From Micromonospora arida (lineage in GTDB: Bacteria > Actinomycetota > Actinomycetes > Mycobacteriales > Micromonosporaceae): a DNA stretch of 64,000 nt. How positions within the stretch are numbered: the stretch's first letter is position 1; the number at the start of each line of letters is the position of its first letter. The position numbers and the translations under genes are program-made. The stretch covers positions 1-64,000 of the forward strand of contig NZ_QGSY01000330.1 of the NCBI RefSeq assembly GCF_003857035.1, read 5' to 3'. This document shows, one piece after another, positions 1 through 64,000 of the stretch. Under the pieces are notes generated by a model. That model ran no database searches, was not told where the DNA came from, and saw nothing but the letters and a program-made list of their open reading frames with translations.

Positions 1-138
1 CTCCGGTTTCAGGTTCTGCTTGGTCGCTGAACCGTCTACCGGAGACCTCGCCTACTTTCGATCTCCGACACGCGAAGATCCTCAAACCAGCTCAAGCCCT
101 GGCCCAGACTTCGACACGGGCCCTAGCGTCGTACCGGC

Positions 139-1890
139 TCATGCGCGCACCGCCTCCGTCATCGCATGCCGCGCTTGCGTGACGACCTGCCACAGCTCGG
201 TGAAGCCGGGTGGCAGCAGTCGCCTGCCGTCGCCGCTGGCCTCCAGGCGGCTGACGAGCCGGGCCAGGTCGTCGAGTTGTTGCGGACGGTCAACGAGAGC
301 GTTGAGGAGCAGTTCGAAAATCCCAGTTCCGCTGCTACGCCACGCGCCGGCCCCGCCAGCGTCGCCGCTCACCAGCATGGCGGCATCAGTGCCGAGGCCG
401 AGCATCAGCAGCAGGAATCGCAGGAACTTCTCCGGCGTGTCGATCTGCTGGGCGATGACGTGATCGAGGCGGTGCACGGGATCGCCGACCAGGGCGGCGA
501 CAATGACGGCTTGTCCCCGGCCGCTGCTGTCCTCGGCGGAGACGATGACGAACGGGGTGATGTCGACCAGCGCAAGCCCGGCGAACTCTGCGTCGACCGG
601 CTGTCCCGACGCGAGCACGATCGCCTCACCGCGGCGAGTGTGTAGCTGCGAGGTGATCCGTACCCCTTGCACATTGGGCACGGTGTCTTGGGAGGTCACC
701 CGGAGGCGGTAGCTGTCTGCCTCGGGCATGACGGTAGCTAGCATCGGAATTGCCGCGAGGTCGCGGACCAGATTACGGAGACGGTCCGCTTCGGGATCCG
801 GTTCGGCGACGTTCTGGCGTTCGTAGGGTTCGAGGATCTCGCGAAACGCTGCCTTCGGGCCAAGGAGAGCATCGATACCCCACTGGGCGCGGCCACCTAC
901 CAGCTCCACCATTAGCTCGACGTTGCCGTCGAACGCCGCACCTGTGGCATTTGCGGAGCCGAGGAGAACCCGCGCCTGATGGCCCTTCTCCACCACGTAC
1001 ACCTTTGCGTGCAGCCCGCTGAGCACCTCCTGGCCCGACGGCGACTCCTCAGTCGGCAAACCGGCCAAGGCGTTCACCACGAACGTCTCAGAACCGGCCA
1101 GGCTCTCCTCGGGCAGACAGTCGAAAGTCTCCTGCCGGCTCACCAACGCCAGCTTGCCGCTCGGTGCGCACCGGCCCAGACCCTCGGGCGTGCAGAACGG
1201 CGAAATGACCAGGTGACGTGTGCCTGCGAAGTCCGGTAAAGGAGTACGAGGAACTCCTAGCGCATGGAAAAACATCTCCCGAGCGCCGTCGGGGTACTCC
1301 CACGCGGCTCGGCGTAGATCCTCGCCCAGCGCCTCGACCGCCGCCTGCCGGTCCGGCGGCAGGGGCGCGACCGTCAGCCGCAGCGTGTGTTGTAGCAGGT
1401 CGAACAAGGGCTTGTTGCCCGCCACCCGGCGGGTGCCGGGGTAGCCTTCCAGGCGCAGGCACACGTCCCAGCTGCGGTCCTTAGTCAGGTTGCGACTGAG
1501 CACCAACAGCCGCAGCGACGTCTCCCCGGTCGCTTCGTCCTCAAAACGCAGCGCCCACAGCTTTGGGTGGAACAGCCGACCCGGCTTGGGCCGGCGCACC
1601 TGGTGCACCATTGGCTCGACAAACGCCAGCAGCGCTGACTTCGTCGGTGGAACCGCGATCTGCCCCGCCTGACAGAACACGTCGATCCTGTCGGCGCACT
1701 GCCGTACACCCTCCATCACCGCAATCGGGTCGGTCGTCTCGCGTAAGCCGTGCGCGGCGAAGGCCAGCGGGGCGACCAGCAGACTCTCCAGATCCAGGGT
1801 GAAGGTCAACGCCACGGCGCGGGACATCCGCATACCCGGTGGCGGGCGCAAGGCATCGAGCAGCAGCGAACGAGTGTCAGGCGCGAGCAT
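139..1890 (-). CDS. PLD-like (HxK) domain protein of a DUF429-DUF6361-PLD module
   Basis: 583-aa protein. Two phospholipase D-type half-motifs are visible: FHPKLWAL near residue 107 followed by LVLSRNLTKDRSWD, and LHAKVYVV near residue 291 followed by LLGSANATGAAFDGNVE. A pair of HxK(x)nN/S motifs is the hallmark of the PLD superfamily, whose members include phosphodiesterases and nucleases. The remaining ~250 C-terminal residues are unassigned. The chosen ATG (MLAPDT) overlaps the end of the DUF6361 gene by 14 nt, implying translational coupling; an upstream in-frame start would need a much longer overlap. Last gene of a three-gene set. PLD-type nucleases occur in several phage-defence systems (for example DISARM DrmC), so a defence role is possible, but this is inferred from context and not shown by the sequence. 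Confidence 0.8.
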   Translation of the reverse strand: MLAPDTRSLLLDALRPPPGMRMSRAVALTFTLDLESLLVAPLAFAAHGLRETTDPIAVMEGVRQCADRIDVFCQAGQIAVPPTKSALLAFVEPMVHQVRRPKPGRLFHPKLWALRFEDEATGETSLRLLVLSRNLTKDRSWDVCLRLEGYPGTRRVAGNKPLFDLLQHTLRLTVAPLPPDRQAAVEALGEDLRRAAWEYPDGAREMFFHALGVPRTPLPDFAGTRHLVISPFCTPEGLGRCAPSGKLALVSRQETFDCLPEESLAGSETFVVNALAGLPTEESPSGQEVLSGLHAKVYVVEKGHQARVLLGSANATGAAFDGNVELMVELVGGRAQWGIDALLGPKAAFREILEPYERQNVAEPDPEADRLRNLVRDLAAIPMLATVMPEADSYRLRVTSQDTVPNVQGVRITSQLHTRRGEAIVLASGQPVDAEFAGLALVDITPFVIVSAEDSSGRGQAVIVAALVGDPVHRLDHVIAQQIDTPEKFLRFLLLMLGLGTDAAMLVSGDAGGAGAWRSSGTGIFELLLNALVDRPQQLDDLARLVSRLEASGDGRRLLPPGFTELWQVVTQARHAMTEAVRA

Positions 1891-3109
1891 TCGCAGCCTC
1901 CGACAGGTCAGCGGCGCAGCCCTCGTGGATGTCGACGAGGATCCGGCGGACTTGAGGCCATCGATACACCAGCGGTCGACTGCCGGAGGCACCACTCCAC
2001 GTACGCAACAGCTTGTCGTTGATCAACCGTGACTGCCCCTTCTTCACCGCCCGTTCCCGCTCGGCCACGAGATTGCGCAGGCTCTGGTCCGTGGCGGCAT
2101 CGCTCGCAGTTCCGCTCGTGACCGCGTCAAGCCAGCGGTCGATGAACCGGCGCGCAGCGGCGTTCGTGGCTATTCGGGGGTTCCTCTCGATCAACCGGTC
2201 CCACATGCCCGACCGGTCCCAGCCCTTGAGGCCCTGTTCCTCCGACACGCGCTGGTTCCAGCCCGACAACTTGTCTCGATATCGGGCCACCGGCGCCTCA
2301 CGCTCGGTCAGACCGGTCTCCTCGTACCGCTCCGCCACGAGGAGGTTGTACAGCAACGCCGCGCCGCGGATCGCCAGCGAAAACAAGGCGGCGTCCCGTA
2401 CCAGCGAGCTGATCGGATCCGGCGCGGCCAGCACCGCCGGCTCCTCCCATGGTGCGTCGCTGTCCCAACCGGGTCGATGTTCGGGCTCAAGGAGGTACGC
2501 CAACAATGTGCCGGGCGCCGCAGTGAGGATCCGCTCTCGCAGCCAACGGCCCTCATCCGGCGTTAGCCTCAATCCACCCTCAACCTCGTCTGGAAACTTC
2601 GTCGGTCGGGCCGGCAGCGTCGGGTGCCAGATCCCGCTCGCTCGTTCCGTCAGCTCATCGGCGTCGGCCAGTCCGGCCAATCGGCGGTTCGATGCGCCCT
2701 CATCGTCACCAGTGCGGATGCCGTACTCGAGCAACGCCGCCGCATAAATGCTCGACGGCAGCGTCTGTACCCCGACACCAGCCCGGCGACCGATCACGCC
2801 CTCCGTGTCGTCGCCTCGCAGCAGCGCGGCGATCACCTTTCGTTCGGTGCGGTCCACTTGCGCAGTGAGACGGTCACCGTGCAGTCCACGCCGCTGCGCC
2901 TCCTGGTAGCACCACGGCACGATCAGTAGGTACCGCGCCCGGGCCTGCAAAACGGAGGTGCCAGGGAAGAGTAAGTCGCTGAACGCGTCCCGGACCTGGC
3001 CGATGCCCAGCTCGTCCCGGCTTTCCGTGTCGCTGAAGAGCTTGAGTAACTCCCGCATTCGGTGTTGATCGTCGCGGGAACTGTCCAGCCAGCTCAGTCC
3101 TGAAGCCAT
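1877..3109 (-). CDS. DUF6361 family protein
   Basis: 410-aa protein. The N-terminus (GLSWLDSSRDDQHRMRELL, then ELGIGQVRDAFSDLLFPGTS and RARYLLIVPW) fits my recollection of the DUF6361 family. Function unknown; no catalytic motif recognised. The ATG is preceded by GGAGGG at a good distance and lies 13 nt after the stop of the DUF429 gene. The end overlaps the PLD-like gene. The three adjacent genes, all on one strand and without obvious metabolic context, look like a self-contained accessory module. Annotation by family resemblance from memory; an HMM search would settle it. Confidence 0.75.
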   Translation of the reverse strand: MASGLSWLDSSRDDQHRMRELLKLFSDTESRDELGIGQVRDAFSDLLFPGTSVLQARARYLLIVPWCYQEAQRRGLHGDRLTAQVDRTERKVIAALLRGDDTEGVIGRRAGVGVQTLPSSIYAAALLEYGIRTGDDEGASNRRLAGLADADELTERASGIWHPTLPARPTKFPDEVEGGLRLTPDEGRWLRERILTAAPGTLLAYLLEPEHRPGWDSDAPWEEPAVLAAPDPISSLVRDAALFSLAIRGAALLYNLLVAERYEETGLTEREAPVARYRDKLSGWNQRVSEEQGLKGWDRSGMWDRLIERNPRIATNAAARRFIDRWLDAVTSGTASDAATDQSLRNLVAERERAVKKGQSRLINDKLLRTWSGASGSRPLVYRWPQVRRILVDIHEGCAADLSEAANARA

Positions 3110-3122
3110 GGGTACCCTCCGG

Positions 3123-3878
3123 TTACGCTGCTGCCAAGTCGAGAAGGCCGGCGAGAGGGTAGGTAGGCAGCGCGATCCATCCCTCGGAACGCGCGGCGAC
3201 CCGCTGCTCGTCGTCCGGCCTGCTCGCCTTGCCGGTCGCTGCGGCACGGGCAACCAACGACGCGACCACCGAGTCGAACGCATCATGGCTACGCCGGACC
3301 AACGCCTCGAACGCTCCAAGCTCCAGCCAGGGCGCGGCCGCACACAATGCGGTGACGAGTTCGGCGTGCTGGGCCTGCTGACGGCGCCCCTTGTAACCGC
3401 GATGCGCTAAGCCCCAACGGTTCAAGGCCGCTGCCGGGTACACCTCAACGATCTTGCCGTCGCCGCAACGATCGACATCCTGACCATCGGCGGCCAGCAT
3501 CGCCAGCAAACCGGCGCAGCGGAAGGCGGCGTGCCCGATGCGGTCTGCAGCCACGCTGAGGGGGATGATTTCGGTCTCCTTGCGTACCACCTCGTCAGTC
3601 TGGCGATAGGCCAAGCGACGCCGCCACGGCGCGCCGCCACCGTCATCGACGGTTACATGACTGGCCTGATGGGCCGTAACGAGTGCGACGAATGGCTCTG
3701 GCCAACCGAGCGGACAGTCCAACCCGATTTTGTCCCCGCGCCGACTCGCTTCGACGATCCGAGCGTCACTGACGTCAAGGACTACCTCCCGTACCACTGC
3801 CCGGCCTGGTAGCCACTCGATCACGGCCATCGCCGTACGTTTGTCTGCGGCTGCGAGGTCAACGCCGAGGGTTAACAC
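3123..3878 (-). CDS. DUF429 domain protein (predicted RNase H-fold nuclease)
   Basis: 251-aa protein starting at GTG. It begins with GVDLAAADKRTAMAV, an acidic residue on the first strand of an RNase H-like fold, followed by GLDCPLGWPEPF and a C-terminal AFDSVVASLVARA; these match DUF429, a family predicted to be nuclease-like from its fold. First gene of the module with DUF6361 and PLD-like proteins 13 nt downstream. If catalytic, the aspartates in GVDL, GLDCPLG and FDSVVAS would be the metal ligands. Role unknown. Two predicted phosphodiester-cleaving folds in one three-gene operon make a nucleic-acid target plausible, but this is inference. Confidence 0.8.
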   Translation of the reverse strand: MLTLGVDLAAADKRTAMAVIEWLPGRAVVREVVLDVSDARIVEASRRGDKIGLDCPLGWPEPFVALVTAHQASHVTVDDGGGAPWRRRLAYRQTDEVVRKETEIIPLSVAADRIGHAAFRCAGLLAMLAADGQDVDRCGDGKIVEVYPAAALNRWGLAHRGYKGRRQQAQHAELVTALCAAAPWLELGAFEALVRRSHDAFDSVVASLVARAAATGKASRPDDEQRVAARSEGWIALPTYPLAGLLDLAAA

Positions 3879-4083
3879 TTCACCACTCTAGGAACTGCTG
3901 GGGTCGGCGGTCATGATCCGATCGACGGTCGTTGGAAGCCGTTCAGCCGTATATCAGTGCCAGCATGGCCACGAGCCGGGTTCTTCGTTGCTACGGCCTC
4001 CGCACGTGGTGGCGGGCGATGGAAATGACGGTTTGTAAGCCCACGCTTCGAGTTTGTCCAGTCCAATGCGTCGGCCGGCGCGC

Positions 4084-6471
4084 GGAATCACCCCGTGTGC
4101 GTGGGGAACAGTCCACCTGAGAAGAAGCGGAGTCGGACGACGATCACTCCGTGCGGGAGCAGCGAGCCCGCATCGCCAACTGCGTCTCCGACGTGGACAC
4201 CCCGCGTGCTCGGGAGCAGATGTGGGGCGAGCCGGACGACGCCGGAGCGAGGGATCATCCCCGCATGCGCGGGGAACAGGAGATCGTGATGACGGGCTGG
4301 ACGCGTCCGCCGGGATCACCCCAGCGTGCGCGGCGAGCAGCCGCCGCCGTACACCTTCCCGAAGCCGACCCCCGGATCACCCCCGCGTGCGCGGGGAGCA
4401 GGGACTGCCACGTCGAGTCTGAGGCGCGAAAGTAGGATCACCCCGCGTGCGCGGGGAGCAGTCCGGCGGCTCTTCCTCGCCAAGCCCGATCAGCGGATCA
4501 CCCCCGCGTGCGCGGGGAGCAGAGCCACGCGGCGTTGCTCGTCGGGCGGCCCGGCGGATCACCCCCCGCGCGCGGGGAGCAGCGGGCTCCTCAGGGCTTG
4601 CGGCGGACGAGCGGGGGATCACCCCCGCGTGCGCGGGGAGCAGGTCCGGATGGAGGTGGGCCAGGAGCTGGAGCAGGGATCACCCCCGCGTGCGCGGGGA
4701 GTAGGACGACCGGGCAGGGCCCGGCGAGGTGGTCGCGGGATCACCCCCGCGTGCGCGGGGAGCAGCGGATCCGGCCCAACTCCCGGTTGATGAGCAGCGG
4801 ATCACCCCCGCGTGCGCGGGGAGCAGAAAGTCTCCCCGGCGCCCTGTGTGCGGGGTTTTGGATCACCCCCGCGTGCGCGGGGAGCAGTCGCCGAAGGCGC
4901 AGGAGTTCGCCCGGTTCATCGGATCACCCCCGCGTGCGCGGGGAGCAGACCGCGTGGTGGACCCGGTTAGCGTGCGCTCGCGGATCACCCCCGCGTGCGC
5001 CGGGAGCAGACTTTTCTGCGTTGGTTGCAGAAGACACGGAGTGGATCACCCCCGCGTGCGCGGGGAGCAGGGGGGCCGGCATGGAGCGTGACGAGCAGCC
5101 GGGATCACCCCGCGTGCGCGGGGAGCAGCGGCTCTGCACCGGGCGCGTTGGGCCTGCCGTGGGATCACCCCCGCGTGCGCGGGGAGCAGATGCCCGGCCT
5201 CGACCCGACCTTGATCAGGAAGGGATCACCCCCGCGTGCGGGGAGCAGGCCCGTCGCCGGGCCTGGCGAAGCGCCCCCGCCGGATCACCCCCGCGTGCGC
5301 GGGGAGCAGACGCCGGCGGCGCCCGGATCCTCCGCCGAAACGAGGGATCACCCCCGCGTGCGCGGGGAGCAGATGTCCGCGCAGTCATGGTCGGCGTCGG
5401 GGTGGGGATCACCCCCGCGTGCGCGGGGAGCAGGTCAGCACGAACTGGTGTGGGTACTTCCCCGAGGGATCACCCCCGCGTGCGCGGGGAGCAGAGCGAC
5501 CCGGCGCGGAAGTCCGCCAGCGCAGCGGGATCACCCCCGCGTGCGCGGGGAGCAGCCCGCCGCGTACCTCGATAGCCTCTGCCAGCACGGATCACCCCCG
5601 CGTGCGCGGGGAGCAGCTACCGGCCGTGAACGCGGTACGGGCACCAGCGGGATCACCCCCGCGTGCGCGGGGAGCAGGACGCGGCGCGCCCCCTTCGGGT
5701 AGCCGTTCCAGGATCACCCCCGCGTGCGCGGGGAGCAGAGGGACCGGCGGCGGGGGTCCGCGCTGGACACCGGATCACCCCCGCGTGCGCGGGGAGCAGC
5801 TAGGCCGCTGTGTGAGCGTAACCATCGTGAGGGGATCACCCCCGCGTGCGCGGGGAGCAGTTCAGCTTGGCACGGACACGAGCGGTTGCCTTCGGATCAC
5901 CCCCGCGTGCGCGGGGAGCAGATGGTGGCGTCGCGGTCCACTGGTGGTCCCCCCCGGATCACCCCCGCGTGCGCGGGGAGCAGGCAGTAGCAGTCGCCCC
6001 CGTCGGCCTTCGCGCAGGATCACCCCCGCGTGCGCGGGGAGCAGGGCGACCGGTACGTCGGCGACCTGCGCGTGTGCGGATCACCCCCGCGTGCGCGGGG
6101 AGCAGGCCCTGCGCTGGCTGCCGCGTCCTAGAACGTACGGATCACCCCCGCGTGCGCGGGGAGCAGCTGCGGGCACCGGCCGTGAGTCGTTCCGCGATGG
6201 GATCACCCCCGCGTGCGCGGGGAGCAGGGGGGATCCGATCAGACGGTCGCCGCGACGGTGGGATCACCCCCGCGTGCGCGGGGAGCAGTCCCGCTTTCGA
6301 AGCTTTCAATGACAAGGGTAAGGATCACCCCCGCGTGCGCGGGGAGCAGGCCAGCCCGAGGGCTTTCGCCCGGGCGACCACGGGATCACCCCCGCGTGCG
6401 CGGGGAGCAGGCCATCTCGGCGACCAGCGCCGCATAGCCGGAGGGATCACCCCCGCGTGCGCGGGGAGCAG
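4084..6471 (-). CRISPR. Type I-E CRISPR array, 35 regular plus 5 degenerate repeats
   Basis: Thirty-five 26-28 nt repeats start at 4374 and recur about every 61 nt up to 6444-6471. In transcribed (minus) orientation they begin CTGCTCCCCGCGCACGCGG and end GGGGTGATCC, the actinomycete type I-E consensus except for C instead of G at the first base. Spacers are mostly 33 nt, with exceptions of 31, 34 and 35. Five decayed repeats at about 4084, 4139, 4193, 4252 and 4313 form the left end. Decay at the left and the I-E repeat polarity agree: leader and newest spacers at the right, transcription leftward. No cas gene lies within the window, so interference would need Cas proteins encoded elsewhere. 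Confidence 0.97.
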
Positions 6472-6600
6472 ACTTCTTGACCTGCGGCGTTAGAGATCGA
6501 CTTCGCGGTTTTTGTTCACTAGGTTCCGCAAGATCATCGCACTCGGTCTCGGTTCCGGTCGGTGTAAGGAGGCATGTGGAGGGCAAAGCGAGTTCGGCTA
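6472..6600 (-). promoter_or_regulatory. Probable CRISPR leader
   Basis: Sequence adjoining the last perfect repeat on the leader-proximal side. It is clearly more A+T-rich than the surroundings, with an A-tract (GAACAAAAACCGC on the minus strand, near 6508-6520), as expected for an I-E leader carrying promoter and integration signals. Exact limits are not visible. Confidence 0.6.
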
Positions 6601-7290
6601 CAGCGTAGTTGGTGAGGCTCAGTGGAATGACCAGCGAACACTGCCACTTACCGGCTGAGCAGAGGTGAGGTCACGCGCTCGCGACCGACTAGGCGAAGTC
6701 AGTGGGCCCAGAAACGCGAGGTGAGGGATGGAATCGCTCCACGCCAGCACGTTGAGGTTCTGCGTAGGCGGCGGTTACGGAGCCGTCGGTGGAGGCGCTC
6801 CAGGCTCAGGTCGGACAGGCGCGGTCGCCGTTTCGATGATCGTCGTGGAGGAGTCGTCCAGGCGGTCATCTACCCGGCAAGCCGAGCAGACCGCTACGAG
6901 GTCTGCCACCGTAGCGAGTGGTCGGGTTCGCGCTGCGGCGGAGTGAGCGACGGCACGCTCACTGTTTCGCTGGGTCGATGGAAGGCGGGACGGGAAGTCC
7001 TAGCGGGCTGGCTCCTGCTAGATAGGGCACTGGGCGCTCATTGTGGTCTAGCAGTAGTGATTTTTCCTAGGATGCTTTGCAGAAAATGCGGTCCATCACA
7101 GAGCTGCTGGACTCAACGTCAGCGCGGACTCTTGACTAACCGCCGTAACCACTTCGGTAACGGATCACGGTCCGCAGCGGAGGAGTGGCTGACATGAGCC
7201 GGCAGTGGGCATCATTAGGGGATGCGGTTCTGTCCGCATTGGAGGACGTATAAGACTGTTCTGGCATGGCGTGACAGAATCGTTGTAAAA
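6601..7290. other. Non-coding stretch between CRISPR leader and tRNA fragment
   Basis: Short open frames exist, but none has a convincing ribosome-binding site or codon pattern. I see no gene here. It would be the terminal segment of the putative island if the tRNA-Pro fragment is its right junction. Confidence 0.5.
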
Positions 7291-7333
7291 CTGGGGGTCA
7301 AGGGGTCGTCGGTTCGAATCCGGCCGTCCCGAC
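7291..7333 (+). other. 3' fragment of tRNA-Pro(GGG), attachment-site remnant
   Basis: The bases read as the 3' part of a tRNA: anticodon loop CTGGGGG with the 3' anticodon-stem half TCAAG, variable loop, T-arm GTCGG-TTCGAAT-CCGGC, and acceptor half CGTCCCG with discriminator A. No D-arm, 5' anticodon-stem half or 5' acceptor half occurs upstream, so the gene is not functional. A lone tRNA 3' end is the typical distal junction left by site-specific integration into a tRNA; tRNA-Pro is a known target of actinomycete elements such as pSAM2. With this polarity the integrated DNA lies to the left and the old chromosome to the right. Confidence 0.75.
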
Positions 7334-7339
7334 AGACAA

Positions 7340-7375
7340 AAAGCCCTGACCAGCGTAAACGCTGGTCAGGGCTTT
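7340..7375 (+). terminator. Rho-independent-type terminator after the tRNA fragment
   Basis: A perfect inverted repeat, AAAGCCCTGACCAGC ... GCTGGTCAGGGCTTT, with a short GTAAAC loop and flanking A and T runs. It is probably the native terminator of the tRNA-Pro gene, retained on the chromosomal side of the junction. Confidence 0.9.
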
Positions 7376-7545
7376 AAGTTTGTCTATGGGGTTTTGAACC
7401 GCCCCCCGAAAACCCCCCATTTACCGGCGTCGGCGACCAGGTTCGTCATCCCTGCGCACCGTTGGGCAATGCGTTTGTGGGACGTCGCCCGCGGTCGGCC
7501 CCCGCCGCGCAGGTCTGGGGCAGCCGCCGAAACCCCCGGCCCCGG

Positions 7546-7722
7546 GTGCACTGCGACCGCTGCGACACCACGTTGGACGCCGACATCTCCAGCGTCGACG
7601 GCGGCGCTCTCGCCGTGGACCGCGGCTGCGGATACCTGTACGAGATCCCACCGGACCTGCTCGCCGACCTGGTGGCGCACGGCCGGTACGCTTCGCGCCC
7701 CGCCGACTGCCTGCGGGAGTAA
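7546..7722 (+). CDS. Small hypothetical protein with CxxC-like motif
   Basis: 58 codons from a GTG, encoding VHCDRCDTTLDADIS, a later RGCGYLYEIPPDLLADL and a terminal ADCLRE. Four spaced cysteines suggest possible metal binding. No strong ribosome-binding site; the frame is open further upstream to 7462. It may be a remnant. Low confidence. Confidence 0.35.
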   Translation: MHCDRCDTTLDADISSVDGGALAVDRGCGYLYEIPPDLLADLVAHGRYASRPADCLRE

Positions 7723-7741
7723 CGGACGCGTCGCGATCGGG

Positions 7742-8896
7742 TTAGGTATCTATAGTTGTCATCGACAAGCGTCGCCATTGATCTCCGACAACTTTTTCGA
7801 TGCGGACCGCCTCGCTCGTGGCCATCGATCCCAGTCGCGCATTCGCGAGATCTACTGATTGAGGGATATGTTCTGCCCACGGTGGTAGCAGAGACCAAAG
7901 GGGTCGTATTCGGGCCCCCCGCCGGACCTTCGCCTCGTAGGAGCTCACTCCGAGGTTCAACCGTGGTATCCCGCGCTGATAGCAAAATTCGAGTGGGGCA
8001 TGTACGGCTAGCCGCGCGTACTCGCCGACACCGGGCAAGGCTTCGTAGTCGAAGCCGACGCCGCGGAAGCTCAGTTCTCCCGCGGTCTTGTAGAACAGGG
8101 AGAAGGCGACTAGCCGATCGGCCAAAAAGCAGCCGAACACGACGGCGTCCTCGTCCAGCATGGCTGCTTGGCGAGCGAGAGAGTCAGCATAGACTTCGCT
8201 CGGGCTGTGGTCGCCGTACTTTCGCTGCACGTTGGCCAGCAATGGTGCCAGGTCTCGCCAGCTCTCAGAGAGGCGCAACTCCTCGACTCGTAAGGGGCTC
8301 CTGTCAAACCGCGCAGCTTCACGGCGGTAGTGGGACCGTCTGTTGGCCGTCGGTAGGGCTTCCACGTGGTCCTCAACGCTCGAGCCTGCTAGGTCAATGA
8401 CACAGTCTGCGCGGGCGAGCCGCACGCGGGGCCGGCGAATGCTCCCGTGGAGTAGACTCGCGCGGAGCACTGATTCAGCATCCTCGAACAAAAGATATGG
8501 CCACCAGCAATCACGTTCCGGGGTCGCTGTCTCTATGGCGCGAAGCAGCTTGGCCAGCGCGGATTCTACGACATCGGATGGGAAACGCTGGTTGCGGATA
8601 AAGCCCGACAGGTAGCCCTGCCGGCCGCCGAGGAGCGCGGGTGGCGAGCGGTGGGATGTGTCGACATCGAACAGAGCGTTGAAATTGTATGCCCTGCTCA
8701 TCAGGGATAGCGGATTATGCGATGAGACGCCCGCAACCAGGGAGCCGTCGGCATACGCGCCCCAGTAAGTGCCTCGCCCGCGGGCGTCCGAGTCGACATA
8801 AGTCAACCAGCGAGGGTTCAGATAGAAGGTTTTGTCGATAGCGAGCTCGCCCCATCCGCATAGATCTGCCGCGCGCTCGGCTTGCGTGATGTTCAT
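7742..8896 (-). CDS. FemAB/GNAT-6-like acyl or aminoacyl transferase
   Basis: 384-aa protein. The C-terminal half (NRRSHYRREAARFDR around residues 185-200, VFGCFLADRLVAFSLFYK, then LNLGVSSYEAKVRRG) resembles the Acetyltransf_6/peptidogalycan-biosynthesis group of GNAT-fold enzymes, related to FemAB transferases that add amino acids from tRNA. The substrate is unknown. It starts 2 nt after the ATP-grasp stop, so the two are translationally coupled. As the last gene of the operon led by the MSYDH mini-gene, it is a candidate tailoring enzyme, for example acylating or aminoacylating the peptide. That role is inference. Codon third positions are less GC-rich than in the rest of the window. Confidence 0.7.
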   Translation of the reverse strand: MNITQAERAADLCGWGELAIDKTFYLNPRWLTYVDSDARGRGTYWGAYADGSLVAGVSSHNPLSLMSRAYNFNALFDVDTSHRSPPALLGGRQGYLSGFIRNQRFPSDVVESALAKLLRAIETATPERDCWWPYLLFEDAESVLRASLLHGSIRRPRVRLARADCVIDLAGSSVEDHVEALPTANRRSHYRREAARFDRSPLRVEELRLSESWRDLAPLLANVQRKYGDHSPSEVYADSLARQAAMLDEDAVVFGCFLADRLVAFSLFYKTAGELSFRGVGFDYEALPGVGEYARLAVHAPLEFCYQRGIPRLNLGVSSYEAKVRRGARIRPLWSLLPPWAEHIPQSVDLANARLGSMATSEAVRIEKVVGDQWRRLSMTTIDT

Positions 8897-8898
8897 CC

Positions 8899-10131
8899 TC
8901 AGTTGCCTTGGGGTTCGACGATGACCGAGACGCCCCTCAGCAACTCGTCGGCTCGTTGGTCGGCCGACGTCTCGTCCGTGGCGGTGACGATGAAGTAGCC
9001 GACGCGCGCGCTGTTGCTGTCCGGACTGGCCACCGATGCGCCGATCTCGGTGGTCACCTCGGAGAAGGGCACGTTGACTCCGGTGCAGGGCATGCCCTGC
9101 ACGGCGAGGAGCCGGCCGCCGCGTGGTGCCAGGGGACGCCTGATGGCCGCGAAGGCACGCCGAGTCGGGGCAAGTTCAACCGGTTGCCCTAGGGCGACCG
9201 CCAAGGCCGCTCCGGCCATGTCAATTTCAAGGGCCAGGCTGGTCAGCAACGTGATTCGGCCACCGCCGATCCGTGGAGCGATCTCCAGCACCACCCATGC
9301 GCCATCCGGTTTCCGCTTCACCTCGCAATGTGACCAGCTATTGCGTATACCCGTTGCTGCTGCTGCCATCGTCACCTGCTGCAGAACCTGTTGCCTGGCG
9401 ATCGGATCGAGGTTCGACGGGAGAGTGTGACCCGTTTCGACACGGTAGGCACCAGAGGTGGTCTGCTTCTTGGTGATGCACACGTGCTCGGTCTGGCCGT
9501 CCTGCGTCAGCGATTCGACGCTGAACTCCTCCCCGTCGATGTACTCCTGCACCACCACACGGGGGTCGAGGTGGATCCCATACGGTCCACGCTGCAGTCG
9601 TACACGTTGGAACGCCGCGGTCAGCTCGTCCAGCCGTTCCACCACGCTGACCCCCGTTGAGCCGGCGTTCTCGGCAGGCTTCACGACAAGCGGAAATGAG
9701 AAGGTCTGGCGACGGAGGTGATCATAAACCTCTTCTTCGCCGGTCACCGCAATCGTCGATGGCACAGCAACTCCGGCTACATGCAGCCGCTCGACCATTG
9801 TGATCTTGTTTCGAGCTGCCATGGCGAGCGTCGCATCATTTCCGGGAAGACCCAAAGTCGCACAGGCGAGTGCTGCGACCGGGGTGAGGAACTCGTTCAC
9901 GGTGACGATCGCGTCTACCCTCCGGGAACGCGCGAACGCGACGATGTCTGAGACTGCCGCTTCGTAGGAGGAAAAGTCCACGACAACGGTGCCGGCGACC
10001 TCCCTCGGCGTTGTCGCAGACGCTTGGCCGCGCGGTGTAGCCGTGTATACCTCATGCCCCGTGGCGATGGCCGCCTTGAGTAGGTCCTCACGGTCAGGGC
10101 CGGACACATCCAGGAGCATAACCCGATTCAA
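8899..10131 (-). CDS. ATP-grasp carboxylate-amine ligase
   Basis: 410-aa ATP-grasp enzyme. Visible motifs: FPLVVKPAENAGSTGV (residues 146-161, ATP-binding lysine and glycine-rich loop), VVQEYIDGEEFSVES (193-207) and VLEIAPRIGGGRI (281-293, metal-binding acidic region). The N-terminal ~100 residues form the usual Rossmann-like preATP-grasp domain. The family activates a carboxylate as an acyl-phosphate and couples it to an amine. Gap of 47 nt after the MFS gene; coupled to the next gene. In this setting it could ligate an amino acid or amine to the Asp side chain or C-terminus of a short peptide, or make a dipeptide. The substrate cannot be read from the sequence. Confidence 0.9.
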   Translation of the reverse strand: MNRVMLLDVSGPDREDLLKAAIATGHEVYTATPRGQASATTPREVAGTVVVDFSSYEAAVSDIVAFARSRRVDAIVTVNEFLTPVAALACATLGLPGNDATLAMAARNKITMVERLHVAGVAVPSTIAVTGEEEVYDHLRRQTFSFPLVVKPAENAGSTGVSVVERLDELTAAFQRVRLQRGPYGIHLDPRVVVQEYIDGEEFSVESLTQDGQTEHVCITKKQTTSGAYRVETGHTLPSNLDPIARQQVLQQVTMAAAATGIRNSWSHCEVKRKPDGAWVVLEIAPRIGGGRITLLTSLALEIDMAGAALAVALGQPVELAPTRRAFAAIRRPLAPRGGRLLAVQGMPCTGVNVPFSEVTTEIGASVASPDSNSARVGYFIVTATDETSADQRADELLRGVSVIVEPQGN

Positions 10132-10178
10132 TGCGTCTCCCTCATCGTCGTCGTCGCAGCGCCAACACGACTGGTGCG

Positions 10179-11429
10179 CTAGCCGTGCCGAAGGTTGTAA
10201 ACGGAGCGGGAAAGTAGCGGAAGAAGCGCCGCCGCGAGAAACAGGATGCCACCGACCAGGGCGACCTGCTCATTGCCGAATATGGCGCCGGCAGGGGCAG
10301 CGCACATCATCCCAATGGGAACGGTGACGTACGAAAACAAGTCGTCGTAGGAAGTTACCCTGGACAGGACGTTGTTCGGAACGTGTTCTTGTAGCGAAGT
10401 TTCCCAGGCGGGACCGAACATGCCCGAGCCGATTCCAGCCATGAACGCCGCGATGAAGAGCCATAATGCGTTGGCACCGACCCCGAGCGCGATGAGGGGG
10501 AGGCACCCCAGCGCGAAGAACAGTTGGCCGGTGCCGAGTAAACGTCTCACCGTCAATCGGTACATCACAAGTCCCATGACCAGCAGGCCTACCGCACGCG
10601 CGCTAAGGACCCCACCCCACGAAGCAGCCCCGATGGTGGTGATAGCGATAGCTGGGCCAAGAACAACCCAGATCCCGGTTTTGAGGAGATTGGTAACCGC
10701 CAGGGAGGCAACCACGGACCAGACCCAGGGGATACTGCGGAACTCGCTCCACCCTTCGCGTACGTCCGACAGGACGCTGCGGGAACTGCGGGCGATCTCT
10801 TCGGTTAGGCGGATGCGGGAGATGAAGAACGCGGCCAGTAGGTAGCTGGCCGAGTCGAGCGCGATCGCCCAACCGCCGCCGACCGTGGCGACCGTGATTC
10901 CCGCCGCAGTAGGACCTAAGATCGTTATTGCATTCTTGGACGAGGCGACAAGGGAGTTCGCCCGTCGCATCTGTGCCTTGGCTACCAGTTGGGGAATGAT
11001 CCCCCGCATGGCGGGCTGAGTGAACGCGGTCAGGGAGCCGTTGAGAAATTCAAGAGCGATGATGAGCATGAGGCTGTACCGGCCCGAGAGCAGCAGGAAA
11101 GCGACGACGCCTTGAGTGGAAGCAGCTCCGAGGTTCGACAGCTTAAGGACCGTGCTCCGTGGGAATCTGTCGGCCACAGCACCGCCGACAAGGAGGAATG
11201 CCACTAGCGGAATGCTCCGTGCGGCTAACACCCAGCCCAGGTCGTATACGCTGCTCGAATGCTCGAGCACGGAGAATGCCAAGGCTACCGGGGCCATCGC
11301 CGTGCCCAAGAGGGAGACGGACGTACCGGTGAAATACCATCTGAAGCCTGAGGTCCACAGTGTGGTCTCGGCATGACCGGTATCCGCCTCCGCAGGCGCG
11401 TCCATTCCTTGCTGCTGCAACTCTTTCAT
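10179..11429 (-). CDS. MFS transporter, probable exporter
   Basis: 416-aa integral membrane protein with about 12 hydrophobic segments and the MFS loop 2-3 pattern (GGAVADRFPRS near residues 83-93). An N-terminal cytosolic stretch carries the acidic DAPAEADTG. It belongs to the drug-exporter-like (MFS_3/enterobactin exporter type) group by general appearance. It follows the MSYDH mini-gene and its hairpin by about 60 nt, and precedes the ATP-grasp gene. Likely role: export of the cluster product and self-protection. The ATG at 11429 has only a weak ribosome-binding site; an in-frame ATG eight codons later is an alternative. Confidence 0.85.
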   Translation of the reverse strand: MKELQQQGMDAPAEADTGHAETTLWTSGFRWYFTGTSVSLLGTAMAPVALAFSVLEHSSSVYDLGWVLAARSIPLVAFLLVGGAVADRFPRSTVLKLSNLGAASTQGVVAFLLLSGRYSLMLIIALEFLNGSLTAFTQPAMRGIIPQLVAKAQMRRANSLVASSKNAITILGPTAAGITVATVGGGWAIALDSASYLLAAFFISRIRLTEEIARSSRSVLSDVREGWSEFRSIPWVWSVVASLAVTNLLKTGIWVVLGPAIAITTIGAASWGGVLSARAVGLLVMGLVMYRLTVRRLLGTGQLFFALGCLPLIALGVGANALWLFIAAFMAGIGSGMFGPAWETSLQEHVPNNVLSRVTSYDDLFSYVTVPIGMMCAAPAGAIFGNEQVALVGGILFLAAALLPLLSRSVYNLRHG

Positions 11430-11492
11430 CCTTCATGAGGAACAGGAAGTCCGAGGGTCCGGGGTAGTAGACCTCGGCGGGTCAGTGAACCT

Positions 11493-11526
11493 CTGTCGGG
11501 CCCGGCGTGGTCGCCGAGCCCGACAG
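11493..11526 (-). terminator. Hairpin after the pentapeptide gene (partial terminator or attenuator)
   Basis: Inverted repeat CTGTCGGGC-x-CGGCG, loop of 4, CGCCG-x-GCCCGACAG: 14 base pairs with one internal mismatch. It begins 10 nt past the mini-gene stop and there is no U-run. Such a structure between a RiPP precursor and its enzymes commonly gives excess precursor transcript over downstream message. It could equally serve attenuation control of the MFS gene. Confidence 0.75.
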
Positions 11527-11535
11527 GCCTCAGGC

Positions 11536-11553
11536 TCAGTGGTCGTAGCTCAT
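11536..11553 (-). CDS. Candidate minimal RiPP precursor, pentapeptide MSYDH (biarylitide-like)
   Basis: An 18-bp open reading frame, ATG AGC TAC GAC CAC TGA, encodes Met-Ser-Tyr-Asp-His. It is preceded by AAAGGAGGTG, a 10-nt match to the 16S anti-Shine-Dalgarno, with 5 nt between this match and the ATG. That is the strongest ribosome-binding site in the region, and no longer frame uses it. Known biarylitide precursors are also 18-bp genes (MRYYH and relatives) whose Tyr3 and His5 are crosslinked by a P450. MSYDH keeps Tyr3 and His5 but has Ser2 in place of the usual Arg. A P450 gene lies divergent about 0.9 kb away; export, ligase and transferase genes follow on the same strand. Alternative: a regulatory leader peptide for the MFS gene. 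Confidence 0.7.
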   Translation of the reverse strand: MSYDH

Positions 11554-11558
11554 GATTA

Positions 11559-11568
11559 CACCTCCTTT
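11559..11568 (-). promoter_or_regulatory. Very strong Shine-Dalgarno of the MSYDH gene
   Basis: AAAGGAGGTG is fully complementary to the 3' end of 16S rRNA and lies 5 nt (TAATC) before the ATG. Just upstream, a short inverted repeat (GGGGA ... TCCCC around 11573-11588) might form a small hairpin near the site. Confidence 0.85.
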
Positions 11569-11570
11569 GT

Positions 11571-12472
11571 GAGGGGAGATTTATCCCCGGGCGCCCTGGG
11601 GCGTCTCCGGTGGCATGGGCGTCCGCAAGGGCGCGATAATGTTCAACGCGGCCTATGGCTGTTTGAGAACCGACGGGAGCTGCTGCCCGATTGCTCAGCA
11701 TCGTGGCTGTAGTCGACACGCTGATCGCCGGCTCACGCCGTACGCCATGGCGACGAAAGGCGAGGACCCTCGGGCGCCCATTTATTTCAAACACGAGCTT
11801 GAAGTGAATGGGCGAATCGTAGTCGTTGCCGACTAGCACGGCGCTGTCTACCGACACTTGGGCATGGACGTAGACATCGATCTAGAGCGTAGCCAGCTTC
11901 GCCAGAGAAGAGCGCTCGCGGCCTATGGCTGGCGCGCGTAGCTTAGGCGAGCTTCTAAATAATGATCAACCATCACGCACTACCCCCGTGGTGTCATGTC
12001 GGCCTAGGTAATTCCTTGATCGCGTGACGACTGCAGATTTGCATCGTTCCGCGACTAGCGTCAAGAGGCACTTCTATGAGAGTGCCTCGGATGTGACCAC
12101 GTCATGCATAGCAAGGTCGGCCGACGACTGAAAGAGACCACCCTCTGTTAATCGGTGAATCCCTGGGGCCGCCAACCAGCCTGACGCATGTGGCACAGTA
12201 ACCCGGACGGTTGCCTGGGGCAACCCCCTAGCCAGGCGCGAGGACGTTTCCGCAGATGGGAGACCATTAATCAAGGAGATACAGGCAGTCTCACCGGTAA
12301 ATTTCTTTCGCCCGCAGCCTGCGTCGTTGACAACGATGTCCAGCCGGTCGTAGCGTCACGTCAGTACCGATCACGGAGTCGGGTCTGGGACAAGCTGTCA
12401 ATTGACCAGGCTCGGACGCGTCGTTATGTCGCGCACATTGCGCACGGGGAACCCATCAAAAGGGGTGGCAAT
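11571..12472. promoter_or_regulatory. Divergent intergenic region between MSYDH operon and P450
   Basis: About 900 nt with promoters presumably for both directions. Open frames here on either strand lack ribosome-binding sites and are interrupted. The base composition is notably AT-richer than elsewhere in the window. An AAGGAG at about 12273 on the plus strand has no start codon at a usable distance. I see no second Tyr-x-His pentapeptide here. Confidence 0.45.
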
Positions 12473-13636
12473 TTGTCTACAGCCGTGGAATACGACCCTC
12501 TGTCTCCAGAAATGCTCGCCAACCCGTATCCTCAGTACGCTCGGTTCCGTAGAACAGCGCCCATCTTCTGGCACGAGGGCATGAAGTCATGGGTGCTCAG
12601 CCGGTATCAAGACTGCCGCGACGTGCTGCGCGACAACGACACGTTCGCGCGAGACCGCCGGCGGGTAGGGGCGGAGCTGCCGGAGTTCCTGCAGAACATC
12701 CAGACGATTGATCCACCGGACCAAGGACCACTGAAGAGCGTCCTAATGAACGCCCTGCGTTCTCAAGACCTTGACACCGCTGGCGCCCAGGCACGGGAGC
12801 AGATCACGGGGATCTTCGCGGACCTCGCGCGGCGTGAGCGCTTCGATTGGATCAAGGAGGTCGCCGCTCCGGTCGCCCTCACGATCACCTCGCACTTGTT
12901 CGGAGTGCAGCGCCCCGACCTGCAGTGGTACGTCAAGTTGTCGGACTCCATCGCCCGCCGGATGGATATCGGGCTGCGCCCCGAACGAGCGGCAGTCGGG
13001 AACGATGCCCGCACTCAGCTCAACTCGTTAGTCGACCAGTGGTACGCCGCCGAACGACGGCCTGGCGTGTTCGCCACCATCCGGGAGACCGCCGGCCAGC
13101 TCCAGGTTCCGCCGCACTACGTGCACAACACCGCAGGTGTGATGTTCAACGCGAGCTACGGGACCCTTTTTGCGACGGTCAGCAACATTGCCCTGACACT
13201 GATCGAACGACCTGAAACGCTCAATGCCCTGCGCGGGGCAGACCGCAAACTCCTCGATTCCGCTACTGACGAGCTGATCCGCTTCGAGGGGCCGGCCCAG
13301 GGAACTAGTCGCGTCGCTACTGAGCGAACGGTCATCCATGGCACGACGATCGAGCGTGGGCAGATCGTGCTGACCCTGATGGCCTCCGCGAACCGCGACG
13401 AGACCGAGTTCACGCGTCCGGATGAGCTGGTGCTGGATCGATCGCCTAACCGGCATCTGTCGTTTGGCTGGGGCGTTCATGGCTGTCTCGGAGCAGCCTT
13501 CGGCAGGGTGGCGGTTCGCGAGCTGATTCTATGCTTGACCGAAGCCCCTCGGCTGCGGCTAGCTGGCACACCGGTGCGACGGACGACGGCAACGGTCCGA
13601 AGCCTCGATTCATTGCCGGTCTCCTTCACCGCCTGA
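12473..13636 (+). CDS. Cytochrome P450, candidate peptide-crosslinking enzyme
   Basis: 387-aa class I bacterial P450. The heme-ligand loop FGWGVHGCLG sits near residues 331-340 (Cys about 338), the ExxR motif ELIR near 267, and the substrate-side N-terminus (NPYPQYARFRRTAPIFW) is typical. In the I helix the usual A-G-x-E/D-T reads ASYGT: the threonine is kept but the acid is replaced by glycine. Loss of the acid-alcohol pair is frequent in P450s that couple radicals rather than hydroxylate. The chosen TTG start has AAAAGGGGTGG 5 nt upstream; the frame continues upstream to 12188 without another good site. Divergent from the MSYDH operon, it is the natural candidate to install a Tyr-His crosslink (inference). 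Confidence 0.88.
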   Translation: MSTAVEYDPLSPEMLANPYPQYARFRRTAPIFWHEGMKSWVLSRYQDCRDVLRDNDTFARDRRRVGAELPEFLQNIQTIDPPDQGPLKSVLMNALRSQDLDTAGAQAREQITGIFADLARRERFDWIKEVAAPVALTITSHLFGVQRPDLQWYVKLSDSIARRMDIGLRPERAAVGNDARTQLNSLVDQWYAAERRPGVFATIRETAGQLQVPPHYVHNTAGVMFNASYGTLFATVSNIALTLIERPETLNALRGADRKLLDSATDELIRFEGPAQGTSRVATERTVIHGTTIERGQIVLTLMASANRDETEFTRPDELVLDRSPNRHLSFGWGVHGCLGAAFGRVAVRELILCLTEAPRLRLAGTPVRRTTATVRSLDSLPVSFTA

Positions 13637-14918
13637 CGCCGTCATCGTCCGGCAGCCTCAGGGGACAACTAGGGCAGTTGCGAGAGGGAGCAGATCGGTA
13701 ACCCTAGCCCGGGTAGCGGCTCGTTCCCCTACGTGCTGAACTCAAGCTCCTACTGCCGGACCTGCCGCCAAGACTCGGCCATGCCTATCGGCTAGTCGCA
13801 ACCTTGGTCAAACGCCCTGTCTGCGGCTCGGGTCGTCCGCCCCCGCCTACCCTTGGTGATGGGCGGACGACCTCAGCACGATCAATCGTGGGCGCGTCGG
13901 CCGTCTGCGCGATTGCGCGGGCACGGCGGACGTAGCTGCCCGCATGCCGGCTCTTATCCCGCGTTGTGCGCCGCGCGAGTTGAACCAGCCGAAGCGTTCC
14001 GGCGGTAAGAATGCGCACGCGACGATGCCACCCGGACGCGATCCGTCGCCGGCTCCCCTTCGATGGCCGGTAGCCACAGGACCCCGAACGGTTGCAGCCC
14101 TGCCGGCGGCACGACACGAAGAAGCCCCGGGCCACCAGCGGAGATAGCTCGGAGGTGTGTCGTTGACGGTGAATCGGGGTCGCAGTACCGCCGACGCGGA
14201 GGCGGGAGGTGACGTGCTCTCGTGACCGCGTGCAGCTGCCGCCGTTGATCCGGGCAGTAAACGGCAATTCCTCTGCGGTGCAGTATTGGGGGGTATCGGC
14301 ATTCCGCTCGTTTTCGCTCTCTCAGGGGATGCCGACGCTCAACCTCATGGATTTGACAACCATGGCCGCCGGCAGTGGCGTCTTCGCGACGTGTCTGCGG
14401 CAAGCAGCCTCCCGGCAAGCACCCATCGGCCGTCAGCTCACTGATCTGCGACACGTCTCGCTGCGGCGGTGCAGGCGGTACCGAGCGGCACGACCCTCTC
14501 GTGAAGCTGGGTCAGGAGCCGGACACATCGCTTGCTAAACCCCCGACGCTGACAGTGAGGAAGTCACAGCTCTCCTGCCAGCAGCCGGTGAGGACAGCCG
14601 TGTTGCCCACCTGGCCTACGAGGCCGCACGACGCCGCGACGCCGTCCTCTCGACCTCGGCGCGCCAATGTCCTCACCATCGATGGAACGTCGCTCGTCGA
14701 GGCCGCGTATCGAGGACCCCGTCGAGATCGGGATACGTCTCGATCGCCCTGACTCGTCGCGTAGCGTCGTTTCCGGCCGGCAGGTTCGGACCGGACTACC
14801 GTGCTGCGGGGGACCAAGCGGGCTGTGCGAGCGGTGAGGCCGAAGGACGGCGCCGCATCCCTGCTCGGCGAGCATCGAGCCTGCTTGCCGGCTCGCGACA
14901 GATCCATTCCCACCAGCC
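13637..14918. other. Long intergenic stretch, no supported gene
   Basis: About 1.3 kb after the P450. Several overlapping short frames exist on both strands, none with a ribosome-binding site plus consistent codon use. It contains one copy of a dispersed ~57-nt sequence (14081-14137). Possibly eroded sequence at the cluster edge. Confidence 0.5.
14081..14137. repeat. Dispersed ~57-nt element, copy A
   Basis: Shares the blocks ACCCCGAACGGTTGCAGCCC and ACGAAGAAGCCCCGGGCC with copy B at 20574-20632, separated by a variable GC-rich stretch of similar length. It lies outside any supported gene. Function unknown; a small RNA, mobile-element end or regulatory element are all possible. Confidence 0.6.
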
Positions 14919-15794
14919 TCAGTGGGGTGGCAGTGGTGCGGCCGGGCGTACGGCTGTGAAGTCGGCGTGTTCGTACCGGGTGGCGGAGAGCAGTAGCAGC
15001 CACTCGTCACAGCCCTGCCACGGGTATGAATCGGCGGCTCCGCCGCGTACGGTCCGGGGCCCGTCTCCGGTCCGCGGTCGCGCGGTCGACGGTGCGCCGT
15101 CGAACCCGGGGATCCACACGTCGGCGCAGAGCTCGTTCGCCGAGCCCATCGCCGCCAGCCCGAACGCGTTCTCGCCGACGGCCGTCCGCGTCTCGTCGCC
15201 GAAGTCGTCGAGAAGCTGGTCCTCGTCGGGTTTCCCGTCACCCCGGAACGTCAGCGTGGTGGTGCCGGCCCGGGCCGCGTATTCCCACTGCGCCTCGCTG
15301 GGCAGGTCGAACGGCAACAACTCGAGCAGGCACTCCAGGTCGCCTTCGAGCCGAGCCGTGCCGGTGTCCGCCTCGGCGTAGTCGTCTTCGTACTCGGGCA
15401 GCCAGTACCGGACCTGCGCCACAGTCAGCGGGTGCCGGGCGAGCAGGAACGACTCGACGTGCACCTCGCGTACCGGTTGTGCGTCCTTAGCGCTGGCAAG
15501 GAACGGGTCGATGGTGTCCTCGACACCGCCGCTGCGCTCAATGGCGCGTACCGCATCGAGCTCCGCATCGGACAGCCCCATCCGGAACGCGCCGCCCAGA
15601 ACCTCGCGAAACACGACCCCCGACGGGATGTGCCGCCACGCCGGTCGCCCGGCCACGACCTCCTCGGTCCACATGGCGGCGAACGCTAGCAGCCAACCCG
15701 TCCGGTGATCTCTCCCGATGCCCCGCAGCTCGCGCTCGATCGTGCTGCCGTCACGTACCCCGTAGCAGTTAGCCGCACACGTTGCGGAAGCCAA
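14919..15794 (-). CDS. Formylglycine-generating-enzyme-like (SUMF1 fold) protein
   Basis: Up to 291 aa. FGE/SUMF1-type landmarks occur in order: FREVLGGAFRMGLSDAE, LLARHPLTVAQVRYW, LPSEAQWEYAARAGT, NAFGLAAMGSANELCADVW and TVRGGA, then QGCDEWLLLLSATR and a terminal AVRPA. In family members this fold converts cysteine to formylglycine or, in EgtB/PvdO relatives, does other oxidations. Only one cysteine occupies the usual C-terminal position (GCDEW) and the normal GFR end is degenerate, so sulfatase activation is doubtful. The start is uncertain: ATG at 15794 or an internal ATG at 15674. No sulfatase is nearby. Confidence 0.7.
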   Translation of the reverse strand: MASATCAANCYGVRDGSTIERELRGIGRDHRTGWLLAFAAMWTEEVVAGRPAWRHIPSGVVFREVLGGAFRMGLSDAELDAVRAIERSGGVEDTIDPFLASAKDAQPVREVHVESFLLARHPLTVAQVRYWLPEYEDDYAEADTGTARLEGDLECLLELLPFDLPSEAQWEYAARAGTTTLTFRGDGKPDEDQLLDDFGDETRTAVGENAFGLAAMGSANELCADVWIPGFDGAPSTARPRTGDGPRTVRGGAADSYPWQGCDEWLLLLSATRYEHADFTAVRPAAPLPPH

Positions 15795-15868
15795 CGCGAG
15801 GAGGGCAGGAGCTCGCCCGCAGGTTGGGTGTCAAATGAGAGCCGCCGGTCGACCGGCGGAAACAGCGG

Positions 15869-16006
15869 TTGTTGACCTTCACACGTGACGAGGTCGGCCG
15901 CCGCGTCTGCCCGCGCGGCGCGATGACCTGGTCGGTCAACTGGGACGTGACGAACGGCAACCGCTTCGCCAACACGGTCGGCCCGCACCTGGACGCGCCG
16001 CCCTGA
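15869..16006 (+). pseudogene. C-terminal remnant of a GH18-type chitinase
   Basis: The frame ends with RGAMTWSVNWDVTNGNRFA and NTVGPHLDAPP before TGA, closely resembling the last strand and helix of actinomycete family 18 chitinases. The rest of the gene is missing upstream, where minus-strand sequence of the FGE-like gene begins. A truncation left by recombination. Confidence 0.6.
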
Positions 16007-16017
16007 GACCGGCACCG

Positions 16018-16050
16018 CCGGCACGGATCCCGCAACGGGATCCGTGCCGG
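16018..16050. terminator. Perfect 15-bp bidirectional terminator hairpin
   Basis: CCGGCACGGATCCCG and its exact complement are separated by CAA. It sits between the chitinase remnant (plus strand) and the end of the secreted-protein gene (minus strand), and would serve both. Confidence 0.9.
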
Positions 16051-16059
16051 GTGGGCCGA

Positions 16060-16530
16060 TCAGATGAACGTGAGCGAGCTGAAGAACGCCGGGTAGCAGT
16101 CGACATAGATGTCGTAGACGCCGGGCGGCACGTGCACGGGGCCCAGGGTGGCCCCGTTGGAGCACCGGGCGCTGACCGCGGTCGTCGGCTGGCCGGTGAG
16201 GGTGCAGCCCTGGAACACGATCAGCCACGGGTCGATGTACTGCCCGGCGTACGGGCAGGAGCCCGACATCACCGAGAAACCGCCGCCCTTCGCCGGTGAG
16301 GCGGCGGTCGCCGTCGACGTCGTGACGCTCAACGTGCCGGCGGAGCTCGCCGATGCCCGCTCGGCTCCGATGGCGGCGACAGCCGCGTCGCCGCTCGGCG
16401 CGGGTGCCGCGACCGCCGCGGACGGTGCGGCCATGAACGCGGCGAGCATCGCCGTCGCGGCCAACAGCAGACTGGATGCGCGGAGAATGCCGGATCGTGC
16501 TCCGGCGGAGGGTCGACTACGCCATGTCAT
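16060..16530 (-). CDS. Secreted hypothetical protein
   Basis: 156 aa with a Sec signal peptide: basic start (MTWRSRPSAGARSG), hydrophobic core (ASSLLLAATAMLAAFMA), and an AVAA-type cleavage site before APAPSGD. The mature part holds an Ala/Ser/Thr-rich linker and a small domain with four cysteines (SGSCPYAGQY, FQGCTLTGQ, SARCSNGAT, YVDCYPAF), probably two disulfides. The start has GAGGTGG upstream. No family recognised. Confidence 0.7.
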   Translation of the reverse strand: MTWRSRPSAGARSGILRASSLLLAATAMLAAFMAAPSAAVAAPAPSGDAAVAAIGAERASASSAGTLSVTTSTATAASPAKGGGFSVMSGSCPYAGQYIDPWLIVFQGCTLTGQPTTAVSARCSNGATLGPVHVPPGVYDIYVDCYPAFFSSLTFI

Positions 16531-16779
16531 AACCAGAACCACCTCTCGATTGCTGTGCGATCTGCGGATGCCGGGGCGCGTACCTGGTCGCGCCCGAACC
16601 GGCCGGGCCGTCGTCTGACGTCTATGGCGAAGCGTTCCAGGGTTCCGGTGGCCGGGTCTTCGTGATATTGCGAGAACCGGGTCGCGGGCGTACCCCGGTT
16701 CTTGCGAATGTCCGCAAGGCTGTCCGGTCCGCGTCAACCGGGCGGCGTGGCCGGAACGCATCGATTACCGTTGACCGGC

Positions 16780-17946
16780 ATGGGCGGTCTGTTCAGCCTG
16801 TGGCGGCAGCGAGTGGCCGACAACGCGCGCCGGGCGGTGGACGCCTACCAGGAGGAGCTGCTGGAATACCGCAACCTCGCGGCCATGCCGCAGGTGCGGT
16901 CGGAGATGCTCGATTTCGCGGTCTTCCTCCGTCAGCGCACGGTCGACCTCGCGGCGGACAGCGCGCCGTTCCACGTGCAGGATCTGGACCTGATGGCCGC
17001 GATGGGCCGCCAGCGCGGCGAGAAGGGACTCACCCTGACCGCGCAGCGGCAGGTGCTGCTCGTGCACACCCGGCTGACGCTGCGCGAGGTGTACGAGGCG
17101 GCCGGCCCGAACGACATCGCTGCGACGATGCACACGCTCGCCTGGCTGGCTCCCGCGGGACTGGCCGCCCAGGGCGCGTACACCCGGGGCTGGATCGAGG
17201 GGCAGCGGCGCGCGCTGGCGACCGTCGCCCAGGTGCGGCTGCTGACGGTGATGCTGCTGGCCGGCGACGACAGCGCGACCGACCTGGCGCGCGGCCTGCA
17301 CATGCCGGTCCCCGATCACGTCGTCGCGACGGTGGTCCGGGTGGCTGGCGGGTCGCCCGGGCCGGACCAGGCGGCGCGGGACGAGTTCGCCGGCGCGCTG
17401 TTGAAGATGCACTGGATGCCGCTGAGCTGGCCGGAGCCGCACGAGGTGGTCGCGCTGATCCCCAGCTCGCCGGGCGGCCGGCAGCCGGCGGTCGAGCGCG
17501 GGCTCGCGCTGGCCCGCGATGTGGCCTCGATGACCGGCCGGCCGTGCGCGGCCGGCACCGCGCCTGGGCGGGTGCGCGCGTTCGGCGACGCCGTGGCGCT
17601 GGCCCGGCAGGTCAGCGAGGTCGCACCGGTGCGGGCCGTGCCGCGCCACGCGTACACGGTCACCGACGTCTTCGCCGAGCTGGGCGCCGCCCGGCTGGCG
17701 GAGGTCGGGCAGTGGCTCCAGGTGGTGGCGGCGCAACTTGACGCCGGCCCCGACCTGGTCGCCACGCTGGACGCCTACTACCAACACGACATGAACCGGC
17801 TCGACACCGCGGCCGCGCTGTGCATCCACCCGCGCACGCTCGACTACCGGCTGACCCGGGTGCGCGACCTGACCGGGCTGGAGGCGGGCTCGACCCGCGG
17901 CGTACGCGTGCTGAGCACCGCCGTCGCCCGGATCCTCGCCGGCTAG
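16780..17946 (+). CDS. PucR/CdaR-type transcriptional regulator
   Basis: 388 aa. The C-terminus DTAAALCIHPRTLDYRLTRV with the following RDLTGLE is the helix-turn-helix typical of PucR/CdaR regulators (HTH_30). The middle region is a degenerate GGDEF-like ligand domain as in that family, and the N-terminus resembles the RsbRD-type input domain. No ribosome-binding site precedes the chosen ATG, so the transcript may be leaderless. The target is unknown; no catabolic gene is adjacent. Confidence 0.75.
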   Translation: MGGLFSLWRQRVADNARRAVDAYQEELLEYRNLAAMPQVRSEMLDFAVFLRQRTVDLAADSAPFHVQDLDLMAAMGRQRGEKGLTLTAQRQVLLVHTRLTLREVYEAAGPNDIAATMHTLAWLAPAGLAAQGAYTRGWIEGQRRALATVAQVRLLTVMLLAGDDSATDLARGLHMPVPDHVVATVVRVAGGSPGPDQAARDEFAGALLKMHWMPLSWPEPHEVVALIPSSPGGRQPAVERGLALARDVASMTGRPCAAGTAPGRVRAFGDAVALARQVSEVAPVRAVPRHAYTVTDVFAELGAARLAEVGQWLQVVAAQLDAGPDLVATLDAYYQHDMNRLDTAAALCIHPRTLDYRLTRVRDLTGLEAGSTRGVRVLSTAVARILAG

Positions 17947-18123
17947 ATCAGCAGCCGGGTGAGCTCCATGTTCTTCATACTGATGTAGCTCAGCTTGTTA
18001 CCGAACGCATCGAAACCTGTAGCGAGCTGATCATGCCGGACGGGCATGTGGGGCTCGAGAATTGGGTTACGTCGGCTGAGCTGCAGTTCGCTCGACATCG
18101 ACCTGGCCGACACGATGAAGGCC

Positions 18124-19158
18124 ATGAGCACATCGCTGATGTACCTGCTGCTTCGCCAGGTTCTGCAGATGTTGTCCCAGCTCGCCGTCGGCGTTCTTCG
18201 TCACCCCAGCGACACTGCTTCGGTGGCATCGGGAGCTGGTCGCGCGACGATGGACCAACCCGCATGCCCGGCCGGGCCGGCCGCCGGTCGACAACCGGGT
18301 CCGTGGGCTGGTGCTGCGCCTGGCGGCGGAGAACCCGACCTGGGGCACCAGCGCATCCAAGGTGAGCTGGCCGGCCTGGGCTACCAGGTGGCGGCCAGCA
18401 CCGTGTGGAAGTTCCTCCACCAGGCCGGCATCGACCCCGCGCCGCGGCGGTCCGGGCCCACCTGGCGACAGTTCCTGACCGCCCAGGCCCACACGATGCT
18501 GGCATGTAACTTCTTCACGGTCGACACCGTGCTGTTCAAGCGGGTCTACGTGCTGTTCTTCGTCGAGATCGCCACCCGCCAGGTCCACGTCGTCGGGGTG
18601 ACCGCCCATCCGAACGGCGCCTGGGTAGCGCAGCAGGCGCGCAACCTGCTGTCGGACCTCGACCAGCGGGTGGCCGAACTGCGGTTCCTGCTCCGCGACC
18701 GGGACACGAAATTTACGGCGGCCTTCGACGCGGTGTTCACCGCCGCGGGCATCGACGTGATCATGACTTCGCCGCAGGCACCGCGGGCGAACGCGTTCGC
18801 CGAGCGCTGGGTGGGCACCGTACGCCGGGAGTGCACCGACCGGATGTTCATCGTCGGCGAGCGTCATCTGGCGGCGGTCCTCAGCGAATACGTGGCCCAC
18901 TACAACGGCCACCGCCCGCATCGTTCATTGGACCAGCAGCCACCGAGTCGGCCGCCGGAGGTCGTAGACCTGACCACCGCCCGGGTCCAGCGACGCCCAA
19001 TCAGTCTCGGGACGTGGGTGACACGTCCGGCTAGTGATGGACACAAGTGCTGTGTCAATGGCTGGTCCGCAACATCTCTACACTGCCCGCGTGACACTGC
19101 AGCCGTACGACCGTGGAGTGCTCGCTGTGCAGCGCGGGGCCTTCGGGGAGGCGCGTGA
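18124..19158 (+). pseudogene. Degenerate IS481-like (integrase-core) transposase
   Basis: It begins [20 protein letters not shown], a characteristic start of this actinomycete transposase group. A deletion then joins QLA to sequence that reads [21 protein letters not shown] only in another frame. A second 1-nt loss near 18345 (in [12 protein letters not shown]) restores the original frame. The DDE core follows: FFTVDTVLFKRVYVLFFVE, LLRDRDTKFTAAFD, PRANAFAERWVGTVRRE. The C-terminus after RVQRRPI is replaced by unrelated sequence. About 50 residues of the helix-turn-helix region are scrambled and the 3' end is lost, so activity is unlikely. Confidence 0.8.
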
Positions 19159-20311
19159 GCAGTTGGAGCTGGCCGGGCCCGATGACCGGGCGCTGCTGCT
19201 GCTGGGCCAGCTGGCCAGCAGCGGTCAGGGCGAGCCGACAGATCCGGTGAGGGCCCGCGGGTTGTACGAGCGCGCGGCCGAGTTGGGAAACGCCGAGGCG
19301 GCGCACAACCTCGGGGTGCTTCACGCCATCGGCCGGGGGGTCGCACAGGATCAGCCGGCGGCGCTGCGGTGGTATCAGCGCTCGGTCGAACTGGGCGGTG
19401 TGCCTGCGCTTCGGATGGTCGGGCTGATGTACGGCACCGGTCAGGGCGTGCCCATGGACCAGGACAAGGCGGAGCGACACTGGCGAATGGCTGCCGCCGC
19501 CGGGGAGACGCAGGCGCTGCACGACCTGGGCGCCCTCTTCGCATACCACAAGGTGGACCTGCCGGAGGCTGCGTTCTGGTACCTGGAGGCCGCCAAGGCG
19601 GGCATCGAGATGACCGAGCGGGAACTGACTCTGCTCGCGCCGAAGCTGCGCATACCGGCTTCGGTGGACCGCCGGGCGCGCACGATGCTCGGCGTGATCC
19701 GCGCCTTCCATCTCGGAGATCCGGCCGGAGGGGTGAAGCTGCTGACCGCATCGGCGGATGACGGGGACCCGGTCGCCCAGCGCACGCTCGCGTACCTGGT
19801 CCAGCACGGCATTGGTACGACACAGGACGACGCTCGGGCGGCCTCCCTCTATCAATCCGCAGCGGAGGCAGGGGACGCATGTGCTGCGTTCAACCTGGGT
19901 GTGCTGTCCGGTGGGTCCGACGAGGCGGTGCGCTGGCTACGCCAAGCGGCTGAGGCCGGGATCATCGAGGCATATCCGCGGCTGGGTGACCGACTCAGTG
20001 AGCGTGACCTCGACGAGGAGGCGCTGCAGTGGTACCAGCGCGGCGCTGAGGCCGGCGACAAGGGCAGCATGTTCGCGGCGGCTTGCTGGTACCGAGACGG
20101 ATTCGGCGGACCGGTCGACCTTGTGCAAGCACTTCGGTGGTACCTAGCCATGTTGAACGTCGGCAGCGGCGATGGCATCCACGAAGCACACGCGATCGTG
20201 CCACGAATGACCGCCGATGACATTCACGAGGCGGGCCGGCTTTCGGGCCGGTTGCTGGAGGCAGACCTTTTCGTACAGCGGCAGACTTCCGCGAGCGCTG
20301 CCTCCGATTGA
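19091..20311 (+). CDS. Sel1-repeat (TPR-like) protein
   Basis: 406 aa built of Sel1-like repeats of ~36 residues: ARGLYERAAELGNAEAAHNL, ALRWYQRSVELGGVPALRMV, AERHWRMAAAAGETQALHDL, ASLYQSAAEAGDACAAFNL, EALQWYQRGAEAGDKGSM and others. These alpha-solenoids mediate protein-protein contacts. No signal peptide. The GTG at 19091 is chosen because the upstream part overlaps the broken transposase; ATGs at 19034 and 19058 are possible. Partner unknown. Confidence 0.75.
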   Translation: MTLQPYDRGVLAVQRGAFGEAREQLELAGPDDRALLLLGQLASSGQGEPTDPVRARGLYERAAELGNAEAAHNLGVLHAIGRGVAQDQPAALRWYQRSVELGGVPALRMVGLMYGTGQGVPMDQDKAERHWRMAAAAGETQALHDLGALFAYHKVDLPEAAFWYLEAAKAGIEMTERELTLLAPKLRIPASVDRRARTMLGVIRAFHLGDPAGGVKLLTASADDGDPVAQRTLAYLVQHGIGTTQDDARAASLYQSAAEAGDACAAFNLGVLSGGSDEAVRWLRQAAEAGIIEAYPRLGDRLSERDLDEEALQWYQRGAEAGDKGSMFAAACWYRDGFGGPVDLVQALRWYLAMLNVGSGDGIHEAHAIVPRMTADDIHEAGRLSGRLLEADLFVQRQTSASAASD

Positions 20312-21299
20312 CCTGATGCTGGTGCCGGTCAGTACCCCGTGCATCCGGGAGTTCATGTCTGCGCTCAAGACCCGATGCAGTGTCACGCAGGTCTTGATAC
20401 CGATGTGTCACGCAGGTTCAGAGACCGGACACCGGCTTCGAACAGAGTTTGTGAGAACTGTCTGTACGGGATCAAGGCGGCCCGCTTCGCAGGCCGCTCG
20501 CGCCGCCGACCAGGGGCTGACCCAAGCAGGTCGCCGCTCGGGACCCCGCGCCTTAGCGCAAGCGCACGGGCGCACCCCGAACGGTTGCAGCCCCGCCGAC
20601 GACGCGACGCACGAAGAAGCCCCGGGCCGCCATGATGAGTGGCAGATCCAGGGCTTCGATGTTGAAGGCGACGACCAGGGCGTGCCTCCCGGCGGGGCGC
20701 TCGGGCGCTCTGGGATGGTTGGCGCCATCCAGACAACCTTCGTCCGGGCAGAGCCGAGCAGCTGGGGCATGCCCGGTCAAGGTCGTTCAGACGGTGGGGT
20801 GCTCCACCTTGACCGGGCCGCGCTGATTGAGGCGGATCGCCTACCGGAATTGCTGGAGATGGTCGGGCGGTCGGCGATGTGCGGGAACGATGGGGGTAAT
20901 GTTCACCAGCTTGGCCGAATGCTCGAACGTCACGCATATAGGAAATTGCGGAGGTTTTGCGGAGGCGCGGCCTCACAGCTGAAGGTACTCCAGCGGCGCC
21001 CTTACCCTTCCCGCAGCGCCTTATGGATCCCCCGGCGGGGTCGCCGCCCAGCTGCGTCGTCCTGAGTGGCCAAGGCGGTGTATCCGCCCGACTTCCCCGT
21101 ACGGCAGCGGAAGGGCTGACCAGCGCCGCCCGGGGGTGACCACGCTGTGCCCGCGGCTGGCAGTGTGGGGCACACAGGGGCCACAAGACACTGTCAAACG
21201 TCGTTAATCAGCCACCAACGATGGCAGCCCGAGACGCCCTGCGAGCAGGTGTCGCGGGCCATTCATGCTGGTGGCCGGACGGCGGCTCCATGTTCCGCT
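20312..21299. other. Intergenic stretch, no supported gene
   Basis: About 1 kb of GC-rich sequence with only overlapping short frames on both strands. It holds copy B of the dispersed ~57-nt element (20574-20632). Nothing else recognised. Confidence 0.5.
20574..20632. repeat. Dispersed ~57-nt element, copy B
   Basis: Second copy of the element at 14081-14137. Same outer blocks and same orientation, with several substitutions and a small length difference inside. The outer flanks differ, so the similarity is confined to this element. Confidence 0.6.
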
Positions 21300-21746
21300 T
21301 CAACGTCTGACTACCGAATGGTCTGAGGGATCGGTGGGATCGACTTCCCGAGCCAGGAGCGCGAAGCGGCGAGAGCACTCGATGCTCTGGTCCAGATGCA
21401 GGCTGGTGACCGGCGAGTCGCCTAACGGCGGTGTGTCGATGCGGACAGCGTAGCGTGTGCGGACCAGCGTATGGTCCGGGCCCTCCTCATCGATCTCGTC
21501 GAGGACGGGCAGCTTACCAGGGGAGCCACTGCCCGACGCCGTCCATCTGTATCGCAGCTCAACCGCGCCCTGGTGAGGGCAACTCCAGGTGAGGTGACTT
21601 ACCGAGGCACCGCCGGCGGCGTTGGCCCAAGCGGTCCAGCCGGTGCCGTCACCCCGAAGGCAAAGCCAACTCGACTCCATCGACCCGTAGTCATACGGGC
21701 CGCTGTCCCACAGTCCCACGAGGTTCTCGTCCCGCATGCGTAGCAT
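21300..21746 (-). CDS. Hypothetical protein
   Basis: About 148 aa starting MLRMRDENLVGLWDSGPYDY, with tryptophan-rich segments (SSWLCLRGDGTGW, HLTWSCPHQGAVELRYRW) and no signal peptide. The frame is open upstream into the neighbouring broken transposase, so the start is uncertain (21746 or 21737). No family recognised. Confidence 0.5.
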   Translation of the reverse strand: MLRMRDENLVGLWDSGPYDYGSMESSWLCLRGDGTGWTAWANAAGGASVSHLTWSCPHQGAVELRYRWTASGSGSPGKLPVLDEIDEEGPDHTLVRTRYAVRIDTPPLGDSPVTSLHLDQSIECSRRFALLAREVDPTDPSDHSVVRR

Positions 21747-21789
21747 GATCTCAGCAATCCACGCGCCTGATTCCTCCTCCTCCTTGGGA

Positions 21790-22279
21790 TTGACCGACCG
21801 TCCGTCCAGGGGAGATGGGTGACTAACTGGGTGACGTTGGCGGTACCAGCGTCGTATCGACGCACCTGGTAGTGGTCCAGGCCGACCTCGGTCTTGGCGG
21901 TCTGGAAGCACTCCTCGATCGCCCACCGGGTCCCGGTGATACGGATCAGGTCTTCGTCCTGGAGGGGTCACGCTGCGCGGCACCGACCTGGGCGCCCTGG
22001 TGCCGGCCAGGCCGAAGCACCAAGGCGGGGACCCGCTGGCTGCGGGGGAACGGCGAGGACGTAGCCGATGGGCTGCTGCTGCAACCACGTCCGGAACTTG
22101 GAGTCCTGTCCGTAGGCCTCGTCCGCGGTGACCCACCGCGCTGGCAGGCCGGCGGTAATGGCACATTCGACCATCCGCAGACCCAACGCGGGCTTCGTGG
22201 CGAACCCGACGTTCACTGAGCCGTTTTCATCCTGATCTTGCAGGTGGGCGGAGGTAGACAAGGTTCGCGGATCGATCAA
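21790..22279 (-). pseudogene. IS701-like transposase remnant
   Basis: C-terminal DDE-transposase pieces in two frames: GFATKPALGLRMVECAITA, VTADEAYGQDSKFRTWL and GYVLAVP in one; ITGTRWAIEECFQTAKTEV and LDHYQVRRYD after a shift. The N-terminal half is absent: the sequence stops just before the phosphotransferase gene. A frameshift near 22050 and the truncation make it non-functional. Confidence 0.75.
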
Positions 22280-22304
22280 CGTTAGGCCTTCAGGAAGACC
22301 AGAG

Positions 22305-23243
22305 TTAGTGGCCGGGCGTCGAGGCCCGCAGGCTGTCGGTGGCGTTGGCGGCCTGCTCGACCAGCTCGTCGATCCACGTGCTTGCGTCCGGCACTACGTG
22401 GATGCCCTCCTCGAGCACCCAGCGCAGCGCGCGCAGAGTCCACACCATCCCGCCGAGGGCGAGCTGCCACTGCAGGTCTACCGCAGGTGCACCAAGTAGT
22501 GCGCATTCGTCCGCGTATGCGGCGATGATCGCGTCTGTCGGTCCATTGGTCAGACCAGCGTCGCGCACCAGGCTGTAAAGGTCACCGAGGTGCGCTCCGA
22601 TCTGTGCGGTCGACCAGTCGACCGCGTATGGCCCGGCGTCGGTCAACACGATGTTCTTCGACTCGAAGTCGCCATGGATGATCGTGTTTCGGATCATCCC
22701 GGCGAGCCGGTGCAGATTCGGTGCGAGTACCGGCTCGCATGCGTCCAGGGCGCCGGCGAGGTCCGGCCGTACGCGGGTGAGCGCGACAGCCGCCCGCGCC
22801 CGCGTATCGGCGATCTCGGCCGTCGAGAACCGGAACCGGTTGGAGGCCTGCACCCGCTCCTGTGCCGCGTGCCGGAGCTGTGCGAGTAGCCGCGCCGTCG
22901 CGAGCCAGCCACCCACGGTCGGGTGTTCCGCCAGCGACCGCCTGCCGAGGTCTTCGAACATGAGGACGACGAAGCCGTTACCCCGATGCGCCGCGATTAG
23001 CTTTGGCGCCGCGATTCGGTAGGGCATGAGCAGTTGTTCGTACACCTCAAGCGCAAGAGCCTCCTCGCCGGCACCGCGTTTGACGATTGTCGTCGAGCCG
23101 TCGGTCCAGCAAATGCGCCATGTTTCGCTGATACCCCAGTGCCGTAGCCGGTCGCCGCCGACCGCGGCCTGGCCATCGGACACCAACGAAAGCCACGGGG
23201 GCAACTTGGCCTGCATGCGCTGGGATTCCGTCGGCGGATGCAT
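22305..23243 (-). CDS. Aminoglycoside-phosphotransferase-fold (APH) family protein
   Basis: 312 aa. The catalytic loop IIHGDFESKNIVL near residue 190 (HGDxxxxN) and AVDWS about 15 residues later are the APH/choline-kinase signature; VLMFEDLG marks the nucleotide-binding lobe. The ATG has GGAGGG 3 nt upstream. The family phosphorylates antibiotics, sugars, amino acids or alcohols; the substrate here is unknown. It is flanked by broken transposases on both sides, consistent with acquired DNA. Confidence 0.8.
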   Translation of the reverse strand: MHPPTESQRMQAKLPPWLSLVSDGQAAVGGDRLRHWGISETWRICWTDGSTTIVKRGAGEEALALEVYEQLLMPYRIAAPKLIAAHRGNGFVVLMFEDLGRRSLAEHPTVGGWLATARLLAQLRHAAQERVQASNRFRFSTAEIADTRARAAVALTRVRPDLAGALDACEPVLAPNLHRLAGMIRNTIIHGDFESKNIVLTDAGPYAVDWSTAQIGAHLGDLYSLVRDAGLTNGPTDAIIAAYADECALLGAPAVDLQWQLALGGMVWTLRALRWVLEEGIHVVPDASTWIDELVEQAANATDSLRASTPGH

Positions 23244-23396
23244 GGACCCTCCTGAGGTCGGCGACGACCCGCCAATGAGCCTGTCCAACTGATCTTGTGT
23301 GCCAGCTGGGTCGGATGGGGGTGCTGATCGATGGGGGCGAGGCTCCAGTTAGGACAGCAAGTCGATTGAGATCCGATGCCGACCGGGAGCCTCGCC

Positions 23397-24179
23397 ATGC
23401 TGTCCTACCCTGCCACGATCCCGTTGTCCAGCCGGACCCTGAACCACCTCGCCGACCGCATCCGCAGCCACCGTCAGCAGCGTAAATCCCGATGGAGGAG
23501 GCTGAACCCGGGCCGCCAGGCCCTGCTCGCCCTGGCCCACCTGCGCAACGGCGACACCTACACCCGGCTCGCCGCCGGCTTCCAGGTTGGCGTCGCCACC
23601 GCCTGGCGCCATGTCCAGGAAGCGATCGCCCTGCTCAGCGCAGCCGCCGAGGATTTCAACACCGCGATGCGGCGCATCCGGCGGCTGGCGTACGCGATCC
23701 TAGACGGCACGCTGATTCCGATCGACCGGGTCGCCGACCAGAGGCCGTACTACTCGGGTAAGCACAAACGCTACGGCGTGAACGTCCAGGTCATCGCGGA
23801 TGCGGCCGGGCGTCTCGTCTGGGCTTCGGCAGCGCTGCCCGGTGCGACGCATGACCTGACCGCCGCCCGCACCCAGGGCATCATCGACGCCTTGACCAGC
23901 GCAGACGTGATGACCTTCGCGGATAAGGGCTAGCAGGGCGCCGGTGGCAGCGTGCGTACCCCGTTCAAGCGGCGCCGCTTCCGGCCGAAGCTGTCACGCC
24001 GGCAGAAGGCGGTCAACCGGGTGCACGCGAAGATCCGCGCCCGCGGCGAGCGGGCGATCGCCACGCTCAAGACCTGGAAGATCCTGGCCAAGCTGCGCTG
24101 CTGCCCACGCCGTGCAACCGCGATCGTGCAGGCCATCCTCGTCCTGCACCAGGTCGAAGCCAACCGCTACGCAGGATGA
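23397..24179 (+). pseudogene. IS5-like (DDE_Tnp_4) transposase with in-frame amber stop
   Basis: The frame from MLSYPATIPLSSRTL runs through a helix-turn-helix part (NGDTYTRLAAGFQVGVATAW) and DDE motifs (AYAILDGTLIPIDRV, YGVNVQVIADAAGRLVWAS, GATHDLTAARTQGI) to DKG-TAG at 23931. It continues in the same frame as QGAGGSVRTPFKRRRF up to ERAIATLKTWKILAKLR and the stop at 24177. The stop replaces the tyrosine expected after ADKG (TAC/TAT to TAG), a single substitution. Otherwise intact over about 260 codons, so the inactivation looks recent. Confidence 0.85.
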
Positions 24180-24189
24180 AAAGGCTCAC

Positions 24190-25050
24190 TGCGATGCCCG
24201 CTTCCTCGCGGCGGGCGGGGTCGTCGCACCAGCCGCAGGGCAGATGGCGCAGGCGAGGGTGAGGAATGCTTCGTGGATGTCGTCGCGGATCTCCCAGCGG
24301 ATCCGGAGGCGGCGGAACCCGTGCAGCAGGGCGGTGGTTTGCTCGACGACCCAGCGTCGGGTGCCGAGTCCGGACCCGTGGTCGGTGCCGCGTCAGGCGA
24401 TGACCGGGGTGATGCCCTTGGCGCGTAGCTGGCGTCGGTAGCAGTCGTAGTCGTGGCCCCGGTCGGCGTAGATCCGGTCGGGTCGTTGCCGGGGTCGGCC
24501 GCGGACGCCTTTGATCGGTGAGATCTTGTCGACCAGGGTAGGAGTTGGGTGACGTCGTGGCGGTTGCCGCCGGTCAGTGTGACGGCGAGGGGGATGCCGC
24601 CCGCATCGGTGATGAAGTGGTGTTTCGAGTCTGGCTTGCGGCGGTCGACCGGGCTCGGACTGGTTTTGGGCCGCCCTTGAGCGCCCGGATGTGGGAGCCG
24701 TTGATCACCGCCCTTGACATATCCAGCTGATCGGTGGCCGGCAGCTTAGCGAGCAGGATCTCGTGCAGTCGTTGCCACACGCCGGCGTCGTTCCAGTCCC
24801 GCAACCTGCGCCAGCAGGTCATTCCAGAGCCGAACCCCAATTCCTGGGGCAGGTACTCCCACGGAATCGCGGTGTGAAGCACGAACAGGATCCCGCACAA
24901 CACTCTGCGGTCGCCGATGGGGCTTGCGGCCGGGGAACCGGCCGGCGTGGTGGTCGGGATGGCAGCAGCGGTTTGACCTCGGCGCAGCGTTCGTCCGAGA
25001 CGATCCACGGCGGCTGCTCACCCTCCTCACGTTCAGACAGAACGATCCTC
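24190..25050 (-). pseudogene. Degenerate IS5-family transposase
   Basis: Minus-strand pieces typical of a second IS5 group: GILFVLHTAIPWEYLPQELG, FGSGMTCWRRLRDWNDAGVW, LLAKLPATDQLDMSRAVING in one frame, then after a shift SKHHFITDAGGIPLAVTLTG, and further on DRIYADRGYD-like and LHGFRRLRIRWEIRDDIHE. Several frameshifts separate them. Inserted directly beside the amber-containing transposase. Confidence 0.8.
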
Positions 25051-25073
25051 GTATCCCGAGGACACGCCCACCA

Positions 25074-26915
25074 TCACTTCGTGTTGGCGTCGATGGTGTA
25101 AACCACGTCTGACCCGACGTCGTGGCGGGTGATGCCGGGTACGTCGGGGATGTTAAGCAGTGGTTCGTATGGGGTGCCTTGGACCCGGTTGCGCAGCAGG
25201 ACGACGCTGCGGATGCCGAGCTGGTGCAACCGATCCAAGGCCGGCTCGCTGGGGAAGGTCGTCATAACGTCGCGGATCGCCTGACGGTTGGGTGTGGTGT
25301 AGCTGGCCGCACCGTTGACCACGGCGGGAAAACCGTCGGTCGACCAAAGTAGGACGTGGAGGTCGATGCTGTCGTCGGACGGCAATACCATGATCGGAGC
25401 GTGCGCGGATGCTAGCGCCATCGCGGCCGGTTTGGCCGGGGTTTGGGGGTGGTGCAGGTCAGGCAGGCCCTCCGCTAGCACGAGGACCAGCAACGGAACG
25501 GTCAGTAGCCGTGCCTCTCCCACCGACCATTTCGGCTTGGCGCCCCTGCGAGCCACCTCGGCTAATTGGGTAACCAGGCCGGCCGCGAGGATGGCCAGGC
25601 AGAGAGTGGGCCACAAGATCAACCGGCCTGGTGTACGGGATCCATCGAACCCGGGCACGTAAAGATAGAGCAGACGGTAGATCGGCCCGTTCGTGCCCAG
25701 CGCGAACGACACTCCGACGACCACCCCAAACAGCAGCAGAAGCCGCTGCGCCGGTGACCAGCGGGATAGGAACAGGCCGGCGAAGGCCAGTAGATACAGT
25801 GCATACCCGCATAGCAGCACCTTCTCAGTCGGTGCGCCACCAAGAGCGGTGCGGGCGTCGTTGTGTAGGGTGCCCCAGGGCAGCGAGGACTGCGGAGCCA
25901 CGAGAAGTCCGCGCAGCGTCGGGGAGAAGAACGCGACGTAGTCCCAGTCCCGGGTGACATGTGGGTTGAGTTCGCGCACGTGTTGGTACGCGTACGCGAA
26001 GTATCCGGTCACCGCGGTGAAGACCAACCCGCCGATCAGATCACCGACGATCAGCCGGATGCTAAGGCGTGGGCGGTGGATCAGCCAGGCGATCAGTGTG
26101 ATCAGGCAGAGGGCGGCGAGGACGTATACGAATCCCAGCCCCACGCCGAAGCCAAGGCTGACCTGCCAGGCCGCGACCAGCCAGCCAGCGAACGCCCAGC
26201 CCGGCCGGACTCGTTCGGCAAGGTAGCCGCGGGTGAACGAGAGTCCGTGGCCGCGTGCCAGCATCGCCAGGGCCAGAGTGATACCACCGGTGGAGAGAAT
26301 ATTCAAATGGCCGTCGTGGCCGTAGCGCCAGGGCGCGTAGGCGAGGGCGGCCCCGGCTACCGCGGCGGCGACCTTGTTCGCGCCAAGCTGGCGCAGGAGC
26401 GCGTAGCCGCCGAGGAAAGCGAGCGCGAAAGCCAGCACGAACAGGATGTTGTAGCGCAGCACGGCGCCGACTACACCGCTGCCTATCAGCCCTGCCGGGG
26501 CATAGCCGAGCAGGCTGTCGTTCAGGGCCAGGCCGTATTTGTCGGGATAAAAGGCGTTGGTATCCCACAGGCCACGCAGACCGTGGGTGAGAGCGTGGCC
26601 GCCCCATCCCACCAGCCATGCTTGGGCCGTCGGGTCACCCACGTCACCGACGATGGTGTGGGCCGGGTCGGCGATCGGCACAGTCTTGGCGCCGGCAGTC
26701 ACCACGCGAACCGCGTACGGCGGGATCAGCCAGATCATCGCGACAGCGAGGAGCACCGAACCGAGGCCCGCGATGCTCAGTTCCCGCCCATGGGCCCCAC
26801 GTGTCAGCCAATCCCTCGCGCCTGAACTGGCACGCGCGAGTCGGCCATTTTGTCCAAGCTCGCTGAGAGTGACGGCTGATGTGGGGTCTCCTACTGGTGG
26901 CTCTACCTGCGTCAT
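25074..26915 (-). CDS. Large polytopic membrane protein, GT-C-like
   Basis: 613 aa with about 11-12 membrane segments and a soluble C-terminal domain of ~130 residues. After the first segment comes an extracytoplasmic loop with GDPTAQAWLVGWGGHALTH and LWDTNAFYPDKYGLAL, the arrangement (acidic residue, then a WxxxFYP loop) seen in GT-C glycosyltransferases and YfhO-like proteins that use lipid-linked sugars. The C-terminal part (PIMVLPSDDSIDLHVLLWST) resembles their extracytoplasmic domain. The ATG has GAGGG at 8 nt. Sugar donor and acceptor unknown. Stands alone among IS remnants. Confidence 0.65.
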   Translation of the reverse strand: MTQVEPPVGDPTSAVTLSELGQNGRLARASSGARDWLTRGAHGRELSIAGLGSVLLAVAMIWLIPPYAVRVVTAGAKTVPIADPAHTIVGDVGDPTAQAWLVGWGGHALTHGLRGLWDTNAFYPDKYGLALNDSLLGYAPAGLIGSGVVGAVLRYNILFVLAFALAFLGGYALLRQLGANKVAAAVAGAALAYAPWRYGHDGHLNILSTGGITLALAMLARGHGLSFTRGYLAERVRPGWAFAGWLVAAWQVSLGFGVGLGFVYVLAALCLITLIAWLIHRPRLSIRLIVGDLIGGLVFTAVTGYFAYAYQHVRELNPHVTRDWDYVAFFSPTLRGLLVAPQSSLPWGTLHNDARTALGGAPTEKVLLCGYALYLLAFAGLFLSRWSPAQRLLLLFGVVVGVSFALGTNGPIYRLLYLYVPGFDGSRTPGRLILWPTLCLAILAAGLVTQLAEVARRGAKPKWSVGEARLLTVPLLVLVLAEGLPDLHHPQTPAKPAAMALASAHAPIMVLPSDDSIDLHVLLWSTDGFPAVVNGAASYTTPNRQAIRDVMTTFPSEPALDRLHQLGIRSVVLLRNRVQGTPYEPLLNIPDVPGITRHDVGSDVVYTIDANTK

Positions 26916-27057
26916 CACATTGACCCTCACTGTTGAACCGCCGCAGTAAATCATGAGCAGGGCGGCGCATAGAGTCAAGACCTCGATCAATGCATTACAG
27001 GTAGCCGGTCTTTAGGCTGTCTATTAAGGGCGTCTTGTCACGCAGGAGTCGCGAGCG

Positions 27058-27250
27058 GTGCAGCAGCGCATCTTGCCGCTGTCGAAACAGGACACGCCAG
27101 GGTTGCTGCAGGCCCTCGCCCGGGTTCCGGACCCACGGGACGCCGCGGCCGGGATGCGGCGCCTGCTTACCACCGCCGGATACGCGCCGATCGCCGACAC
27201 CGCCGACGGGCCGTGGGGCAAGACCACCGGCGGTCAGCGGCAGGCTGGCC
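27058..27250 (+). pseudogene. Possible transposase N-terminal fragment
   Basis: Encodes LLQALARVPDPRDAAAGMRR, reminiscent of the N-terminus of ISAs1-type transposases (LARVPDPR...). The frame then becomes unconvincing and no DDE motif follows. Weak evidence. Confidence 0.25.
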
Positions 27251-27465
27251 TTGGCGCTCGCGCCGGGGTCCGCGCGGCAAGCCCAAGCATGGGGGCGGTG
27301 GCCCCGGAGGGCACGTTGGTCGTCCAGGAGCGGGCTCCACAGCCGTGCAGGGTCAGGTCAACCGCTCATCTGGGAGGGGAGGGGTGGCTGCCGGTGGCTG
27401 CAGGTGCAAGGCCAGCAGATCATGACGTTGATAGGAGCCTCGGGATGGGACGGTAGGCTCTGCCG

Positions 27466-27774
27466 TCAGTCGTTTGCATCTCGCCTGGCAGCGATCTTCA
27501 ACAGACCTTTGTAGAACTCGACAAGTTTATTATCGCTTTGGTCGATCTTCCGCATGCGTTCGATGACGCCCTCAGTGAGAGCGGCGACGATACGCTCGGC
27601 TCGATCTGGTTCCCTGCGGCGCAGGTCTAGCAGACCCATCGCTCGGGCGGGCCGCAGGTGCATAAGCAGATCGTCGTCCTGGAGCATCCCGGCGGGCGCT
27701 GAATCGACAATGTCTTCAAAGACGCCGCCCTGGATGTACCACTCTCGGTCATCGTCGAAGAGCACGATCATCAT
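27466..27774 (-). CDS. Small hypothetical protein
   Basis: 102 aa from MMIVLFDDDREWYIQGGVFE to AARRDAND; acidic and soluble. A central LMHLRPARAMGLLDLRRREP and a charged C-terminal helix are visible. No family recognised. Start chosen at the double Met, giving a compact protein; the frame stays open 16 codons upstream. Confidence 0.55.
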   Translation of the reverse strand: MMIVLFDDDREWYIQGGVFEDIVDSAPAGMLQDDDLLMHLRPARAMGLLDLRRREPDRAERIVAALTEGVIERMRKIDQSDNKLVEFYKGLLKIAARRDAND

Positions 27775-28239
27775 TGCCGTTCCCCCGCACCCCAGGCCCC
27801 TGGCATGACTTGATCTGAGCATAGCTGTCGACGCCGGACAGCTACCGGGAGCGCTCCGCCGCCGAGGCAGTGTCCTTCAAACCCGCGCCCGCCCCGGCTG
27901 CCAACGCCGCCGTGATCACCAGTTCCGCCGACATGGTCCACTCCCGCCTATCGATGACGCCCCATTCTGACCCGGGGGCATCGACCGGTCACACGTGAGA
28001 AGTGTTCGCACGGTGGTAGTGGCGGCCGACGCGCCAAGTTTACGAAGGGCTCCTCTTCGACGATGATGTTGCGCAATCGCCTGGCCAGGGCGAGCGTTAA
28101 CGTTCCAGCAGGGCAATCATCGAGCGCGTGCCGACGGTCGCGCGCGACGCGCCAGTAGGGCGATCAGCAGATCCAGGGAACGCCACGGTTCGATAGCGGT
28201 CACCTGCTCGGCCGCGTCAGGTCCAACAGGGAGCCATCG
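27775..28239. other. Intergenic stretch, no gene seen
   Basis: About 460 nt. Only short frames without ribosome-binding sites; no repeats or strong hairpins noted. Confidence 0.5.
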
Positions 28240-28497
28240 TCACCGTTTCCGCAGGAAGGCGTAGACGATCTTGTTGGAGGCGAATTCCGAGACGTTGACG
28301 AGGTCCCAGCCGAACTGGCCCAGGACCTCGGCGGCGGCAACCGCCTCGCTGACCTTGTCGCCGCTGACGCCGTGATGGGAGACCACGGCCAAGAGGCGAT
28401 AGGGGTACGTCCGAAGATCGGCTTGGCCCTGCAGGATCGCCCGGGCGGTGACCATGCGGGTCCGGGCGATGTGCTCCGGGGTCTCTGCGGCGGTCAT
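28240..28497 (-). CDS. Small hypothetical protein (DUF4177-like shape)
   Basis: About 85 aa from MTAAETPEHIARTRMVTARA. The C-terminal pattern of strand (YRLLAVVSHHG), helix (AVAAAEVLGQFGWDLVNVSE) and strand (NKIVYAFLRKR) resembles DUF4177-type small proteins, where 'GWxLV' is characteristic. Function unknown. An ATG at 28584 is an alternative start. Confidence 0.5.
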   Translation of the reverse strand: MTAAETPEHIARTRMVTARAILQGQADLRTYPYRLLAVVSHHGVSGDKVSEAVAAAEVLGQFGWDLVNVSEFASNKIVYAFLRKR

Positions 28498-28540
28498 ACC
28501 CGGCACCATAGTGGCTGGTCGCTCGGGCAGTCTGCCAGCT

Positions 28541-28750
28541 TCAGAGGTTGCCTGCGGGGCCCAGGTCGTGTCGTCGGTGAACAATCATGTCCGTAATGAC
28601 CTTGCGACTGAATCCTGCACCGATCAGCCTCTTTGTTACCTGGCCGGTGCGCTCGTGGTCCTGGTCGAGTACCAAGCCGTTCAATGACAGGCCGGTCAGG
28701 TGCCTGTCGAGGTAGATCATCAACCCGCCCGACGGGTGTCCAGTCGACAT
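28541..28750 (-). CDS. Small hypothetical protein
   Basis: About 69 aa, including GLMIYLDRHLTGLSLNG and GAGFSRKVITDMIVHRRHD. Start uncertain (28750, 28756 GTG or 28720). It overlaps the possible longer form of the neighbouring gene at 28240. No family recognised. Confidence 0.4.
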   Translation of the reverse strand: MSTGHPSGGLMIYLDRHLTGLSLNGLVLDQDHERTGQVTKRLIGAGFSRKVITDMIVHRRHDLGPAGNL

Positions 28751-28756
28751 CTCCAC

Positions 28757-29107
28757 GCGGCCTCCGCTTCTGTCGAATTGAGGACGTTGTGACCGCGAGC
28801 GATCGGCGGGCGCGGTGGCTACGGCGGCGATTGGTCGGGGAGAAGCACCCGTCCTGTCTGGCCTGGTGGGCGGTGGCCAAGTCCCGCACCCGCATGGCGT
28901 GGTCGCCGCTGGGGCGGGGGGTGACCGGGTGGCCTTCGACGACGGCAGTCGTCACCGTTTTCGTGTTCGGGCATGGCGAATAGGCTGGCCGGCTGCCCGC
29001 GATCGCCCGTGCGCGAGCCAGCCCCATGTTGTGTTAAAGATTCTTGACACCATGTCGGAACTGTTTTACCTTCGACATGTCAAGTTTTTCGTACATTGGA
29101 GCGGGAC
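28757..29107. other. Intergenic region upstream of membrane protein/XRE pair
   Basis: About 350 nt. Open frames on both strands compete and none is convincing. The last ~70 nt (TTGACACC at about 29045, TTTACC and an AT-rich patch) may contain the promoter of the downstream pair. Confidence 0.4.
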
Positions 29108-29527
29108 ATGTCCTCCGAGGAGAAGCGCACCTGGATCTTCGCCCTGATCGGCGCCGTCGTCCCGATCGCCTACCTGGCGACCGTCGTGTCCAAGGTGCCG
29201 GGTACGGACGTGGCGAGGATCGCCTACGTGGGGCCGATGCTCACCTCGATCGGCGTCGGGATCGGCGCGGGCATCGTCCTGTCCATCGTGGCCGCCATGG
29301 CCTCGCCCAAGGATGCGGACAGGACCGACGAGCGCGATCGGGAGATCAACCGGCGGGGGGAGTACGTCGGGTTCTACGTGATGAGCATCGCCGCGATCGT
29401 GCCGTTGGTCCTGGCGATGGCGAAGGTCGAGCACTTCTGGATCGCTCATGCGCTCTACCTGGCGTTCGTCCTGGCCGCGCTCGCCTCGTCGGCGGTGAAG
29501 ATCGTCGCGTACCGGCGGGGCTGGTAG
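29108..29527 (+). CDS. Four-helix membrane protein paired with an XRE regulator
   Basis: 139 aa with four membrane segments (WIFALIGAVVPIAYLATVV, GPMLTSIGVGIGAGIVLSIV, VMSIAAIVPLVLAM and AHALYLAFVLAALASSAVKI) and a charged loop (KDADRTDERDREINRRGE). The ATG follows GGAGCGGGAC. The next gene begins 2 nt after the stop. Small membrane proteins coupled to a short helix-turn-helix gene are a common actinomycete pair of unknown role. Confidence 0.7.
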   Translation: MSSEEKRTWIFALIGAVVPIAYLATVVSKVPGTDVARIAYVGPMLTSIGVGIGAGIVLSIVAAMASPKDADRTDERDREINRRGEYVGFYVMSIAAIVPLVLAMAKVEHFWIAHALYLAFVLAALASSAVKIVAYRRGW

Positions 29528-29529
29528 CC

Positions 29530-29754
29530 ATGGGCAAGCCGACCAGGGTTACCAACTCGATCCGGGCGCTGCGCTTCGCCCACGGGGAGATGACCCAGGC
29601 GGAGTTGGCCGACCGCATCGGCGTGACCCGCCAGACCATCATCGCGATCGAACAGGGCCGCTACTCGCCGTCATTGGAGGTGGCGTTCCAGATCGCGCGG
29701 GTATTCCGGGTGCCACTCGACGAGGTTTTCGGATACCCGGACACCGAACAGTAG
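29530..29754 (+). CDS. XRE-family (YgzD-like) transcriptional regulator
   Basis: 74 aa, almost entirely a Cro/C1 helix-turn-helix: MTQAELADRIGVTRQTIIAI, EQGRYSPSLEVAFQIARVF and PLDEVFGYPD. This short form (YgzD type) consists of DNA-binding domain only. Coupled to the preceding membrane-protein gene (2-nt gap), which it may autoregulate. Confidence 0.85.
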   Translation: MGKPTRVTNSIRALRFAHGEMTQAELADRIGVTRQTIIAIEQGRYSPSLEVAFQIARVFRVPLDEVFGYPDTEQ

Positions 29755-29874
29755 ACCCCACAACGTGACACGGCGCGCGAGGCAACCGCCTCGCGGCCCG
29801 GTTCCACGCACCCGAAATCAAGGGGAGATCCTGCAAACCCCTCAACGCCTCGCCCGGATCGAGAAGGAGCCACG

Positions 29875-30582
29875 ATGCACGCGCTGACACGTACCGCCCG
29901 CATGACCGGGCTGTTCTACCTCGGCAATGCCATCACCGGCGTACTCGGGTTCCTTATTGTCCGCCCGCAGATCTTCGCAGCCGACGACCCCAATGCGACG
30001 CTGGCCAACCTGGCTACGCACGAGTCGCTCGCCCGCGCTGGCGTTGCCTTGGAGCTGGGCATGGTCGTAACCCAGATCCTCGCCGCCGTCTGGTTCTATC
30101 GCCTGTTCCGCACCGTAGACTCCTCTGCCGCGAGCGGGATCGCCGCCTTCGGCCTGGTCAACACGATCGTGGGCCTCGTGAGCGCGGCACTGTTGGCCAC
30201 GACGGTCGAGGTATCGGTCGACCCGGTCGGCGACGCGGCGGCCAACGTCCAGGTTCTGTACCTGGTCAGCGACAACCTGTGGGGCGTGGGAGCACTGTTC
30301 TTCGGCCTGTGGCTTATCCCCATGGGCTGGTGCGTGCTGCGATCGGGCTGGATGCCCCGCGTCCTGGGCTGGACCCTCGTCGGTGGCGGTGTCGGGTACG
30401 TGCTCAGCGCGTTCATCAGATACCTCGCCCCTGACGCACAGGTCGTCGCCGAGGCACTTGCGTACCCCGCATCCGTCGGCGAGTTCTGGATGGTCGGCTA
30501 CCTGCTCATCCGCGGCGTGCGCCGGCAGGTACTGGACGAAGCGCCGCCAACCGTTCACCCGCCGACGCCGGTGGCGAGCTGA
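29875..30582 (+). CDS. DUF4386 family membrane protein
   Basis: 235 aa with about six membrane helices; ALTRTARMTGLFYLGNAITG at the start and VSDNLWGVGALFFGLWLIPM in the middle match the DUF4386 family. Preceded by GAAGGAG at good spacing. Function unknown. Confidence 0.8.
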   Translation: MHALTRTARMTGLFYLGNAITGVLGFLIVRPQIFAADDPNATLANLATHESLARAGVALELGMVVTQILAAVWFYRLFRTVDSSAASGIAAFGLVNTIVGLVSAALLATTVEVSVDPVGDAAANVQVLYLVSDNLWGVGALFFGLWLIPMGWCVLRSGWMPRVLGWTLVGGGVGYVLSAFIRYLAPDAQVVAEALAYPASVGEFWMVGYLLIRGVRRQVLDEAPPTVHPPTPVAS

Positions 30583-30965
30583 AGCGTTGCCTAATGCACG
30601 CCGGGAAGGACCTGGCAGCCTAACCAAGATCCAGAATCACTCAGATAGAAACGCACCCGCCGCGCGATGAGAACGACAAGGCCTCCTAAGAGGGCGGTAC
30701 GTGCACCTGTCACTTCGTCGAGGAGTACGGGCCGCCCTCCGAACGCGACGGCTACTGACCGCCCCGCCACCCGACCGGGCCCCGAACCTCATGGTGCGGA
30801 GCCCGGCAGGTGGATGGTCGTGTTAAGCGACTGCCGCGGCGACTTTCACCGGCGGGATGCCGCAGCCTTCGGGAAGCTCGGCGAGGGGCGGCGGGGAAGG
30901 CCGGAGACGATCCACAGCCGCATGATGTCGTGGGTGACCAGCGGGCCGGCGCCCGTTCCGTCCTC
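30583..30965. other. Intergenic stretch, no gene seen
   Basis: About 380 nt between convergent genes. One open frame spans it without a plausible start. A short stem (CCTCTTAGAAGAGG near 30962) lies at the end of the secreted-protein gene. Confidence 0.45.
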
Positions 30966-31430
30966 TTAGAAGAGGGTTGCCTGGGTGCACGACGAGACCG
31001 CGCCAGCACCGTTGATCCTGCAGCTGTAAATCTTCACATCGCGAACGTCTTTGAAGGTCCAGCTGTGATCCACAGTGTCGTAGGCCCCGGTGGTCACCTT
31101 GATCGGGTTGGCAGTCGAGTAGACCCATGAGCTGCCGTTCCACTTGTAATAGGTCAGGTGCAGCGCCGCACCGTAACCATCCGGGCAGAGATCACGCTCC
31201 CATGCGTCGAAGCCACCTGCGAATGCCTGGTAGCCACCTTTGACGCCGCCATTCGCGTAGTAGGTGTACGTGCCCCCCGCCTTGGTCGTCATATCACAGC
31301 CGCGGCCCGAGTCAGCTGGTCCGTTGGCATAGAAGTTCAGCGTGGTGGCGGCGCTGGCCGGCGCGGAGAATGCCAAAACTGCCGTCGCCGTTGCGCAGGC
31401 CACCATGGCCGTCCTCTTGATGAATCTCAT
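30966..31430 (-). CDS. Secreted hypothetical protein
   Basis: 154 aa with a clear signal peptide (MRFIKRTAMVACATATAVLA, cleavage after ASA). The mature domain is rich in Tyr, Gly and Trp (TYTYYANGGVKGGYQAF, LTYYKWNGSSWVYST, DHSWTFKDVRD) with four cysteines. It may be a small beta-rich extracellular protein. GGAGG lies upstream. No family recognised. Confidence 0.7.
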   Translation of the reverse strand: MRFIKRTAMVACATATAVLAFSAPASAATTLNFYANGPADSGRGCDMTTKAGGTYTYYANGGVKGGYQAFAGGFDAWERDLCPDGYGAALHLTYYKWNGSSWVYSTANPIKVTTGAYDTVDHSWTFKDVRDVKIYSCRINGAGAVSSCTQATLF

Positions 31431-31574
31431 GAGTGCGTGAAACCTCCATGCTCTAGCGATCGTGGAGAGACAGGGTCAAGTCCCCGTATCGCGCTTACGT
31501 GGGTGCGCGAGTCGACCTGCCAGCCATTGTGGACGCCACGAGTCAGGATGGCGTTAGCGCAGAGCGCACGCCGC

Positions 31575-32564
31575 TTAGCTCTCGACGCCGACCAGGCTGT
31601 GCGGAACCATCTCCCGATACTCGCTCGGCGTCATGTCGTAGGAGAGCCGGAATGTCCGGGTGAAATCGGCCGGTCGCGGAAAGCCCCAGCGCAGCGCGAT
31701 CGCGTGGATCGGACGGCCTCGCAGCCGGGGATCGGCGAGATCGCGGCGGCAACGGGCCAGTCGTTCACGACGGATCCAGGCTGAGACGGTCAAGTCCTGC
31801 TGCCGGAAGAGTTGGTGGAGATGGCGGACCGAGATCTGGTGCGCGGCGGCGATGGTCACCGGGGACAGCTCCGGATCACCGAGGTGCTGTTGGATGAAGG
31901 CGTGAATGCGCAGCATAAGAGCGTTCTGAGGGCTCTCGGGCGGCAGTTCGCATCCAGCGCCGAGTTCGCGGGCGAGTGTGATGGACAGTAGATCGAGGAA
32001 GACCGTGGCCAGCCGAGGGCAGTCCGCAGGCTCGTAGTGGTCTGCGTCCCTGACCAGTCCGAACAGGAACTGTGCGACCAAACCTCCCGTTCCGACTCTC
32101 CCGGACATGCGTGCGCCGAGCAGTTGCTCGAAGTTGCGCGTGGGCAGCAGCGCTCTGGGAAACTGTGCCACCACCGTGCGAGCCACGACCGGAGTCGCGG
32201 CGGTCACGTGCGCCTCGTATGGGTGTGACGTGTCGTAGAGCACGAGGTCGTCCGGCCCCGCGATGCTTTCCCGGCCGCCTTGGGCGATTCCTTGCTTGCC
32301 CTCCAGGATCATCCCCAAGCTGAGGTACTCGGGGTCGTTCTGCCGGATCAATCTCGGCGTGCGCCTACACCGCAACGAGGGATACGTCATCGCGACGATC
32401 TGGACCGCGCCCAGGTCGAGATGTTGCATCGTTGCCCGAAAGTCCTGGTGCGGGCTTTCGGTGGCTATGTCCGAGGCCGCGAGCGATCGCATCGCCATTT
32501 CGTGCCAGCGGTCGAATCGCTCGTCGACCGGGAAGTCCGTGCTGTCGAACAACGTCTGGATCAT
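31575..32564 (-). CDS. AraC-family transcriptional regulator
   Basis: 329 aa. The N-terminal ~200 residues fit the AraC-binding-like domain (DFRATMQHLDLGAVQIVAMT, DDLVLYDTSHPYEA). The C-terminal pair of helix-turn-helix motifs reads VTIAAAHQISVRHLHQLFRQ and HAIALRWGFPRPADFTRTFR, ending MTPSEYREM. The ATG at 32564 has AAAGG at 9 nt; two further ATGs just upstream are possible. No obvious target nearby. Confidence 0.85.
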   Translation of the reverse strand: MIQTLFDSTDFPVDERFDRWHEMAMRSLAASDIATESPHQDFRATMQHLDLGAVQIVAMTYPSLRCRRTPRLIRQNDPEYLSLGMILEGKQGIAQGGRESIAGPDDLVLYDTSHPYEAHVTAATPVVARTVVAQFPRALLPTRNFEQLLGARMSGRVGTGGLVAQFLFGLVRDADHYEPADCPRLATVFLDLLSITLARELGAGCELPPESPQNALMLRIHAFIQQHLGDPELSPVTIAAAHQISVRHLHQLFRQQDLTVSAWIRRERLARCRRDLADPRLRGRPIHAIALRWGFPRPADFTRTFRLSYDMTPSEYREMVPHSLVGVES

Positions 32565-32573
32565 CGTCATCAT

Positions 32574-32892
32574 CCTTTCGGCACAGGACAGACAGCAAGA
32601 AACCAGGGCGACTACATAGTCCGGCGTCTCTATGGGGATTAGAGCACACCGTGAGTACTGCACCGCGTGCGCTTGTGGGGTTGAGGAACATCGACGTCAA
32701 GACGTGCGGTCGACGATGATCTTCAGCGGCAGGCACCGGCCACAGGTTCGCCGGTCGCGCACCTCCGGCGGCGGTTCCCCCAGCGACGCGACCGCCATCG
32801 GTGTTCGTGGCACAGATGGTCGGCAACCGCCTGGGCCGTGTTTCAGAAGTGCTCGTGTTGGGCCTACTCGGCACGATGGGTAGCCTGCCGGG
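32574..32892. other. Divergent intergenic region (AraC / GNAT)
   Basis: About 320 nt that should hold promoters for both genes; no specific operator recognised. Confidence 0.4.
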
Positions 32893-33399
32893 ATGGCAAA
32901 GGTTGTCACCTACCTGGAGATGAATAACGCCAAGGACCTGCGACCTGGGAAGGTGGTGCCGGAACTTCTCCTACGGCGCGTTGACGGTGGCCTGCCGCTC
33001 GTGCGTGCCACCAATGCTCAGGTCGGAGCCCCCTACGGGTGGCGGAGTGCGTCTCGCACGAACGAAGAGTGGCAGGAGCTGATGCGGTGTCGTCCGTGGC
33101 GCCAGTACTGGTTCATCACCCTGAAGGACGAGACCGTGGGGGTTGCAAATTTGGAACCCCAGCCTGAAGGTGCTGTGGAGATCACCACCTTTGGGCTGTT
33201 ACCCGAATATGTCGGGAGGGGTCTCGGTGGCCATGCGCTGACGCTGACCATCAGGCAAGCATGGGACAGTGAGGCCGTGGAGTCTCCGGCTGTACGCAGG
33301 GTTTGGCTGCACACATGCTCGTTGGACCATCCGAATGCACTACGCAACTATCAACGACGCGGCTTGACTGCCTATCGCACCGCGGTTGAAGCCGAGTAA
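32893..33399 (+). CDS. GNAT-family N-acetyltransferase
   Basis: 168 aa. The acetyl-CoA site is visible as ITTFGLLPEYVGRGLGGHAL (Q/RxxGxG/A-type pyrophosphate loop), followed by VWLHTCSLDHPNALRNYQRR, the conserved beta5-alpha4 region. Substrate unknown. Confidence 0.85.
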   Translation: MAKVVTYLEMNNAKDLRPGKVVPELLLRRVDGGLPLVRATNAQVGAPYGWRSASRTNEEWQELMRCRPWRQYWFITLKDETVGVANLEPQPEGAVEITTFGLLPEYVGRGLGGHALTLTIRQAWDSEAVESPAVRRVWLHTCSLDHPNALRNYQRRGLTAYRTAVEAE

Positions 33400-33525
33400 T
33401 AGCCAGCTCAGGCCGAATCATCGTGGAGCGCGCCGACCAGCTCGCCCGCCGGCCCGCCGAAACCGCGCCTTGCCGGATCGCCGCCCGGACTCCGCCTCGC
33501 CTCGACCGCCCTCATGAAACAGGCC

Positions 33526-36500
33526 TTAGCCGTCCCGGCACTCCGGCAGGGCGAGCAGGGCGTCCACGCCGTCCTCCACTGCCCGCAGCGATCGGGAGCC
33601 GTCGGCCCGCCGGATCACCCGCACCGGCACCGGCGGCCCGGACGGACGCCGGGCCCGGAGCCCGAGCCGGCGGACCTCCAACAGTCCGGCCGCCTGGGTG
33701 ACCGGCACCCGTACGTGGCTGCCGTCCGCATTGTCCACGCCGACGGCGACCACCGTCCGGACGCCGTCGATCAGAACGGTCCGGACACACGTGACGTCCA
33801 GCGGGAGTGCCCCGTAGTCGGGATCCGGTCCGCGGTTCAGCCGCAACCAGCCGTCGCTGGCTTCCAGCGGTCCGGTCGGCGGCAGCGCTTCGGCGGTCGC
33901 CGGCACCACCTCGTCACCGATCCACGTCCACGGATCGGCTCGCCGGTGCCAGGACCACGACCCGCGGACCCGGCCGGGAACCGGCAGCCGCGTCACGGCC
34001 GGATCGCGGAGGACGGGGCCACGCCGGACGGTCGGTGAGATCCGGGCCAGGGCGGGGGCGGTCCAGGACCGTTCCAGCGTGACCGCCTTGCGGGGCAGCA
34101 GTCCGGTCGTCACGTGCACCCGTGAGCCGGGCACCATCAGCAGAGTCAGCATCACCGGCGATCCCGGCTGCACCGTGAACGTGCCGGAGGGGTTCACGTA
34201 GGCGGGTAGCGTGTCGCCGTCCCCGGCCAGGTCGGCCACCGCCGGGTCGACCACCAGCAGGCGTCCGTGCTCGTCGGCGACGAAGGCACCGAGCAGGCCG
34301 TCCTGCAGGTGACCGAGGACGCCGAGCCGGACGGGAAGCGCCGTGACGGCCAGTGCGGGAGGCCGGCGCGGATCCTCCACCTCGATGGCGAGCCGGGCCC
34401 GGACCACCGCGACCGGATGTCCGAGGAGCAGCCCGAGGTGTTCGGTACCGGCCGCGCCCACCTCGTCCACGGTCATTCGAGTGACGTCGAGAACGCGTCG
34501 CAGAGCTTCCAGAGCGGGGAGCGTACGCAGGTGGGCCGGCAACGCACGCAGCCCCCGGTCGGCGGCCAGCACCCGATCGGCCACGGCGGCCAGCACTGTG
34601 TTCGGCACGTCACGGTCCGGCCCACCACCCACCTGGGCCGCGGTGCCCGGCTCGGCCTCCCAGACCGTCCCGGCGACCGGGTCGGGCCGCAGCCGGCCGA
34701 GACCACCGCCGTCCGCGTCGAACAGCTCGACGCTGCCGTCGAGTGGACTGGCCAGCAGGTAACCCGCGATCGGAGCTGTGCCGTCGACCGCCTCGGCCGT
34801 CCCACCGGCGCCGTCGGTGAACCGCATCGACACCCGGGCCGGCGCCGGCGGGTCGGCCACCGGACTTCCCCGCTCGCGGACGACCGGCTCCAGCGGGTCG
34901 CCGCGCAGGCGGGCGGCGAGGTCCGCCAGGGAACCGGACAGCAGGTCCAGCGGCGTGTTCTGCTCGGCCATCGTGGCGGCGTGCGCGGTCAGGACCGTCG
35001 ACCCGGTGAGCAGTCGGGTCGGCTTGCCGGCCGGCGCCGCACCGGCCGGCACGAAGTCGAGGTCATCGAGCGTCCAGTCGTGCACTCCGCCCGGTGAGGG
35101 GACGTACCCGAGCGACCAGTCGAGCCGGAACGGCGCCCACGGGCGGCCGGGCGGGGTCAGCGCCAGGGGCGACGGCAGCGCGCCCACCACCGTCACGCCG
35201 GTCAGGCCGCCGCTCGGCAGCGCGTCGGGGTCGCGGAGCAGCCACAGCCGGGCCCTGGCCGCGGCCAGCAGGCTCGGCCGGCCCGGTGGCGCCGACGCGA
35301 GGTCCGGGGCCGAGCCAGGGTCCGTCGCCGCCAGCTCGACGAGCAGGTTCGCGCAGTCCGGTGCCGGCACCGGCAGACCGGCCAGCGGGTCGTCCGGGAG
35401 AGCCTCGGCGCCGAGGCCAAGCTTCGGCGGGATGCCGACGCCGAGCACCGTGACGGTGGTCCGGCAGACCAGGTGCCCGGTCGGGGTGTATCGGCCGTCG
35501 CCACCGTGCCGGAATCCCCGGCCCGCCCCCTGCAGCACGACCACGGGATCCTTGGCGTGCCAGGTACGCGGTCCGGGCCGGCGGACCTCGACCAGCCGTC
35601 CGTGCGGCGCCGGGATCGGCACCGGCCCGGGAAGGCCAGGGCCGCCCGGACCAGGGCTGTCGACCACCGGGGCGGAGGGCGGCGACGGCTGCCACACCAC
35701 CTCCGTCACCGGGCGCCCCGGGCGGTGACCGAACCGGGCCCGGTGCAGCGCCGCGTCCAGCCGGGCCGGCCAGTCCGGGAGATCGAGCCGGTCGGGGGCG
35801 CTGAGCAGGGCAGTCTCGGTCAGCCGGTGTACCAGCGGGCCGCCGGGAACGCCGGACGCCTCGTCCCGGTCACGGCGCCCGCCCTCCGTACCGTCCTCGG
35901 CGGTCAGCGCCAGCGTCGCCACCGCCGCGGCCGTCGTGTCGCCCACCGCGACCACGACCTCCGCCGGCACCGGCCGGGCCTCGGCCTCGGCCCCGAGGTC
36001 ACCGCCGCCCGGCCAGCGCGGCTGCGGCCAGCCGATGGCGACCCCCGAACCGTGGAACAGACAGGATGTCGGCACCGGATCGGCACCGGAGGACCGCGGA
36101 TCGAGGCTCCACCCGAACTCCTCCAGCAACGTCCAGAAGCGAGCCTCGTCCGCCCCGGTCAGCGGGTCGGCGCCGGCCCGGCCGTACCAGCCGCAGACCA
36201 GGTAGGCGATCGACTGCGCGGCGCGGCCGACGTCGAGCAGGTCGTCGTAGAGCGCGAACCGCCCGAGCACGTTGTCGTACGCGGCAGTCCAGGCCGGGTC
36301 TCCTGGACCGAGTGCGGTTATCGGCGGCGTCAGGTCCGGCAGCTCGATGTCGGGCAGGTCCGGCAGGCCCGGTCCGGGCCCGGGCAGGCCCGATCCGCTC
36401 CCCGGCGGTAACAGCCAGGTTCGCACCGTACGGGTGGGCGCGGTGGCTGGGCCGCTGAGCCGGACCACCAGCCACCGGTCCGGCAATACCGGGAACACCG

Positions 36501-36732
36501 GTTCGACGGCGTCCCGGCCGGCCCGGGTCAGCGCGTCGGGCACGGCCCAGTGCAGGTGGGCGCCGGGCGGCCGGCCGTCGGCGAGCTCGGTGAACGGCTC
36601 CGGGGCGAGCCGTTGCCGGCGGGGTCCTCCGGCGCCGGCGACCGGCTGGGTCATCGCCGTGGTCGCCCAGCGTTCGTGCTCGTCACGGACCACCAGCACG
36701 TCGAGCTGCACCGGAACCAGCAGGCGGGTCAC
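33526..36732 (-). CDS. Unknown 1068-aa protein, last gene of the DUF6603 operon
   Basis: GTG start overlapping the preceding stop by 4 nt (GTGA). A Gly/Pro/Asp-rich linker (LPPGSGSGLPGPGPG... around residues 105-140) separates an N-terminal domain beginning TRLLVPVQLDVLVVRDE from a long second part. Other recognisable pieces: WLLPPG, WTLLEEFGWSLDPRSSG, HAKDPVVVLQGAGRG, FRLDWSLGYVPSPGGVHDW. No signal peptide or membrane helix. I recognise no family. Strict coupling to four upstream genes implies a shared assembly or pathway. Confidence 0.75.
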   Translation of the reverse strand: MTRLLVPVQLDVLVVRDEHERWATTAMTQPVAGAGGPRRQRLAPEPFTELADGRPPGAHLHWAVPDALTRAGRDAVEPVFPVLPDRWLVVRLSGPATAPTRTVRTWLLPPGSGSGLPGPGPGLPDLPDIELPDLTPPITALGPGDPAWTAAYDNVLGRFALYDDLLDVGRAAQSIAYLVCGWYGRAGADPLTGADEARFWTLLEEFGWSLDPRSSGADPVPTSCLFHGSGVAIGWPQPRWPGGGDLGAEAEARPVPAEVVVAVGDTTAAAVATLALTAEDGTEGGRRDRDEASGVPGGPLVHRLTETALLSAPDRLDLPDWPARLDAALHRARFGHRPGRPVTEVVWQPSPPSAPVVDSPGPGGPGLPGPVPIPAPHGRLVEVRRPGPRTWHAKDPVVVLQGAGRGFRHGGDGRYTPTGHLVCRTTVTVLGVGIPPKLGLGAEALPDDPLAGLPVPAPDCANLLVELAATDPGSAPDLASAPPGRPSLLAAARARLWLLRDPDALPSGGLTGVTVVGALPSPLALTPPGRPWAPFRLDWSLGYVPSPGGVHDWTLDDLDFVPAGAAPAGKPTRLLTGSTVLTAHAATMAEQNTPLDLLSGSLADLAARLRGDPLEPVVRERGSPVADPPAPARVSMRFTDGAGGTAEAVDGTAPIAGYLLASPLDGSVELFDADGGGLGRLRPDPVAGTVWEAEPGTAAQVGGGPDRDVPNTVLAAVADRVLAADRGLRALPAHLRTLPALEALRRVLDVTRMTVDEVGAAGTEHLGLLLGHPVAVVRARLAIEVEDPRRPPALAVTALPVRLGVLGHLQDGLLGAFVADEHGRLLVVDPAVADLAGDGDTLPAYVNPSGTFTVQPGSPVMLTLLMVPGSRVHVTTGLLPRKAVTLERSWTAPALARISPTVRRGPVLRDPAVTRLPVPGRVRGSWSWHRRADPWTWIGDEVVPATAEALPPTGPLEASDGWLRLNRGPDPDYGALPLDVTCVRTVLIDGVRTVVAVGVDNADGSHVRVPVTQAAGLLEVRRLGLRARRPSGPPVPVRVIRRADGSRSLRAVEDGVDALLALPECRDG

Positions 36733-37709
36733 CGGGCACCCCCGGCGAAGCGCTGACGGGCGGGTGGCTGCAGCAGCGCCAGGCTCATCCCGGCGCCCCC
36801 GCGGGGCGCCGGCAGCGGTCGGGCAGCGTCGAGCGCCGCAGCCAACTCCTTGACGTCCACCACACCGGGCCGCGCGCCGGCCCGCATCGGCACCGACACC
36901 ACCTGGCCGGTCGGCTGGCCCTCCTCGTCGCGCACCGCGACGCTGTGCAGTCGCTGGATCTCCCGGCCGGACTCGGTCCGTGGTCCGGCCGGGAGGTGCG
37001 GAACCGCGGCGGCCACGTCGACGCCGAGTTGGACGCCGTGATGGGGTTCCTCCAGCCAGACCAGCCGGGGTACGCCGCCGAACAGCGCGATCAGCACACC
37101 GGGCGACAGCCGTTCCAGTCGCAGGATCGGCACTACCCTCTCGGGGTGCTCGGCCGCGTGCTCGGCCGGGTCGGCGCCGGACGGCACCGCGGCCGTGGTC
37201 CAGGCCCGGACCTGCAGCCCATGCCACCGCGAGACCAGGGCCGACCGCAGCAGGAAGCCGGTGACCGGCGGGTCCTCGACGGGTTCGTCCGGTTGCCCGG
37301 CCGGCGGTGGCCACGGCAGGTCGCTCGGGCCGTCACCGACCACGATCCGTCCGCGGCGCACGTCTCGCACCTGACGCATCGACCCGAGCACGGCCCGGCG
37401 GGTGGCCGGCAAGACCCGCGGTGCCCGCGTCTGCCAGGTCGGCGGATCGGCGCCCAGCCCCAGCGCGGCCTCGGTGAGTGCGTCGAGCCAGGCCGGGTCG
37501 ACGTGGAAGAAACGGATCGACTCGGCCGGCAGCATCGTGGCGTCCGGGACCAGATACGCGTACGGGATGTCGTGCAGCAGCCGCCAGGCCGCGACGCGGG
37601 ACGACACATAGGACGCCGGTGCGCCCACCACGGTCGTCGGCACCAGTCCCGTCTGGTGCGCGGTGGCCAGCGTGTCGAGCAGCTGCCCGTCGGTGACCAG
37701 CGCCTTCAT
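36729..37709 (-). CDS. Unknown 326-aa protein of the DUF6603 operon
   Basis: Begins MKALVTDGQLLDTLATAHQT; the ATG overlaps the previous stop (ATGA) and the end overlaps the next gene. It includes IPYAYLVPDATMLPAESIRF and LPWPPPAGQPDEPVEDPPVT. No catalytic motif or targeting signal recognised. The segments on upper-lip phrases such as VVPILRLERLSPGVLIALFG are typical globular sequence, so it is a genuine gene. Confidence 0.75.
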   Translation of the reverse strand: MKALVTDGQLLDTLATAHQTGLVPTTVVGAPASYVSSRVAAWRLLHDIPYAYLVPDATMLPAESIRFFHVDPAWLDALTEAALGLGADPPTWQTRAPRVLPATRRAVLGSMRQVRDVRRGRIVVGDGPSDLPWPPPAGQPDEPVEDPPVTGFLLRSALVSRWHGLQVRAWTTAAVPSGADPAEHAAEHPERVVPILRLERLSPGVLIALFGGVPRLVWLEEPHHGVQLGVDVAAAVPHLPAGPRTESGREIQRLHSVAVRDEEGQPTGQVVSVPMRAGARPGVVDVKELAAALDAARPLPAPRGGAGMSLALLQPPARQRFAGGAR

Positions 37710-38854
37710 CGCGGTTCCCGGACGGCGTCGGGGATCCGTGCCGGATCGGCGCGGTGCGGGCGCAGGAGCTCGTGAACCCGGGCCGGGCCGGTCGGTGGCT
37801 GAGCGTCCACGCCGACCCGGTTGACGACCGCGATCTCGGCCCGGTCGATGTCGCGGTGCCAGCCGACCACCTCCTGCATGAACCGGCCGTCCGCCCCGCC
37901 GAGCAACCGGCCCAGCTCGGCGGCCGCGGCCCGTCCCACGTCGTCCGTCCGGGGTGGCCGCGCCGGGTCGACCGGCCCGGCCCGCAACGGACCGCGGTAG
38001 GTGGCGGCGTGCGAGTGCCCGTCGTGGTCCACCCGCCGGATCGGCACGGGTGGGTCGGCGCCGCCGGGCAGTGCCAGCGCGTCGACGTCGAGCCCGCGCG
38101 CGATCACCTCGAAGAGCCCCCCGGCGCCCACCTCGAACTCCCACGAGTGCAGCACGACGAACGGGGTCGGCGTGGCGGCCGAGGCCGACAGCAGCGCCTC
38201 CCGGCCCTCCATCGAGATCAGGCAGGCGGTGTACGGACCGGGCTCGGTCGGCAGCCGGTTCGCCACGACGACTGCGAACCAGCCGTCGTCGTCGCCCATC
38301 GCGAGCTCGGTGTCGGCCACGTTCACCTGTCGGACGTGGCTGAGCAGGCCGACATCGGCCTTCACCGGCAGGAGCCCGGCCTGGGTGATCGGATCGGTGG
38401 CGAGCAGGACGGCGACGTCCGGCCCGTCGCCGTCGATGTCGCCGGCCGCCGCGAGGGTGGCAAAGTGCTGCTCCCCGACGGCCTCGCGCAGGGGGCGCGG
38501 GGCCAGCACGGTGGCCTCGTCAGGGCGGACCACGAGCAGGACCAGCCACGGTGTGCCGTCGCTGAACCGACGTTCCCACGGCAGTGTGCGGCGGGTCAGC
38601 GCGATGTGCGGCAGCCGCTGGCCGTATGCGCCGATCGAGCCGGGCGCCGGGTGGACGGCCGCCACATCGGACGGCGACAGGGCGAACCGCGGGCCGGCCA
38701 CCTCGATGAAGGCGTCGTGCACCGGCGGGGCGGCCAGCGTGTCATCGGCTGATGCGACGGCGAGCGACGAGCGCACCCGGTAGACACCGGCCGTGATGTC
38801 GGGCACCACGCTGTCGTACAGGCGGATGCTCCCGATCGGGAGGGTCTCGGTCAT
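37706..38854 (-). CDS. Unknown 382-aa protein of the DUF6603 operon
   Basis: Starts MTETLPIGSIRLYDSVVPDI at an ATGA overlap with the 3075-aa gene. It contains FIEVAGPRFALSPSDVAAVH, WLVLLVVRPDEATVLAPRPL and FVVLHSWEFEVGAGGLFEVI. No signal peptide, membrane helix or known motif. Translational coupling at both ends suggests a fixed stoichiometry with its neighbours. Confidence 0.75.
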   Translation of the reverse strand: MTETLPIGSIRLYDSVVPDITAGVYRVRSSLAVASADDTLAAPPVHDAFIEVAGPRFALSPSDVAAVHPAPGSIGAYGQRLPHIALTRRTLPWERRFSDGTPWLVLLVVRPDEATVLAPRPLREAVGEQHFATLAAAGDIDGDGPDVAVLLATDPITQAGLLPVKADVGLLSHVRQVNVADTELAMGDDDGWFAVVVANRLPTEPGPYTACLISMEGREALLSASAATPTPFVVLHSWEFEVGAGGLFEVIARGLDVDALALPGGADPPVPIRRVDHDGHSHAATYRGPLRAGPVDPARPPRTDDVGRAAAAELGRLLGGADGRFMQEVVGWHRDIDRAEIAVVNRVGVDAQPPTGPARVHELLRPHRADPARIPDAVREPR

Positions 38855-41800
38855 GTCGGTCTCCCTCCCGGGATGCGTGAACGCAGATTGACGCGGACGG
38901 CACTGCCTCCGGTACCACCCGGACGGGGCAGCCCGGGCCGGTCGGTCAGCCGGTCGACCCAGGCGGGCGCTCCACCGTCGACAATCAGCACGGCGGCCGT
39001 CCCCGTGCCGGACACCCGAACGCGCAGCGGTCCGGCGGCACGGCGGATCGGGACCACCAGCAGGGCGCCGTCGGCGGCCGGGACACGCCGGAGCCGGCCG
39101 GCCTCGCCGCCGCGGACGTCGATCACCGGGTCGGCGCCGGCGGAACACTTGACGACCAGCACGTTGCCGGGGCCGTGGACGACCGTGGTGGTGGCCGGCT
39201 GACCGGCCAGCACCGAGACGGCCGGCACCGTGGCGACCGCACCGGGGTAGCGGCCGGCGGGCGGCACCGGGGTCGCGGTGAGCACCACGGCGTCACCGGC
39301 CAGGAAGGTGCCCGGCCCGACCCGGATCAGCTCGTCGCGCAACCGCCAGCCGGCCGCCCGGTCCTGCTCCGGATCGGCCTCGCCGGCCGGCAACAGGGCG
39401 ACCCGGGCGGTGCGGGGCGGCAGCAGCGCGGCCAGATCGGCGCCGGCGGGCACGACGCGGTCGACGAGTGGACGGCCACCGGCGGTCAACGCGATCAGGC
39501 GCAACCCGCCCCCCTCGCGATCGAGGGCGAGGTCGGCGAACCGGAGGTCACGGACGTCCCAGACGGCGGCCGCGCCGGGATCGAGCCGCACCGCGCTGGT
39601 GTCCCCGTCACGCCGTTGGTCGTCGCGGAGCGCACCACGACCGGACCACGGCGTCCCCGCCGCGCGTCGTCGTCCCACCCCGAGCAGCCTCGGCTGGGTC
39701 GTCCGGCGCCGCCCCGGGACCGGCTTCGGCACGGGCGGCTCGATCTGGCCCGGCCAGGTCGGCCCGCCGGCCGGCCCGAGCGGCAGCGGCAACGTCGGCT
39801 GCTCCTCGACCAGCGTCGACAAGGGAACCGTCGCGTGGTCGCCGAAGGCCCCGGTGCGCTCAGTGACGGTCAACCCGGCGACGAGCTGGGACCCGCCGAT
39901 CGCCGCCAGCATCGCCGCGGCCGGCTCGTCGGCGCGGCCCTGCTCCCACAGCGCCGCCGGGAAGTGACCTTGCTGCCCGGTGACCTCGAGGCTGTCGACC
40001 ACGTCGGTGGTGGCCGGCTCCCAGTCGCCGACGATGCGCTTGGAGATCGCGACGGACAGCACCGCCGTGACCGTTTCCAGGTCGGGACCGGCCGGTACGA
40101 CGTCCAGATCGGACGGTGTCACCACCCCGGCTGGCCGGTGCTCGCCGGCAGCGGAGTCCTCGATCTTCAGCCCGGTGCACGGCATGGCGCTGTCGACGAC
40201 CAGGGTGAAGGTCGTACCGACCACCCAGGGCTCGGCTTCCGACCCGTCCGGCGCGGTGGCCACCGTACTCTCCAGCCGGCCGGCGGTGACGCTGGTGACC
40301 GTGGCGGGCTGATCATCGCGGCCACCGCCGAGATAGGTGCGGCTGACCTCCGCCCAGCTCAGCCACGGCTGCGGCACCTCATCGCCGAACGCGACGGTGA
40401 TCGAGGTGACGCCGAGGTCGACGCCGGCCACCGCCCGCAGCGGCGGCCCGGCGATGTGCAGGTCGGCGCCGACGTCGACGCTCATCCGTACCCGCACGCA
40501 GACGAAGACACAGGCCTGGATGGTCAGCGAGGCGCCGACGCCGATGTGCAGGTCGGCCCGGTAGGTGAACGGATCCCAGGTGACCATGACGTCGACCGAG
40601 GTCTCGAACCAGGCCCGGACCGTGCCGCGGTCGTAGGACGCCTCCAGGCTGCCGCCGAGCATCGCGGCGCTGTGGGTCAGGGCGAAGTAGGTCTCTCCCT
40701 TGACGCTGACGCCGGATCCGGGAGTCCACTCGAAGCCGACCGGGTCCACCTCCGGGTAGTGGTCGGGGACGGTGAATCGCGGGTGGTAGCCGCCGATGCT
40801 CAGCAGCACTTCCGGCGTGGCCAGCCAGGCCATGAAGGCGAAGCCGCCGGTCAGCCGGCAGTCCTTGCTGAACAGCCAGGAGCCGGCGGTCAGTCCGGCG
40901 CGCACCGAGATGATCCGGTCGATGGTGCTGTAGCTGGCGGCCAGGCCGAGTTCGACCGACAGTACGGTGCCGGCCCCGTCGGACGGCAGCGCGAGCTGGA
41001 GGAGTCCGAGCAGCCCGATCTCGACGCCCGTGTCCAGGCTGACGTAGGCCAGCGCAGTGCCCTGGATGAGGCCGAAGGTCGTGAACCGGACCCCTGCCGC
41101 GCCCCAGTAGGCGCCCCGGGCGGGTGACAGGTCGGCGCCGATCGCCCGCAGCCCGGCCACCGGGTCGTCGCCGAGGCCGAGGTCCCCGGAGACGGCGGCG
41201 ACCAGCGGGAACGCCGGCACCTCGGCGGGGTCGTCCGGGACCAGCAGGCGCCGGTTGTAGCCGACACCGGCGGCCAGCCCGAGGACGAAGAAGAAGGGCG
41301 GCCCACCGAGCGGGATCGGCACGTTGAGGAACACGAACAGCGACGTGTACTCGCCCAACTCGTCGTGCGGCTGGGAATAGCTGCCGACCGCGGTCAGGTT
41401 GCGCCCGGCCAGCGTCACCGACAGGGCCCCAAGGTACTCGACGTCGCCGCCGGGCAACGGCAGCTTCTTCAGCCCGCCGGAGACCTCGATCACGTCCGAG
41501 GCCAGCGCGACGGCGAGTCCGGCCAGGTCGACCAGCCAGCTCGCCGGGTCGCCGGCGGTGGCCAGCGGAACCCGTACGGTGAGGTCGTCCAGCCCGATGA
41601 TCAGGGGGCCGACGGACACGTCGCCGGACACGCCGACGCCGATCCGGTGCGCCGCCGACTCATACGACAGCGCGACCTCGTCCAGGTACAGCGGGCCGAA
41701 TCCCTGCTGCACCGGCAGGCGCAGGGCTGGCTCACCGGCGAACCGGACGGTCCAGCCGTCGTCGCCGCTGGCCAGGGTGAGGTCGACCGGCGGGCTGGCC

Positions 41801-44800
41801 GGGGTCGGGTCGCCGCCGGTGGCGGCGAGCAGTGAGGCGGCGACCGGGTTGTCGCCGCCCTCGGACGGGAGCAGCGGAAGGCCGAGGGCGAGCAGTTGCA
41901 GCGCCCCGTGCACCGGGCCAGCCGGCCGGACCCGGCCGTCGAGGTCCACGTCGACCAGTCCGAACAGGCCCGCGGTGCGGATCGTCACCAGCGGCGTGTC
42001 GACCAGCGCGCCGTGCTCGCCGGTGACCGCGAAGCCGGTGCCGGCCAGCCGGAGCAGCGGCGCCAGCGCGGGAATGCCGCCGGTCGGTACGTCGACCAGC
42101 AGGACGGCCACGCCGGCGTCGGCGCCGTCCCAGTCGGTCGGCACCTCGGCCGGCATGCCCAGGTGCAGCGTCACCGGTGGCCCACCGGCGTTCAGGGCCA
42201 GCGTGCCGCGCAGCGAAGGGCCGTACCGGGTGCCATCGCGGGTCAGGGCCAGCTCCAGTCCCTCGACGATCGGCACGGACGCGCCGGCGACCAGCCGCAG
42301 CGGCCCGCCGAGCACGGTTGCCAGGTCGGGGGTGGCGGCGACGGTGAGGATGCCTCCCCGCCGGCGGGCCAGGCCGGCGGCCACCAACAGGTCACCGGCG
42401 TTCGGCCCGCCACTCCACAGCGGATCCTCCAGGTGGGCCGTGTCGAGCAGTGCCCGGACGGCCAGCGGGACCGCCAGGTGGGTGGCCAGCCGGCGCTGCT
42501 GCGCGGCGGTCGGCGGCACCGGGTGCGGGGCCAGCGGGAGCACCACCGTGGCGTCGGCGAGAAGATCCACCGTCACCGTGCCGGCCTGTTGCGAGGGCAG
42601 CGACTCGGCCGTCAGCAGCGGTCGGAGCACCATGCCCCGGCCGAGGTCCAGAGCGCCGGCCAGGCTCAGGCTGCTTCCGGCGGCGGACACGTCGAGATCC
42701 AGGCTCGCCGCACCGGCGACCGCCCCGGCCAATTCGGCCCGGACCGTCGCCGGCCCGGTTGCCAGGCCAGTTCCGATCGTCAACCGGCCGCCGCCGCCGA
42801 GGGTGGCAGTGAGCTGCGCGACGCCGTCCACACTGCTCGCCGTGGCGGCCGGTGCCAGCAGCCGGGCCACCGCGGCCAGCGCGTCGGCCCGGCGACGGGC
42901 GGTGGGCAGGTCGGGCGGTGCGCCGGTGAGGTCGGTGCCGAGGCCGGCCAGTCGGGCGCTGTCGAACCGGCCGGTCACCGGGTCGTACAGCCCGAACGCC
43001 GCGGCGACGCCGAGCGCGGCAGTCCTCGCCGGCGAGTCCGGCAGCCGGTCGGCCAATTCGTCCAGCACCGCGGCGAGCAGCAGCCGGGCGCCGCCGCCGA
43101 GTAGGGCGTCCAGCCCGGACACGGCGGGCAGCAGGCCGATGGTGGCGCCGAGCGCGCCCGGCGTCACCGCCAGTGTCGCCCCGTCCGGCCCAGCGCCGAG
43201 GATCACGTCGACGGCCTCCCACGGACCGTCCGGCAACGGCAGGTGCAGCCGCAGGGTACCGCCCGGGGTGGCGGTCCGGGTGGCATCGACGTCGAGCCAC
43301 AGATCGGCGTCCAGCGTCGTCGCGGCTGCGCCCTGCCCGGCCAGCTCGAGCGGACCGTCGCCGGCCAGGCCGATCCGCAGCGTTCCACCAGGCCCGGCCC
43401 GGGCGTACAGGGCCAGCCCACCGGGCAGCGTCAACGGTCCTCCGCCGCCGACCAGCGCGCCCAACTCGGTCAGCAGCGCGCCCACCATCCCGGCATCGGG
43501 CGGGCCGGCGCCGTCGCCGCCGAGCCGCCGGGACAGTTCGGCGCCCGGATCGCGGAGGAAGCCGCCGAGCCAGGGCATGGGCCCACCGCCACGGGCCAAG
43601 CCGAGGCCGGCGCCGAGCGCCGCCGCGGCGAAGGTGCGGGCAGCCGGTCCGGCCAGTCGGTCGAGCAGGTCCGGGTCGGGCGGAAGCAGCGTCGCGGCAG
43701 GCTCCAACCCGGGGCCGCGCAGCCGGACGGCGCCGCCGTCGGCCTCCTTGGTCAGTACGGTGTCGCCGGCGGTCAGCTCCCAGCCGATCCGGCCGGTCGG
43801 TTCCTCCGGGAGGGTGACTCGCGCGGTGCCGGTCAGCAGGCCGTCCTGACCGGCGGGCAGCCCGGCTCCGGTGGTCGTGACTGTGACATCGGCCGGCGTG
43901 ACCACGAGTTCGACCGGCAGCGCCGGGTGGTGGTAGCGCCACGGCCCGCGCCCGTCCGGCGAGCCGGTGTCGCGCCGCAGCCCGGCCGCGCCGCCGGGAC
44001 GATCCAGCACTGCCGCCAGCACGCCACCGAAGGCGCGGTCGTCCTGGAGCATCGCGATGCCGTCCGGCAGCAGGGCCAGATCCGCACCCGCGCCGGCGAC
44101 CAGATCCAGCGCGGTCAGCAGCTCGACCAGCACACCGGCCCGCCCACCCCGCTCGGCCTGCACTCCCAGCTCGGTCAGCACGGCGGCGGCCAGCGCGGGA
44201 CCGGTCGGGTCGGCCAGGCCCACGACGGGGGCGGTCACCCCCGCCTGGGCGGTGTCGTACATCAGCAGATCGAGGCGGGTGCCGGTGCCGTCGCGCCGGG
44301 CCACGAACTCCGCCCACCGGACCCGCTCCGGCCCGCCGAGCGGCCCGCCGACCAGCCACCCCGCCGGACTGCCGAGCTCCGCCCCGACCTCGACGGCCGC
44401 GCCGTCGCTTGTGGTGTCCAGCCGCACGGTGAGCGCGACGGAGGCCTCGTCGGCGGCGGCCGGCCCGAGGTCGAGCCCGACACGTACCCCTTGCCGGATC
44501 GGCCCTGGAGCGCTGCCGGCGGGCCCGAGCCGCCACAGCGCGCGGCCCAGGTCGCGGCGGAGGTCACCGGGGAGGGCGCCGCGGACGGCCAGCGCCGGCA
44601 CCTCGGGCGGCGTGGCCCGGTCCTCACCCGCCCGGGCCAGCATCGGCGTCAGTGGTTCCCGGGGCACCGGCGGCTCCCCCGGGGCGCCGGTCCGCCAGCC
44701 GGTGACGGTGCCGGCCAGCCGGCGCAGTACGTACCCGTGCGGGCCGAGGACGGACGGGTCGGCGAACAGCGCCCGGACGGCGTGCACGGTGCCGGCCAGG

Positions 44801-47800
44801 TCCGGGTCGACCAGCACGCCGGCCGGCCCGGGGGCGCCTCCGGCGTCGTCGTCGACGGTGGGGTCGCTGAACGGGGTGCCGAGGGTGACCAGGCCGAGCA
44901 CCCCGGCCGGTGCCGCCCGCACCCAGTCGCACGCCACCAGGCCGGCCCAGGAGTGCGCGGCAAGGATCACCCTGTCGACGCCGCGGGCGGCTCGGATACC
45001 GTCCACCGCGTGCGCCAGGCGGCCGGCCAGCTCGGACGAGGTGGCGGTGGCCGCGTCGCCGAGGTCGATCACGTACGCCGGGGACGGCGTCAACCCACCG
45101 AGATCGACCAGCGCCGGCTCCACACCGGGCACCCGCAGGGTGACCGGCAGCGGCGGGCCCAGCCCCAGCGCCTCCGCCAGCGGGTTCCAGTCGCCCGGGT
45201 CGGTCAGTCCCGCGTCGACCGCGATCAGCGTCCAGCCGGCGGGATCGGCGCCTTCCACAGCAGACCGCAGGTGCGCGGCAGCGACGGCGGCGGCGTCCGG
45301 GTGCGCGACCAGGTCCCAGTGCGAGGCCGGCACGGGCGTGGCGGTGGCCCAGCCCGGCGGCGGCGCGGCAGCACCGGCGTGCAGGACGCCGTCGGCGTCG
45401 GACAGCACGCTCGCGAGCCGGTCGATCGACCCGCCGCTCAACCCGGCCAGGCGGCGCGGATCGATGCCTCCGGCGGCAGACAGGGCCTGCACCGCCGTGA
45501 CGATGTCCGGGCCGTCCGGAACCGTGTCGCCCGACCCGTACGCCCATAGTTCCTCGGCCTCGACCGGCTCGTCGCCGGTCTCGACCGCGCCCGCCGCCTC
45601 GTAGGTCCTCGACTCCACCGGGAACAGCACGGCCGACGCCAGAGGGCCCCACGTCGTCGGCGGCCCGTCACCGGAGATCCACGTCAGCAGCTCGACGGCC
45701 GGCTGGTCCGCCTCGTGCAGCGGTGTGCACCACGGGGTGTCCGCCGTCCCCGAGCCGCCGGTGTCGTCCGCCGCCGGGTCGACCGAACGGCCGGGAGCGC
45801 CGGTCAGTCGCCGGGTGAGCAGCGCCCGCAACCATGCCAGCAGGCCGAGCAGGTGGGGGCGACCCGCCGCGCTCACGCCGCTCTCGTCCACGGCTATCCC
45901 GGTCAGCCAGCCGCCGACGAGCCCGGCTGGATCGCCCACGCCGGACCGCACGTCGTCCGGGTCCGGCAGGTCCACCGGCGGCGGCCCGTCCCGTGCGCCG
46001 GCAAGCACGGTGGCCAGCCGGCCGGCGCCACCGATCGCCGATGCGGCGGCCCCGACCAACGTCCGGGCGACCGTCCACAGCACCGCCGCGTTCCCGTCGG
46101 CCAGGCCCAGATCCGGCTCGCCGGAGGACGGCACGGGCCCGGGGAACTCGATCGCGTCGAGCCTGGCATCGCCGGCGGTGACGCCGCCCACCGTGCTCCG
46201 GACGGTCAGCGGTGACCCGGCCGTCCAGCTGACGGCGACCTCCAGCGGCCCCAGCGTCAGAACGGTGTCACCGACCGGCGAAAGCGCCCCGGGCGCGGTC
46301 CGCACTGTGGCGTGCACCGACGACAGCAGCCGCGGCGCCGCCGCGCCGGCCGGTGCGACGTCCACACCGAGCAGCTCGACCAGCAGATCGGCTTCGACCG
46401 CCGGCGCACCGGGCGCGACGGTGACGGTGGCGGCGACGCGGAGACCGGCGCACAGCCGGGGTGGCCCTCCGGCCACGCCGCCGTCCCACACACACAACGC
46501 CATCGGCTCGGCGAAGGAGCCGGCCGGAAGGTGGTCGAGCGGCACCCGCCACGGGTCGGCCGAGGTGCCTGCCCCGCTCACCACGACCGCATCCAGGTCG
46601 TCGCCGGGCGGCGCGCCGCCGAGCAGCGCCCAACCGCACGCCGCGACCGGCGCCCAGCCGGTCGGGGATTCCCGCAGCGCCGCGTACCAGTCGGTCAGCG
46701 CCCGCCCCGGCTGGGTGGCCAGCAGACCGGCGTCGACGGGCGGCACCCCCGGCGGTGGCGCCAGCCCGAGCAGCCGGAGCAGGGCGGTCGCCGGCACCGA
46801 GCGGCCCAGCCCGCCCGCGACCACGTCGGCGAGGGCCCCGGCCACCGACTCGACCAGGTCGGCACTGGTCAGATCGAGGTGGTCCACGTCGACGGCGCCG
46901 GACCCGGGCAGCGCCAGGTGCACGTCGCCGAGAGCCAGCACCGGAACCACACCGGCCGGCCCGTGTGCCAGCCCGGCCACCAGCGTGCCCACCCGCAGCT
47001 CCGTGTCGTGTCCGTCGGCCGGCGGCCACAGCCGGCCCGGCGTCGTCACAGTGACCGAGCAGGATCCGCCGACGGTGGCCGGCGCCGTCCCGGCCAGCGG
47101 AATGCCGGCCAGGGCCGCTTCGGCGGTGAGCGTGCCGGCCGGGCCGTCGAACCAGGTACGCACTGCGGCGGTGGCCCGCGGACCGTCCTCCACCCCGATC
47201 CGCAGCCCGAACCCGGGGGCGCTGCCGCCCGGTCGACGCAACGTCAGGTCGAGCGGTTCACCCGGAGCCGGTGCGGGGGAACCAGCCGGCAGCGGTCGTC
47301 CGTCGAGCAGCGCCAGCAGGTCGGCCGACCACTGCAGCACCGGCGGCTCGGGCCCGGTGAGCAAGTCCGACAGCCAGCCTCGCCAGGCCGATGAGGCATC
47401 GGTCGAGGGCGCCAGCGGCAACGGCGGCACCCCGCCGGACAGACCCAGTACGCCGGCCAGTGGCGGACCGGCCAGCGGCGAGATCAGCGCCCGGATGGCG
47501 TCGCCGGGCGCGGTGCCGGCCGCCGGGTCGAGCGTCACGGGATCGGCACCGGCCGGGCTGACGACCACGGTGACGGTGCTGTCCGCCGCCAGGTCCGGAC
47601 CGGCCAATCCGGCGCGGACCGCCAGCCCGGTCCCGTCGGCGGCGTGGCTGCTGAGCGTCACGGTGACAGGGTGCTCGTCGGTGCCGGCCACGGCGGTGAC
47701 CCGCGATCCGGACCCGGACACCAGCGGGACCGCCAGCTCGAGCGTCCCGCTTTCGGCCGGCAGGACGAGGGCCAGGCCGACCACCACCGACCCGCCGGCG

Positions 47801-48078
47801 TCCACAGTGGTGATGGACACCGTGACGCCGCCGGTGTCGACGAGCCGATGATGGGCCACGCCGTCGATGTCGTCCGGCGGCACCAGCAACGCCATCGCGC
47901 GTACGGTGGCGGCCCGCTGCTCGGGATCGGCCAGCATCCGGCCGATCCGTTCGCCGGGAGCGGCGAAGAAGCCAGCGTCGAGTTCCAGCCCCGAGGCGGC
48001 CGGCCGCAGCACACCGATCGCGGTGCCGAGCGCTTCGGCCACCGGGCCCAGCTCACCCGTCACGGTCAGATTCGTCAT
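38851..48078 (-). CDS. Giant DUF6603-like protein (3075 aa) with an embedded hydrolase-like segment
   Basis: No signal peptide. Residues ~1-950 are Ala/Gly/Val/Leu-rich and beta-like. Near residue 1041, VILAAHSWAGLVACDW resembles the nucleophile elbow of alpha/beta hydrolases (xHSxxG, with Ala for the usual first Gly), with LVTLGTPFSDP following as in lipase-like folds. Residues ~2200-2560 (GEYTSLFVFLNVPIPLGGPP, GAYWGAAGVRFTTFGLIQGT, EVLLSIGGYHPRFTVPDHYP, DLHIGVGASLTIQACVFVCV) match my recollection of DUF6603, a family of very large proteins in bacteria and fungi with no known function. The C-terminal ~450 residues are separate. It starts 3 nt after the 770-aa gene; the stop overlaps the next ATG. 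Confidence 0.75.
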   Translation of the reverse strand: MTNLTVTGELGPVAEALGTAIGVLRPAASGLELDAGFFAAPGERIGRMLADPEQRAATVRAMALLVPPDDIDGVAHHRLVDTGGVTVSITTVDAGGSVVVGLALVLPAESGTLELAVPLVSGSGSRVTAVAGTDEHPVTVTLSSHAADGTGLAVRAGLAGPDLAADSTVTVVVSPAGADPVTLDPAAGTAPGDAIRALISPLAGPPLAGVLGLSGGVPPLPLAPSTDASSAWRGWLSDLLTGPEPPVLQWSADLLALLDGRPLPAGSPAPAPGEPLDLTLRRPGGSAPGFGLRIGVEDGPRATAAVRTWFDGPAGTLTAEAALAGIPLAGTAPATVGGSCSVTVTTPGRLWPPADGHDTELRVGTLVAGLAHGPAGVVPVLALGDVHLALPGSGAVDVDHLDLTSADLVESVAGALADVVAGGLGRSVPATALLRLLGLAPPPGVPPVDAGLLATQPGRALTDWYAALRESPTGWAPVAACGWALLGGAPPGDDLDAVVVSGAGTSADPWRVPLDHLPAGSFAEPMALCVWDGGVAGGPPRLCAGLRVAATVTVAPGAPAVEADLLVELLGVDVAPAGAAAPRLLSSVHATVRTAPGALSPVGDTVLTLGPLEVAVSWTAGSPLTVRSTVGGVTAGDARLDAIEFPGPVPSSGEPDLGLADGNAAVLWTVARTLVGAAASAIGGAGRLATVLAGARDGPPPVDLPDPDDVRSGVGDPAGLVGGWLTGIAVDESGVSAAGRPHLLGLLAWLRALLTRRLTGAPGRSVDPAADDTGGSGTADTPWCTPLHEADQPAVELLTWISGDGPPTTWGPLASAVLFPVESRTYEAAGAVETGDEPVEAEELWAYGSGDTVPDGPDIVTAVQALSAAGGIDPRRLAGLSGGSIDRLASVLSDADGVLHAGAAAPPPGWATATPVPASHWDLVAHPDAAAVAAAHLRSAVEGADPAGWTLIAVDAGLTDPGDWNPLAEALGLGPPLPVTLRVPGVEPALVDLGGLTPSPAYVIDLGDAATATSSELAGRLAHAVDGIRAARGVDRVILAAHSWAGLVACDWVRAAPAGVLGLVTLGTPFSDPTVDDDAGGAPGPAGVLVDPDLAGTVHAVRALFADPSVLGPHGYVLRRLAGTVTGWRTGAPGEPPVPREPLTPMLARAGEDRATPPEVPALAVRGALPGDLRRDLGRALWRLGPAGSAPGPIRQGVRVGLDLGPAAADEASVALTVRLDTTSDGAAVEVGAELGSPAGWLVGGPLGGPERVRWAEFVARRDGTGTRLDLLMYDTAQAGVTAPVVGLADPTGPALAAAVLTELGVQAERGGRAGVLVELLTALDLVAGAGADLALLPDGIAMLQDDRAFGGVLAAVLDRPGGAAGLRRDTGSPDGRGPWRYHHPALPVELVVTPADVTVTTTGAGLPAGQDGLLTGTARVTLPEEPTGRIGWELTAGDTVLTKEADGGAVRLRGPGLEPAATLLPPDPDLLDRLAGPAARTFAAAALGAGLGLARGGGPMPWLGGFLRDPGAELSRRLGGDGAGPPDAGMVGALLTELGALVGGGGPLTLPGGLALYARAGPGGTLRIGLAGDGPLELAGQGAAATTLDADLWLDVDATRTATPGGTLRLHLPLPDGPWEAVDVILGAGPDGATLAVTPGALGATIGLLPAVSGLDALLGGGARLLLAAVLDELADRLPDSPARTAALGVAAAFGLYDPVTGRFDSARLAGLGTDLTGAPPDLPTARRRADALAAVARLLAPAATASSVDGVAQLTATLGGGGRLTIGTGLATGPATVRAELAGAVAGAASLDLDVSAAGSSLSLAGALDLGRGMVLRPLLTAESLPSQQAGTVTVDLLADATVVLPLAPHPVPPTAAQQRRLATHLAVPLAVRALLDTAHLEDPLWSGGPNAGDLLVAAGLARRRGGILTVAATPDLATVLGGPLRLVAGASVPIVEGLELALTRDGTRYGPSLRGTLALNAGGPPVTLHLGMPAEVPTDWDGADAGVAVLLVDVPTGGIPALAPLLRLAGTGFAVTGEHGALVDTPLVTIRTAGLFGLVDVDLDGRVRPAGPVHGALQLLALGLPLLPSEGGDNPVAASLLAATGGDPTPASPPVDLTLASGDDGWTVRFAGEPALRLPVQQGFGPLYLDEVALSYESAAHRIGVGVSGDVSVGPLIIGLDDLTVRVPLATAGDPASWLVDLAGLAVALASDVIEVSGGLKKLPLPGGDVEYLGALSVTLAGRNLTAVGSYSQPHDELGEYTSLFVFLNVPIPLGGPPFFFVLGLAAGVGYNRRLLVPDDPAEVPAFPLVAAVSGDLGLGDDPVAGLRAIGADLSPARGAYWGAAGVRFTTFGLIQGTALAYVSLDTGVEIGLLGLLQLALPSDGAGTVLSVELGLAASYSTIDRIISVRAGLTAGSWLFSKDCRLTGGFAFMAWLATPEVLLSIGGYHPRFTVPDHYPEVDPVGFEWTPGSGVSVKGETYFALTHSAAMLGGSLEASYDRGTVRAWFETSVDVMVTWDPFTYRADLHIGVGASLTIQACVFVCVRVRMSVDVGADLHIAGPPLRAVAGVDLGVTSITVAFGDEVPQPWLSWAEVSRTYLGGGRDDQPATVTSVTAGRLESTVATAPDGSEAEPWVVGTTFTLVVDSAMPCTGLKIEDSAAGEHRPAGVVTPSDLDVVPAGPDLETVTAVLSVAISKRIVGDWEPATTDVVDSLEVTGQQGHFPAALWEQGRADEPAAAMLAAIGGSQLVAGLTVTERTGAFGDHATVPLSTLVEEQPTLPLPLGPAGGPTWPGQIEPPVPKPVPGRRRTTQPRLLGVGRRRAAGTPWSGRGALRDDQRRDGDTSAVRLDPGAAAVWDVRDLRFADLALDREGGGLRLIALTAGGRPLVDRVVPAGADLAALLPPRTARVALLPAGEADPEQDRAAGWRLRDELIRVGPGTFLAGDAVVLTATPVPPAGRYPGAVATVPAVSVLAGQPATTTVVHGPGNVLVVKCSAGADPVIDVRGGEAGRLRRVPAADGALLVVPIRRAAGPLRVRVSGTGTAAVLIVDGGAPAWVDRLTDRPGLPRPGGTGGSAVRVNLRSRIPGGRPT

Positions 48079-48081
48079 GGG

Positions 48082-50394
48082 TCAGACCCAGCCGGTGAAC
48101 GTGCCGGTCAGCGGCGACAGGTGCAGGTCGTGCTCGAACCCGAGCGCGAAGCTACGGTCGGGAAAGACCACGGTCCGGCTGCCCGACTCGGTGTACCCGC
48201 GCAGGCTCGCGTAGCTGACCGCGAACCGCCGCAAGAACGGCTCGCTGAGCTGCTCGGTGGCCCCGACGTGGATCAGCGTGCCGGCCCGCGACAGCGTCTG
48301 GTCGGCGGTGGGCGCCTGGCCGGTCTCGGCGGTCAGCTGCGCCGTGGCCTCGGCCAGGAAGGCGTCCACGGTCCGCTGCCAGGCACGCATGATCGCGGCC
48401 TTCTGGTGGTTCGGCGCGTTGATGTGCGCGTCCAGGAGCAGCGCGGCGCCGTACTGGGACGGGAACAGTTGGCTCACCGTGTGGCCGGCCTCCGGGCAGC
48501 CCCCGGCGACCCGAAGGCCGTTCTCTGCCGCCCGGCGCGCTCCGCCGAGCCCGGACACCGGGGGCTTGAACGGCTTGCGGTCCTTGACGGTCGGCGTCCC
48601 GGTGGTCCAGTCTGCCGCCCAGACCCGCTCGTCGTCGAGGACCCTGGTGAACCGGAAGGCGGCGACCGCCAGCTCACTCTCCTGCAACGCTTGCGACGAC
48701 TGCAGGGCGATCGTGCAGCGAGCGGCCCACACCGGTGACCCGATGCCCTTGGATCCCGACCGCGCCCAGCCGAAGAAGTCGAACCGGGGTGTGTCCCGGC
48801 GGTCCTTGCCGGTCGGCGCATCCAGCACCAGCGGGTCACCGCCCGGCCGGGCCTGGACCATCGTGACGAACGTCGGGTAGTAGTCCCGGGCGGCGTTCGC
48901 GGCGCCGGCGGTGAACGCGTGCGGGTTCGCGGCCCGCACCGCGTCGGCCGGCACCTCCCGATCCGGTTGGGACGACACGACGGGCTCGTCCGCGCTGATC
49001 CGGCCGGTCGCGTCGCACACCGCCAGACCGAGGCCGTACATGCCGAAGAACACGTCGTAGTGGTCGGGGGCCCGCCGGCGGAAGTGCTCGAGCAGGACAG
49101 TCCCCTCGTTGTCCACGTGGAACGACCACTGCTGGGTGCCGATCGACAGCAGCGCGGTGTCGGCCAGCCGGACGGCGTCGATCTGCCCCTCGATCGGCCC
49201 GATCGTCGCAACCACGTGGCGCCGCGCGGCGATCAGGTCGGGGCGGGCGCCGGTCGGCCACGGCACGCCGGCCCCGTGCGCCGTGTCGAACACCCGCACG
49301 GCGACCACGCCGGGGGCGAAGGGCCCGGGCCAGAAGGCATCGGTCCAGCCGTACGTCTGCCGCCGGCCGAGGGCGATGCCGCCGACCACGTGGCCATTGA
49401 CGGTGGTCTGATCCTTGGTCAGCGGCGGCTCGATCGGCACGACGGCGGGCCGGCGCTGCTGGGGTGTGAAGTACTCCCGCCGGGTGGTGCCCTGCGCCGG
49501 CGTCCGGACCACCAGGTCCAGCGCCTGCGACGCCGGCTCGAACATCGGGTCGGCCGAGGTGAGCCGCGCCCAGCACCGGCGCAGGACCGCGTTGCCCCCG
49601 GTCGTGGCGGCCAGCGCCGACAGCTGCGGCGGTAGCATCGCGGCGACCATCGCGGCGGCGAACTTCTTGCCGTCGGCGGCCGCGTGGGCCTCCAGTTGGA
49701 TCAGCGCCTCGACCACCCGCAGGCAGGTCGCGTACGGGTTGTCCAGCAGATCGTGGGCCAGCGCGGTGGCGACCTGCTCCGGGGTCTTGCCGCCGATCAG
49801 CGCGGTCACCTGGGCGGTCAGCGCCGAGGGCGGCTCCGGCTGCGCCTCCCGCTCCGGGTCCCGCACCGGCGTGATCGCGGTCGGGCCGACGAGGTCGCCG
49901 GCCGGCACCGTGGTCGGGTCGGGCACCAGCAGGTTGCCGGCCGGCACCTGCTGGATCTTGTCGAGGAACACCAGCCAGCCGGTGGCCGACCGTTGCATCG
50001 GGAGCGGGAAGAGTGTGCCGGTCCGCCATTCCAGCACGTACCTCTCCTGCGCGCTGACGGTGGTCGCGCACACCTGCGCCAGCGCCCTCGCCAGGCTGGA
50101 GCGGTCCGGCACGGCCTTGAACGGGCTGTCGGCGGGCAGCTTGGCGGTCAGCGGAACGATCACGGTCTCGAGGAACCGCTCGGCCAGCCCGGTCATCGTC
50201 GCTTGTGGGCCGACCAGTGCGTAGGCCCGGGTCTCTGCGGCGGCACCGAACGGCAGCCCGGATCCCTGCGACGGGTTCGGTGTGGCCGGCGGCAGGCCGA
50301 GAACCAGCCCCGGCTCGTCCAACTCGACCGGCCAGAACCGCACGTTGCGTTCGGCTTCGCTCAGCTTCGCCAATCGCTCCGCCTCCACTCGCAT
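48082..50394 (-). CDS. Unknown ~770-aa protein, first gene of the DUF6603 operon
   Basis: Begins MRVEAERLAKLSEAERNVRF; the frame extends to 50478, and the start is uncertain because no strong ribosome-binding site is seen. Segments include ALVGPQATMTGLAERFLETV, RYVLEWRTGTLFPLPMQRS, VVGGIALGRRQTYGWTDAFW and YYPTFVTMVQARPGGDPLVL. No known domain. It ends 3 nt before the giant gene. This is the promoter-proximal member, so expression of the entire 17-kb set probably starts just upstream, in the 160-nt gap after the AraC gene. Confidence 0.75.
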   Translation of the reverse strand: MRVEAERLAKLSEAERNVRFWPVELDEPGLVLGLPPATPNPSQGSGLPFGAAAETRAYALVGPQATMTGLAERFLETVIVPLTAKLPADSPFKAVPDRSSLARALAQVCATTVSAQERYVLEWRTGTLFPLPMQRSATGWLVFLDKIQQVPAGNLLVPDPTTVPAGDLVGPTAITPVRDPEREAQPEPPSALTAQVTALIGGKTPEQVATALAHDLLDNPYATCLRVVEALIQLEAHAAADGKKFAAAMVAAMLPPQLSALAATTGGNAVLRRCWARLTSADPMFEPASQALDLVVRTPAQGTTRREYFTPQQRRPAVVPIEPPLTKDQTTVNGHVVGGIALGRRQTYGWTDAFWPGPFAPGVVAVRVFDTAHGAGVPWPTGARPDLIAARRHVVATIGPIEGQIDAVRLADTALLSIGTQQWSFHVDNEGTVLLEHFRRRAPDHYDVFFGMYGLGLAVCDATGRISADEPVVSSQPDREVPADAVRAANPHAFTAGAANAARDYYPTFVTMVQARPGGDPLVLDAPTGKDRRDTPRFDFFGWARSGSKGIGSPVWAARCTIALQSSQALQESELAVAAFRFTRVLDDERVWAADWTTGTPTVKDRKPFKPPVSGLGGARRAAENGLRVAGGCPEAGHTVSQLFPSQYGAALLLDAHINAPNHQKAAIMRAWQRTVDAFLAEATAQLTAETGQAPTADQTLSRAGTLIHVGATEQLSEPFLRRFAVSYASLRGYTESGSRTVVFPDRSFALGFEHDLHLSPLTGTFTGWV

Positions 50395-50555
50395 AGCGGT
50401 GTCCAGCGCTCGCCTTGTTGCAGAGCGTAGACGCAGGGGCCGCTGCGGAGATAGGTCGCCGCAATGCCTGTCGGACACCCGACCTGGCGCTGGCGACGGT
50501 TGGTGACGCGGTGTGGTTGCGGCCTAGACGGCAGAGGAGGGCAGCCTCGGCACGT

Positions 50556-51515
50556 TCATCCCACTGGAGTGACGTCAGGCGACCCGATGGCCTGCCGGTG
50601 TTCGGCCGGGCTGAGACCGCGTACCCGTTTGAAGGCCGCGCTGAGTGCGAATGAGCTGCCGTAGCCGACCTGGCGGGCCACCGCGCCGACGGTGGCGTCC
50701 GGTTCGCGCAGCAGGTCGGCGGCCAGCGCGAGCCGCCAGTTGGTGAGGTACGCCATCGGAGGCTCGCCGACCAGTTCGGTGAACCGGCGGGCCAGCACCG
50801 CCCGCGAGATACCGGTGCCGGCCGCGAGGGTGGCCACCGTCCAAGGCTTTGCCGGGTGGTCATGCAGTAGTCGCAACGCCCTGCCGACCACCGGATCGCC
50901 GTGCGCTCGGTACCAGGCGGGCGCCGCCGCCTCGGGCCGGGAGAACCAGGCCCGAAGTACGGCGATGAGCAGTAGGTCGAGCAGCCGGTCCAGGACCACA
51001 TCCTGCCCCGGCTCGTCCTTGGTCATCTCGTCGCCGAGCAAGGGGATGAGCGGGCTGTCCAGTGCTCCGGCCGGCAGCACCAGGAGATGGGGCAGGACCC
51101 TCAGCAGCCGTTGGCTGACCTCGCCCTGCAACTGGTACGTGCCACTGAGCAGCACCGCCGTCCCGTCAGCGCGTTCGCCCCAAGTCCGGATACCCAGGTC
51201 CATCACGTCGCACAACTCGTCCCCGGTGGGCGTGGTGCTGTGCTCACCGGGATGGATCACTGCCCGCGGCGCCGTGGCCGGGTCGTCGGCGATCGTGTAC
51301 GGCTCCGGGCCACGGATGATCGCGACATCGCCCGGGCGTAGCGGCACCGGAGCACCCTGATCCGGCACCACCCACGCCGTGCCGCGCAGCATGGTGACCA
51401 GGGTGAGGGGCGCACGATCCTGGATCCGTACCGACCAGGGCGGGTCGAACACCGACCGCATCAGGAACGCACCGCGCGCCCTCGGCCCGTCCAGCAGCCC
51501 CGCGAGCGCATCCAT
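50556..51515 (-). CDS. AraC-family regulator (cupin type)
   Basis: 319 aa with an N-terminal cupin (APVPLRPGDVAIIRGPEPYT) and a C-terminal AraC DNA-binding domain (VATLAAGTGISRAVLARRFT, AVARQVGYGSSFALSAAFKR, GLSPAEHR). Divergent from the NmrA-like/DUF1772 pair with about 100 nt between, the usual arrangement for regulation of the neighbour. It also reads toward the 17-kb operon. Confidence 0.9.
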   Translation of the reverse strand: MDALAGLLDGPRARGAFLMRSVFDPPWSVRIQDRAPLTLVTMLRGTAWVVPDQGAPVPLRPGDVAIIRGPEPYTIADDPATAPRAVIHPGEHSTTPTGDELCDVMDLGIRTWGERADGTAVLLSGTYQLQGEVSQRLLRVLPHLLVLPAGALDSPLIPLLGDEMTKDEPGQDVVLDRLLDLLLIAVLRAWFSRPEAAAPAWYRAHGDPVVGRALRLLHDHPAKPWTVATLAAGTGISRAVLARRFTELVGEPPMAYLTNWRLALAADLLREPDATVGAVARQVGYGSSFALSAAFKRVRGLSPAEHRQAIGSPDVTPVG

Positions 51516-51618
51516 GCGCTCAGGTTAGCCCTGTGAGGTGGGCGGTCGAGACGTCGGGACATGCGATCGAGAGTCTCGCCCATTCCCGGTGCGCCCGCCC
51601 TCGACTTGACTGGTTGCC

Positions 51619-52476
51619 ATGACGAAGACCGTTGATGAGCAGCCAATCCTCGTACTGGGCGGCACCGGCAAGACCGGCCGCCGGGTGGTGGACCGGCTCG
51701 CCAAACTCGACCGGCCGGTACGGGTCGGCTCCCGCTCCGGCGAGCCGCCGTTCGACTGGACCGATCAGCGCACCTGGGCACCCGTACTGGACGGGGTTTC
51801 GTCGGTCTACCTGGTGTACTACCCGGACCTGGTCGCGCCGGACGCCCTCGCGACGATCCGCTCGTTCACCGAACAGGCGGTGTCCGGCGGGATCGAACGG
51901 TTGGTTCTGCTTTCCGGCCGGGGCGAGGAGGAGGCCAAACTCAGCGAGCGGGTGGTCCAGGACTCCGGAGTGGTTTGGACGATCGTGCGGGCGAGCTGGT
52001 TCAGCCAGAACTTCAGCGAGGACTTCCTGACCGACTCGATACGCGGCGGCGAGGTCGTCCTCCCGGCCGGGAACGTGCCGGAGCCGTTCGTCGACGCCCT
52101 CGACATCGCCGACATCGTGGTCGCTGCGCTGACCGACGACGGGCACGCGGGGCAGCTCTACGAGGTGACCGGCCCGCGACTTCTCACCTTCGCCGAGGCG
52201 ACCTCGGAGATCGGCAACGCGCTCGGGCGGGAGATCCGCTACCGATCGGTCTCGCCCGAGGAGTACGCCGCCGTGATGGCCGGGTACGCCGTGCCGGCGG
52301 AGCTCACGGCGGTGCTGACCGAACTGTTCGGCAAGGTGTTGGACGGCCGCAATGCGCAGCTCGCCGATGGTGTGCAACGGGCGCTGGGCCGCAGGCCGCG
52401 CGAGTTCACCGACTATGCCCGGGACGCCGCCGCCGCTGGTGCATGGGACACGTCACCCGGTGGAGACTGGGCATGA
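51619..52476 (+). CDS. NmrA-like NAD(P)-binding protein
   Basis: 285 aa with an N-terminal Rossmann motif ILVLGGTGKTGRRVVDRL, then YLVYYPDLVAPDA and VWTIVRASWFSQNFSEDFL, the pattern of atypical short-chain dehydrogenases of the NmrA/HSCARG-like group, often redox sensors or quinone-type reductases. Its stop overlaps the start of the DUF1772 gene. Confidence 0.88.
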   Translation: MTKTVDEQPILVLGGTGKTGRRVVDRLAKLDRPVRVGSRSGEPPFDWTDQRTWAPVLDGVSSVYLVYYPDLVAPDALATIRSFTEQAVSGGIERLVLLSGRGEEEAKLSERVVQDSGVVWTIVRASWFSQNFSEDFLTDSIRGGEVVLPAGNVPEPFVDALDIADIVVAALTDDGHAGQLYEVTGPRLLTFAEATSEIGNALGREIRYRSVSPEEYAAVMAGYAVPAELTAVLTELFGKVLDGRNAQLADGVQRALGRRPREFTDYARDAAAAGAWDTSPGGDWA

Positions 52477-52970
52477 ACGCCACCCTGGCTGCCTGGTCGG
52501 CGGCGGTGACCCTGGTGGTGACGGGTGCGATCGCCGGTGTCTACTACGCCTTTTCGGTGGCGGTGATGCCCGGTCTGAACGCCGCCGACGCTGGCACCGC
52601 GATCCGGGCCATGACGAGCATCAACCAGAGGATCCAGAATCCGCTGTTCTTCGTCACGTTCTCCGGCCCGCTCGTCGCCGCCACGGTGACCGGTGTGTTC
52701 CTGCTGATCCTCGGGAAGCGGTCGGCGGGTGTGCTGTTCCTGGTGGCCGCGGGGGTGTACCTGGTGGGCGCGTTCATCCCGACGGTGGTCGTCAACGTGC
52801 CGATGAACGAGACGCTCGACGCCGCAGGCGTGCCGACCGATCCTGCGGAGGCGGTCCGGGTGTGGGCCTCCTACTCGTCCGCCTGGACGTGGTGGAACTC
52901 GTTACGCGCCGGCGCCAGCCTGATCAGCCTGTTGCTGGCTGGTCTCGGGGTCTACCTCTCGGGCAGGTGA
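52473..52970 (+). CDS. DUF1772 (anthrone oxygenase-like) membrane protein
   Basis: 165 aa, four membrane helices; GVYYAFSVAVMPGLNAADA near the start and NVPMNETLDA with VWASYSSAWTWWNSLRAGAS later match DUF1772. Coupled by ATGA overlap to the NmrA-like gene; the combination with a divergent AraC regulator is common in actinomycetes. Confidence 0.88.
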   Translation: MNATLAAWSAAVTLVVTGAIAGVYYAFSVAVMPGLNAADAGTAIRAMTSINQRIQNPLFFVTFSGPLVAATVTGVFLLILGKRSAGVLFLVAAGVYLVGAFIPTVVVNVPMNETLDAAGVPTDPAEAVRVWASYSSAWTWWNSLRAGASLISLLLAGLGVYLSGR

Positions 52971-53020
52971 GTTCGACGGCGTCTGCTGCGCCGCCTGCTG
53001 TCCGGCGGTGGCGGCCGGTG

Positions 53021-53560
53021 CTACCGGTCGGCCCTTGCGCGAGCGATCAGGGGAAATCCGTGGCCGGGCAGGACGACGATGAACTGCCAGGGTCCGTGCT
53101 CGACCCTGGCAAGCCCGACGGATCCGTTGACGCTGAGCGCCGCGATCAGGGCGGGGCTGCCTTCGACGATTCGGTCCAGCTGGGCGTAGTGCTTGGCCAA
53201 ACTGGCGGCGGGGCCGTTCAGCCACAGCTTGATTTCGGCACCTTGGCGCAGAGCGTCGAGCAGGTCCTCGCGCATCGGTCCCTCCGCAGCCGCCAGAAGC
53301 CGGTCGTGTAAGCGTTCCTGTGCGCAGGGCCAGGTCGGCGCGGCGGCGGCCTGCTGCCGACAGGTCGGGCACGCCGAGGCATCCTCACGGTCGAAGAGAT
53401 GCCGGTACAACTCAATCTGGTCCTCGACGAGGCCGCACAGGGTCTCCTCGTCGCCCCAAGCGTGCTGCACGGCGGGTGTGAGCGGCTGGATCGCAGCGCC
53501 GAACTCGGCCGGGACCCGTGCTGTGGCGAACGACCAGCCTTCTTGATCAGCAGACGTCAC
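53021..53560 (-). CDS. Hypothetical protein with CxxC motif
   Basis: 179 aa. DREDASACPTCRQQ and a nearby TWPCAQERLH give three cysteines that could bind a metal; helical elsewhere (LHDRLLAAAEGPMREDLLDA). No family recognised. Confidence 0.55.
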   Translation of the reverse strand: MTSADQEGWSFATARVPAEFGAAIQPLTPAVQHAWGDEETLCGLVEDQIELYRHLFDREDASACPTCRQQAAAAPTWPCAQERLHDRLLAAAEGPMREDLLDALRQGAEIKLWLNGPAASLAKHYAQLDRIVEGSPALIAALSVNGSVGLARVEHGPWQFIVVLPGHGFPLIARARADR

Positions 53561-53705
53561 GGCGCGAGGTTACCGACCTCAGGCTTGAGGCGCCGCACCT
53601 CTGCCACCAGGACCCATGGGCGGGGGGACGAAGAGTCACTTCTCTTCTCGTGTACCCCGTGGCCGATCGAGGAACCGCGCCAGGCCGTGGGGGCACACTT
53701 GGAAC

Positions 53706-54104
53706 GTGCAGAGGTCTCTGGGCGATGGTTGGTCGATCGAGCTTTCTGATACCTGGACACGGGGTTCCGCCAACGACGGCGTCACGACGTGGCGTGCACC
53801 CGGCCGTACGATGTGGGTCGGGCCAGGAGGTTCGTGGCGGTGCGCCAACGGGGCCGACATCATCGCCTCGCTCGATGTCGAGCTACCGCCGAACCCAACA
53901 GGCAAGGTGGGTGAGGGTGGCCGAGACGGGGTCGGTCATCGTGCCGCCTGGCTCTACCGCCAAGACGGCGACGTCAAGTTCACCCTCTACGGCTTCAACT
54001 TCATCGATGGAACATACCTGGACACGACCTTCATCAGCGCGGACACGGCCGACCTCACATGGGCCTTCGACGCCTGGCGTTCGGTGACTCGATCCGACGG
54101 TTAG
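53706..54104 (+). CDS. Hypothetical protein
   Basis: 132 aa from GTG (VQRSLGDGWSIELSDTW), rich in Trp, Gly and Thr, with WLYRQDGDVKFTLYGFNFI; beta-rich in appearance. No signal peptide. Function unknown. Confidence 0.55.
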   Translation: MQRSLGDGWSIELSDTWTRGSANDGVTTWRAPGRTMWVGPGGSWRCANGADIIASLDVELPPNPTGKVGEGGRDGVGHRAAWLYRQDGDVKFTLYGFNFIDGTYLDTTFISADTADLTWAFDAWRSVTRSDG

Positions 54105-54309
54105 CGATTGAGCGACATGCCGGGCGGGTGACTAGCTGAATGACGATCGGTGCGGACGCCAGTGGACAAGCCCGGACGACAGCGGACCGCGCTCCCAGGT
54201 CGAAGGCCAAAGAGCGGCAGCTCGCCGCCCAGGGTGGGGCAGGGAACTCGCCATGTGAAAGGCCGGTCACTGTCTCTGCTCGGAGCACGCCCTGCCTGGC
54301 CAGTTACCG
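54105..54309. other. Intergenic stretch, nothing recognised
   Basis: About 200 nt between convergent genes without a plausible gene. Confidence 0.4.
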
Positions 54310-54333
54310 CTGCGCCGCGTACCGGCGGCGCAG
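54310..54333 (-). terminator. Hairpin ending the catabolic operon
   Basis: CTGCGCCG ... CGGCGCAG with an 8-nt loop, 5 nt downstream of the alcohol dehydrogenase stop. No long U-run, as usual for high-GC terminators. Confidence 0.6.
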
Positions 54334-54338
54334 GCGCT

Positions 54339-55562
54339 TCATGTCAGGGCGTGTCGGGTCCGGTCCCCGGTCCAGGCCGCTTCGAGGATCGCGGTCAGGC
54401 TGGCGGTGTCGCTGGGGCCTGGGTGGTTCTGGATCAGGCGGGTGACACCACTGGCCATCTCCGCGAAGCGCGGGAGGTCGGCGCGTGCCACGCCGATGTC
54501 CGCCAAGGTGGGAGGGATGCCGATGTCGGCAAGGAGCCCGTCGAGCCAGGTGAGGAACGTATCTGCGGCCTCGGCATCGGAGGCGTCGGTAACGTCGAGC
54601 CCGCACACCCGGGCGAGGATGGCCAACCGGTCGCTGATGGCGTCCCTGGCCGCGTCCAGCGCGTAGGGCAGTAGCAGTCCGACGCCCAGGCCGTGTGGCG
54701 TGTGCGTGGCTGCGCCGATGGGGTACTGGAGAGCGTGCGGGGCGGCGTTGCCCGCGTGGGAGAAGGCGATCCCGGCGAGCATGGATCCGTAGGACATGTC
54801 CGCGCGCGCGTCCGTGTCGCTTCCGTCCCTGACCGCACGGCGCAAGCTCCGGGCGATCCGTTCCGCGGCGCGGAGCGCGTAGTGGTCGGTGATCGGGTTG
54901 CGGCCGAGGAACACCTGCTCCACCGGGTCGCGCGGTCCGTGGGCCCGGGGCCGCGCTGTGTAGCTCTCCACGGCGTGACAGAACGCGTCGATGCCGGAGT
55001 GGGCGGTGACGGTCGCAGGGCAGGTGTAGGTGAGTTCGGGGTCGACGATGGCGAAGTCGGGGACGATGTGGACGCTGGAAACCCCCACCTTCAGGGCGCG
55101 GTCCGGGTCGGTCAACACCGAGACGGGTGTGAGCTCGGAGCCGGTGCCTGACGTCGTCGGGACCGCGACGAGAGGAATAGTCGGCCCCGGCACCTTCGAC
55201 TCGCCGTAGAAGTCGCGCGGCGTTCCACCGTGGCGCCGGATGACGCCGACGATTTTGGCGAGGTCGATCACCGTGCCACCCCCGATGGCGAGGATCACGT
55301 CCGCGTCCACCTTGGCGGCGACCGACACGGCCAGGGCGACATCGGAGAGTGGCACGTCGGGAGTCGCGTCGGAGAACACCTCGACGGCCTCGACCTTTTC
55401 CCGCACGGCGGCCACGATTTCGGCCACGCCCGGCTGCCCCAGAAGAACCTGGTCGGTCACGATGAGGACTCGCGAGCCGCTCTCGGCCACCACTCGGGGG
55501 ATGTTCTGCGCGACCCCTTCGCCCACAATCAGCTGGCGTGGTCCGCGGACGGTCTCAAGCAT
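54339..55562 (-). CDS. Iron-containing (group III) alcohol dehydrogenase
   Basis: 407 aa. NAD-binding ILAIGGGTVIDLAKIVG (about 90-106) and VPTTSGTGSELTPVSV are typical. The metal site is intact: GIDAFCHAVESY (Asp and His near 190) and AFSHAGNAAPHAL plus THTPHGLG (His near 262-285). Family members oxidise or reduce small alcohols, including 4-hydroxybutyrate, lactaldehyde and glycerol-type substrates. It lies downstream of an SSADH-type aldehyde dehydrogenase, so alcohol to aldehyde to acid is a natural two-step route. Confidence 0.92.
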   Translation of the reverse strand: MLETVRGPRQLIVGEGVAQNIPRVVAESGSRVLIVTDQVLLGQPGVAEIVAAVREKVEAVEVFSDATPDVPLSDVALAVSVAAKVDADVILAIGGGTVIDLAKIVGVIRRHGGTPRDFYGESKVPGPTIPLVAVPTTSGTGSELTPVSVLTDPDRALKVGVSSVHIVPDFAIVDPELTYTCPATVTAHSGIDAFCHAVESYTARPRAHGPRDPVEQVFLGRNPITDHYALRAAERIARSLRRAVRDGSDTDARADMSYGSMLAGIAFSHAGNAAPHALQYPIGAATHTPHGLGVGLLLPYALDAARDAISDRLAILARVCGLDVTDASDAEAADTFLTWLDGLLADIGIPPTLADIGVARADLPRFAEMASGVTRLIQNHPGPSDTASLTAILEAAWTGDRTRHALT

Positions 55563-55563
55563 G

Positions 55564-55704
55564 TCAGTGCCTCTCCGGAACGTCGGCGGCGATGTGCTGG
55601 GCGGACGTCCAGGTCAGCTGCGGGACCGGGACGGCGTCGGCGAGGTTGGCCGCCCGGGTGGCGCAGACGCGCGGGCCGGGCGCCCGGCGCAGCAGGCCGG
55701 TCAC
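55564..55704 (-). CDS. Small coupled open frame between aldehyde and alcohol dehydrogenase genes
   Basis: 46 codons from GTG (GTGA overlap with the aldehyde dehydrogenase stop) to a TGA one base before the alcohol dehydrogenase ATG; begins VTGLLRRAPGPRVCATRAAN. The reading frame exactly fills the gap. It could be a real small protein, a remnant of a larger gene, or merely a device keeping ribosomes on the message. No homologue recognised. Confidence 0.35.
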   Translation of the reverse strand: MTGLLRRAPGPRVCATRAANLADAVPVPQLTWTSAQHIAADVPERH

Positions 55705-57161
55705 GGTAGGTCGATCGCCACGTAGGTGAGGTCGAGGTACTCGAGGATGCCCTCGTGCGACCCTTCCTTGCCGATCCCTGACTGCTTCACGCCGCCGAAC
55801 GGAGCAGACGGGTCCGATATCAGGCCACGGTTGATGCCGAGCATCCCCGTATCCAGCCCTTCGGCGAACCGGAGCGCCCGCTGGAGGTCACGGGTGAAGA
55901 CGTATCCGGCCAGGCCGTGCTCGGTGTCGTTGGCCTTCGCCATCACCTCGTCGTCGGACGTGAACGAGATGATCGGCGCCACCGGGCCGAAGATCTCCGC
56001 CTGCAGCATCCGCGCATCGTCGGGCACGTCGACGAGGACCGTGGGCGGGTAGAAGTGGCCCGGCCCGTCGGGACGCTCGCCGCCCACCAGGACCCGGGCG
56101 CCGCGATCGACCGCGTCGGCGACGAGCTCGTCGATCGTGGTGACCGACGCCTCGTCGATCAACGCCCCCACGTTCACGCCGTCGTCGAGACCATGGCCCA
56201 CCGAAAGCGCGCCCATCCGCTCGGCGAAGCGCGCAGTGAACTCCTCGCGTACGGGCTCCTCGACGTAGATCCGGTTGGCCGCGATGCAGGACTCCCCGAT
56301 GTTACGCATCTTGGCCACCATGGCACCGTCGACCGCGACGTCCAGGTCAGCGTCGGCACAGACGATCAAGGCCGCGTTGCCGCCCAGTTCCATGGAGGTG
56401 CGCAGCACGTTGTCCGCGGCCTGTCGTAGCAGTACGCGTCCGACCTCGGTCGACCCGGTGAACGAAAGCTTGCGGGTCCGGCTGTCGGCCAGCAGTGCGG
56501 AGACCACCTCGCCGGAACGCCTGGTGGTCACCACGTTGACGACGCCCGGGGGAACGCCGACCTCCTCCATGATGCGGGCCAGGAACAGCATGGTGAGTGG
56601 CGTCTGACCTGCTGGCTTGGTGATCGTCGTACAGCCCGCAGCCAGCGCAGGAGCGATCTTGCGGGCACCCATGGCCAACGGAAAGTTCCAGGGCGTCACG
56701 AAGACGCACGGTCCGACCGGCTTCGGCACGGTGAGGATGCGATATCCACCTGCGGGAGCGGTGTTGTAGCGCCCCTCGACGCGCACCGCCTCCTCGGCGA
56801 ACCAACGGAAGAACTCGGCACCGTAGGCCACCTCTCCCCGAGCCTCGGCGAGCGGCTTGCCCATCTCGAGCGTGATCAGCCGGGCGATCTCCTCGGATCG
56901 CTCGGTCAGTGCCCGGTACGTCGCGGTCAACAACTCTGACCGTTTCCGCGGCGGGGTCGCCGCCCACCCCGCCATTGCCCTGCTCGCCGCGTCCAGGGCG
57001 GCGAGCCCGTCAACGACGTCGGCGTCCGCCACCTCGGCGATGGTCTTGCCGGTGGCCGGGTCCTCGACGGCAAAGGTGGCTCCGCTTGCGGCGTCGCGCC
57101 AGGCGTCGCCGATCCGCAGCCGCCGATGCTCGGGGGCCAGCACGTTCATCGGGTCACTCAT
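55701..57161 (-). CDS. NAD(P)-dependent succinate-semialdehyde-type dehydrogenase
   Basis: 486 aa of the aldehyde dehydrogenase superfamily. Visible: cofactor loop FVTPWNFPLAMGARKIAPAL, KLSFTGSTEVGR, catalytic-site MELGGNAALIV (Glu) and the nucleophile in GESCIAANRIYVEE (Cys about 290), plus EIFGPVAPIISF. The 'GxxCxAANRI' form is characteristic of the GabD/SSADH group, but specificity cannot be read from sequence. Probably the second oxidation step of the operon. Confidence 0.92.
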   Translation of the reverse strand: MSDPMNVLAPEHRRLRIGDAWRDAASGATFAVEDPATGKTIAEVADADVVDGLAALDAASRAMAGWAATPPRKRSELLTATYRALTERSEEIARLITLEMGKPLAEARGEVAYGAEFFRWFAEEAVRVEGRYNTAPAGGYRILTVPKPVGPCVFVTPWNFPLAMGARKIAPALAAGCTTITKPAGQTPLTMLFLARIMEEVGVPPGVVNVVTTRRSGEVVSALLADSRTRKLSFTGSTEVGRVLLRQAADNVLRTSMELGGNAALIVCADADLDVAVDGAMVAKMRNIGESCIAANRIYVEEPVREEFTARFAERMGALSVGHGLDDGVNVGALIDEASVTTIDELVADAVDRGARVLVGGERPDGPGHFYPPTVLVDVPDDARMLQAEIFGPVAPIISFTSDDEVMAKANDTEHGLAGYVFTRDLQRALRFAEGLDTGMLGINRGLISDPSAPFGGVKQSGIGKEGSHEGILEYLDLTYVAIDLP

Positions 57162-57313
57162 CGCGTCGCCTCCTGTGATCTTCTTCGTGATGTCCGGCGT
57201 GCTTCAGCGATCGCGCTGTGCGCGTAGACGGACGGGTCACACGCCCTCGTCGCGGGCGAGGCGGGGCTCGATCGCCACGTGCGGACGCATGTCGCCGTCA
57301 CCGCCCGGCGCGG
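57162..57313 (-). other. Gap inside the catabolic operon
   Basis: About 150 nt between the ATPase and the dehydrogenase, the only sizeable gap in the operon. No hairpin or promoter recognised with confidence. Confidence 0.35.
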
Positions 57314-58390
57314 TTACCGCCCAGCCTCGGACAGCGACAGCCCGGTGCCCGCATCGAACAGGTGCGCACGGTCCAGGTCGACAGTGACCTGCAGGCGTTC
57401 GCCCGGCGTACCGGTGACTGTGGGTCGTGCCTTGACCTTGAGGATCTCCGTCCCCACTCGGACGTCGACCACCGTTCGGTCACCGAGCGGCTCAAGGCCG
57501 TAGAGCTCCCCGGACAACGACGCGTTCCCACGCTGCTCGACGGACAGGTCCTCCGCGCGCAGGCCCAGTAGCAGCTGACGACCGTCCTCGGCCGTGGTCC
57601 AGCGGGGCCGTGGCAGCGTCCAGCCTGCCGCACCGACCAGTCGATCTCCGTCGGCGCGGCAGGCGAGCAGGCTGATCGGTGGGCTCCCGACGAATGCGGC
57701 GACCCACTGGTTGGCCGGACGCTCGTACACCTCGGTGGGCGTTCCGACCTGTTGCACCTGCCCCTCCTTGAGGACCGCGACCTGGTCGGCCATGGACAGG
57801 GCCTCGACCTGGTCGTTCGTCACGTAGACGAAGGTCGCTCCGAGGCTCCGGTGGATGCGGGTGAGCTCGGTGCGCATCTCGACGCGGAGCTTGAGGTCGA
57901 GGTTGGTGAGCGGTTCGTCCATGAGGAACGCGCGCGGGCTACGGACCAGCGCCCGGGCCAGGGCGACACGCTGCATCTCACCGCCCGACAACTGCGCGGG
58001 CCGACGTTGCAGCAGACGTTCGATGTGCAGCAGGCTGGACATCTGCTCGACGGCAGTGGCGATTTCACTCGAGGAACAGCGGCGCGCCCGCAGCGGCGAA
58101 GCGATGTTCTCGTACACCGTGTGTCGCGGGTAGAGGGCGTAGTTCTGGAAGACCATGGCCAGGTCGCGTGCGGCCGGGGTGTCACCGGTCGCGTCCCTGC
58201 CGTCCAGATGCACCGACCCGGCGTCAAGCTTCTCCAGGCCCGCGATCGCTCGCAGGGTCGTCGTCTTGCCTGCCCCGGAGGGCCCGAGTACGACGAAGAA
58301 CGAGCCGTCCGGCACGTCCAGCGTCACCCCGTCCAGGGCCTGGACCTTGCCGAAGGATTTGCGCAGCCCGTGCGCTGCCAGGGTTCCCAT
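57314..58390 (-). CDS. ABC transporter ATPase (CUT1 type), atypical H-loop
   Basis: 358 aa. Walker A GPSGAGKTT (about 35-43), Q-loop VFQNYALYP, signature LSGGEMQR, Walker B AFLMDEPL and D-loop TNLDLKLR are all present. The H-loop reads FVYVTNDQVEAL, with Asn where the catalytic His is expected. The C-terminal TOBE/OB region (residues 240-358) matches UgpC/MsmK-like ATPases. It overlaps the second ATPase gene by 1 nt. Two different ATPases in one carbohydrate/polyol importer recall GlpS/GlpT of the glycerol transporter, where one is degenerate. Confidence 0.92.
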   Translation of the reverse strand: MGTLAAHGLRKSFGKVQALDGVTLDVPDGSFFVVLGPSGAGKTTTLRAIAGLEKLDAGSVHLDGRDATGDTPAARDLAMVFQNYALYPRHTVYENIASPLRARRCSSSEIATAVEQMSSLLHIERLLQRRPAQLSGGEMQRVALARALVRSPRAFLMDEPLTNLDLKLRVEMRTELTRIHRSLGATFVYVTNDQVEALSMADQVAVLKEGQVQQVGTPTEVYERPANQWVAAFVGSPPISLLACRADGDRLVGAAGWTLPRPRWTTAEDGRQLLLGLRAEDLSVEQRGNASLSGELYGLEPLGDRTVVDVRVGTEILKVKARPTVTGTPGERLQVTVDLDRAHLFDAGTGLSLSEAGR

Positions 58391-59457
58391 CAGGCCACCA
58401 GCTCTTCCGTGCTCACGTCGTACACCGTTGGGGTCCCGCCGGTGTGCCGCAGCCCGACCTTCGCTTCAGCGGCGAAACGAACAGTCGGTGGCATCCGGAC
58501 CCGGACGTCACGTTGGCCGCCGTGGTCGACCACGTAGATGATTTCGTCGCCCAGCCACTCCACCGAGACCACCCGGGCCGGGATCGAGCCTTCCGCCTCG
58601 GGTGCGGTGACTTCCAGCGCCTCCGGCCGGACGCCTGCGACCAGGCGGCGGTCGCGCGGCAGGCCAGGCGGTGGCGGGAGAACCAGTCCGCCCTCACCGC
58701 GCAGCTTCCCGTCGGCCACCTCCACCTCGATCAGGTTCATCGGCGGGGAGCCGATGAACGCGGCGCAGAAAAGACTCGCCGGACGGTCGTAGACCTCCAG
58801 CGGCGTGCCGATCTGCTCCACGCGGCCCTTGTTGAGGATGGCGATTCGGTGACCTAGCGACATCGCTTCGACCTGGTCGTGGGTGACGTAGACCATCGTC
58901 GCCCCCAGTTCTCCCTGCAGGTGCTTGATCTCCGTGCGCATGTCCGCACGCAGTTCCGCGTCCAGATTGGTGAGAGGCTCGTCCATGAGGAAGGCGCGCG
59001 GTCGTCGTACCAGGGCGCGAGCGAGCGCGACGCGCTGCTGCTCCCCGCCGGAGAGCTGGCGCGGTCGCCGGTCCAGGAGAGGACCGAGCTGCATCAGCCG
59101 GGCGGCCTCGTTGACCCGCTCGTGCACCTCCGGCTTGGGCAGGCCTTCGGCCCGCAGCGGGAACGCCAGGTTGTCGCGGATTTTGAGATGCGGGTAGAGG
59201 GCGTAGAACTGGAACACCATGGCGATGTCGCGCTCGGCGGGCGGCAGGTCGTTGACCAGCGTGTCGCCGATGCGGATGTCGCCCGTCGTCTGCCTCTCCA
59301 GGCCGGCGATGGCCCGCAGCGTTGTCGTCTTGCCGCAACCCGAGGGGCCGAGCATCACGAACAGCTCGCCGTGGCCGATGGACAGGTCCACGTGTTCGAC
59401 TGCGACCGTCCCGTCCGGGTAGCGCTTGTGCAGCGCTGTCACCTCGATGCCCGCCAT
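58390..59457 (-). CDS. ABC transporter ATPase (CUT1 type)
   Basis: 355 aa with a full set of motifs: GPSGCGKTT, VFQFYALYPHL, LSGGEQQR, AFLMDEPL and an ordinary H-loop MVYVTHDQVEAM. The C-terminal OB-fold domain is present. ATG overlaps the permease stop (TGATG). Likely the catalytically complete partner of the atypical ATPase. Confidence 0.95.
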   Translation of the reverse strand: MAGIEVTALHKRYPDGTVAVEHVDLSIGHGELFVMLGPSGCGKTTTLRAIAGLERQTTGDIRIGDTLVNDLPPAERDIAMVFQFYALYPHLKIRDNLAFPLRAEGLPKPEVHERVNEAARLMQLGPLLDRRPRQLSGGEQQRVALARALVRRPRAFLMDEPLTNLDAELRADMRTEIKHLQGELGATMVYVTHDQVEAMSLGHRIAILNKGRVEQIGTPLEVYDRPASLFCAAFIGSPPMNLIEVEVADGKLRGEGGLVLPPPPGLPRDRRLVAGVRPEALEVTAPEAEGSIPARVVSVEWLGDEIIYVVDHGGQRDVRVRMPPTVRFAAEAKVGLRHTGGTPTVYDVSTEELVA

Positions 59458-60368
59458 CAGCGTCGCACCGCCCCGAGCGTCACACCGGCGATGAGGTGCT
59501 TGCGCACCAGGTACGCGAAGACGAGCACCGGTAGGGCGAACACCACGGAGGCGGCGGCCACGAGACCCCAGTCCGTAGTGGTGCCGCCGATGAGGCCGGC
59601 GATGGCGGGTGGGGCCGTCCGGACGTCGTCGCTGGAGGTGAGGAAGGTGGCGAACACGAACTCGTTCCACGAGAAGATGAGCGCGAAGACCGCCGTCGCG
59701 GCGATGCCGGGCACGAGCAGGGGAAGGGTGTATCGCCGGAACGCCTGCAACCGGGTGTAGCCGTCGAGCATGGCGGCATCCTCGTACTCCGCGGGCACCT
59801 CGTCGACGAACCCCTTCATCATCCAGATCGTGAACGGGACGTTGAACGCGGTGTAGATGAGGATCAGGCCGAGCTTGTTGTCGATGAGTCCGACCTGGCG
59901 GTACATGAGGAAGATCGGGATCACGACCACCACGGGCGGCATGAAGCGGGTGGACAGGATGAAGAACAGTTGGTCCTTCTTGGCCTTCACGGCGAAGCGT
60001 GAGTAGGCCCAGGCCGCCGGGACACCCAGCACGGTGGCCAGCACCGTGGAAGCTCCGGCGACCACGACGGAGTTGAGGAACGAGACGGACAGGGCCGAGC
60101 GACCGCCGTCGGGGTTGACGAACACGTCCTTGTAATGATCCAGAGTGATCTTGAAATCGAAGAACTTGGCCGGGATGGCGTAGACGTCCCGGTTCTCCTT
60201 GATGGACGTCTCGATCATCCACAGCACCGGAAAGAGCATCACGACGGCCAGCACGGTCAGCAGCGTGACCTCCAGCACGGAGCGGCCCCGGCCGCCAAGG
60301 CGGCGCACGGGGGGCGTGTGATCCCGGGCAGGACCTGTGGACACGGCCTCGTCGACGGAGACGGCCAT
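59457..60368 (-). CDS. ABC transporter permease (MalG-like)
   Basis: 303 aa, six membrane helices; EAA-loop region VPAEYEDAAMLDGYTRLQAF. N-terminal cytosolic tail of ~30 residues. Overlaps both neighbours by 1-2 nt. Confidence 0.93.
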   Translation of the reverse strand: MAVSVDEAVSTGPARDHTPPVRRLGGRGRSVLEVTLLTVLAVVMLFPVLWMIETSIKENRDVYAIPAKFFDFKITLDHYKDVFVNPDGGRSALSVSFLNSVVVAGASTVLATVLGVPAAWAYSRFAVKAKKDQLFFILSTRFMPPVVVVIPIFLMYRQVGLIDNKLGLILIYTAFNVPFTIWMMKGFVDEVPAEYEDAAMLDGYTRLQAFRRYTLPLLVPGIAATAVFALIFSWNEFVFATFLTSSDDVRTAPPAIAGLIGGTTTDWGLVAAASVVFALPVLVFAYLVRKHLIAGVTLGAVRR

Positions 60369-61315
60369 CAGCCCTCCTTGAGCTTGTTCAAATAGCGCAG
60401 GTAGAACTGCGTGAGGATGATGACGACGAGGACCATGAGGATCCCGTACGCCGAAGCGGTTCCGGTGTTGAAGCCAAGGAACGCGACCTTGTAGATGTGG
60501 AACGACAACGTCTCGGTGGAGACGCCGGGGCCTCCGTTGGTGAGGATGTAGACGAGGTCGAACAGCCGAAAGGCCTCGATGGCCCTGAACATCACGGCAA
60601 TGAGAAGCAGTGGCCACACCAGCGGAAGAGTGATGGTGCGGAACCGGAACCACTCGGACGCCCGGTCGATCGAGGCGGCCTCGTACAGGTACTTGGGAAC
60701 CGCGCTGAGGCCGGCGAGTGCGATGAGCATGATGAACGGCGTCCACTGCCAGGTGTCGACAACGACCAGGGAAAGCAGTGCTGTCCGCTGCCGGGTGAGC
60801 CACTCCACCTGCCCCAGGCCGACCGAGCCGAGCATGCTGTTGACCACGCCGAACTGCGCGTCGAGCATGAACCGCCAGAACAGCCCGACCACGACCGGCG
60901 ACAGCATCATCGGAACCAGGAACAGAGTGGTCAGCACTCCTCGCCCGTGCGTGCGCCGGGAGATCAGGTAGGCGATGCCGAAGCCGAGCACGGTCTGCAG
61001 GCCGACCGCGCCGACCACGTAGATCAACGTTGTCAGGGCCCTCGTGTGGACCTGCGCCGACGTCAGGATTGCCGTGTAGTTCCCGAACCCGATGAAATTG
61101 GCGCGCCCCCCGCGGGTGGCCGAGTAGTCGGTGAAAGACAGGTACAACGCCCACAGCAACGGGAACACCGACATGGCGAGCAACAGCAGCATCGCGGGGG
61201 AGATGAACGTGACGGCGAGCCAGCGGTCGCTCAACCGGCGGGACCGCCCCGGTGCAGGTGGCGTCACAGACGCCACCTGCCCGGGATCGGTCGTCAGAGG
61301 GACGGGGTCACTCAC
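60368..61315 (-). CDS. ABC transporter permease (MalF-like)
   Basis: 315 aa, six membrane helices, EAA loop VPKYLYEAASIDRASEWFRF. The GTG start overlaps the binding-protein stop (GTGA). Forms the import channel with the MalG-like partner. Confidence 0.93.
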   Translation of the reverse strand: MSDPVPLTTDPGQVASVTPPAPGRSRRLSDRWLAVTFISPAMLLLLAMSVFPLLWALYLSFTDYSATRGGRANFIGFGNYTAILTSAQVHTRALTTLIYVVGAVGLQTVLGFGIAYLISRRTHGRGVLTTLFLVPMMLSPVVVGLFWRFMLDAQFGVVNSMLGSVGLGQVEWLTRQRTALLSLVVVDTWQWTPFIMLIALAGLSAVPKYLYEAASIDRASEWFRFRTITLPLVWPLLLIAVMFRAIEAFRLFDLVYILTNGGPGVSTETLSFHIYKVAFLGFNTGTASAYGILMVLVVIILTQFYLRYLNKLKEG

Positions 61316-62718
61316 AGTCCGCCGCCGCCCTTGCGGCTGCTCGAGTCGAGCACGCTCTGCTGCTCCTTGGCGATGTCGTCGAGCGCATCCTTCGGCTTCT
61401 TCGCGCCGTTGAGGGCCGCGTTCACGTTGGTGTTCTCGATGTCGACGAGGCGCGCGTACTCGGGCACGTTCCACATGTCCCGCATCCGCGGAACCGAGTC
61501 CGCGTACACCTTGTTGAACGGCCCGGCATTGAGGAACTCGGGCGACTCCAGGGCATCCGTACGCGCTGGCACGCCGCCGGCCGCGGCCCACTTCTTCTGG
61601 ACATCAGCCTGCTCGAACCACTTCATGAAGTTCAGGGCCTCGGCCTGGTTCGCCGCGGCGGAGTAGGCCGACACGTGCATCCCCATACCGCCGAGCGGCA
61701 CCAGGTTCGTCTTCTGGCTCGGCAGGGTGGCAAACCCCAACTTGTCGAGAATCTGCTCCCGCGTGGTGCCGAGGGTCGACTCCTTCGGATCGAGCAGGCC
61801 GCCGCTCGCGGCGATCCAGTTGAAAGCGATGCATGCCTTGCCCTGGGCGACCGCCGCGTTCACCTCGTCGATGAACCAGTTGCCGGAGCCCTTCGCGGTC
61901 AGCGGCTTCATCTTGTTGACCAGGACGTCCATCGCCTCCTGGCCAGCGGCGTCGTTGAGGACGCCCTCGATCTTGCGGTTCTTGGGGTCCCAGAGGTTGC
62001 CGCCGTAGACGCCGTTGACCGTGTTGTAGGTGACGGCTGCGGCGTCGGACCCGTTGGCCTGGTGGAAAGCCAGCCCGCTGACGCCAGGGTTGTCCGCCTG
62101 GCACTTCTCGGCGGCTGAGATCATCTGGTCCCAGGTCTGCGGCGGCTTGTCGCCGATCAGGTCCTTGCGGTAGATCATCGTCCAGGTGTCGCCGAGCAGT
62201 GGCAGGCCGTACAGGCTGGCGTTCTCGTCGCGCTTGCCGGTCTCCGCCTGGGGGAACTGGCCGTACGCCGCCAGGAGGTACGGGTTGTAGGCCGCGACGT
62301 CGATGTTGTTCTTGACGAAGTCGGTGAGGTCGAGGATGTTGCCGTTCGTCACGGCCTCGCCGATGTGTTGCGAGTCCAGGATCGCGATGTCGAAGTCGGT
62401 CTTGCGCGCGGCGAACTGGGTGAACATCGCGTCGTGCCAGTTCGCGTTCGGCACGGTGTTGACCTTGATGGTCGCGTTCGGCCGTACCTTCTTGTACTCC
62501 GTGTTCGCGAAGGCTTCCAGTGCCTTGGCGGGGGGCCAGTCGAACCAGATGAAGCTGAGGGTCAGCGGGTCCTTGGTGAGCTCCGGGATGGTCGCCGGCG
62601 CCTTGGGGGCGCTCGCCTTCTCGTCGTCGTCCTTGCCATCGCCGCAAGCCGTCATGGTCGTGGCCACCAGCAGCATGGCCGCCGTCGCCAGCCGTGCCTT
62701 CCGGCCGGTTGTGGACAT
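61312..62718 (-). CDS. Extracellular solute-binding lipoprotein (family 1)
   Basis: 468 aa. The signal peptide STTGRKARLATAAMLLVATT leads to a lipobox MTAC|GDG, so the mature protein is anchored by a lipidated Cys. The body (LSFIWFDWPPAKALEAFANT, FDIAILDSQHIGEAVTNGNI, WTMIYRKDLIGDKPPQTWDQ) is typical of CUT1 substrate-binding proteins. Start at ATG 62718 (AGGAAG upstream) gives a normal short n-region; ATG 62745 is possible. Ligand unknown, likely a small polyol or sugar. Confidence 0.92.
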   Translation of the reverse strand: MSTTGRKARLATAAMLLVATTMTACGDGKDDDEKASAPKAPATIPELTKDPLTLSFIWFDWPPAKALEAFANTEYKKVRPNATIKVNTVPNANWHDAMFTQFAARKTDFDIAILDSQHIGEAVTNGNILDLTDFVKNNIDVAAYNPYLLAAYGQFPQAETGKRDENASLYGLPLLGDTWTMIYRKDLIGDKPPQTWDQMISAAEKCQADNPGVSGLAFHQANGSDAAAVTYNTVNGVYGGNLWDPKNRKIEGVLNDAAGQEAMDVLVNKMKPLTAKGSGNWFIDEVNAAVAQGKACIAFNWIAASGGLLDPKESTLGTTREQILDKLGFATLPSQKTNLVPLGGMGMHVSAYSAAANQAEALNFMKWFEQADVQKKWAAAGGVPARTDALESPEFLNAGPFNKVYADSVPRMRDMWNVPEYARLVDIENTNVNAALNGAKKPKDALDDIAKEQQSVLDSSSRKGGGGL

Positions 62719-63138
62719 TCTTCCTATTCGCTTCGGACTGTGCATTTTTATGCCTGCTTTCTGGGTGGGGACTTCTAGAACCTCGCTATGTGCTTCGCCG
62801 AGCAGTTGCTGGGTTGTCCAGGCGTGTTGCCGGGCCGTCGCGGGGGCCGACCCGCGGACCGGCGTCACGAGTACGCCGCGATGTACTGGGTCTTCATGGT
62901 GTCGAGAAGTCCTTCGGCCCATCTGCGGCCCGGTGACGGACCGAGCAGGACGTCGAACATGCTCAGGGGAGCTTCAGGTGATCGAAGTGGAGCGATGGCG
63001 GGCGGCTCCGCCATGGGTGCAGGATGGCGATCATTCGCCACCTTTCCTATACGATCCCGGTGGGGGCGTCAGCATCCCGCAGCGTTGCGATCGATGTCAA
63101 CAGCTTCCCGCAGGCGCAAGGAAGGACCTCACCTCACG
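62719..63138. promoter_or_regulatory. Divergent control region of catabolic operon and GntR gene
   Basis: About 420 nt with presumed promoters in both directions and the regulator's operator. No clear palindrome of the FCD-type (TNGTNNNACNA) was identified by eye. Confidence 0.45.
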
Positions 63139-63882
63139 ATGGACGACGAAGCGATGATCGCGCGGGGCCGCAGGGCGGTGACGGGCGGAATACCGCCGGG
63201 CAGATCTGGTGGCCGGCTTGCCGACGAGGTGTACGACACGCTGCTCGGACAGCTGATGTCGCTACGGATCGAGCCTGGCTCCCGCGTCACGATCGACGTC
63301 CTGGCGCGGGAGCTGGGGGTCTCGCAGACGCCGATCCGAGACGCTCTGAACCGCATGGAGGCCGAGGGCCTGGTCGTGCGCGTACCCCATGCCGGCTACC
63401 GCATTCCGCCCCAGATCACCCGTCACCGATTCGAGGACATGCTCGAGGTCCGCCTGCTCCTCGAGCCGGCGGCGGCGCGCAGATCCGCGGAACGCGCGTC
63501 CTTGGAGCAGGTGGCCGGTCTGCGACGGATGCTGGAGGAGATGGCGGAGCTGGAGGGGGGCAACGGGCCGATGGCCTATGGCGCCTTCGGGCTGCGCGAC
63601 GCCGCTTTTCACGATCTCGTCGCCCTGAGCGCGGAGAACCAGGTCATCCGTGAAGCGCTCGCTCGCCTGCACAGCCACGTGCACCTCTTCCGGCTGCACC
63701 ACGACACCCAGGTCACTCACCTGGCCATGGCCGAGCACGAGGACATTGTGGCCGCGATCGCCGCGCGTGACCCCGACGCCGCCGCCTACGCGATGCGTCG
63801 GCACATCCTGCGGTCCGGCGAGCGCTTTCGACGGTTGTTCGACGAGATCGAGGACGCGGACGGAGTGGCGGTAGAGGCTTGA
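63139..63882 (+). CDS. GntR-family (FCD) transcriptional regulator
   Basis: 247 aa: winged helix (SRVTIDVLARELGVSQTPIR, DALNRMEAEGLV) and C-terminal FCD domain (MLEVRLLLEPAAARRSAERA, FGLRDAAFHDLVALSAENQV, with His residues in LHSHVHLFRLHH and AEHEDIVAAI that bind metal in the family). Divergent from the import/dehydrogenase operon and probably its substrate-responsive repressor. Confidence 0.92.
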   Translation: MDDEAMIARGRRAVTGGIPPGRSGGRLADEVYDTLLGQLMSLRIEPGSRVTIDVLARELGVSQTPIRDALNRMEAEGLVVRVPHAGYRIPPQITRHRFEDMLEVRLLLEPAAARRSAERASLEQVAGLRRMLEEMAELEGGNGPMAYGAFGLRDAAFHDLVALSAENQVIREALARLHSHVHLFRLHHDTQVTHLAMAEHEDIVAAIAARDPDAAAYAMRRHILRSGERFRRLFDEIEDADGVAVEA

Positions 63883-63971
63883 CGGGCGCGCTGGGCCCAG
63901 GAATGCTGACTCAATCCTGATCGGATCGGATTGGATCCACCTCACCCGCCCCCAGATGCGAGGAGAAGCAG

Positions 63972-64000
63972 GTGCCCAGAGCGCTGCTCCTGACCGGCGA
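63972..64000 (+). CDS. Start of an unidentified gene (truncated by window end)
   Basis: GTG with GGAGAAG upstream, encoding VPRALLLTG. The 'ALLLTG' start suggests a Rossmann-fold oxidoreductase, such as a short-chain dehydrogenase, but too little is visible. Same strand as the GntR gene and 90 nt after it. Confidence 0.45.

Follow-up and report, generated by a model that had tools for sequence, protein, structure and literature searches.

A conserved MSYDH minigene in Micromonospora arida and its probable place in a biarylitide-type locus of the Asp4 class

The window, as we call the whole 64-kb stretch of Micromonospora arida DNA that was analysed, quite probably holds a biarylitide-type RiPP locus of the Asp4 class with the pathway proposed below. 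Its 18-bp minigene for MSYDH and the nearby cytochrome P450 are regarded as a biarylitide-type pair because the peptide is conserved beside P450s of one family and the P450 of the window lies inside the P450Blt/RufO group. The minimal precursor with a dedicated P450, as proposed by the sequence-only reading, is thus supported by both the conserved frame and the P450 family. Conservation of the precursor, the family of the P450, and an exporter and a ligase common to related loci were shown by sequence comparison. The features of the locus are the following:

7742..8896, minus strand: GNAT-like protein, Acetyltransf_6, PF13480 (Pfam 28.4 bits, cut-off 22)
8899..10131, minus strand: ATP-grasp ligase of the L-amino acid ligase type (ATP-grasp_4 and LAL_C2)
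10179..11429, minus strand: MFS exporter (Pfam MFS_1/MFS_3)
11486..11532, minus strand: strong RNA hairpin without a U tail, directly 3' of the MSYDH stop codon (-38 kcal/mol, z -5.05)
11536..11553, minus strand: precursor minigene MSYDH, 18 bp, ATG AGC TAC GAC CAC TGA (start at 11553, stop ends at 11536)
11559..11568, minus strand: Shine-Dalgarno sequence AAAGGAGGTG, 5 nt (TAATC) ahead of the MSYDH ATG
12473..13636, plus strand: biarylitide-family cytochrome P450 with a TTG start, likewise TTG in M. foliorum

The minigene and its surroundings

The sequence, spacing and reading frame first described by eye proved exact, with the minus strand as the coding one, and the neighbours named with them (MFS exporter, ATP-grasp ligase, GNAT-like protein and P450) were all found by Pfam. 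The minigene heads the minus-strand row of MFS, ATP-grasp and GNAT genes, and the P450 gene is divergent from it, with 919 nt from start codon to start codon. The strand, this distance and the strong hairpin behind the stop codon were absent from the first description. An 18-bp gene of the form MxYxH/Y with a ribosome-binding site, as in biarylitides, is therefore present, and its P450 lies on the opposite strand and beyond the limit of about 500 bp set for the distance between precursor and P450. That limit is a matter of arrangement and no chemical criterion, and it was relaxed later, the distance being given as 1.4 kb for MRYWY clusters in the text of PMC13417212. The sigma-70 promoter scan found none, and the single terminator-like site lies on the + strand, immediately ahead of the P450.

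That the minigene is a short ORF present by chance behind a good ribosome-binding site, or a part of the overlapping 143-aa ORF at 11426-11857, is extremely improbable. The pattern ATG-xxx-Tyr-xxx-(His/Tyr)-stop was observed once in the window against 0.01 expected from 200 first-order Markov simulations, and once against 0.00 expected per 64 kb when a Shine-Dalgarno match of at least 8 nt was included; the Shine-Dalgarno sequence together with the MSYDH gene occurs as a single copy in the 7.15-Mb genome, according to a whole-genome pattern search. The 143-aa ORF runs in a different frame from MSYDH, and its dN/dS of 0.84 and nine gap columns against M. foliorum indicate that it is under little constraint.

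The same locus is present in M. foliorum PSH25, whose P450 is 98% identical. All 33 bases of the Shine-Dalgarno sequence and gene (11536-11568) are identical there, a comparison of low power because the adjoining 60-base blocks are 93–97% identical too; so are all 48 bases at 11488-11535, and 945 of 1048 positions agree over 11430-12472. The four neighbouring proteins are under purifying selection, given their dN/dS against M. foliorum: 0.08 for the P450, 0.09 for the MFS exporter, 0.28 for the GNAT-like protein and 0.32 for the ATP-grasp ligase.

Elsewhere in the window, a 3075-residue open frame (38851-48078) has a DUF6603 domain as its sole Pfam match at E 1e-5. A protein with an FGE-sulfatase domain (14919-15794) and an integrase-core (rve_3) protein (18046-19158) both lie near the cluster, and the region around 14919-19158 may be a mobile island. 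At 139-3343, a DUF6361 protein adjoins one whose PLD-like match is below threshold, and the two are possibly a defence pair.

Pentapeptide genes beside P450s of the family

Both the heme motif FGWGVHGC and the ExxR motif (ELIR) were found in the P450 of the window. Against the PDB, the ten best distinct sequences gave E values from 5e-79 to 3e-65, and the next group followed at 1e-36; entries 8SPP, 9DUJ and 9EBY are RufO, and 8U2M is P450Blt with a peptide, according to the text of PMC12186263. Profile searches, in which the best four or five candidates per genome were scored and whose counts are therefore lower bounds, gave at least 11 matches with E ≤4e-100 in at least nine of 394 genomes of the class (the next value being 3e-76), and matches with E ≤ 1e-80 in at least 39 of 394 Streptomycetaceae genomes and at least 20 of 354 Micromonosporaceae genomes. 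The tree was built from 44 family rows (aligned P450 stretches) and three outgroups, L048, which is broken, and L124, a duplicate, being omitted. The P450 of the window falls within a 10-row clade with support of 100/99, and the branching order among the larger clades lacks resolution. By these sequence comparisons it is a P450 of the BytO/P450Blt type and belongs inside the P450Blt/RufO family, grouping with its relatives in the phylogeny that the earlier reading had named as a check.

The scan for PENTAPEPTIDE covered 46 family loci to a distance of 2 kb from the P450, or of 1.5 kb where they were given as 4-kb loci. An M-x-(Y/H)-x-(H/Y) minigene with a ribosome-binding site was found in 40 of them, or in 39 of 45 when L071 and L124, which are one place, are counted once. 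No minigene turned up when 57 loci of P450s outside the family (323 kb) were scanned likewise. MSYDH itself occurs in 13 of the 46 loci (window, L032, L044, L045, L047, L048 and L101-L107), with AGC, TCG or TCC as the codon for Ser2, and accompanies P450s of the biarylitide family in M. foliorum, a further Micromonosporaceae genome and Streptomyces. The pentapeptide frame is thus kept across the family loci, as the proposal required. Residue 4 is D, N or S in the clade of the window and D in all ten rows of a second MxYDH clade (the Asn and Gln clades, respectively, after the I-helix residue discussed below); other residues occupy this position in the remaining P450 rows, two MRYDY rows excepted.

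Among the six loci without a candidate, L108 has MTYDH at 1.7 kb, L109 has MIYNH at 9 kb and L111 has the seven-residue MRYDHCL; no minigene was found in L095 and L112/L133 even after a wider look, nor in the 4 kb covered for L118. Dropping the Shine-Dalgarno filter in 20 family loci added one candidate, VTHGH in L094. Loci collected later contain MSYDH (L159) and the GTG-started VFYDH (L160) and VRYLH (L153), and no pentapeptide candidate was found near the P450 in L151/L165.

Several of the loci deserve a separate description. In L130 the MIYNH minigene (397-414) lies about 9 kb off its P450; the cluster also contains Pgm1, an amidinotransferase and an MFS gene, and the minigene escapes any search limited to 3 kb. 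The candidate MRYDHCL of L132 (~10711, minus strand), just upstream of a family P450 and with a strong ribosome-binding site, keeps Asp4 and His5 and has two extra residues after His. L095 and L133 hold related P450s with the I-helix QSGYSS and no short precursor near, the P450 of L095 adjoining an MFS gene. MSYDH and a matching MFS exporter are kept beside a broken P450 and adjoining NRPS genes in L100 (23566-25775, a plasmid of Streptomyces sp. NBC_00557), and occur with no P450 match in L161 (9906-11412). The P450s of L131 (MDYSH), L134 (two copies of MSYNH) and L165 (precursor none found) lie near NRPS-like genes and possibly have a rufomycin-like supply role. A P450 50% identical to that of the window accompanies an MNYNH precursor in L043, a Bacillus arachidis plasmid, together with two ATP-grasp genes, a PLP enzyme, a methyltransferase and an FGE-like protein, with an IS6 transposase gene between.

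The pattern ATG NNN TAY GAY CAY TRA (MxYDH*) was also sought in 394 Streptomycetaceae genomes with P450s ignored, which gave 12 matches in 12 genomes, the reversed control giving none among the matches listed. Eight of the 12 adjoin a separately found family P450 (G686, G687, G758, G769, G805, G813, G881 and G923), the exporter next to MSYDH of G836 shares 95% identity with the L048 exporter, and MAYDH of G877 adjoins two short matches to the gene bordering the L046 cluster. The other two matches lack a family context and are what a chance origin would have in its favour: MAYDH of G1019 has no recognised Shine-Dalgarno sequence and no P450-family or cluster context, and MRYDH of G484, at the end of a contig, has no known neighbours. 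Against such an origin stand the expectation of at most 0.01 per window, the absence of minigenes from the 57 non-family loci and the conservation across bacterial families. Judged by these comparisons, the MSYDH minigene is not due to chance and is a conserved gene; an 18-bp gene read by eye has in this way been confirmed, and it belongs to a class that escapes gene finders.

None of 200 shuffles reached the stability of the hairpin at 11486..11532, which is likely an attenuator, a terminator or an RNA stabiliser ahead of the exporter gene; Rfam gave no match close to any gathering score. Of 38 minigenes from 37 loci, 21 are followed by 50 nt that fold with z ≤ -2.5 (60 shuffles each), so a hairpin at this place is common, yet not universal. 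MSYDH could then be read as a regulatory leader peptide and no precursor, the position of the ribosome controlling the hairpin and hence MFS expression. In the window, L048/L100 and L159 the minigene is followed by a hairpin or inverted repeat and then by the exporter, which fits such a role, as does the pairing of minigene and exporter in L161, where the P450 is unmatched. However, the P450 is next to the minigene in eight of the 13 MSYDH loci (L044, L045, L047 and L101-L105), an amidinotransferase is next to it in two (L106/L127 and L107/L128), and residue 4 tracks the P450 clade; we regard a leader peptide as quite improbable. If MSYDH is a precursor, the hairpin would probably raise its message above those of the downstream enzyme genes.

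The I-helix residue, the neighbouring enzymes and the proposed pathway

According to the text of PMC12951456, cross-linkers forming C-N bonds carry an I-helix His (His234 in P450Blt), those forming C-C bonds carry Val or Leu, and a His-to-Val change inactivated P450BytO. The pattern in our alignment fits this description: rows with MRYLH, MKYWH or MRYIH carry His, those with MRYYH carry Val and those with MRYAY carry Leu. The P450 of the window has Asn226 at this column, and Asn is found in all ten rows of its clade and Gln in all ten of the second MxYDH clade; the 15 MxYDH rows divide into five Asn and ten Gln. L159 has Asn and L160 Gln. Asp4 by itself does not account for Asn or Gln, because the two MRYDY rows have Leu, and neither residue alone is a class marker, since one outgroup P450 also has Asn, and L049, L095 and L112 have Gln. 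The bond type of the two clades is not predicted by the published rule (His for C-N, Val or Leu for C-C), and cross-linking by the P450 of the window is not to be assumed, given Asn226 at the C-N His position and the loss of BytO activity on the His-to-Val change (PMC12951456, text). One locus suited to comparing the two types is L171 (8731-11119), in which a single MQYDH precursor accompanies two consecutive family P450s, the I-helix of one being of the Asn type and that of the other of the Gln type.

The MFS exporter is 67% identical to the exporter in the same position in L159 and 54% to that in L100. The closest solved relatives of the ATP-grasp ligase are BL00235 and BacD; ligases of other MxYDH clusters are 40–50% identical to it, and the ATP-grasps of the Pgm1-type clusters L044-L047 and L094 40–45%. 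ATP-grasp genes about 43–46% identical to that of the window also occur on the Streptomyces plasmids L060, L061 and L062; the L060 and L061 stretches contain no annotated P450 and both ATP-grasps adjoin an APH gene, that of L060 also an amidinotransferase-like gene, and the L062 stretch is without annotation.

The GNAT-like protein at 7742..8896 (PF13480) presumably resembles FemAB-type transferases. The searches made found distant relatives only besides the M. foliorum protein, and among 25 loci compared it is present in the window and M. foliorum only. Its single PDB match by phmmer, at E 0.38, was too weak to be of use, and the AlphaFold2 model from a 2-row alignment had a mean pLDDT of 30. 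Plasmid relatives (11 records, 27–36% identity) were set aside as too distant for the argument; in L063, the one record whose surroundings were viewed, the next gene is an ATP-grasp.

In the proposed pathway, the 18-bp gene would be translated into MSYDH, as its conservation suggests, and the P450 (12473-13636) would bind the peptide and link Tyr3 to His5 with the loss of 2 H, as expected from its family. Met-Ser might then be cut off by a housekeeping peptidase, by analogy with myxarylin (PMC12951456); the clusters of characterised biarylitides are described in the text of that paper as being without a dedicated protease. From the gene content, the Tyr amine exposed in this way in cyclic Tyr-Asp-His could be joined to an amino acid or another acid by the ATP-grasp ligase; one more acyl or aminoacyl group could come from the GNAT-like protein, and export of the product would fall to the MFS protein. 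A more far-reaching version, which we put forward tentatively and consider rather doubtful, is that in a Micromonosporaceae Asp4 branch the Asn-type P450 makes a new bond type and cyclic Tyr-Asp-His is extended by the L-amino acid ligase and a FemAB-like transferase, without the Pgm1/guanidine route. If true, a ribosomal core would be lengthened by non-ribosomal, NRPS-free ligation.

Alternatively, the P450 might nitrate or hydroxylate the pentapeptide, which would then serve as a carrier, in the way that the Tyr of MRYLH is nitrated by RufO to provide a building block. RufO is a member of this P450 family (PMC12186263, text), and some family members adjoin NRPS-like genes (L131, L134, L165). 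Nevertheless, NO synthase was unmatched in the genome, the PF02898 control matching two of 14 genomes, and Pfam found no NRPS domain in the 22 distinct window proteins scanned, which makes this role unlikely.

Comparison with known systems

The pentapeptide class is already known, because Padva et al. 2026 (PMC13417212) describe Asp4 clusters: their text counts 277 biarylitide clusters, 47 of them with Asp4 and a Pgm1 homologue. The sequence-only reading had taken the Ser2/Asp4 precursor as new, which does not hold, as MSYDH recurs in the 13 loci given above and Asp4 precursors have already been published. A literature search for 'MSYDH', with figures and supplements outside its scope, returned one unrelated decoction paper, and no absence is claimed from it.

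Like the Asp4/Pgm1 clusters of that survey, the window combines an Asp4 pentapeptide with a biarylitide P450, and it has a homologous LAL-type ATP-grasp in common with L044-L047 and L094. Unlike in those clusters as the text describes them, Pgm1 and the amidinotransferase were not found, a GNAT-like protein is added, and the precursor gene comes first in the exporter row and points away from the P450. Neither Pgm1 nor the amidinotransferase had a match in the genome of the window (G000), M. foliorum (G052) or G1041, which are drafts from which a contig may be missing; both were matched by the same searches in the positive controls G116, G769 and G813. No Asp4 cluster without Pgm1, with a LAL ATP-grasp and a GNAT, and with divergent arrangement appears in the text of PMC13417212, whose Table S1 may list one; separation of precursor and P450 is called unique there to six MRYWY clusters in their set.

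The P450Blt system of Micromonospora sp. MW-13 (MRYLH) agrees with the window in genus, P450 family, precursor length, Tyr3 and His5, and differs in residues 2 and 4 (Arg2/Leu4 against Ser2/Asp4). The P450 of the Micromonospora relative L004 (MRYLH) is 35–36% identical to that of the window, with the I-helix HAGYES against NASYGT. RufO, which supplies 3-nitrotyrosine for rufomycin, has the P450 family and the pentapeptide logic in common with the window, whose system differs in having no NO synthase match and other I-helix residues. The I-helix motif of RufO is His-x-x-x-Glu-Val (His235, Glu239 and Val240; PMC12186263, text); the window has Asn-x-x-x-Gly-Thr, and the RufO nitration motif is absent, as aligned to HAGYES relatives with RufO itself outside the alignment.

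The nearest arrangement is that of L159 in the Micromonosporaceae genome G1041, with the gene row P450-MSYDH-inverted repeat-MFS-ligase-TauD-ligase and identities to the window of 62% for the P450, 67% for the MFS exporter and 50% for the last ligase. It has in common with the window the P450, MSYDH, MFS and ATP-grasp genes and the unmatched Pgm1 and amidinotransferase, and differs in that all its genes lie on a single strand and that the GNAT is replaced by a TauD dioxygenase and another LAL ATP-grasp. L171 (G274), with MQYDH and two P450s, has an ATP-grasp 38% and an exporter 54% identical to those of the window.

Asp4 is not explained by Pgm1 and the amidinotransferase alone, because it is kept here and neither enzyme was found; the window locus thus separates Asp4 from Pgm1, which occur together in the text of the 2026 survey. 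What is unusual here is the set of enzymes around MSYDH and the separation of the minigene from the P450 that probably ties the ring.
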